From a virus: DNA of 35,776 nucleotides. The notes beneath the pieces are model-generated. The model saw only the letters and a program-made list of their open reading frames with translations. It ran no database searches and was not told where the DNA came from. Of this stretch, positions 1 to 35,776 are shown in pieces (positions within the stretch are counted from its first letter, which is position 1; each line of letters starts with the position of its first letter). The DNA is taken from positions 1-35,776 of the IMG/VR virus record IMGVR_UViG_3300026097_000053; one strand, written 5' to 3'. Made by a program: the position numbers and the translations under genes.

Positions 1-6075: not shown

Positions 6076-9000
6076 ATGGCTATTACCAGAATCAAGAATA
6101 ACCAGATCACTGACAGCACTATTAATGCGGCTGCTAAACTATCTGATTTTTCAGTAACGGCAGGAAAACTTGCTAACAACATAACCTATGGGTCAGACTG
6201 GACTATTACAGGCAATCTAACAGTCAACGGGTCAACTACAACAGTTGATACTACCAATATGACTGTCGAAGATCCATTGTTGTTACTTGCTAGTGAACAA
6301 ACCGGAACTCCTGCACTAGATATTGGTTTTATCGGCGAGCGTGGCGATGACGATAACATAGCTCTTGTTTGGGACGAAGGTAGTGACGAATTTGTAGCGG
6401 CATTTATCAGCGACACCGAAAGCAACACAACAGTTACTATCACTAGTTATTCAGATTTTAAAGCTGGTAATATTGATGCGCAAGCAGGTATCCAGGCATC
6501 AACAACTATCACAGCAACCGGTAATGTAGCCGGCGGAAATATTACCACAGCTGGTGCAGTAGAAGCCGATGGCCTTATTAGTTCTGGTAGCACTATTACA
6601 GCTACAGGTAATGTAAGTGGTGGAAACTTAACAACTGCTGGCGATGTAACCACTGCTACAGTAACAGCTAGCGGCGCTATCTCAAGTGACACAACTATCA
6701 CAGCTACAGGAAATGTAAGTGGTGGTAATATCACAACAGCTGGTGCAGTAGATGCAACAGGTAATGTAACCGGTGGAAACTTAACCACAGCAGGTGATGT
6801 AACCACTGCTACAGTAACAGCTAGCGGCGCTATCTCAAGTGACACAACTATCACAGCTACAGGAAATGTAAGTGGTGGTAATCTTGTAAGCGCCGCTGAT
6901 GTTACAACAGTAAGTGTAACTGCCAGTGGCAATGTTGATGCAGGTAATGTAAATGCAACTAGCGGTATTACAGCCGGGACAACTGTAGTTGCTACTGGCA
7001 ACGTAACAGGTGGAAACTTAACCACAGCAGGTGATGTAACCACTGCTACAGTAACAGCTAGCGGTGCTATCTCGAGTGACACAACTATCACAGCTACAGG
7101 AAATGTAAGTGGTGGTAATATCACAACAGCTGGTGCAGTAGATGCTACAGGAAATGTATCAGGTGGAAATATTACCACAGGCGGTATAGTGTCCGCCACT
7201 GGTAATGTATCAGGTGGAAATATTACCACAGCTGGTGATATGAATGCAACCGGCAATGTCAGTGCTGATAATGTGATCACAGATACAGTAACTAATTCTG
7301 GAGTATTAACTGTTTCAACCACATCAGGAAACATTGTTCTTAATCCGTCAGGTGGTGCAGTTCTAATAGGATCGAGTCAAGTAAAAGAAGTAGCTAACCC
7401 AACCAGTGCGCAGGATGCTGCTACAAAACAGTATGTTGATGATGCTGTGAGTTCAGGTTTAACAATTCACGATCCGGTGCGAGTTGAAAGCCCAGACTCC
7501 GACGGCGATATTGGTGCTACCTATGCACAAGGCGGTAATACATTTACTGTAACAGATGTAGTAGCACCTGATACTGTGGTATTTTCTACCGCTGCCAATT
7601 TACAAGTTAATGATCAATTATGGTTTACCAACAGTTTTAATGGTGTAGTAGCCGATACTGCTTTCTTTGTGGTTAGTGCTCCGAATACCAGTGCTGCTGT
7701 GCTTACTAGAAACTACAACGGTGAAGCAGTAGGCAACTTAACAAATGCTACTAGTTTAACACAAAGTGTACGGGTAAACAGCGGCCAAGGAGCAACACTT
7801 ACTGCTACGGCCAATGGTGCTATTACCGTAGATGGTATTACATTAAGTGTGTCAGATCGTGCATTGATCTACAATCAAAACGAGGCGTACGAAAACGGTG
7901 TGTATGTTGTTACACAGACTGGTAATGCTACCGCACCATTTATCTTAACACGTTCATCTGACATGGACACATATATTCCAGACAATGTTAATGGTTTTGA
8001 TTCTGGCGACTATTTCTTTGTAGAAGAAGGCGACGGAGGTGCTGGTGAATCTTATGTATTGACTGATCCAGTTGGACCTGTTGTCATTGGTTTAGACTCT
8101 GTGACATTTACAAAATTTGCAGAAAGTCAGGTATACAGTGCAAATACATCAGCAGGGTTAGTTCTCAACGGAACAGTTTTTTCTGCAAAAGTTGACGGGA
8201 TAACCACATCTTTTGATGGAAGTGGTAATATAATTGTTAAAGCCAGTGCTAATCTTACGACTCCAAACATTGGCGCCGCAACTGGCACAAGTTTAAATGT
8301 CACTGGTAACGTAACAGGCGGAAATCTTGTTACAGCAGGTGATGTAACCACTGCTACGGTTACAGCAAGCGGCGCTATCTCAAGTGACACAACTATCACA
8401 GCTACAGGAAATGTAAGTGGTGGCAACTTAACCACTGCTGGAGACGTAACCACTGCTACTGTAACAGCAAGTGGCAACGTAACTGGTGGTAACTTAACCA
8501 CAGGTGGTTTAGTAGATGCAACCGGCAACGTCTCGGGTGGCAATTTGACCACTGCTGGAGACGTAACCACTGCTACTGTAACTGCAAGTGGTAACGTAAC
8601 TGGTGGTAATTTATTAACCGGCGGAGATGCTGACGTTACAGGCACTGTAACCGGCGCTAATATTGTTTCCAGCGCACTCACCGACGGTCGTGTAGTGCTA
8701 GCAGGCACCAGTGGAATATTAGAAGACAACACCAACTTAACTTTTGATGGTACTGTATTAACTGTCACAGGTAATGTTGCAGCAGGCAACATCAGTGCCA
8801 GTGGTATTGCAACTGTTACTGGCAACGTAACTGGTGGAAATCTTGTTACAGCAGGTGATGTAACCACTGCTACGGTTACAGCTAGTGGTGCAATCACAGG
8901 TAATAGCATTGATATCACAGGGCAAAGCGATTTTGACAACATTCGCGTAGACAACAATGATATTACTGCACACACAGGCGGTATCATTACATTCAACGAT

Positions 9001-10476
9001 GCAGGCGCCGATGTAGACTTCCGTTTCGAGGGGGCAGGCGATGCTAACTTGTTGGTGTTGGATGCAAGTGCAGACGAAATTGTTATTGGTAATGCTACTC
9101 CAGTAACCGGTGCCAAACTTGCAATTAGAACCACAGATAGTATTTTGGTGCCAGTAGGCACCACATCAGAGCGTCCAGGTACACCAGCTCCTGGTATGAT
9201 ACGTTTCAACAGTCAGTTGGATACCTTAGAATTTTACGACAACGACAGTTGGACAACGGCTGGCAGTGAATTTACAGTTATTGGCAGCGAAACATTTAAT
9301 GGTGACGGATCAACTGTAGCATTTACACTCAGTGACGAGCAAACAACTGCAAGTTGTATTGTGAGCATCAACGGTGTTGTTCAGCTTCCAACCACTGCAT
9401 ACAGTGTAAGTAGCACAACTCTTACATTCACAGAGGCTCCATTAAGTGGCGACGTAATTGAAGTTCGCAAACTAACAACCACTTCAACTGTTACAGCGTT
9501 GGTATCATCAGACACCACTTCTGAAGTAAACGCAGACGGTGGAGGAGCAGTAAGAATTGTAGGTAACCTAATACCTAATGCTAACGTCACTTTCAATCTT
9601 GGTAATACCACCACTCGCTGGAATGAATTATTCCTAGCAGGTAATACCATTACAATGGGCGATGTTGTAATGAAGGATACCGGCGGTGCTATTGGATTCT
9701 TTGGCAGCAACGGAACTACACCAATTCCAGTTGACTCAGGAAGTGTTGATGCAACATCTATTGCCAACGGCACCAGTGAACTAGCTGTTATTGCCAGTGG
9801 CGGTAACATTCGTGCAAACGTAGGTGGATCTACTGTAGGGTTATTTACAAGCAGTGGATTTACAGTTACTGGTACAATCAGTGCTAATAGTTTTGCTGGG
9901 TTAGATGCAACTAAAATTGAAGATGGTACTACTAACGTATCGATAGATTCAACTAATGGACCAGTTAGCGTTGATATTGGCGGTACTAACATATTGAATA
10001 TTGATAGCTCAGGTGTTATCAACGGTCAAGCAGACGGAGTAGGCAACATAGGTAATGCTACCACTGGATTTAACACTGTGTTTGCAAAAGCAACAAGTGC
10101 GCAGTATGCTGACTTAGCAGAAATGTACGCTGCAGATGCAGACATTGAGCCTGGTACAGTGGTTGTATTTGGGGGTAATGCCGAAGTTACAACTGCTACT
10201 ACTGAAAACGATAGTCGTGTAGCTGGGGTTGTTTCAACAAATCCAAGTTATTTGATGAACAGTGCAATTGATGCTGAATATCCAGTGGCAGTAGCACTTA
10301 CAGGTCGTGTACCTTGTAAAGTTTCAGGAACTGTATCCAAAGGCGACTTGATGGTATCCGGACCAAACGGGACTGCACAAATCAACAACAGTGCAACTGC
10401 TGGTACAATTATCGGCAAAGCATTAGAAAACAGCGAAGGCGATGCAGTTATTGAAGTAGTTGTTGGTCGTTTCTAA
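6076..10476 (+). CDS. Giant tail fibre protein, 1466 residues
   Basis: The N-terminus MAITRIKNNQITDSTINAAA is followed by a VNGSTTTVDTTN...EDPLLLLAS attachment-type segment. Residues about 140-440 and 740-960 are tandem GNVSGGNxTTAG repeats. Between them (about 450-720) lies a globular insertion containing a GLTIHDPVRV and ENGVYVVTQT pattern, which also begins the next fibre. Residues about 1021-1134 are the shared NGDGSTVAFTL module. The last 130 residues, from ATSAQYADLAEMYAADADIE, form a conserved end domain shared with the 658-residue fibre (EPGTVVVFGG, RVAGVVSTNP, LTGRVPCKV, VVVGRF). That end may be an autoprocessing or trimerising tip, unproven. The gene has its own late promoter and terminator. 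Confidence 0.85.
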   Translation: MAITRIKNNQITDSTINAAAKLSDFSVTAGKLANNITYGSDWTITGNLTVNGSTTTVDTTNMTVEDPLLLLASEQTGTPALDIGFIGERGDDDNIALVWDEGSDEFVAAFISDTESNTTVTITSYSDFKAGNIDAQAGIQASTTITATGNVAGGNITTAGAVEADGLISSGSTITATGNVSGGNLTTAGDVTTATVTASGAISSDTTITATGNVSGGNITTAGAVDATGNVTGGNLTTAGDVTTATVTASGAISSDTTITATGNVSGGNLVSAADVTTVSVTASGNVDAGNVNATSGITAGTTVVATGNVTGGNLTTAGDVTTATVTASGAISSDTTITATGNVSGGNITTAGAVDATGNVSGGNITTGGIVSATGNVSGGNITTAGDMNATGNVSADNVITDTVTNSGVLTVSTTSGNIVLNPSGGAVLIGSSQVKEVANPTSAQDAATKQYVDDAVSSGLTIHDPVRVESPDSDGDIGATYAQGGNTFTVTDVVAPDTVVFSTAANLQVNDQLWFTNSFNGVVADTAFFVVSAPNTSAAVLTRNYNGEAVGNLTNATSLTQSVRVNSGQGATLTATANGAITVDGITLSVSDRALIYNQNEAYENGVYVVTQTGNATAPFILTRSSDMDTYIPDNVNGFDSGDYFFVEEGDGGAGESYVLTDPVGPVVIGLDSVTFTKFAESQVYSANTSAGLVLNGTVFSAKVDGITTSFDGSGNIIVKASANLTTPNIGAATGTSLNVTGNVTGGNLVTAGDVTTATVTASGAISSDTTITATGNVSGGNLTTAGDVTTATVTASGNVTGGNLTTGGLVDATGNVSGGNLTTAGDVTTATVTASGNVTGGNLLTGGDADVTGTVTGANIVSSALTDGRVVLAGTSGILEDNTNLTFDGTVLTVTGNVAAGNISASGIATVTGNVTGGNLVTAGDVTTATVTASGAITGNSIDITGQSDFDNIRVDNNDITAHTGGIITFNDAGADVDFRFEGAGDANLLVLDASADEIVIGNATPVTGAKLAIRTTDSILVPVGTTSERPGTPAPGMIRFNSQLDTLEFYDNDSWTTAGSEFTVIGSETFNGDGSTVAFTLSDEQTTASCIVSINGVVQLPTTAYSVSSTTLTFTEAPLSGDVIEVRKLTTTSTVTALVSSDTTSEVNADGGGAVRIVGNLIPNANVTFNLGNTTTRWNELFLAGNTITMGDVVMKDTGGAIGFFGSNGTTPIPVDSGSVDATSIANGTSELAVIASGGNIRANVGGSTVGLFTSSGFTVTGTISANSFAGLDATKIEDGTTNVSIDSTNGPVSVDIGGTNILNIDSSGVINGQADGVGNIGNATTGFNTVFAKATSAQYADLAEMYAADADIEPGTVVVFGGNAEVTTATTENDSRVAGVVSTNPSYLMNSAIDAEYPVAVALTGRVPCKVSGTVSKGDLMVSGPNGTAQINNSATAGTIIGKALENSEGDAVIEVVVGRF
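6643..7115 (+). repeat. Tandem 83-bp coding repeats in the giant fibre gene
   Basis: An 83-bp unit starting GATGTAACCACTGCTACAGT occurs at 6643-6725, 6796-6878 and 7033-7115. The first two copies are identical and the third has two changes. Diverged copies lie at 8341-8423 in the same gene, 11295-11377 in the 658-residue fibre, and a form 18 bp shorter at 12784-12848 in the 161-residue fibre. All encode shaft repeats. Near-identity at the DNA level, including silent positions, points to recent duplication or gene conversion. Confidence 0.85.
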
Positions 10477-10489
10477 ACAATCAATACTG

Positions 10490-10521
10490 AAAAATAGGGC
10501 GTTTGTTAGCCCTATTTTTTT
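10490..10521 (+). terminator. Rho-independent terminator after the giant fibre gene
   Basis: A perfect 10-bp stem AAAATAGGGC/GCCCTATTTT with an 8-nt loop is followed by a T run. It lies 14 nt after the stop of the 1466-residue fibre gene and isolates it from the next unit. Confidence 0.9.
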
Positions 10522-10522
10522 G

Positions 10523-10530
10523 ACTAAATA
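10523..10530 (+). promoter_or_regulatory. Late-type promoter, ACTAAATA
   Basis: ACTAAATAT directly follows the terminator T-run and lies 23 nt upstream of the ATG at 10554. It has the TAAATA core shared by the other late-type sites in this window. Confidence 0.6.
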
Positions 10531-10553
10531 TATGATATTAGAATGGTAGACAT

Positions 10554-12530
10554 ATGGGATTAACTAGGCCTCGCGCTCATCAACTTCAAGACTTGGATTA
10601 CAAACAAGCTGTACGAGTAATAACCACAACCAATGTAACTCTCAGTGGCGGAGCTCCAAATGAAGTTGACGGAGTTAGTCTTAGTTTAGGCGATAGAATT
10701 CTTGTTGCTGGGCAGACTGACGGCGCAGAAAACGGCATTTATCAAGTAACTACAGTGGGTGCTGGCAGCTCGGGCACCTGGGCGAGAACTGCCACAGCAG
10801 ACGAAGACGGCGAGATCAATGCTGGTATGATCGTCATGGTTACAGAAGGCACTGTCAATGCCGATGTCCAATGGAAATTGATTACAGATGATCCTATCGT
10901 AGTTGGCACCACAGAATTAGAATTTACCCAAGCCAGTGCAGATGCATTTGGTATTATAAATGCAGATGGAACAAATATAATCGCTGACAGTGTAGGTGAT
11001 ACTGTTACACTTTCTCCTGGTAATAATATCAGCATCACGGGTAACGCTGCTAGTGATACCATTACCATTGGGGTAACAGGTATTGCACTTGACAGTATCA
11101 GCAACGGAACAAGCAATGTAAGTGTAGTTAGTAGTGGCGGAAATATAACTGTAGGCATAGGCGGAAGTGAGGTAGCTGAATTTTCAAGTTCTTTACTTAC
11201 AGTAACTGGCAACGTAAGTGGTAGCAATATCACAACAGGTGGTGTTGTTGATGCAACTGGTAATGTAAGTGGTGGAAATATTACCACAGCTGGCGATGTA
11301 ACCACTGCTACGGTAACTGCAAGTGGTGCTATTTCAAGTGAAACAACAATCACAGCCACAGGTAATATAAGTGGTGGTAATATCACAACAGGTGGTGTTG
11401 TTGATGCAACTGGTAATGTAAGTGGTGGAAATATTACCACAGCTGGTGATCTCAGTGTTAGTGGCCTGTCAACCTTATCTGGCAATGTAAGGATACAAGG
11501 GCAAAATCAACTGCAATTTTTTGATTCTGATAGCAGTCATTACGTTTCATTTAAAAGTGCCAATACAGTAAGTGCAAATGTTAACTGGACACTTCCAAAT
11601 GCCGACGGAAGTAACGGTCAAGTATTAAGCACTAACGGAACTGGTGACTTAGTTTGGATTACTGTTGGCGGTGGAGGAGGCGGTGACATAACATGGACTA
11701 CCGTTGCAAATGTTCCTCCAGTTAGCCCGGGCCCCGGAGATTTTTGGTATGATAGTTTCAGTCAAATTAAGTACCAATATATCAATGACGGAACCAGCAA
11801 TGTTTGGGTAGATCAAACTCCTCCTACAACATTTAGTTCGCTTAGTACAGGTCAGATTATAAACGCCAGCGCAAATGGAGTAGGAAACATTGGAACATCC
11901 GGCGGTAGATTTGATAGTGTATTCGCTGGATTTTTTGTAGGAGATGGTAGTCAATTAACTGGTTTGCCCGCGGGTTACACAGACGATGATGTAGCATCAT
12001 TTCTTAGTTCATTTGGTAGTAATACAATATCTACTACCGGTAGCATCAGTGCCAGTTCGTTTGGTAAAACAGGTTCCAACGGAATAGGCAATATTGGATC
12101 ATCTTTAAATACATTTAACACTGTGTTTGCAAAAGCAACCAGCGCACAATATGCTGACTTAGCAGAAATGTACACATCTGATTGTAACTATGAACCAGGA
12201 ACAGTTGTTGTATTTGGTGGAGATCAAGAAATCACACAAAGCATAAAATCTCACGATACAAGAGTTGCCGGAGTTGTATCCACTAACCCAGCTTTTGTAA
12301 TGAATTCTACAATCAATAACAAACTGGATTTGCCTGTAGCGTTTACAGGAAGAGTTCCTTGTTGGGTACAAGGACCAGTTGATAAAGGTGATGTATTGGT
12401 TACTGGCGAACAAACAGGCACAGCGCAGCGAATAAATAGTTGGAAGCCAGGGTGTGTAGTTGGTAAAAGTTTAGACAGGATTGATAACAATGAAATTAAA
12501 AAAATTGAAGTAGTGGTAGGGAGATTTTAA
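10554..12530 (+). CDS. Tail fibre protein, 658 residues
   Basis: Residues 1-130 form the module beginning MGLTRPRAHQLQDLDYKQAV, with LGDRILVAGQTDGAENGIYQ and VTEGTVNADVQWKL, a segment widespread in phage fibres and also present inside the 1466-residue fibre. GNVSGGNITT repeats follow at about 215-300. At about 386-423 lies a GDFWYDS...INDGTSNVWVDQ segment like the decorations in the sheath. The C-terminal 135 residues, from ATSAQYADLAEMYTS, are the same end domain as in the giant fibre, finishing in VVVGRF. The stop overlaps the next ATG by one base. This is probably a second receptor-binding or side fibre, paralogous at both ends with the giant fibre. Confidence 0.82.
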   Translation: MGLTRPRAHQLQDLDYKQAVRVITTTNVTLSGGAPNEVDGVSLSLGDRILVAGQTDGAENGIYQVTTVGAGSSGTWARTATADEDGEINAGMIVMVTEGTVNADVQWKLITDDPIVVGTTELEFTQASADAFGIINADGTNIIADSVGDTVTLSPGNNISITGNAASDTITIGVTGIALDSISNGTSNVSVVSSGGNITVGIGGSEVAEFSSSLLTVTGNVSGSNITTGGVVDATGNVSGGNITTAGDVTTATVTASGAISSETTITATGNISGGNITTGGVVDATGNVSGGNITTAGDLSVSGLSTLSGNVRIQGQNQLQFFDSDSSHYVSFKSANTVSANVNWTLPNADGSNGQVLSTNGTGDLVWITVGGGGGGDITWTTVANVPPVSPGPGDFWYDSFSQIKYQYINDGTSNVWVDQTPPTTFSSLSTGQIINASANGVGNIGTSGGRFDSVFAGFFVGDGSQLTGLPAGYTDDDVASFLSSFGSNTISTTGSISASSFGKTGSNGIGNIGSSLNTFNTVFAKATSAQYADLAEMYTSDCNYEPGTVVVFGGDQEITQSIKSHDTRVAGVVSTNPAFVMNSTINNKLDLPVAFTGRVPCWVQGPVDKGDVLVTGEQTGTAQRINSWKPGCVVGKSLDRIDNNEIKKIEVVVGRF

Positions 12531-13015
12531 TGGCATTTCCGACGAGCCCAGTTGACGGACAAAAAGCCAGTGTAAATGGCATAACCTATATTTACAATTC
12601 AGCAATTCCTGCTTGGACTGTAAATAGTACTTTTTTAGAAAGTTTTTCTGGAAATTTACTAATCGCTAACAATATATCAACAGCCAACTCTATAACTGCC
12701 GACGAATTAAGTGTTGGGCCAATTTCAGCAACTGATGTCACAGTCACAGGTAATGTAAGTGGTGGCAACTTGACCACAGCAGGTGATGTAACCACAGCTA
12801 CAGTAACAGCTAGCACAACTATCACAGCTACAGGAAATGTAAGTGGTGGAAACTTAACCACAGGTGGCAATGTTGAAGCCAATTTTTTCTTTGGAAACGC
12901 CAGTCAACTTACTGGTATTGCTATCAGTTCTACTGAACTGGTTGATTCCCAAAGATTAGATATTAGAAACTCCTCAGGTAATATAGTATTGACAATTTTT
13001 GGCGCAGGATCTTAA
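12530..13015 (+). CDS. Short fibre protein with shaft repeats
   Basis: This 161-residue protein starts in a TAATG overlap with the previous stop. It begins MAFPTSPVDGQKASVNGITY, a short form of the fibre 'DGQ...NGITYIYNSA.PAW' segment. It then carries two to three GNVSGGNLTT repeats encoded by a copy of the 83-bp repeat that has lost 18 bp in frame, and a tail with a GNASQLTGIAIS segment found before the tip in many fibres. It ends in LTIFGAGS. It lacks the large end domain of its neighbours, so it may be a fibre fragment, an adaptor, or a product of recombination between fibre genes. Confidence 0.65.
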   Translation: MAFPTSPVDGQKASVNGITYIYNSAIPAWTVNSTFLESFSGNLLIANNISTANSITADELSVGPISATDVTVTGNVSGGNLTTAGDVTTATVTASTTITATGNVSGGNLTTGGNVEANFFFGNASQLTGIAISSTELVDSQRLDIRNSSGNIVLTIFGAGS

Positions 13016-13030
13016 TAAGATAAGTAAAGT

Positions 13031-13933
13031 ATGGCATTTGTAAGACCACTTTACTACAACGCTGGTGTCTTAGAAGAAATGACCGATACACACATTGAGT
13101 CATATAGAACACGATGCAAATTTCTTTTTCTCAACAATCCTTCTGTGTTTTTGAGTGTTGTTGCGTCTGGCGGAAGTTTGGGCAACATTGCAGACACAAG
13201 ATTAATAGCCGGAGCAAGTACTTCAAGAGTTGATCGATTTGCTACAGCCCCGGAAACTCCTAATGTGCAAGTAGCAACAGTTCAATACGGTAGAGTAGAT
13301 GAAACTGTCGAAAGCACAACTGCACCTAATGATGGTTCTGGTTACAGTTTTCCCTTGTACTATGACGGTGCAGGAGCCTTGCAGGCAATGACTTTGCAAG
13401 ATGTTTATGATACATTTGCAGAAGAAGCAATTTTAGGATTGGACGCATCGGGAGAATTATACACTATAAGCACCTCGGCATCCGTGTCCGGATATACCAG
13501 TCTGGGAATTATATTTTCTGATACTGGTGCAAATGTTGCAGCTTATACTGCAGGCGGAATTCCTGAAGCCCAAGATCAGCCTTTTACTAGGTTCGATTAT
13601 TATCTACATCAAAGAAACGCAGTTTCGTCATCATATGATGTAAATGTTGCAAAATATGACGGATCCGGCGTGCAAGAAATGACAGAACTAGAAATTGATA
13701 ATATATTGGAGCCGGCGGTAAGACATCTGGCAACTTCGGTTACTGGCTTTAGTTTACGTTTTAGCTGGAACGGAACAGGTGTTGAAACAGGGATTATAAA
13801 TGATACAAGATTGAATGGTACTGGTAATTATCAACAACGTTTTGTTAACACCAATGATTATCGGACTCAAGAATTTCCCAATGGAAGTTTTGTAACAGAA
13901 AACACATATGAATTAAGGGTCAGAAAAGAATGA
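13031..13933 (+). CDS. Virion protein of three tandem ~95-residue repeats
   Basis: The 300 residues divide into three related units, starting near residues 5, 106 and 203. Each opens with a Tyr-rich segment and a Gly turn followed by a Met-Thr helix (PLYYNAGVLEEMTDTHIESY; PLYYDGAGALQAMTLQDVYD; VAKYDGSGVQEMTELEIDNI), and each ends in aromatic beta strands, the last as TYELRVRKE. There is no signal peptide or known enzyme motif. Its place in the fibre operon and a 4-nt ATGA overlap with the next gene suggest a tail or baseplate-associated structural or fibre-assembly protein. I do not know the family name. Confidence 0.65.
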   Translation: MAFVRPLYYNAGVLEEMTDTHIESYRTRCKFLFLNNPSVFLSVVASGGSLGNIADTRLIAGASTSRVDRFATAPETPNVQVATVQYGRVDETVESTTAPNDGSGYSFPLYYDGAGALQAMTLQDVYDTFAEEAILGLDASGELYTISTSASVSGYTSLGIIFSDTGANVAAYTAGGIPEAQDQPFTRFDYYLHQRNAVSSSYDVNVAKYDGSGVQEMTELEIDNILEPAVRHLATSVTGFSLRFSWNGTGVETGIINDTRLNGTGNYQQRFVNTNDYRTQEFPNGSFVTENTYELRVRKE

Positions 13934-14418
13934 TTTTAGGCAACGGCGAGTTTACAGAAGCTTATTTTGTAGACAGTGACAACAGACAAATCGAAGCTGT
14001 GTTTCACGATTTTGATGATGATAAGTTTTTTAATTTGATAATAAAAGTTGATTTGGAAAACGAAAACTACAAAAAATTATTGGAACAATTTAATCTTGTG
14101 CAAATAAAGAAAATGACTGACGAACGCAAAGAGTTTGAAAATCAAAAATTTTTAAATGTAGTAAAAGATGTTGCGCAACAAAGTGGACTAATATACGACC
14201 CAGAAAATGCGGATGCAGAAAATCGTTTAAGGGTTGACCATATTTTTGAACTTCCAGAAGGTGAGTTCGGTGAAGAGTTTTTATTTAATCTTAAATTGAG
14301 AGTTTTCGAAATGGATGAGGTAATGAACTCTGAAGATGCAGATCTGAAGAAAAAACTTAGAGAAGCAAAGACGCCTCTTGAAAGTTTGTACATTGCAGGA
14401 AAGTTCTTATACGAATAG
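13930..14418 (+). CDS. Acidic fibre-operon protein, function unknown
   Basis: This 162-residue protein starts in an ATGA overlap with the previous gene. It is acidic and helical in its middle (EFENQKFLNVVKDVAQQSGL) and C-terminal parts (long charged stretch with DLKKKLREAKTP), after a small beta-rich N-terminus. It lacks the Asn/Gly repeats of its neighbours, so it is not a fibre shaft. As the last gene of the fibre operon it could be a fibre-folding or assembly chaperone, by analogy with T4 gp38/gp57A positions only; no homology is claimed. Its 3' end overlaps the convergent glycosyltransferase gene by 12 nt. Confidence 0.6.
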   Translation: MILGNGEFTEAYFVDSDNRQIEAVFHDFDDDKFFNLIIKVDLENENYKKLLEQFNLVQIKKMTDERKEFENQKFLNVVKDVAQQSGLIYDPENADAENRLRVDHIFELPEGEFGEEFLFNLKLRVFEMDEVMNSEDADLKKKLREAKTPLESLYIAGKFLYE

Positions 14419-15075
14419 TTCGTAATATTTCCATCGATGAGGAAGATTTTCGCTGTGGGTAAAATGCGCAAATTTAATATCACTGTGAAACTCTTTTCCT
14501 AAAAACATATACGGATTTCCAGTCACATCCTTATATTTGCAATTTAATTTTTTTAAGTTATCATCTTTAAACCGGCATACCCAAGATTCAGGCAAATAAC
14601 ACAATTTTAACTTTTCATTAACTGAATCTTCTATGAAGTGTTGTTCGCCATTTACGGGACCTGTTGTATATCCTTCATCTATGTATTTTCTTTGATAGTA
14701 TGCAGGGTTCTCCATGAACTTGTCATAGATGTACTTACAGTCGGTAGGGTAGTACTTGTAGAAACCCCCGTTAATCGTAAAGTGAGAATACTCAGTATCC
14801 TTCCACCAACTTTTAATAGTTAAGAACTCGCCTTTCTGTATGGGATGTTCAAAAATCTTTTTGTAATCGTTGAGTAATAAAATATCAATATCCATTACAC
14901 AGATGGGTTCATCCAGGTCCAGAGTCATACCGAACATCTTGTTCCATTGTAACTGAACATTGTCTTGTATAGGTTCTCTTACCCAAACAACCTCATACTC
15001 GGGCAACTTTCTCTCAAGATACTCTTCATACTCTGGACCATATCGGTCACCAATTCTAACACATACGATTTTCAT
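14407..15075 (-). CDS. Glycosyltransferase with DxD motif (GT-A-like)
   Basis: I choose the ATG at 15075, giving 222 residues starting MKIVCVRIGDRYGPEYEEYL. It overlaps the upstream stop by one base (TAATG) and aligns with the start of the paralog at 17001-17672 (MNIVCVKWG). The central ICVMDIDILLLND segment holds the Asp-x-Asp expected to bind metal and nucleotide sugar, followed by GGFYKYYPTD and a late His/Trp-rich region. This fits a small GT-A glycosyltransferase that adds a sugar in the cytoplasm. The acceptor is unknown; fibre proteins, DNA or a lipid-linked glycan are options. It is the last gene of a four-gene minus operon and runs convergently into the fibre operon. Confidence 0.7.
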   Translation of the reverse strand: MKIVCVRIGDRYGPEYEEYLERKLPEYEVVWVREPIQDNVQLQWNKMFGMTLDLDEPICVMDIDILLLNDYKKIFEHPIQKGEFLTIKSWWKDTEYSHFTINGGFYKYYPTDCKYIYDKFMENPAYYQRKYIDEGYTTGPVNGEQHFIEDSVNEKLKLCYLPESWVCRFKDDNLKKLNCKYKDVTGNPYMFLGKEFHSDIKFAHFTHSENLPHRWKYYELFV

Positions 15076-16367
15076 TAGTAGGACCCGTGCACAACCTCTT
15101 GCCTGAATGCATTTTTGCCTGAAACAATACAATTATCAATATCTAGATACTCGTTCCATCTTTCATGAATTTTTTCAATTGTATGCCGATGAATCATATA
15201 ATTATAACAGAAAATATTGGAAAAGTATAATAGATTTACTTTGTCTGTATCTATTTCTAGTTTTGAAATAGGGTCGGTAATTGCATCATACAAGATAAAC
15301 TTTGGGTTACTAATTTTATCAATGGTCTCTTCGATCATATCAGTAGAAAAGATTTTTTCATTGTCTTCTACTACTACGGGTTTATAGTCTGCGTTATCTA
15401 CAATAACGCCTTCTTTACGTTGATAATATCTTTCAACCGCATCAAGGTTCTTGAATTCATAGACCATGCGTTTCCAGTTCAAAGAGTCTTTATTCACATC
15501 AAAGAGAACAACTTCAGTATCCTCATGCCCATAATGATGATACAATAGCTCTGCAGTGAACCCAGACGCAGGCGCATAAATTACATCAAACTTCATGTGT
15601 GTTGGACGAATCATTTTGCTATACTTTTCATTGTTTTTAGTATATACAATATTATCGTTCTTTTTGCGTTCCATGTCTAACGCATCGCAATGTCTACGTT
15701 CTGGATAACAAAAAAACTTAACGTTTCGTTCTTTATCAAAGTTATAAATGGTTTGTCCATCCTCAATTACTTTTGAGATATATTCTGCCATGTCTGCTGA
15801 TCGCACCTGTTTGAATTGAGGATCTTTTGGAGGACACAACCAATGAGGTGTATAATCGTCGTGCACGTTACTCTTAGATCGGTCAGGCCAAATTACAGGA
15901 CCACTGTATTTTCCAAATAAGGGTTTGCCAATTTTCCTCCAATGGTCAAGGTTTAAAAACATGCACTGTTGATGCAACCTTGCATACGCATTTTTTTCAT
16001 GCCATAATATGTGACCCTTACACGGTTTGCCAGATTCGCAAAATTCGTCAAAGTATGTGTGGATGGTTTCTGGGCGACTTATTTCCCAATGATAGTAAAA
16101 AGTTCCGATGTAACTTACCATTGCATACTTGTATTTGTCAACATGTTGTACTGCCTCGTCGAGGTTTTTTGCAAATATCAAAGGTCCGCAACTTTTTGCT
16201 TTTCCTCTTCCAATGCCAGAATACCAAGTTAGGGTTGCCATATATTCTGCATAATCATCCCATTTAATTTTAGGATAGTCTACAATAATATGCACCTGTT
16301 CAGAATCTCTTGTGTTGTGACCTGAGTTTTCTAAAATGTATTGACTAAATTCTTCAAATGACTGCAT
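15075..16367 (-). CDS. Two-part protein with C-terminal Rossmann (methyltransferase-like) region
   Basis: This 430-residue protein starts at an ATG overlapping the upstream oxygenase gene by 14 nt. The N-terminal half (about 25-240) contains aromatic and His/Cys-rich segments such as WYSGIGRGKAKSCGPLIFAK and LWHEKNAYARLHQQCMFLNL, reminiscent of phage glycosyltransferase-like proteins. The C-terminal half has a FDVIYAPASGFTAELLYHHY segment and a VVLFDVNKD strand, which looks like the nucleotide-binding loop and acidic strand of a SAM-dependent or NAD-type Rossmann fold. A fusion of transferase and methyltransferase is a reasonable guess, but neither half shows a decisive catalytic motif to me. 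Confidence 0.5.
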   Translation of the reverse strand: MQSFEEFSQYILENSGHNTRDSEQVHIIVDYPKIKWDDYAEYMATLTWYSGIGRGKAKSCGPLIFAKNLDEAVQHVDKYKYAMVSYIGTFYYHWEISRPETIHTYFDEFCESGKPCKGHILWHEKNAYARLHQQCMFLNLDHWRKIGKPLFGKYSGPVIWPDRSKSNVHDDYTPHWLCPPKDPQFKQVRSADMAEYISKVIEDGQTIYNFDKERNVKFFCYPERRHCDALDMERKKNDNIVYTKNNEKYSKMIRPTHMKFDVIYAPASGFTAELLYHHYGHEDTEVVLFDVNKDSLNWKRMVYEFKNLDAVERYYQRKEGVIVDNADYKPVVVEDNEKIFSTDMIEETIDKISNPKFILYDAITDPISKLEIDTDKVNLLYFSNIFCYNYMIHRHTIEKIHERWNEYLDIDNCIVSGKNAFRQEVVHGSY

Positions 16368-17004
16368 TGGGGTGTTCCTGGTAGAATGAATCTATAAAAA
16401 GTTGTTTGCGTTGTTTATTGGTACCACCATGAATGATAAAGTGAATACGTGGTTCTCGCGAAAAGTTTGCTGCTTCGTGAAACGGGCCGTTATTAAACCA
16501 ATATACTTCTCTGGGTTTAAATGGAACCTCTAACATGTCTTCTGTTCTGCGTAGGTAACAGTTTTCTGGTTGTGTAATCGCAATATTAATTGCAGACATT
16601 ACATTGTTTTTCAAAGGTCTTCCTTTTTTCCACTGGTGAGTATCGGTATGACTGCGAATAAATCCGCCAGGTTCTAACAACATGAAACGACACCTACCAT
16701 ACATACCATTGTTGGGAAAAGTATCTTTTAACCACTCTGTCATTGTGGGTGCATACTCAGTTAACTCAGTCCACTGATAATTAAAAGAGTCCGGATTAAA
16801 GGTGGTAACATGCATTCCTTCTCCGTGTAGAGTAGCTGACTTCCACCCCCGACCATGCATCGCACGATGATCTACAAATAGTCCTCTGTCGTATATTTCT
16901 AATGCTTCGGCAACGACAGTTTCTGGTATTTGGATATCTGCACGAAGATAGAATAACTCATCATCATCGCACCATTTTTTTACTTTGTCAAATTCTTGTG
17001 TCAT
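16354..17004 (-). CDS. 2OG-Fe(II) oxygenase, Asp/Asn beta-hydroxylase-like
   Basis: I start it at the ATG at 17004 (MTQEFDKVKKW, 216 residues), which overlaps the upstream stop as ATGA; a start 21 nt earlier is possible. The Fe(II)-binding triad is visible: His119 and Asp121 in GGFIRSHTDTHQ, and His176 in FNNGPFHEAANFSREPR, with Arg186 placed to bind 2-oxoglutarate. The E(V)YWFNN-x-x-x-H-x-A-x-N order is typical of the aspartyl/asparaginyl beta-hydroxylase family. It probably hydroxylates a side chain or small molecule with O2 and 2-oxoglutarate. Sitting between glycosyltransferases, it could create a hydroxyl acceptor for sugar addition; that is inference. Confidence 0.75.
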   Translation of the reverse strand: MTQEFDKVKKWCDDDELFYLRADIQIPETVVAEALEIYDRGLFVDHRAMHGRGWKSATLHGEGMHVTTFNPDSFNYQWTELTEYAPTMTEWLKDTFPNNGMYGRCRFMLLEPGGFIRSHTDTHQWKKGRPLKNNVMSAINIAITQPENCYLRRTEDMLEVPFKPREVYWFNNGPFHEAANFSREPRIHFIIHGGTNKQRKQLFIDSFYQEHPNAVI

Positions 17005-17672
17005 TTCCAATAGTCCTTCACCCAAGAGTCCGCCTGTTCATTTTTTAAATCTTGATTTAATATGCAAACTTCGTAGTCTGTTCTTAATTTTTCTGGTTCT
17101 TCGTCTTTGCCGTATCTTGCACCTAACTGGTACGAATACGCAATCGACGACGGTAAAATGTCAATATCTACAGGGTCGTTGAAAAAAAATCTATCAATTC
17201 CTTGATGATATTTTAATAAGATTCTGTCTTGATTTTTTTTGAAATATTGATACGTGCTTATACCTTGTTGACCTGTCCATTTCATAATTGATGAATTGTA
17301 TAATGTCGGAGTTGCATGTTTTTCTGTATACGGATACAAATAATCAGATTTCCATTGAGAGTATAGAACCGAAAGTGTTCTAGTTTTAATTGAACATAAC
17401 TTTTCCAATGGGTTTAATATTACCACATCTAAATCAAAATAAATAGTGTCGCCTTGCGTAAATAAGTTTAATAAATCTAATTTAGGCCACACACCTTGTA
17501 AATTAGAATCTATTGGTATTTTTATTGTTTGAATATTTTTGAGATCGACGGCGCAATCCGTGTAACAATAAAACTCAAAAGGGATCGGCATGTTTCGTGA
17601 GACCATACTGTATAACTTATGCACATAGTCAACAGAATATTTTGGTCCCCATTTTACGCAAACAATATTCAT
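17001..17672 (-). CDS. Glycosyltransferase with DxD motif, paralog of 14407-15075
   Basis: This 223-residue protein begins MNIVCVKWGPKYSVDYVHKL and contains a CYTDCAVDL segment and GDTIYFDLDVVILNPLEKL. The Asp-Leu-Asp is the DxD motif of GT-A glycosyltransferases. The N-terminal strand-loop matches the protein at 14407-15075, so the two are likely duplicates that diverged to different donors or acceptors. It is the first gene of the minus operon. Its start lies 29 nt from the plus-strand operon start at 17702, so divergent promoters must be packed into that short gap or inside the coding regions. No clear -35/-10 pair is visible there. Confidence 0.72.
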   Translation of the reverse strand: MNIVCVKWGPKYSVDYVHKLYSMVSRNMPIPFEFYCYTDCAVDLKNIQTIKIPIDSNLQGVWPKLDLLNLFTQGDTIYFDLDVVILNPLEKLCSIKTRTLSVLYSQWKSDYLYPYTEKHATPTLYNSSIMKWTGQQGISTYQYFKKNQDRILLKYHQGIDRFFFNDPVDIDILPSSIAYSYQLGARYGKDEEPEKLRTDYEVCILNQDLKNEQADSWVKDYWK

Positions 17673-17701
17673 ACTTTACTTAACCAGATGTGGAGAAAGG
17701 A

Positions 17702-18415
17702 ATGATAATTTTACCTCAGGTGAATGAAAACAACAAATGTATACTACAAAGCAACGGTTTTTCGGCATCAGACTGGGTAAGAACACTGTATATATTAAAT
17801 TGTTTCAATAACCAATATGCAAACTTTGACAATTTTGTCTATCTGTATGCACCTTTTTTTGAACTAATTGCAAAAGAATATTATTCTAATACTGAGGTTA
17901 ACGTATTACATACAAATGAAATTGCAATATTTGACGAATTTCGCCTGGCAGATTGCTATCAGATATTCAACGAAGCCTGTAAATATTTTAAAGCAAAGAA
18001 CAAAGTTGCTATGTTAGAATTAGAAGACTATAATTATCTAAATGGAGATAATTTAATACGAGATCATCATCGCTACAATCTTTACAGTGGACTGCAGAAA
18101 ATTATGGTGCAATCCACAAAATTTTCGGGCTTACAAGAAGTAGTAAACCAGAACTACACTATTGTTCTTATGAGCCCATATCCAAATAATAAAATTACTC
18201 AAAACAAGTTTTTTGATGTTGCTAACCGTCCTGCTAATGTGTATGATCCATTTTTGGGCATCTCCTATAAACAATTCTTGGAATTTATGAATATCGAAGA
18301 TAAACAAAAAATACAACAAGTTCATGCTCAGTTGTTACCTAACCTCAATCACATTGGACCTTTCAATGAAATTGATATAGAATATTATCTTAACCCAAAT
18401 AATTTTGATGATTGA
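17702..18415 (+). CDS. Unknown protein at the head of the aminotransferase operon
   Basis: I use the ATG at 17702 (MIILPQVNENNKCILQSNGF, 237 residues) because GGAG lies 6 nt upstream; a GTG at 17690 is in frame but less likely. The protein is rich in Asn, Tyr and Phe, with a LYILNCFNNQ segment and a TIVLMSPYPNNKI strand. I see no catalytic signature or membrane helix. The last 8 nt overlap the aminotransferase start. Its end (FNEIDIEYYLNPNNFDD) looks like the N-terminal helix-loop missing from the DegT-type protein that follows, so the two may be parts of one ancestral gene or act as a pair. Confidence 0.6.
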   Translation: MIILPQVNENNKCILQSNGFSASDWVRTLYILNCFNNQYANFDNFVYLYAPFFELIAKEYYSNTEVNVLHTNEIAIFDEFRLADCYQIFNEACKYFKAKNKVAMLELEDYNYLNGDNLIRDHHRYNLYSGLQKIMVQSTKFSGLQEVVNQNYTIVLMSPYPNNKITQNKFFDVANRPANVYDPFLGISYKQFLEFMNIEDKQKIQQVHAQLLPNLNHIGPFNEIDIEYYLNPNNFDD

Positions 18416-19463
18416 AGAAAAAATTTCAGAGTTGACAAAAAGAAAATATGTGGTTCCTGTTCGCTCTGGTACAGACGCATTGTATTTGTCGCTGGTTGCT
18501 AGTGGAATACAAAAAGGTGACAAAGTTTTAGTATCCAATTTTTCATGGATATCTACTGCATCTTGTATCACTATGGTAGGTGCTACTCCGGTATTTTGCG
18601 ATATCGATTTGAATACCTATCACATGTGCTTACAAAGTATTCGCAGAATGGTTTCTCCAGATACCAAGGCTTTGATATTTCCTCATTTATTCGGATCAAT
18701 GATGGAAACCGATCAACTGGTTGATTTTTGCAAAGAAAGAAAAATAATTTTAATCGAAGATGCCTGTCAGGCAGTAGGATCTAGTCTCAATGGAGTTCCT
18801 GCAGGATCCATTGGAGATATTTCAACTTTTAGTTTTAATTTAAACAAAGTTGTATCAGGCATAACCGGCGGCGGAGCGGTATTAACCGACAATGAAAAAT
18901 ATGCACAATATCTACATAAAATATCTCATCATGGTTATAATGGAATAGATTTTGAATTTCTTGGCATCAACGCAAAGATGTCAGAAATTGACAAAGATGC
19001 AATTTGTAAACAGCTTGGCTTCTTAGAAAAAACCAATCAAAAAAGAAATAATCTTGCTAAAAACTACGATAATTTTTTTGCATCGTTGCCAGTTAAATTG
19101 CAAAAAACACCCAAAGGTATTTGTAATAATCATCACAAATATACCGTACGATTTAATACAAAAGAGGTTAGAGACAAAGTTCAAAAGATTCTAAATTGTA
19201 AAATTCATTACCCAATGCCTATTTCAGAAAACACAATGTACCGAGACATTGTTCATCAGAAAGACAAGTGTGTCAATGCTAAATTAGTGTCGGACACAAT
19301 TTTAACTTTGCCAATGGATTCTAATTCGCTTCCTGTGGATGATATCTACAAGTTATTAGTTGAAAAAATAATAACACAACCTGATTACGCGATGGAAGAT
19401 ATCAATCAATATACCAAGGATAATCTGCATAATGCCTTATATGACATTGCAAGATCTCAATGA
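18408..19463 (+). CDS. DegT/DnrJ/EryC1/StrS-family PLP aminotransferase
   Basis: The start is the ATG at 18408, inside the end of the upstream gene (351 residues). Family landmarks are present in order: SGTDAL at 20-25, VSNFSWISTAS, EDACQAVGSS at 117-126, the likely PLP lysine Lys147 in SFNLNKVVSGITGGGAV, and a C-terminal KIHYPMPIS segment typical of substrate binding. Such enzymes transfer an amino group from glutamate to a keto sugar attached to a nucleotide. The N-terminus is about 25-30 residues shorter than usual for the family. The operon also encodes a GNAT-like protein, which fits making an N-acylated amino sugar. The dehydratase for the keto sugar is not here and would have to come from elsewhere in the phage or the host. 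Confidence 0.88.
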   Translation: MIEEKISELTKRKYVVPVRSGTDALYLSLVASGIQKGDKVLVSNFSWISTASCITMVGATPVFCDIDLNTYHMCLQSIRRMVSPDTKALIFPHLFGSMMETDQLVDFCKERKIILIEDACQAVGSSLNGVPAGSIGDISTFSFNLNKVVSGITGGGAVLTDNEKYAQYLHKISHHGYNGIDFEFLGINAKMSEIDKDAICKQLGFLEKTNQKRNNLAKNYDNFFASLPVKLQKTPKGICNNHHKYTVRFNTKEVRDKVQKILNCKIHYPMPISENTMYRDIVHQKDKCVNAKLVSDTILTLPMDSNSLPVDDIYKLLVEKIITQPDYAMEDINQYTKDNLHNALYDIARSQ

Positions 19464-20250
19464 CAATTATCTAGCAATAGATTTTTTCTTGTCTAAGTCG
19501 TGCAACAAGTCCTGCTACTATTGCACTACATATACGTTAGAACAAAGAAATTTAACTGTTGATTTGGACTTTCTAGTACGTGTGTTAGAATATTTTAAAA
19601 AATACAAGGTAAGAATCAATTTACTAGGTGGCGAACCTGCATTAATAAAAAATTTACAACAGGTTACATCCGAGATACAGAAGTATGATAATTTTGTGTG
19701 TTGTGTTTTGTCAAATTCTCTTGTAAGACGTAAATATCCTTACATTTTAGAAGATTCTAAAATCTTTTACTTCGAACACATTGTACTAGACTTTTATCAA
19801 GATAAAATAAAAAAGTTAGGAAAATTTGATTTTTTTGCCAAGAACAAAAACAACAATTATAATGTTGTAATCAAGACTCCCAATTACAACAAGTATAGAC
19901 GTAATTTTCCAGAAGAAATAGCAAAACTTAATCATGAAAACACAATGTTCAAAGAATACAATTCAAGGTCTCCGGAATATAGTGTAATTTATCAATCACC
20001 AGAGATTGATAGAAGACTGTGTGCAAAGTTTCCTAAAGTGCCTGTGATTGATTTTGAAAACAAAAGTATTCGACATTGTAGCAAAAGAACCCAAGATTCT
20101 AGAACATTTAAAGTAAATCAAAACAATGTAGATGAAATGATGAATTTTAAGTTGTTTAAATATGAAACTTATTGTGAAACCTGTTGCGAAAAAATTAACA
20201 ACTTTTCTTTTAACAAATATTTGGATATTATCGAAACACATGCAATATAA
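19432..20250 (+). CDS. Radical SAM protein, short form
   Basis: This 272-residue protein overlaps the aminotransferase by 32 nt; an alternative ATG at 19441 would still overlap. It has CNKSCYYC (Cys24, Cys28, Cys31), the iron-sulfur binding motif, and GGEP at about 66-69. The C-terminal region is cysteine-rich (HCSK, then CETCCEK near residue 245), suggesting an auxiliary cluster of SPASM or twitch type. The overlap means expression is tied to the aminotransferase. Radical SAM enzymes next to sugar aminotransferases can perform deoxygenation or epimerisation, but peptide modification is equally open. It is related only in the core motifs to the larger radical SAM protein at 541-1839. Confidence 0.82.
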   Translation: MPYMTLQDLNDNYLAIDFFLSKSCNKSCYYCTTYTLEQRNLTVDLDFLVRVLEYFKKYKVRINLLGGEPALIKNLQQVTSEIQKYDNFVCCVLSNSLVRRKYPYILEDSKIFYFEHIVLDFYQDKIKKLGKFDFFAKNKNNNYNVVIKTPNYNKYRRNFPEEIAKLNHENTMFKEYNSRSPEYSVIYQSPEIDRRLCAKFPKVPVIDFENKSIRHCSKRTQDSRTFKVNQNNVDEMMNFKLFKYETYCETCCEKINNFSFNKYLDIIETHAI

Positions 20251-20797
20251 AATGGTTGAATATTCAGAAACCTTGGATCTCTCTAATTTTTATTCTTTAG
20301 CAAAAGCAAAAGGATTTAACAACAATTGTAGCAAAGAGAAATTGATTGATTGTTTTGCAAATGAGAGAGAACATCAAGTTTGGATTTTATATTACAACAA
20401 TAATCCTGTAGGCTCAGTAGCAGCTCATTCTTTTGACGAAATGGGTAAAAACAGCTATAGAATAGCAGCAAGAACTTGTGTATTAACAGATGAAATTCCA
20501 ACACCAACTCTGCGAACACGAAATCAAATTGTTACCCAGCAACATGTAACAGGACAATTTTTAATACCAGCATGCATAGAATGGGCTGGAAAAGATTCCA
20601 ATCTATATTGTACATCAAACAATCTGGGATCAAAAAGTCAGAAACGTGTGCACAATATTTTTTTTCCTGCTTTAGAAAAGGCTGGACAAGTAGAAAGAAT
20701 CTGTAATATGATGTATCGCGGAGATTTACAAACTGTTTGGAAATTGAATGTTAGTAATTTTTACAAGGTTTTACATAAGTATAAAAGATGGACGTAA
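20240..20797 (+). CDS. GNAT-like acyltransferase, tentative
   Basis: The likely start is the ATG at 20240 (MQYKMVEYSETLDL, 185 residues), which overlaps the previous stop region; an ATG at 20252 is an alternative. An earlier in-frame ATG at 20162 would overlap the radical SAM gene deeply and reads as out-of-frame sequence. The segment QVWILYYNNNPVGSVAAHSF looks like the central strands of a GNAT fold, followed by a conserved-looking RTRNQIVTQQHVTGQFLIPA and SNNLGSKSQKRVHN. The classical Arg-x-x-Gly-x-Gly acetyl-CoA loop is not clear. If it is an acyltransferase, it would complete an amino sugar made by the aminotransferase upstream. Confidence 0.5.
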   Translation: MQYKMVEYSETLDLSNFYSLAKAKGFNNNCSKEKLIDCFANEREHQVWILYYNNNPVGSVAAHSFDEMGKNSYRIAARTCVLTDEIPTPTLRTRNQIVTQQHVTGQFLIPACIEWAGKDSNLYCTSNNLGSKSQKRVHNIFFPALEKAGQVERICNMMYRGDLQTVWKLNVSNFYKVLHKYKRWT

Positions 20798-20820
20798 AAT
20801 TCATTTAAAAAAGGTAGACC

Positions 20821-21495
20821 ATGATTCAAGAAAGATACCGTAAAGATTACGATGGCGAGTTTGTTATTATTCAAACCATTATTAAAAACGGTCAAAAACT
20901 GCAAGAACGTGAGTGGATACCCAACCCTATTAGCAATAACCATATCAGTGCTCGAGCTGCTGTTATAGGAGCAGGTACTAGTAGAGAGCGATTTCCAATA
21001 ATAAAGTTACAAGGACACAAAGGTGGATTGTTAGGCAAAAAACGTTTACAAATCTACGGCAGTGAAGGGTGTTGGAGAGAACTACAGTGCGATTTCTATG
21101 TAGACACTGTGTCTAATGACTTGTCCGATATTATCTACAGCGATTATAATAATCGTGTAGCAGTGTACACAAACGCTAAAAAATGCATGGCCTATCCTGG
21201 CAAGTTTTATATGATACCCTACAATGTTAATTTAATTAGCGATGCAGCATTGGCCATGTATGTGGCTGCATTTGACGGACATAAAGAAATATACTGTATT
21301 GGCGTCGACGGATTAGACAGCAAAGGATCTGTTAGTCGTAAAGCAGTGGCACACATTGGCAGTGTAATTAAAGCCTATCCTAAAACAAAATTCATATTTG
21401 TAAACAATACTAGCAATCTATATCCATTATGGAGACAGTGTTCTAACTATCAACACATGTCCTATAAGAAATTTGTCACCAACTGTGATGTCTGA
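20821..21495 (+). CDS. MptE/DUF115-like protein, second copy
   Basis: This 224-residue protein has an AAAAAGG-type ribosome-binding site. After an N-terminal extension of about 45 residues it shows AAVIGAGTSRERFPIIKLQG, a GxGxSR-type loop as in the protein at 2523-3110, followed by CDFYVDTVSND, a MIPYNVNLISDAALAMYVAA segment and EIYCIGVDGLD. The order (GxGTSR, xFYVDT, SDAALA, IYCIGVDG) parallels the other copy and the MptE/DUF115-type enzymes. It may be a pyrophosphokinase-like or sialyltransferase-like transferase; the substrate is unknown. Its 3' end overlaps the convergent Nudix gene by 34 nt, and a strong terminator lies in that overlap. Confidence 0.5.
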   Translation: MIQERYRKDYDGEFVIIQTIIKNGQKLQEREWIPNPISNNHISARAAVIGAGTSRERFPIIKLQGHKGGLLGKKRLQIYGSEGCWRELQCDFYVDTVSNDLSDIIYSDYNNRVAVYTNAKKCMAYPGKFYMIPYNVNLISDAALAMYVAAFDGHKEIYCIGVDGLDSKGSVSRKAVAHIGSVIKAYPKTKFIFVNNTSNLYPLWRQCSNYQHMSYKKFVTNCDV

Positions 21496-21917
21496 ATCTG
21501 TCTAACAGATTCTATTTTTTGCATTACATCATGTAAATTTACTGTGACCCACAACCCGGGATGCATAGGTCGCGGCCAGATTCTACGTTGAATCCAACTG
21601 TACCCGACATGTTCTTTATTTAGAGTTGGCACAAACTCGTTTTCTAATAAACAAAAAAATGTGTGATAACAAAATCCACCGTCAGCACTGGTAAACTTTT
21701 CAATAGGCACCAGTTTCCTGTATTCAGGCATGTGCCCAAGTTCTTCTGTGCATTCGCGATAGAGTGTGGTTAGCAGTGTTTCGCCAGTTTCGCATTTGCC
21801 GCCGGGCAAGCCCCAGGTGTTAGGATGCTTAGGGTCGTTGCGCATCAAATACAAATAACGATCTGTGATAGTGCTATAAAACCAAACACCAACTGCGGTT
21901 ACAGGACCAGACTCCAT
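21462..21917 (-). CDS. Nudix hydrolase
   Basis: This 151-residue protein contains the complete Nudix box at residues 40-62, GKCETGETLLTTLYREC then TEELGH, fitting G-x5-E-x7-REUxEExGU with the catalytic metal-binding glutamates. It should hydrolyse a nucleoside diphosphate linked to another group, such as an oxidised dNTP, NAD-like compound, nucleotide sugar or RNA cap. It starts at an ATG overlapping the gp15 gene end by 19 nt, after a G-rich ribosome-binding site, so it belongs to the gp14-gp15 minus unit. Next to sugar-modifying genes, a nucleotide-sugar substrate is one reasonable option. Confidence 0.88.
   Translation of the reverse strand: MESGPVTAVGVWFYSTITDRYLYLMRNDPKHPNTWGLPGGKCETGETLLTTLYRECTEELGHMPEYRKLVPIEKFTSADGGFCYHTFFCLLENEFVPTLNKEHVGYSWIQRRIWPRPMHPGLWVTVNLHDVMQKIESVRQIQTSQLVTNFL
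21494..21520 (+). terminator. Terminator inside the 3' end of the Nudix gene
   Basis: A perfect 8-bp stem GAATCTGT/ACAGATTC with a CTA loop is followed by TATTTTTT. The stem begins within the TGA of the plus-strand gene and lies in the last codons of the convergent Nudix coding sequence (21462-21917). The bases therefore serve two strands at once: transcription stop and protein sequence. Confidence 0.85.
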
Positions 21918-23290
21918 TCTCCCCCCGGATAAAGTCCTTCATAGCTCTTAAGCCAATTATTTTCTGCCCAGCGATACTGTATACTGGTTGTTAGATTGGT
22001 AACATATTGCACGTCACTGAGATTACTACTGTCGAACACAACATTCCAGCGTATACCATCGTATTCTACAATGTCATTTGCACTAGCAACCAATGGTGAA
22101 CCATCTGTGCCACGCCAAGCTAGTGCATTGCCATCGTCCTCACTGCCAGTGCTTTCCACAAACAGATAACGCTGACCAGTTGCAGCCGCATCCAAGCCAG
22201 AATCTGGTCCTTTGCGCAATGGATCAACAATGGCATCAACTGGATCTAATGTGTTTGTAGGTATAGTGTCTTCATCTACCGTGAACAATAAGAATCTGTC
22301 ATCACTGGGGTGATAGGCAACTGTGCCGATAATTTCCGAATCATCGTAAGGATTTACAAGTCTAACTTGACTGATACCGTTACGAAGTTCGCCATATAGA
22401 TCAACAACTGTATGCCAAAGTAGGTTACTAGGCTGACTAGCCGGCGGGTCAATGCTGTTGATTGATTCGCCTACTGCATTGTGTTCCAGCACTTGTAGCT
22501 GATTGCCTATTAACAATGTTTGATAATTGAATGGTGTCATTTTTTGACGAGTGCCCAACAACAAGTCATTATCAAGTATTGCTTCGTTGTAATCGCCTTG
22601 TGCATCATAGATGCTGGCAATAATTTTTTGTACCACACCCAGTTTTTTAACTTTTGCCGGCGGGTTGATCCAAATTGGCATGGTAAATCTCAGGCTACTA
22701 ATATCTATAGGATCATCTGTGCCCACTGGAATGTTCCTTGAACTCCAGGTGTTGCCAATCAGTTCTACTACACTGAGACTGCTCCAATCTAGGTAGTTGT
22801 CTGTGCTTTGTATTTCCAGACTGGGATTGAAAAGTGTAAGTATCTGTTCTAGCAACTGTAGTTTTTGGTTGGTATTTGATGTCCAGATATCCAACTGAAC
22901 TTCAAGACTATAGGGCACAGGCATTAGTCGTTCTATGGTGAATGCATTGCTCTGTGTAGTATCGTAGGTTTCTGTTTCTTCGTCCCAGGTTCTCTGTCTT
23001 ACATTGCGTTTTTCCACAAAGTAAGGTTCCTGCACCCGGTCACGAGCATAGTTTAACCCAGTAATGTAAAAAGTCATCAACGGAGTAGCAGGCATGTTGT
23101 TGGCACTGTTTTGCTGTAACACAGTTTGTGCCTGTCTGCTGGCGTCGCCGTAACGCACTGGCACACGATAAAGTGCAGCAGTACCATCTTCTTCTCTGCC
23201 ATATTCCACTTGAAAGTTTGAAAAAATTCTTGTGAACTGTAATAAGAATCTGCGTATTTGTTCATCATAAAAGAAAGACTGGTTTGCCAT
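21899..23290 (-). CDS. gp15: Tail sheath stabiliser/completion protein gp15-like
   Basis: This 463-residue protein opens MANQSFFYDEQIRRFLLQFT, continues with RVPVRYGDASRQAQTVLQQN, FYITGLNYARDRV and MPVPYSLEVQLDIWTSN...QLLEQILTLFNPSL, and reaches a beta-rich RFTMPIWINPP end of the core at about 210. This order matches T4 gp15, the ring that caps the tail tube and sheath and joins it to the neck. T4 gp15 is about 270 residues; here roughly 230 extra residues follow, ending in EYDGIRWNVVFDSSN and a NNWLKSYEGLYPGGEW segment related to additions in gp14 and gp18. It starts one base inside the gp14 stop. Confidence 0.78.
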   Translation of the reverse strand: MANQSFFYDEQIRRFLLQFTRIFSNFQVEYGREEDGTAALYRVPVRYGDASRQAQTVLQQNSANNMPATPLMTFYITGLNYARDRVQEPYFVEKRNVRQRTWDEETETYDTTQSNAFTIERLMPVPYSLEVQLDIWTSNTNQKLQLLEQILTLFNPSLEIQSTDNYLDWSSLSVVELIGNTWSSRNIPVGTDDPIDISSLRFTMPIWINPPAKVKKLGVVQKIIASIYDAQGDYNEAILDNDLLLGTRQKMTPFNYQTLLIGNQLQVLEHNAVGESINSIDPPASQPSNLLWHTVVDLYGELRNGISQVRLVNPYDDSEIIGTVAYHPSDDRFLLFTVDEDTIPTNTLDPVDAIVDPLRKGPDSGLDAAATGQRYLFVESTGSEDDGNALAWRGTDGSPLVASANDIVEYDGIRWNVVFDSSNLSDVQYVTNLTTSIQYRWAENNWLKSYEGLYPGGEWSLVL

Positions 23291-24615
23291 TAGTTGTCTG
23301 CCTCTGGACGTAGTAAGTTGCTGAGACTTTGTCTACTTGGAATCTCGCCTCTGTCTTTGGTATCCACTGTTGCGTCGTTGTTAACAAAGCTACTTCGTAA
23401 TGTTTTATTGTCCGCACCTGGTGTAAGATCTGTGCGAATGTTGTCTTCTACCTTTAACCATCTTACGCCATCATAGCGGAATAGTCTGTTTGGAAAGTAG
23501 TCCAATCGCAATGCATAATCGCCTACCGCAGGATTTACGGGAAAACTAACACCTGGCGTAACTGGTAATCCATTCGGTGCTGTTTCTGTGCCCGTTAAGT
23601 AACCAAGCACATAGCCTTCTCTTTGTGGGGTAACAGGCTGTTGATCACTGTCTAAGTTTGTGGTATCAACTGTGATGTCTGTTTGACTGGTATTGTATCC
23701 TGCAGGATTTCCGGGTGTGCCATCTTCGTTCGTGCTAACAATATAAAATTTGCTGTTATCATAACCACTAAGTGGAACTTCGAACTCTGCTTGAGTGAGG
23801 ATTGCATCATTGATTTCCAAATCCTTACTCTTAGTGGTAATAGTATCCAGTTCTGTGTCTGGTGTGTATACTTGCCAATAGGTGGTATTTGTAATTTCTG
23901 TGCCACCAGGTGCATCTGTAACTGCCTGGTAGTAGGTGTTGCCATCTAGTACGATACTGCCACTTGGATAGTAGTTGCCTGGATCCCAAATGTTGTCAAC
24001 AGCAAACGGTTTGTCCAGTATGTCCTTGTATTCCTGTGCACCCACAAGTGGTGTGGCCTTTACTCGCCACAGGTGCGGCAACCATGTTTGGCTAAAACCT
24101 TCACTGGCAAATGCTGCATCCTGAATAACATAATACTTGGGTATGGCTTTTGCAAGATCCTCATCCAGTGGATGATAGTCTTTGAGGTTAGGCAATTCCA
24201 ACACATCACCGTTCATTAGCTTTCTGCCAATTGTATCAATCATGAAGTTGTAGTGAAAGGTGATAAACAGTGTGTCGTTGTTTAAGAATAGCCCAAACTG
24301 GCTGAGATCAAAATCTATGTCTTGTGCATTGTAGACACCACGCATGGTGTATACATCAGGGCTATAGCTTCTATCTCTGTTTTCCAGCAAGAATAGATCT
24401 TCGATAAACAGTGGATTTTCTTCGCTGTAACTGGGCTGTGTAGCATCCTGTGTACCGCCACTGATACTCGAACTATCATCGCCGCTGGGAGTTGGGCCAA
24501 GATACTTGTGCACATACATGTCAACGCCGCCGACTTGATACATTTCTGCAACAGTGCGGTCAATAAATTTGTAATCGTTTTGACGATTAGGGCGGTATAA
24601 ACTCAGTCGTGGCAT
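23290..24615 (-). CDS. gp14: Neck protein gp14-like with C-terminal extension
   Basis: This 441-residue protein begins MPRLSLYRPNRQNDYKFIDR. The core has VDMYVHKYLG, PLFIEDLFLLENRDRSY, a MRGVYNAQDIDFDLSQFGLF segment, and a GDVLELPNLKDYHP to KYYVIQDAAF stretch, the pattern of T4 gp14, which forms the head-tail connector with gp13. T4 gp14 is about 256 residues. Extra material here includes a WDPGNYYPSGSIVLDGNTYY segment (about 206-225) resembling a type 5/12 carbohydrate-binding module, and a LFRYDGVRWLKVED stretch near 380. It has a GAGGAAAT ribosome-binding site and a late-type promoter (24632-24639). It lies on the strand opposite to gp13, gp18 and gp19. Confidence 0.75.
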   Translation of the reverse strand: MPRLSLYRPNRQNDYKFIDRTVAEMYQVGGVDMYVHKYLGPTPSGDDSSSISGGTQDATQPSYSEENPLFIEDLFLLENRDRSYSPDVYTMRGVYNAQDIDFDLSQFGLFLNNDTLFITFHYNFMIDTIGRKLMNGDVLELPNLKDYHPLDEDLAKAIPKYYVIQDAAFASEGFSQTWLPHLWRVKATPLVGAQEYKDILDKPFAVDNIWDPGNYYPSGSIVLDGNTYYQAVTDAPGGTEITNTTYWQVYTPDTELDTITTKSKDLEINDAILTQAEFEVPLSGYDNSKFYIVSTNEDGTPGNPAGYNTSQTDITVDTTNLDSDQQPVTPQREGYVLGYLTGTETAPNGLPVTPGVSFPVNPAVGDYALRLDYFPNRLFRYDGVRWLKVEDNIRTDLTPGADNKTLRSSFVNNDATVDTKDRGEIPSRQSLSNLLRPEADN

Positions 24616-24631
24616 ACTATTTCCTCAACTG

Positions 24632-24639
24632 TATTTACC
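24632..24639 (-). promoter_or_regulatory. Late-type promoter for gp14-gp15, GGTAAATA
   Basis: On the minus strand GGTAAATAC sits 16 nt before the gp14 ATG, with the ribosome-binding site GAGGAA between them. The nonamer is identical to those before the giant fibre gene and gp13, which places gp14/gp15 in the late class despite the opposite orientation. Confidence 0.68.
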
Positions 24640-24650
24640 GCCCTAAACAG

Positions 24651-24827
24651 TTATGAATAAATGCTTTGGCGTACTCTGCGAATTAGTAATAAAAAACCCA
24701 GCCCTGCACATGCTACAGCAAGCATGGTTGCTTCTAATGGCACAGCAAAAAACATCATAAAGCCAGTTACAATCAAGAACTGAATCCAAGTGTAAAACAT
24801 TACCCCATCTAAAAATGCTTCTTTCAT
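24651..24827 (-). CDS. Two-helix membrane miniprotein, 58 residues
   Basis: An open frame of 58 codons (MKEAFLDGVMFYTWIQFLIV at the start) encodes two hydrophobic helices, about residues 9-29 and 34-49, separated by a PLEAT turn and followed by a basic tail (RRVRQSIYS). Such size and topology suit an inner-membrane protein such as a holin, lysis regulator or superinfection-exclusion factor, but no sequence signature decides among these. It lies 4 nt after the next small gene in a three-gene minus unit behind the promoter at 25422-25449. The ribosome-binding site is weak (GAGAA). The start ATG at 24827 is the only good choice. Confidence 0.7.
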   Translation of the reverse strand: MKEAFLDGVMFYTWIQFLIVTGFMMFFAVPLEATMLAVACAGLGFLLLIRRVRQSIYS

Positions 24828-24831
24828 ACTT

Positions 24832-24990
24832 TTACATTCTCACTGCTGAATAGTTTGAACGAGCGCGACCTGTGTATGCCGAAGCAGATCCTGTCTGCAT
24901 ATACACTCGATCCACCGCATCAGATTCTGAATACGCATTGACCTTGCCAATCAGTTGCCCGTTGTAGTAAACAAAATAATAACCTCTCAT
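24832..24990 (-). CDS. Small unknown protein, 52 residues
   Basis: I start it at the ATG at 24990 (MRGYYFVYYNGQLIGKVNAY), which has a strong GGAGGTG just upstream; the frame is open further 5' but that part overlaps the neighbouring gene and lacks a site. The N-terminal YYFVYYNGQLIGKV reads like a small beta sheet, followed by a helix (SESDAVDRVYMQTG) and a Ser/Arg-rich tail. This resembles small phage proteins that pair a beta hairpin with 'A(S/D)SESDAVxR' helices, a pattern I cannot tie to a function. It is the second gene of the three-gene minus unit. Confidence 0.6.
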   Translation of the reverse strand: MRGYYFVYYNGQLIGKVNAYSESDAVDRVYMQTGSASAYTGRARSNYSAVRM

Positions 24991-24991
24991 C

Positions 24992-25387
24992 TTACACCTC
25001 CTCCAAGTCTGCATACTGTTCGTAGGGCAGTGGCTCACAGTCATCTGGCAATCCACGCTTCAACTCTGCTTCCCACTCAGCCGCGGCCCGCTCCTCTTCA
25101 TACTGTGCGTTCAACTGAGCACAGATGTTGTCGTAGGTGGCCTCCATGTCCTCGATAGTCATCTCATCCCACGCCAACCGCAAGCGGCAACCGTAGAGGT
25201 CCTTGCTCGCATCCGAGATGCTGTTGATCAGCTGACTACGCTCGAAGTCTTCCACAGTGTGCACACCCTGGTCCGCCCAATGGCTCATGTCGTCCGTGTA
25301 CTTGCTCATCCACAGGCCTGGCTCCTGCTCCATGAGCAGATCAGCTTTGGCGTTAAGTGACTCAATGTGTTGAAGAAGTGTGATCAT
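24992..25387 (-). CDS. Unknown acidic protein on a GC-rich patch
   Basis: This 131-residue protein begins MITLLQHIESLNAKADLLME, is helical and acidic, and has a QEPGLWMSKYTDDMSHWADQ segment and a C-terminal acidic tail. The DNA is visibly more GC-rich than its surroundings, with many GCC/CGC/CTC codons, so the gene may come from a different source. It is the first gene of a minus unit driven by the promoter at 25422-25449, with GGAG about 10 nt before the ATG. I recognise the general pattern from marine T4-like phages but not a function. An early regulatory or host-takeover role would suit its promoter type. Confidence 0.62.
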   Translation of the reverse strand: MITLLQHIESLNAKADLLMEQEPGLWMSKYTDDMSHWADQGVHTVEDFERSQLINSISDASKDLYGCRLRLAWDEMTIEDMEATYDNICAQLNAQYEEERAAAEWEAELKRGLPDDCEPLPYEQYADLEEV

Positions 25388-25421
25388 AACATCTAGCTCC
25401 GTTTTGTTAACCTACACATAT

Positions 25422-25449
25422 ATAATAGCACAACTAGCACGTAGGTCAA
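25422..25449 (-). promoter_or_regulatory. Early-type promoter, minus strand
   Basis: On the minus strand TTGACC (25449-25444) precedes TATTAT (25427-25422) by 16 bp, or ATTATA by 17 bp. It drives the small-gene unit ending at 24651 and is divergent from the promoter at 25484-25512. Confidence 0.7.
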
Positions 25450-25483
25450 CCGTTTTGTATATTCTGGATGAAAAAAGTTTAGG

Positions 25484-25512
25484 TTGACCGAAATGCAAAA
25501 CTGCATTACTAT
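25484..25512 (+). promoter_or_regulatory. Early-type promoter, plus strand
   Basis: TTGACC (25484-25489) and TACTAT (25507-25512) are exactly 17 bp apart, and AGG precedes the -35 box as in the other early-type sites. An AAGGAG ribosome-binding site follows before the ATG at 25537. Confidence 0.75.
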
Positions 25513-25536
25513 ATACAAGTTGATATAAAGGAGCAC

Positions 25537-26715
25537 ATGATGGTTGCAAAGAAAACACCTCGTAAAAAAGTTGCACAACTGGATCCCAGTTTTGATGGTG
25601 CACTAGAAATGAGTGGAGCACAGTTTCACACAATCCGCAATCAAGCAATCCTCTACTACTATCAAGAGTACAAGGTCAGTGACTTGGTTAAAGATTTGTA
25701 TGCCTGGATGAAAGATGTAGGATATACCGCCAATGACATTCAAGCAGTTAAAGCCAATGGCACTGATGGACTAAGCAGTGTGATCACATATGCTGTTTGT
25801 TTGCGCAAAGGCATGCCCGATTTGCATCCAGAGCATGCAGAGTACTGGGACAGTTTAGAAGGCACTGTGGGTCAGCTCAAGCCAGTGTCAGAAAGCATGC
25901 ACAGTGTAATCAAACAAGTGATTGAACGCTACAAGCCAGCAAAAGAACAGACAGAAAAACAAGAGGATGCAAAGCCAAAGAAAACTGTGCAAGATCACAT
26001 GCGTGACAAAGCACTGGCTATCAGCGGCGAGCTAGAAGGCATGATAGATGAACTCAGTGTTAATGAGTTTAAGACTCCAGAAAAATATTCTGTGATTGAT
26101 CAACTAAAAATCCATGAAGCACCTGCACAGATGATTGATGTTATCCGCGAGCCATTTGAAACTGCACTAGCAGAAATGCAAGAAGTACAAGCAGGCACAG
26201 ACGGACAGCTTAACGAAGCATACGGACATTTGGGCAAAATTCAGGTGCGCAACTTTGTCAAGTTCCTTGAACAAGCGGTAGCAGACTGCAACAACTATGT
26301 GCAAGTGAAAAAAGCAACTCGTAAGCCACGTGCTGTTAAACAAAAGACCCCTGCGCAGTTGACTCGTACATTCAAATATTGCAAAGAGTTTGCTGAACTT
26401 AAACTCAAAAGCGAGGCACCTACTAAACTAGTAGAAGCTAGTGAAGCGTGGTTGTACAATACCAAAAACCGCAAGTTAATTCATGTGGTAGCAGACGAGT
26501 ACAGCAAAACTTTCACTGTTAAAGGCAGTAGTATTGTTGGGTTTGATACTGTAAAAACAGTGCAAAAGACCTTGCGCAAGCCAGTGGAGCAACTGAAACT
26601 GATTACAGGGGTAGGCAAGCCCGCGGCTCGTAAAAACTTTGCTGAGATTAAAGCAACAGAGATTAAATTTAACGGCCGCGGCAACGAACACATTGTGATC
26701 TTAAAGGCACACTAG
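25537..26715 (+). CDS. Basic unknown protein, 392 residues
   Basis: The start is the first of two ATG codons behind AAGGAG (MMVAKKTPRKKVAQLDPSFD). The protein has a Lys/Arg-rich N-terminus, a helical middle with a long charged linker (KEQTEKQEDAKPKKT at about 135), a second basic stretch (KKATRKPRAVKQKTPAQLTR) and a C-terminal region containing LITGVGKPAARKNFAEIKAT. The basic patches suggest nucleic-acid binding, but no helix-turn-helix or zinc motif is visible. It has an early-type promoter of its own and is followed after 3 nt by the late promoter of gp13. I recall similar proteins in marine T4-like phages without a defined role. Confidence 0.65.
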   Translation: MMVAKKTPRKKVAQLDPSFDGALEMSGAQFHTIRNQAILYYYQEYKVSDLVKDLYAWMKDVGYTANDIQAVKANGTDGLSSVITYAVCLRKGMPDLHPEHAEYWDSLEGTVGQLKPVSESMHSVIKQVIERYKPAKEQTEKQEDAKPKKTVQDHMRDKALAISGELEGMIDELSVNEFKTPEKYSVIDQLKIHEAPAQMIDVIREPFETALAEMQEVQAGTDGQLNEAYGHLGKIQVRNFVKFLEQAVADCNNYVQVKKATRKPRAVKQKTPAQLTRTFKYCKEFAELKLKSEAPTKLVEASEAWLYNTKNRKLIHVVADEYSKTFTVKGSSIVGFDTVKTVQKTLRKPVEQLKLITGVGKPAARKNFAEIKATEIKFNGRGNEHIVILKAH

Positions 26716-26718
26716 ACT

Positions 26719-26726
26719 GGTAAATA
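26719..26726 (+). promoter_or_regulatory. Late-type promoter before gp13, GGTAAATA
   Basis: GGTAAATAC begins 3 nt after the stop of the upstream gene and 25 nt before the gp13 ATG, with AAGG in between. It matches the nonamers at 6014 and on the minus strand at 24639. Confidence 0.68.
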
Positions 26727-26750
26727 CAAGGGCACTAAGGATGCTCTTTA

Positions 26751-27518
26751 ATGGCTGAACAAACAACACTTGACGTACTAAAACAACAAACCATTGACTA
26801 TGTAAAACTACAGTTAGGCGATGGCATGATTGATCTAGAACTGGATCCTGAACACTATGAAGCAGCTTATATCAAAGCAATTGGTGTGTATCGTCAACGT
26901 GCCACTAACGCATACGAAGAAAGCTATGCGTTTTTAGAAATCAAAAATGATGTAAATGTGTACACCCTGCCAGACGAAATAGAAAGTGTAAGACAGATAT
27001 TCCGTAGAAGTTTTGGTAATAACACCAATGGTGGGTCAGGAGCAGAATTTGACCCGTTTTCAGGCGCTGCTATGAACCTTTACCTGTTGAATCGCAACCA
27101 GTCAGGCGGACTTGCTACCTATGATTTCTACAGTCAGTATGTGGAAATGGCAGGCAGAATGTTCGGAGCCTATGTTAATTACACATTCAATCCTACAACA
27201 AAACAATTGCAAATCATAAGAGACCTCAAAGGCGAAGACGAAACCTTTTTGCTGTGGACTTACAACTTACGTCCAGAAATTCAAATACTCAAAGACAGAA
27301 TGACATCACAGTGGATCAAAGACTACATGATTGGTAACTGTAAATTGATGATCGGTGAAGCTCGTGAGAAGTTTGCTACTATTGCTGGGCCACAGGGTGG
27401 CACTGCTCTTAACGGTGCGGCTATGAAAGCCGAAGGCCAGACCATTATGGACAGCAAGATCGAAGAGCTCAAGAACTACATTGATGGTTCACAGCCCCTC
27501 ACGTGGGTGATCGGCTGA
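26751..27518 (+). CDS. gp13: Neck protein gp13-like
   Basis: This 255-residue protein begins MAEQTTLDVLKQQTIDYVKL, with LQLGDGMIDLELDPEHYEAA and IKAIGVYRQR, then a YTLPDEIESVRQIFRRSF strand and DFYSQYVEMAGRMFGAYVNY, and ends in a helical LWTYNLRPEIQI...MIGNCKLMIGEAREKF region. This is the layout of T4-like gp13, the head-completion/neck protein that joins gp14 at the connector. The length is close to the T4 protein's about 300. The ribosome-binding site is AAGG 10 nt before the ATG. The stop overlaps the next ATG by one base (TGATG). Its partner gp14 lies nearby but on the other strand. Confidence 0.78.
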   Translation: MAEQTTLDVLKQQTIDYVKLQLGDGMIDLELDPEHYEAAYIKAIGVYRQRATNAYEESYAFLEIKNDVNVYTLPDEIESVRQIFRRSFGNNTNGGSGAEFDPFSGAAMNLYLLNRNQSGGLATYDFYSQYVEMAGRMFGAYVNYTFNPTTKQLQIIRDLKGEDETFLLWTYNLRPEIQILKDRMTSQWIKDYMIGNCKLMIGEAREKFATIAGPQGGTALNGAAMKAEGQTIMDSKIEELKNYIDGSQPLTWVIG

Positions 27519-28105
27519 TGCGAGCAAACGAGTTTTTAAACGAAGCTGGTAAAGTTGATACAACTGGATACAAGTTGGTTAAAAAAACCAATGATGTAGA
27601 GCTTTGGATTAATCAAACAGATCCATCAGAAGCAATCGCTATTTTAGACGACGGCGCCTGGGATGGATATAAAATGGATAACGAACCAACTTGGGAGTTT
27701 GAAAAACGCCGCGGCCGTTATGGGTATTTCACTGTAGATAATTTAGATCAATTGTTTGAAATAAAATTATCTGAGCATAAAATGATTTGGAGTCGTTCAG
27801 GCAACAAGCTCAAGCTCAAATATCGTTGTGCCAGTGGACCCAAAGCAGGTCGCATTGTGCCCGATCCTGGTGCATGTGCAGCTCCAAAAGACCTAGCTCG
27901 AGCCGCACAAATGAAACGCACTAGAGCTACCACAAAAGTGCGAGCAGCTCGTAAATCTAAGAAAACCAAACGTGTTAATCCTGCTAGCAAAATACTCGCT
28001 AGATTAAACTCACTTACGAAAACCAAGTCTGCTCCGAAAAGCCAAGTGGTTCGCATGACGAGCAAGAGCACAAAGAAAGCAAAAAAACCCAGTAAACCCA
28101 AATGA
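27518..28105 (+). CDS. Protein with Lys/Arg-rich C-terminal tail
   Basis: The chosen ATG at 27518 overlaps the gp13 stop (TGATG) and gives 195 residues starting MRANEFLNEAGKVDTTGYKL. The N-terminal half (to about 95) is a compact alpha/beta region. The second half, after a CASGPKAGRIVPDPGACAAP segment, is strongly basic (KVRAARKSKKTKRVNPASKI and a Lys-rich end), as in DNA-compacting or internal head proteins. The 'MRAxEFLxEA' start is shared, as I recall, by several proteins of marine T4-like phages and could be a capsid-targeting tag; this is uncertain. It is likely to be packaged with, or bind, DNA. Confidence 0.62.
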   Translation: MRANEFLNEAGKVDTTGYKLVKKTNDVELWINQTDPSEAIAILDDGAWDGYKMDNEPTWEFEKRRGRYGYFTVDNLDQLFEIKLSEHKMIWSRSGNKLKLKYRCASGPKAGRIVPDPGACAAPKDLARAAQMKRTRATTKVRAARKSKKTKRVNPASKILARLNSLTKTKSAPKSQVVRMTSKSTKKAKKPSKPK

Positions 28106-28626
28106 AAATAGAATTTGGATGCGGTGCAACTCCTACTAAAAAAGATTTTTTAACCTGCGACATACGTGATCTTCCAGGAATAGATTACATATGTCCAGCA
28201 TGGGAAATATCAGATCATGTTGCCTTTGACTCGGTTGACGAAATATTCAGCAGACATTTTCTTGAACATTTAACTTTTGTACAGGCTGAAAAATTAGTCA
28301 ATGTGTGGTATAAAATTCTCAAACCCAGTGGAGTATGTGAACTGCTTGTACCTAACATGGAATTTCATATCAACCAGTGGATTCACGCTTTTGCCAATGG
28401 AGTGAACACTGACAAAGATAAAAATAAACTAAAACATGCTTACGCAGGGTTCTGGGGTCATCAGCGTGAAGGCGAATATCAAGTATGGGACGTACACAAA
28501 AGCGGATACAACCAGTACACACTCACAGAACTTTTTGTTAACGCTGGATTTGTGCATCCAATAAATCATCGCAAAAACACAAACAAACATCTACACATGT
28601 CTTTCATGAAGCCGAGCATAAGTTAA
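28102..28626 (+). CDS. SAM-dependent methyltransferase, type 11-like
   Basis: This 174-residue protein starts in an ATGA overlap with the previous gene. Motif I is EFGCGATPTKKDFLTCDIRD, giving a GCG loop and the acidic strand end; then a VDEIFSRHFLEHLTF segment (post-motif and motif II region) and LVNVWYKILKPSGVCELLVP, the strand-turn that is typical of class I methyltransferases of the UbiE/type 11 group. It probably transfers a methyl group from S-adenosylmethionine to a small molecule or glycan. It is shorter than usual, with little room for a substrate domain. It sits in a tight four-gene operon from gp13 to the hydrolase. Confidence 0.72.
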   Translation: MKIEFGCGATPTKKDFLTCDIRDLPGIDYICPAWEISDHVAFDSVDEIFSRHFLEHLTFVQAEKLVNVWYKILKPSGVCELLVPNMEFHINQWIHAFANGVNTDKDKNKLKHAYAGFWGHQREGEYQVWDVHKSGYNQYTLTELFVNAGFVHPINHRKNTNKHLHMSFMKPSIS

Positions 28627-29336
28627 TGCTTTTACTTGCAGGCTGTAGTTATATAGATAATCCAGATTTTCCTCCTATTGCATTTGGCGATGCAATCTAT
28701 AATGAAAACAGAGCAAAAATTGTAGCCATGGGCGGAGCCGGCAATCAATACATTGCACAAACCATTGTTGACAACATAAACTGCGATACACATGCTGTGT
28801 TTGTGTTATGGAGCGGCATGAGTAGGCTAGATGTACAATTGCCTATTGAAATGGATCACGAAGTTGAAAACTACTGGCATAGGACATTCAGTAAACGCAG
28901 TGTGTGGTTTCACAGTGGAGGATACGGCGGCACTTGGCACAGCATTACCAATTCAAAAAGCCGTTATGCAAAATACGTGCACAGCTATCTAGAAGCACAG
29001 TACAAGCCACTGGATTGGAATTATCTTGCTGGAATAAGTTTTACAGCAATTAGTGGAGCACTGAATCTACTGGAAGCAAAAAACATCGAGTATAGATTTG
29101 GGTTTATCTATGATTTTTTTGAGGACTACAGCAGCGAAACTACCAGTCTAAGCGGCGCAGTTAGTAGAGATCACCACATGATAGATCACATTCCTTGGAA
29201 CAAATGTATTAGCACCACCCCATATGAGTTTTGCAGAGACAATCATCTACTTGACACAGATGAATTTCATCCCAGTGAAAAAGGATACAAGCAGTGGTGG
29301 AATACTGTAAAACCAGAAGTGCCGTTTGGTCCTTAA
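28626..29336 (+). CDS. SGNH-hydrolase-like protein
   Basis: This 236-residue protein starts in a TAATG overlap. The landmarks of the SGNH/GDSL group appear in order: LLLAGCSYIDN with the probable nucleophile Ser8, the GGAGNQYIAQ segment with the oxyanion Gly and Asn, a VLWSGMSRLD stretch in the block III position, and TDEFHPSEKGYKQW at the C-terminus with Asp212 and His215 as the remaining catalytic pair. Such enzymes remove acyl groups from glycans or lipids. The block III Asn is replaced by the LWSGMSR sequence, so activity is less certain. Related proteins occur in marine T4-like phages. It may remove O-acetyl groups from host or virion glycans. Confidence 0.68.
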   Translation: MLLLAGCSYIDNPDFPPIAFGDAIYNENRAKIVAMGGAGNQYIAQTIVDNINCDTHAVFVLWSGMSRLDVQLPIEMDHEVENYWHRTFSKRSVWFHSGGYGGTWHSITNSKSRYAKYVHSYLEAQYKPLDWNYLAGISFTAISGALNLLEAKNIEYRFGFIYDFFEDYSSETTSLSGAVSRDHHMIDHIPWNKCISTTPYEFCRDNHLLDTDEFHPSEKGYKQWWNTVKPEVPFGP

Positions 29337-29344
29337 AATAAAGG

Positions 29345-29373
29345 TTGACCAATCCTAGTAAATTTGCTAGTAT
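29345..29373 (+). promoter_or_regulatory. Early-type promoter for a nearly leaderless exonuclease mRNA
   Basis: TTGACC (29345-29350) is 17 bp from TAGTAT (29368-29373), preceded by AAGG. The -10 box ends 6 nt before the ATG at 29380, so transcription should start at or very near the start codon, as at the unit at 262-398. Confidence 0.72.
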
Positions 29374-29379
29374 TTGTAA

Positions 29380-29904
29380 ATGGCAGATTTAATGATAGAT
29401 TTAGAAACTCTTGGTGTTGCGCCTGACGGTGCAATTCTAACTATTGCGGCGCAAACATTCGATCCGTTCAGCGACGGCTGGTACGACAAGCATTATTATG
29501 CTCGAGTGACCTTGGACGATCAAGCCGATCGAGTGATCAATGACAGCACTGTGGAATGGTGGTCACAACAAACACCACAAGCACAAGAAGAAGCATTCGG
29601 CGAAGATAACAGAATTCCTCTACAGCAAGCTCTCAGTGAGCTATTTTCTTTGATGTTTCATGCAGATCACATTTGGGCAAACGGTATCACCTTTGATATT
29701 GCTATTCTTGAGCATGCGTTCAAAAGCTATGAAATGGGATTGCCTTTTAAATATTACCGAGTATTGGATGCTAGAACGGTATACAATCTTTGGCCAGATC
29801 TACCAAGAGGTACAGTAAGTCATCACGCACTGGATGACTGTCAACAACAGATTCTCAAATTACAACAAACACTAAAACATCTAGGAGTGACTAAACTAAA
29901 ATGA
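29380..29904 (+). CDS. DEDDh 3'-5' exonuclease, DexA/RNase-AS-like
   Basis: This 174-residue protein shows the DEDDh core: Asp7 and Glu9 in LMIDLETLG, Asp106 in NGITFDIAILEHAF, and His148/Asp153 in SHHALDDCQQQ. The short length and the ETLG start agree with the T4 DexA and RNase AS-type exonucleases rather than with polymerase proofreading domains. It removes nucleotides from 3' ends, of DNA or RNA depending on the member. The promoter puts the -10 box 6 nt before the ATG and there is no ribosome-binding site, so translation would be leaderless. The gene overlaps the next one by 4 nt (ATGA). Confidence 0.85.
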   Translation: MADLMIDLETLGVAPDGAILTIAAQTFDPFSDGWYDKHYYARVTLDDQADRVINDSTVEWWSQQTPQAQEEAFGEDNRIPLQQALSELFSLMFHADHIWANGITFDIAILEHAFKSYEMGLPFKYYRVLDARTVYNLWPDLPRGTVSHHALDDCQQQILKLQQTLKHLGVTKLK

Positions 29905-30182
29905 AACAGATCGATTACAAGTTTCGCGAAGACGAGCTTATTCAAGAACTAAAAGACTACATTGACAGCACATATGATGCACATTATGGGCAAAGCAGTC
30001 TACAAAGCAGTGAGGTGATTGTTGATCGAGGTCGTGGATTGGATTTCTTTCTAGGCAACGTTGACAAATACAATGCTCGCTATGGCAAGAAAGGCACAGT
30101 AGATGATCACAGAAAAGATCTTATGAAAGTGTTACACTATGCTCTTCTTGCACTTTATGAACACGACCGACGAAATACTTAA
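29901..30182 (+). CDS. DUF3310-like small protein
   Basis: This 93-residue protein starts in an ATGA overlap with the exonuclease. Its second half, GLDFFLGNVDKYNARYGKKG then DHRKDLMKVLHYALLALYE, matches the DUF3310 pattern (FLGNxxKYxxRYxxKxxxxDLxKxxxYLxxL), a family that includes the phage T7 gp1.7 nucleotide kinase. The first half is a charged helix with an acidic start (KFREDELIQELKDYI). Co-expression with a 3'-5' exonuclease points to nucleotide metabolism. The stop meets the convergent zinc-finger gene, overlapping it by 4 nt. Confidence 0.68.
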   Translation: MKQIDYKFREDELIQELKDYIDSTYDAHYGQSSLQSSEVIVDRGRGLDFFLGNVDKYNARYGKKGTVDDHRKDLMKVLHYALLALYEHDRRNT

Positions 30183-30523
30183 TCTTCCAGTAGATCTCCT
30201 CGCTTGAATGGCAGTTCCAGTTGCATGACTTCTACACTGCAATTCAAGCACACTGTTCTTAGATTGTTGAGAGACACATTGTTTAGATTGTTATCCAAGT
30301 GGTAGACCACAGTTTGTTTTGCACTCTTGGCTCTGAATCCACACCTATCACAATTTAACTTCTTTTCATATCCTGCTTCTGCCCAGCGCGGTACAGCAGG
30401 TTTAGCCTTGCGATTCCGCCTGATACAACTATCACACTTTTTACGGTAATAGGTTTTGCCCTTAACCTTGCGGTTTACGGCTGCAAATTTATTATTACAA
30501 GCTTCACATACTGGTCTTGACAT
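30179..30523 (-). CDS. Zinc-finger / HNH-nuclease-like protein
   Basis: This 114-residue protein has four Cys pairs: CEAC (6-9), CDSC (30-33), CDRC (58-61) and CLNC (92-95). Between the last two lie VVYHLDNNLNNVSLNNLRTV, with His75 and several Asn, the arrangement of an HNH-type fold held by two CxxC knuckles. The rest is basic (KVKGKTYYRKKC). This fits a small homing or repair nuclease, or a zinc-binding DNA protein with a degenerate site. It lies opposite in strand to its neighbours, as free-standing HNH genes often do. A GTTAAATA sequence just before the ATG resembles the late motif and could start a nearly leaderless mRNA. Confidence 0.65.
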   Translation of the reverse strand: MSRPVCEACNNKFAAVNRKVKGKTYYRKKCDSCIRRNRKAKPAVPRWAEAGYEKKLNCDRCGFRAKSAKQTVVYHLDNNLNNVSLNNLRTVCLNCSVEVMQLELPFKRGDLLED

Positions 30524-30584
30524 AAGTGTATTTAACGCAAACCTTTCTTAAGGGCAAGCTAACCACCTTGTTTTGGAGATCAGC

Positions 30585-30592
30585 GATAAATA
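30585..30592 (+). promoter_or_regulatory. T4-like late promoter before gp18, GATAAATA
   Basis: GATAAATATTC lies 33 nt upstream of the gp18 ATG, which has an AAAGGAA ribosome-binding site. The TATTC extension is the same as at 4486-4496 (CATAAATATTC), supporting the late class. Confidence 0.75.
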
Positions 30593-30625
30593 TTCATAAC
30601 AGTTTTTATAAAGGAACAAAAAGAT

Positions 30626-33600
30626 ATGGCACTAGTTTCACCAGGAGTAGAAGTCTCAGTCATCGACGAGAGCAACTATCTACCAGCAGCAACAAATTCG
30701 GTACCGTATATCTTGGTCGCAACAGCGGAAAACAAGGTAAGCGGAACTGGCACTGGCGTAGCCGCCGGTACAACAGCAGCAAATGCTAATGAAGTGTACT
30801 TGATTTCAAGTCAACGAGAGCTTGCAGCCACTTTCGGTAATCCATTTTTTTACAGTACCACAGCAGGTACAGCAATCAACGGATACGAACTAAACGAGTA
30901 TGGGCTGTTAGCAGCCTACAGTGTGCTAGGTGTCAGTAACAGAGCATATGTTCAGCGTGTGAATATTGATCTCAGTGAGCTTACTGCTAGTTTGACAAGA
31001 CCAACCGGTGCGCCGGATGACGGTTCTTGGTGGTTAGACACAGGCGACACTCAGTGGGGAATTTTTGAGTGGAGTGCTACAACTAACACATTCACAAATA
31101 AAGTGCCCACAGTAATTGTTAGCACAGACGACCTTGACACAGGTGTGCCTAAGGCCAGCATTGGCAGTATTGGTGATTATGCAGTGGTTGCTACCAATGC
31201 AAACAACCCTGTATACTACAAGTCACCAGGCTTAACAGTCACAGCTACAGCAGGCAATACAGAAGTGGTTGCCGCTAACAGTTGGATACTAGTAGGCAGT
31301 GACGATTGGAAGAATTCATGGCCCAGTGCAATTGGTACTGAAACCAGTCCTACAATTACAGCTGGTCACACTATCTTTTTAAATGATACACTGATCACTG
31401 CTTCAGGAACAACTGCAAGCAGTCTTGCTATTGACATCAACGATGCAAGTATCGCAGGTGTTGTAGCAAAAGTAGTTGATGGCAAGCTGCAGATTTACAT
31501 CGACAGTGATGCAACCAATGACGGTAGTACTAATGACGGCAATGGTATTCTTGATATTTCAAGCGGCACAGGCACAATTCTCGCTGACGTTGGTATCACA
31601 CCAAGAATCTATTATGCACCTCTTGTACAACAAAGCCCACACTACACAAATCCACAGTGGAGAACCACTGATGAACAGCCACATCCAACAGGCAGTGTTT
31701 GGGGCAAGACCACAAATGTAAACCTTGGCGCTGATCTCAGTGTTAAGCAGTATGACAGTGTTACAGGACTGTTTGTAGAACAGGCATGTCCAATTTATGA
31801 AAATGATCAAACTGCAAACAAGGAACTTGATCCAGCTGGCGGCGGACAAAATCTTGCAGCAGAATCAACTTATGCCCAATATGATGTCAATGAAAATGAC
31901 ACATTTACACTAAAGATTTTTGAAAGATTGTCAACTGGCAGTACCAGCATCACTGGTGATGATACTGCACCAACATTTACGGGCACTGATACATTCACAA
32001 TTCAAGCCAGTGCTGCTAATAGCACCACACTAACCAGTGCAGTGACAGCAACACTAGGTGGCACAACTGCCGCTGATTTTGTAGAAGCATTTTTGGCAGC
32101 CAACGTTGCAAACACAACTGCTAGTGTTACTACCTCAGGTGCAGTAAACATCACGCACACACAGGGCGGCGTGATTGTACTCAAAGACACGTCAGGTACT
32201 CCTGTTTCAGATGCAGGGATTGACAGTTCGGTTGATGGTGTAAGAGCAGGCAACGACAGCGATTTGATCTTGAGTAACTGGATTGCACTTGGTGGCGACG
32301 ACAGCTACACCGCAAGTTCAAGTGCTCCGAGCACAGATCCAGCAGAAGGCACATACTGGTATTACAGTGCAACAGATCAAGTGGATATTCTCGTCCATGA
32401 TGGCACAAACTGGAAAGGCTATCAGAACGTTACAAACGATATCAGAGGATTTGACTTAAGTCAAACCAACCCAACAGGACCAATTGTTAGTGCTAGTGCA
32501 CCTACAGTGCAAACTGATGGCACACCCTTGGTCTACGGAGATCTTTGGGTCTCAACTGCTGACCTAGAAGCATATCCAGACATCTACCGTTGGGAAGCTG
32601 TGAGTGGCACTGACCAGTGGGTACAGATCGATAACACAGATCAAACCACAGATGATGGTATTGTATTCGCAGATGCACGTTGGGCAACTAACGGATCAAC
32701 TGATCCAATTACAGCAGACATACCTACTATAACAAGTTTGCTTACCAGCGATTATCTTGACATTGATGCACCAGATGCAAGTTTGTACCCAACAGGTATG
32801 CTATTGTTCAATCTGCGTAGAAGCGGCTACAACGTAAAAGAGTTCCAAGTAGACTACTTTAATGCACCCGACTTCCCAGATGACAATTTGCCAACTGTGA
32901 AAGATGCTTGGGTAACGGCAAACAGCAACAAGAATGATGGTAGCCCGTACATGGGGCGCAAGGCACAACGCCAGTTGATTGTGAGTGCAATGCGAGCAGG
33001 CATTGACGCTAACACAGACATTCGTGAAGAGCAGAGAACGTTCAATTTAATGGCTGCTCCAGGATATCCAGAGCTTATCAGCAACATGGTAGCATTGAAC
33101 AATGAACGTAACAACACTGCGTTTGTGATTGGTGATACGCCATTAAGACTGGAAGACACTGGTAGTGCAATTATTGATTGGGCAACCAATTCTGCAGGCG
33201 TTGGCACAGATGACGAAGATGGATTAGTAACAGCTGATCCATATCTTGGCACATTCTATCCAAGCGGCCAGACCAATGATCTCAGTGGCAACACGGTAGT
33301 AGTGCCACCAAGTCACATGATGTTACGCACCATTGTTCGCAATGATGATGTAAGCTTCCCTTGGTTGGCACCAGCTGGTACACGTCGTGGCACTATTGAT
33401 AACGCAACAGCCATTGGATATGTAAATGCCACTACAGGAGAGTTTGAGAGTATTGCAGTTCGCCAAGGCTTGCGTGATACGCTGTATGAAAACAAGATCA
33501 ACCCGCTTACATTCATACCGGGCACAGGACTTGTTAACTATGGTAATAAGACAGAAGCCGCCGATCCAAGTGCACTTGATAGAATCAACGTTGCAAGATT

Positions 33601-33919
33601 GGTATCATTTATTCGTGGCAGATTGGAAAGCATTGGCAAAGGCTTTATCTTTGAGCCAAACGATCAAATCACCAGAGATGAAATCAAGAATTCAATTGAA
33701 GGATTGATGAACGATTTGGTTGCCAAGCGTGGTATCTTTGATTACCTAGTGGTATGCGACGAAAGCAACAACACACCAGCTCGTATCGACAGAAACGAAC
33801 TGTATGTGGATATTGCAATTGAACCTGTTAAGGCTGTGGAGTTTATCTTTATTCCAGTAAGAATCAAGAACACAGGCGAAATTCAAGCAGGCGAAGTCGC
33901 AAGCTCAAGTGCTGTTTAA
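30626..33919 (+). CDS. gp18: Tail sheath protein gp18-like, very large
   Basis: The start MALVSPGVEVSVIDESNYLP and the ending conserved region (SFPWLAPAGTRRGTIDNATA, FEPNDQITRDEIKNSIEGLM, DIAIEPVKAVEFIFIPVRI) are those of a contractile-tail sheath; the last 390 residues hold the core. At 1097 residues it far exceeds T4 gp18 (659). Between about 124 and 700 lie insertions: Trp-rich modules near 124-160 (DGSWWLDTGDTQWGIFEW), 563-603 and 623-688 (WVSTADLEAYPDIYRW), with two Ala/Thr-rich beta regions between. Such domains should project from the contracted sheath. It has its own late promoter and terminator and precedes gp19. Confidence 0.85.
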   Translation: MALVSPGVEVSVIDESNYLPAATNSVPYILVATAENKVSGTGTGVAAGTTAANANEVYLISSQRELAATFGNPFFYSTTAGTAINGYELNEYGLLAAYSVLGVSNRAYVQRVNIDLSELTASLTRPTGAPDDGSWWLDTGDTQWGIFEWSATTNTFTNKVPTVIVSTDDLDTGVPKASIGSIGDYAVVATNANNPVYYKSPGLTVTATAGNTEVVAANSWILVGSDDWKNSWPSAIGTETSPTITAGHTIFLNDTLITASGTTASSLAIDINDASIAGVVAKVVDGKLQIYIDSDATNDGSTNDGNGILDISSGTGTILADVGITPRIYYAPLVQQSPHYTNPQWRTTDEQPHPTGSVWGKTTNVNLGADLSVKQYDSVTGLFVEQACPIYENDQTANKELDPAGGGQNLAAESTYAQYDVNENDTFTLKIFERLSTGSTSITGDDTAPTFTGTDTFTIQASAANSTTLTSAVTATLGGTTAADFVEAFLAANVANTTASVTTSGAVNITHTQGGVIVLKDTSGTPVSDAGIDSSVDGVRAGNDSDLILSNWIALGGDDSYTASSSAPSTDPAEGTYWYYSATDQVDILVHDGTNWKGYQNVTNDIRGFDLSQTNPTGPIVSASAPTVQTDGTPLVYGDLWVSTADLEAYPDIYRWEAVSGTDQWVQIDNTDQTTDDGIVFADARWATNGSTDPITADIPTITSLLTSDYLDIDAPDASLYPTGMLLFNLRRSGYNVKEFQVDYFNAPDFPDDNLPTVKDAWVTANSNKNDGSPYMGRKAQRQLIVSAMRAGIDANTDIREEQRTFNLMAAPGYPELISNMVALNNERNNTAFVIGDTPLRLEDTGSAIIDWATNSAGVGTDDEDGLVTADPYLGTFYPSGQTNDLSGNTVVVPPSHMMLRTIVRNDDVSFPWLAPAGTRRGTIDNATAIGYVNATTGEFESIAVRQGLRDTLYENKINPLTFIPGTGLVNYGNKTEAADPSALDRINVARLVSFIRGRLESIGKGFIFEPNDQITRDEIKNSIEGLMNDLVAKRGIFDYLVVCDESNNTPARIDRNELYVDIAIEPVKAVEFIFIPVRIKNTGEIQAGEVASSSAV

Positions 33920-33936
33920 AGCATCATAAAGCAGGG

Positions 33937-33962
33937 AAACAGGGCCTCGGCCCTGTTTTTTT
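33937..33962 (+). terminator. Rho-independent terminator after gp18
   Basis: A GC-rich 8-bp stem ACAGGGCC/GGCCCTGT with a TC loop is followed by a run of T. It separates gp18 from gp19, which has its own late promoter. Confidence 0.9.
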
Positions 33963-33976
33963 GTGGTCTCAAACAT

Positions 33977-33984
33977 CATAAATA
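33977..33984 (+). promoter_or_regulatory. T4-like late promoter before gp19, CATAAATA
   Basis: CATAAATAATAC lies 21 nt upstream of the gp19 ATG, which has a GGAGAGAGAG ribosome-binding site. The octamer is the same as at 4486-4493. Confidence 0.75.
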
Positions 33985-34005
33985 ATACTAACATAGGAGA
34001 GAGAG

Positions 34006-34623
34006 ATGGCAGTATCATCACTAACTAGAATGACAGTGCCTTTGGCAAGTGACCAGAGCAACCCAACACAAGGCCTGTTGATGCCAAAATTGAAGTATCG
34101 CTTCCGAGTGATATTTGAAAACATGGGTGTAAGCACCCCAAGAACAGAATTAACCAAACAGGTTATGGATTTTACTCGTCCAAACCTCAGCTTCGCAGAA
34201 ATGGAAATTCCGATTTACAACAGCAGAATCTATCTAGCTGGCAAGCACGAGTGGCAAGCAGTCACAGTAAACTTCCGTGATGATGCAGGCGGCCAAGTTG
34301 CTAAACTGGTAGGCGAGCAGCTACAGAAGCAAATGGACTTTGTGGAAATGGCAAGTGCTGCTAGCGGGATTGACTACAAGTTCCTCACACGCTGTGAAGT
34401 CCTTGATGGCGGCAACGGTGCAAGCACACCAACAGTGCTAGAAACATGGGAGCTGTATGGCTGTTATGTAAGTAGTGTAGATTACGGTAACCTCGACTAT
34501 TCAGCAAGTGAACCAGCTACAATTCAGATGAGTTTGAGATTCGACAACGCTGTACAAACACCTCTAGGTGATGGAGTTGGTGCCACAGTAGGAAGAACTG
34601 TAGGCGACGTAGTAACAGGCTAA
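34006..34623 (+). CDS. gp19: Tail tube protein gp19-like
   Basis: This 205-residue protein has the core KLKYRFRVIFENMG, a FTRPNLSFAEMEIPIYNSRI segment, HEWQAVTVNFRDDAGG, and a SVDYGNLDYSASEPATIQMS LRFD end, the order of the T4 gp19 tail-tube family that stacks as hexamers inside the sheath. T4 gp19 is 163 residues; the additional length here is mainly at the N-terminus and in a Gly/Val tail. Its late promoter and strong GGAGAG ribosome-binding site fit an abundant virion protein. A second protein of the same family starts 4 nt downstream. The two may form different tube rings. Confidence 0.85.
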   Translation: MAVSSLTRMTVPLASDQSNPTQGLLMPKLKYRFRVIFENMGVSTPRTELTKQVMDFTRPNLSFAEMEIPIYNSRIYLAGKHEWQAVTVNFRDDAGGQVAKLVGEQLQKQMDFVEMASAASGIDYKFLTRCEVLDGGNGASTPTVLETWELYGCYVSSVDYGNLDYSASEPATIQMSLRFDNAVQTPLGDGVGATVGRTVGDVVTG

Positions 34624-34627
34624 ACGC

Positions 34628-35776
34628 ATGTCCTTTGGAAATGATTTCCTCAAAGGGTTCTTTGGAAGTGATTTTCTCAAGGACTACACTCACGCCAGCA
34701 AGACTTTCCGTGCTAACGGTTATGAGCTGGCGCCCAAATATAAGTTTCTCTTCTATGTTAGATTCAACCTTAACACTGCTGGGATACCTGCACTAAGACA
34801 GCTATTTCCCAGCGGTGTGGACAACGAGATTGGCATTGTTGTAAAAAGTGCCGAACTGCCAAGGTACACATTTGATGTTGATACCATGAATCAGTACAAC
34901 AGAAAGCGGCTGGTTCAAAGCAAGATTAACTATCAACCAGTTAATATCACGTTTCATGATGATGGTAGCAATCTCATCACCAACATGTGGTACAACTACT
35001 TCAGTTACTACTACAAAGATCCCAGCCACAAGTACCAGAATGTGCCAGCCTCAAGTGGCACTCCGGGCGAAATAGGTGGATTGACTCAACCCAGAGCCGA
35101 CTACAATGGTCGTGATACATACACTGCTAATAGAGATCAAAATGACTGGGGTTATGTTGGCGAAAGCTATTCGGATGCCACAGGCGGTGTGCCCAGTGGA
35201 GGCAAGCCAAGATTCTTCAATGACATCACTATATATGGTATGAACCAGCAGAAGTTTAGTCAGTATACTCTTATCAATCCTATTATCGACAGCTGGCAAC
35301 ATGATACCTATGATTACAGCGAAAGCAATGGCACCATGGAACATCGCATGACGATTCAATATGAGACTGTGAAATATTACAGTGGCAACCTCAATGATCA
35401 TGTGAACAATCCCGGTGCTGACAGTCTTGTTAAAGGTTTTGCAGATCCAACACACTATGACACTGTTAAGAGTCCTCTTGCACGTGGAGGCAGTACAGGC
35501 AGCATTCTAGGCCCAGGCGGTATAGTGGATGGTGCACAGACCATTGCTGGTGCTATTGCTGATCCTAGTGTGAAGAATATTCTAGGGGCTATTCAAGCAG
35601 GTGGCAATATACAAGAGCTATTGCGCGATCCTAACATAAGACAAATTATTGAAAGTGAAGGCAATCAAGTTTTCCGAGACATCATACGAAATCAAGGACC
35701 GGGTGCAACACAAGCAATAATTAACAAAGCTGACAGTGTGTTTTTTCCAAAGTCAACTGGCGATACCAATGCCAAT
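34628..35776 (+). CDS. Second gp19-family tube-like protein, incomplete at the window end
   Basis: An ATG 4 nt after the gp19 stop opens a frame that stays open for 383 codons to the window end. It starts MSFGNDFLKGFFGSDFLKDY. The region KYKFLFYVRFNL, VVKSAELPRYTFDVDTMNQY, KINYQPVNITFHDDGSN and a LINPIIDSWQHDTYDYSESN to MTIQYETVKYY stretch follows the same beta-barrel order as gp19 but with large loops. A Gly-rich linker (GGSTGSILGPGGIV) and a helical region come after it. It is probably a tube, tube-initiator or baseplate-hub-proximal ring protein. The C-terminus and stop are beyond the window. Confidence 0.8.
   Translation, partial: MSFGNDFLKGFFGSDFLKDYTHASKTFRANGYELAPKYKFLFYVRFNLNTAGIPALRQLFPSGVDNEIGIVVKSAELPRYTFDVDTMNQYNRKRLVQSKINYQPVNITFHDDGSNLITNMWYNYFSYYYKDPSHKYQNVPASSGTPGEIGGLTQPRADYNGRDTYTANRDQNDWGYVGESYSDATGGVPSGGKPRFFNDITIYGMNQQKFSQYTLINPIIDSWQHDTYDYSESNGTMEHRMTIQYETVKYYSGNLNDHVNNPGADSLVKGFADPTHYDTVKSPLARGGSTGSILGPGGIVDGAQTIAGAIADPSVKNILGAIQAGGNIQELLRDPNIRQIIESEGNQVFRDIIRNQGPGATQAIINKADSVFFPKSTGDTNAN

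Follow-up and report, generated by a model that had tools for sequence, protein, structure and literature searches.

Among the known phage systems closest to the one analysed here are the host-recognition clusters of pelagimyophages, reportedly described by Zaragoza-Solas et al. According to the passages on these clusters in PMC7029224, tail fibres, GT8 glycosyltransferases and radical SAM cassettes lie together in a variable island of the structural region, host O-chain modification is the favoured role, and an Asp/Asn hydroxylase is reported as a core gene of pelagimyophages. Related chemistry is known from twitch radical SAM enzymes: BtrN, with an auxiliary cluster held by four Cys ligands, oxidises an amino-cyclitol, while MoaA, whose auxiliary-cluster site is open, performs no net oxidation (from part of PMC9012708). 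In mycobacteriophages, virions are glycosylated, with phage glycosyltransferases acting on structural proteins (capsid and tail tube; Freeman et al. 2023, cited by PMC12619734).

We analysed a 35,776-base virus record, a fragment of an incomplete genome that we call the window in its full length. At 14407-20797 it carries a cassette of two divergent gene sets with overlapping reading frames, a minus-strand and a plus-strand arm, whose open reading frames lie where they had been predicted. The window shares with the pelagimyophage clusters the presence of fibre genes, glycosyltransferases and a radical SAM gene in a single island; it differs in that its sheath and tail genes are nearest to Agrobacterium phage Atu_ph07 rather than to a T4-like pelagimyophage, and in that its set is compact, includes a GNAT gene and has no carbamoyltransferase in the cassette. 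VrlC and gp14, which border the pelagimyophage cluster, were not identified in the window. The original prediction that no such phage system had been described is thus right only in part: fibre-linked glycosyltransferase/radical SAM islands, GT8 members included, are already published (PMC7029224, as far as its cluster descriptions go), and the gene set of the window is a further variant.

Pelagibacter phage Mosig EXVC030M (MT647606, genes 00082-00097) has homologues of the aminotransferase (AT, 51%) and radical SAM enzyme (rSAM, 60%) of the window in the same adjacent order, together with two glycosyltransferase homologues and homologues of both fibre-region genes described below. Its region additionally holds nitroreductases, more radical SAM genes, a carbamoyltransferase, a methyltransferase and an epimerase, and the N terminus of its AT is complete, unlike that of the window. 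In butirosin biosynthesis the partner of BtrN is the DegT aminotransferase BtrS, and both this couple and the phage pair join a DegT aminotransferase to a twitch-type radical SAM enzyme with four auxiliary Cys; the phage rSAM, however, has no close sequence similarity, and the phage pair lies amid glycosyltransferases whereas BtrS/BtrN belong to an antibiotic cluster. We know of no AT-rSAM pair in mycobacteriophage virion glycosylation.

Genomic setting and the minus-strand arm

The source of the window is most likely a large myovirus: of its proteins, the tail sheath is nearest to that of Atu_ph07 (48.5% over 542 aa) and the gp3-like one to those of PA5oct-type phages and Atu_ph07. No near-identical DNA relative exists among the phage records, and the T4-type late promoter TATAAATA is absent from the window. 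Fibre-like genes occupy 4510-13933, as predicted for the upstream flank; they include g11 (13031..13933, +), and are followed by g12 (13930..14418, +), which is convergent with the minus arm and borders the cassette. Both recur near such cassettes, with homologues in 40 and 50 loci, respectively. The downstream flank, where neck genes had been expected, holds gene I, followed by a Nudix gene and then by the gene for the gp3-like tail protein. The GC content of the cassette (33.9%) is below that of the flanking fibre (41.9%) and structural (43.5%) stretches, suggesting that the cassette was acquired from a source of low GC. Elsewhere in the window, an open reading frame at 24992-25387 (-) stands well above its surroundings in GC (54.8%) and GC3 (70.5%) and is either spurious or foreign.

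The minus arm encodes two DxD glycosyltransferases, GT_A (14407..15075, -; start placed from its homologue in the viral contig L085) and GT_D (17001..17672, -). GT_D matches the glycosyltransferase family phrog_1962 (1.3e-9), GT_A is assigned by homology to GT_D (profile comparison probability 98.7, E 1.8e-16), and the DxD motif is invariant in 11 relatives; the two are distant paralogues, and paralogy had been part of the original prediction. Their GT8 similarity consists of weak glycogenin matches (best E 0.065). Between them lies C (16354..17025, -), an Asp/Asn beta-hydroxylase-type oxygenase whose 2OG-Fe(II) class was also correctly anticipated: it matches Pfam Asp_Arg_Hydrox (PF05118, 3.8e-9, 37 bits against a cut-off of 22.6) and conserves the Fe and 2OG ligands HxD...H...R as H126, D128, H183 and R193. 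The proposed two-part Rossmann protein, B (15075..16367, -; 430 aa), found no such backing, with no family match, a predicted model at pLDDT 41.9 and no PDB match at E<=0.001. Assignments of B as a methyltransferase or a glycosyltransferase were rejected as well, given no profile match and an unusable predicted fold.

Two further viral contigs share the arrangement, one of them in its minus arm alone. L085 carries g11, g12, GT_A, B, C, GT_D, E, AT and rSAM in the order and on the strands of the window, with another small gene after rSAM and fibre-like genes on either side of the island. L157 retains GT_D, C, B, an additional radical SAM gene and GT_A, which are convergent with its g12 and g11 genes. 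Identity to the window is 79% in L085, 67% in L157 and 31% in Mosig for GT_A, 67% and 51% in the two contigs for B, which keeps its position in both, and 59% and 47% for g12. The minus arm is therefore linked to g11/g12 in all three (window, L085 and L157). Because other genes replace AT and rSAM in L157, the minus and plus arms are separable modules. At 3663-6113 (-) of L157, a radical SAM-like gene lies between two others that each have a PP-loop-like motif, GGxxS, close to the N terminus.

The plus-strand arm

The plus arm opens with E (17702..18415, +), an orphan open reading frame of 237 aa whose start was placed from its sole relative, in L085 (27%), and which is the one gene missing from a predicted list that otherwise holds almost gene for gene. 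AT follows (18408..19463, +) and is the predicted sugar-type aminotransferase of the DegT/DnrJ/EryC1 family (PF01041, 1.7e-70, 238.5 bits against a cut-off of 19.8); its PLP lysine, K148, is invariant in 35/35 relatives, and by profile AT is closest, among solved structures, to sugar-type aminotransferases such as QdtB and WbpE. It lacks about 33 N-terminal residues (18408-18500; consensus WDREYL) that are found in 33 of the 35 sequences and are absent solely from the window and L085. The idea that the tail of E supplies this block was rejected: of 982 shuffled versions of this tail that were scored, 921 equalled or exceeded the real one.

The next gene, rSAM (19432..20250, +), encodes the predicted radical SAM enzyme (PF04055, 2.6e-8, over the cut-off), with CX3CX2C (C24, C28, C31) and GGE in 41/41 sequences and, in the same 41, four twitch-like auxiliary-cluster Cys (C197, C216, C248, C251; CX18C-gap-CX2C). 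The SPASM/twitch motif is CX9-15GX4C, with Gly five residues ahead of the second Cys, and sequence is a poor predictor of function across the group (both from part of PMC6231123). That Gly is missing from its place in rSAM, where the window has Lys, and similarity to BtrN is confined to the core (E 0.01). Another radical SAM gene of the window (541-1839, GC 33.6%) is of the NF033640 twitch type, over its own cut-off.

The core of rSAM also matches viperin models at about 1e-9, and phages are known to apply glycosyltransferases to DNA; a role in DNA or nucleotide hypermodification, or in viperin-like nucleotide antiviral activity, is nonetheless very improbable. The viperin score is 36.4 bits against a curated cut-off of 180, and neither a viperin nor a defence role is supported; the C-terminal domain has four additional Cys, the family of C is not a base hydroxylase family, and the cassette sits amid fibre genes.

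The arm continues with H (20240..20797, +), predicted as GNAT-like. Its AlphaFold model (pLDDT 69.5) has 141 Foldseek matches in the PDB at E<=0.001 (best E 1.3e-5), and nearly all of the top 50 of these are GNAT acetyltransferases; sequence search returns no GNAT Pfam domain. As modelled, H is a GNAT-fold, acyltransferase-like protein. Gene I (20821..21495, +), an orphan with which the arm may end, weakly resembles gene 2523-3110 (BLASTP, 7e-4). Gene 2523-3110 itself matches phrog_30607 (1.3e-29) and, weakly, a sialyltransferase family, so that a role in sugar metabolism is possible for both.

Recurrence of the AT-rSAM pair

A scan of viral contigs with the single AT sequence gave zero matches, and alignments including Mosig succeeded: two scans of IMG/VR, one for each protein, identified 265 and 263 stretches encoding a relative, of which the best 80 each were examined. 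AT is present in 79/80 loci fetched by rSAM and rSAM in 77/80 fetched by AT, counts that are not independent events because the two sets share loci and include near-duplicate contigs. The pair lies on the same strand in every locus examined, and AT and rSAM distances correlate (Mantel r 0.72, p 1e-4, 28 loci). Among 50,697 phage records rSAM occurs solely in Mosig, adjoining AT as in the window. A scan of some 85,000 species genomes yields just three relatives, each on a short contig of a marine MAG, and two of these contigs carry the same fibre-region families; because it rests on two conserved peptides, the scan would miss distant homologues. The AT-rSAM pair is thus a widespread marine-phage module. 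Scattering of the genes in relatives, which would have argued against a common pathway, is not seen: both the pair and the arm of two glycosyltransferases, oxygenase and B stay linked.

The surroundings of the pair vary. The gene after rSAM is usually a carbamoyltransferase (70/124 loci), where the window has the GNAT gene, and g11/g12 or another fibre-region family lies downstream in 34 of the 48 loci having at least 7.5 kb there. Methyltransferases, nitroreductases and extra radical SAM genes are common in the best loci examined, as are glycosyltransferases, which occur in about half of them. These glycosyltransferases, like those of the window cassette, count against an explanation that we consider unlikely, in which rSAM, AT and their partners would act on a protein or peptide itself, through side-chain oxidation followed by amination or acylation, and not on a free sugar. 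Certain SPASM/twitch enzymes do use peptides, C comes from a protein-hydroxylase family and part of the AT N terminus is lost, all in keeping with a peptide substrate; the closest families of AT are, however, sugar aminotransferases.

Proposed pathway and its acceptor

Probably, the two gene sets together serve to make an unusual amino sugar and to link it to a surface; enzyme families and position support a sugar-type pathway linked to the fibre genes, as originally proposed. We tentatively favour, at rather less than an even chance, a cassette that forms the modification arm of the host-recognition region of a large marine myovirus, with the neighbouring fibre proteins as the most likely target of the glycan. 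By analogy with the division of labour between BtrS and BtrN, the plus arm would make an acylated amino-sugar unit, in which rSAM would oxidise a ring hydroxyl to a ketone, AT would convert the ketone to an amine and H would acylate it. The minus arm would then place the unit, with GT_A and GT_D transferring sugars and C hydroxylating fibre Asp/Asn side chains to create new acceptor or tuning sites, so that fibre proteins would carry a glycan on the contact surface of the virion. The original prediction took the absence of a keto-sugar-forming enzyme to imply a host intermediate. This step is not supported, as the window is a genome fragment and a twitch-type rSAM is a plausible keto-former; the phage rSAM may itself supply the ketone for AT, and a host keto-sugar therefore need not be assumed. 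It counts against the pathway that no nucleotidyltransferase or sugar dehydratase is found among the genes scanned in this incomplete genome.

Modification of fibre proteins is supported by enzyme families with intact catalytic residues, by linkage, by the correlated distances of AT and rSAM and by adjacency to fibre genes. Counted against it are the absent Gly of the SPASM/twitch motif, the core-limited similarity to BtrN, the short N terminus of AT, and the published view that such islands modify the host O-chain (PMC7029224, in its interpretation of GT8-rich pelagimyophage islands). Under that last view, a possibility of which we are doubtful, the cassette would remodel host surface polysaccharide (an LPS core or O-chain sugar) and block competing phages or re-adsorption to debris. 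The carbamoyltransferase and methyltransferases of relatives are typical decorations of surface glycans and fit such a role, but no flippase or polymerase was identified within the cassette genes, the cassette directly adjoins fibre genes, and C is an oxygenase of the type that hydroxylates Asp/Asn in proteins.

Returning to fibre modification, its most specific form, a phage-specific AT-rSAM route common to marine phages that makes an amino sugar through radical oxidation and transamination with no classical dehydratase and places it, in the branch of the window, on enzymatically hydroxylated Asp/Asn of the tail fibres, seems improbable when taken as a whole. The pair is a candidate for a new amino-sugar route, and it may determine host range in abundant ocean phages. 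Our literature search, which covered few subscription journals, found no paper on the pair, and the available part of the Mosig announcement does not discuss the cluster. Mosig is an isolate, and would permit direct measurement of virion glycans. Another family of that phage, Mosig_00086, is present in 78/127 AT-rSAM loci from the best loci examined, and gene 28626-29336 of the window resembles it (8e-5), next to a methyltransferase-like gene (28102-28626).
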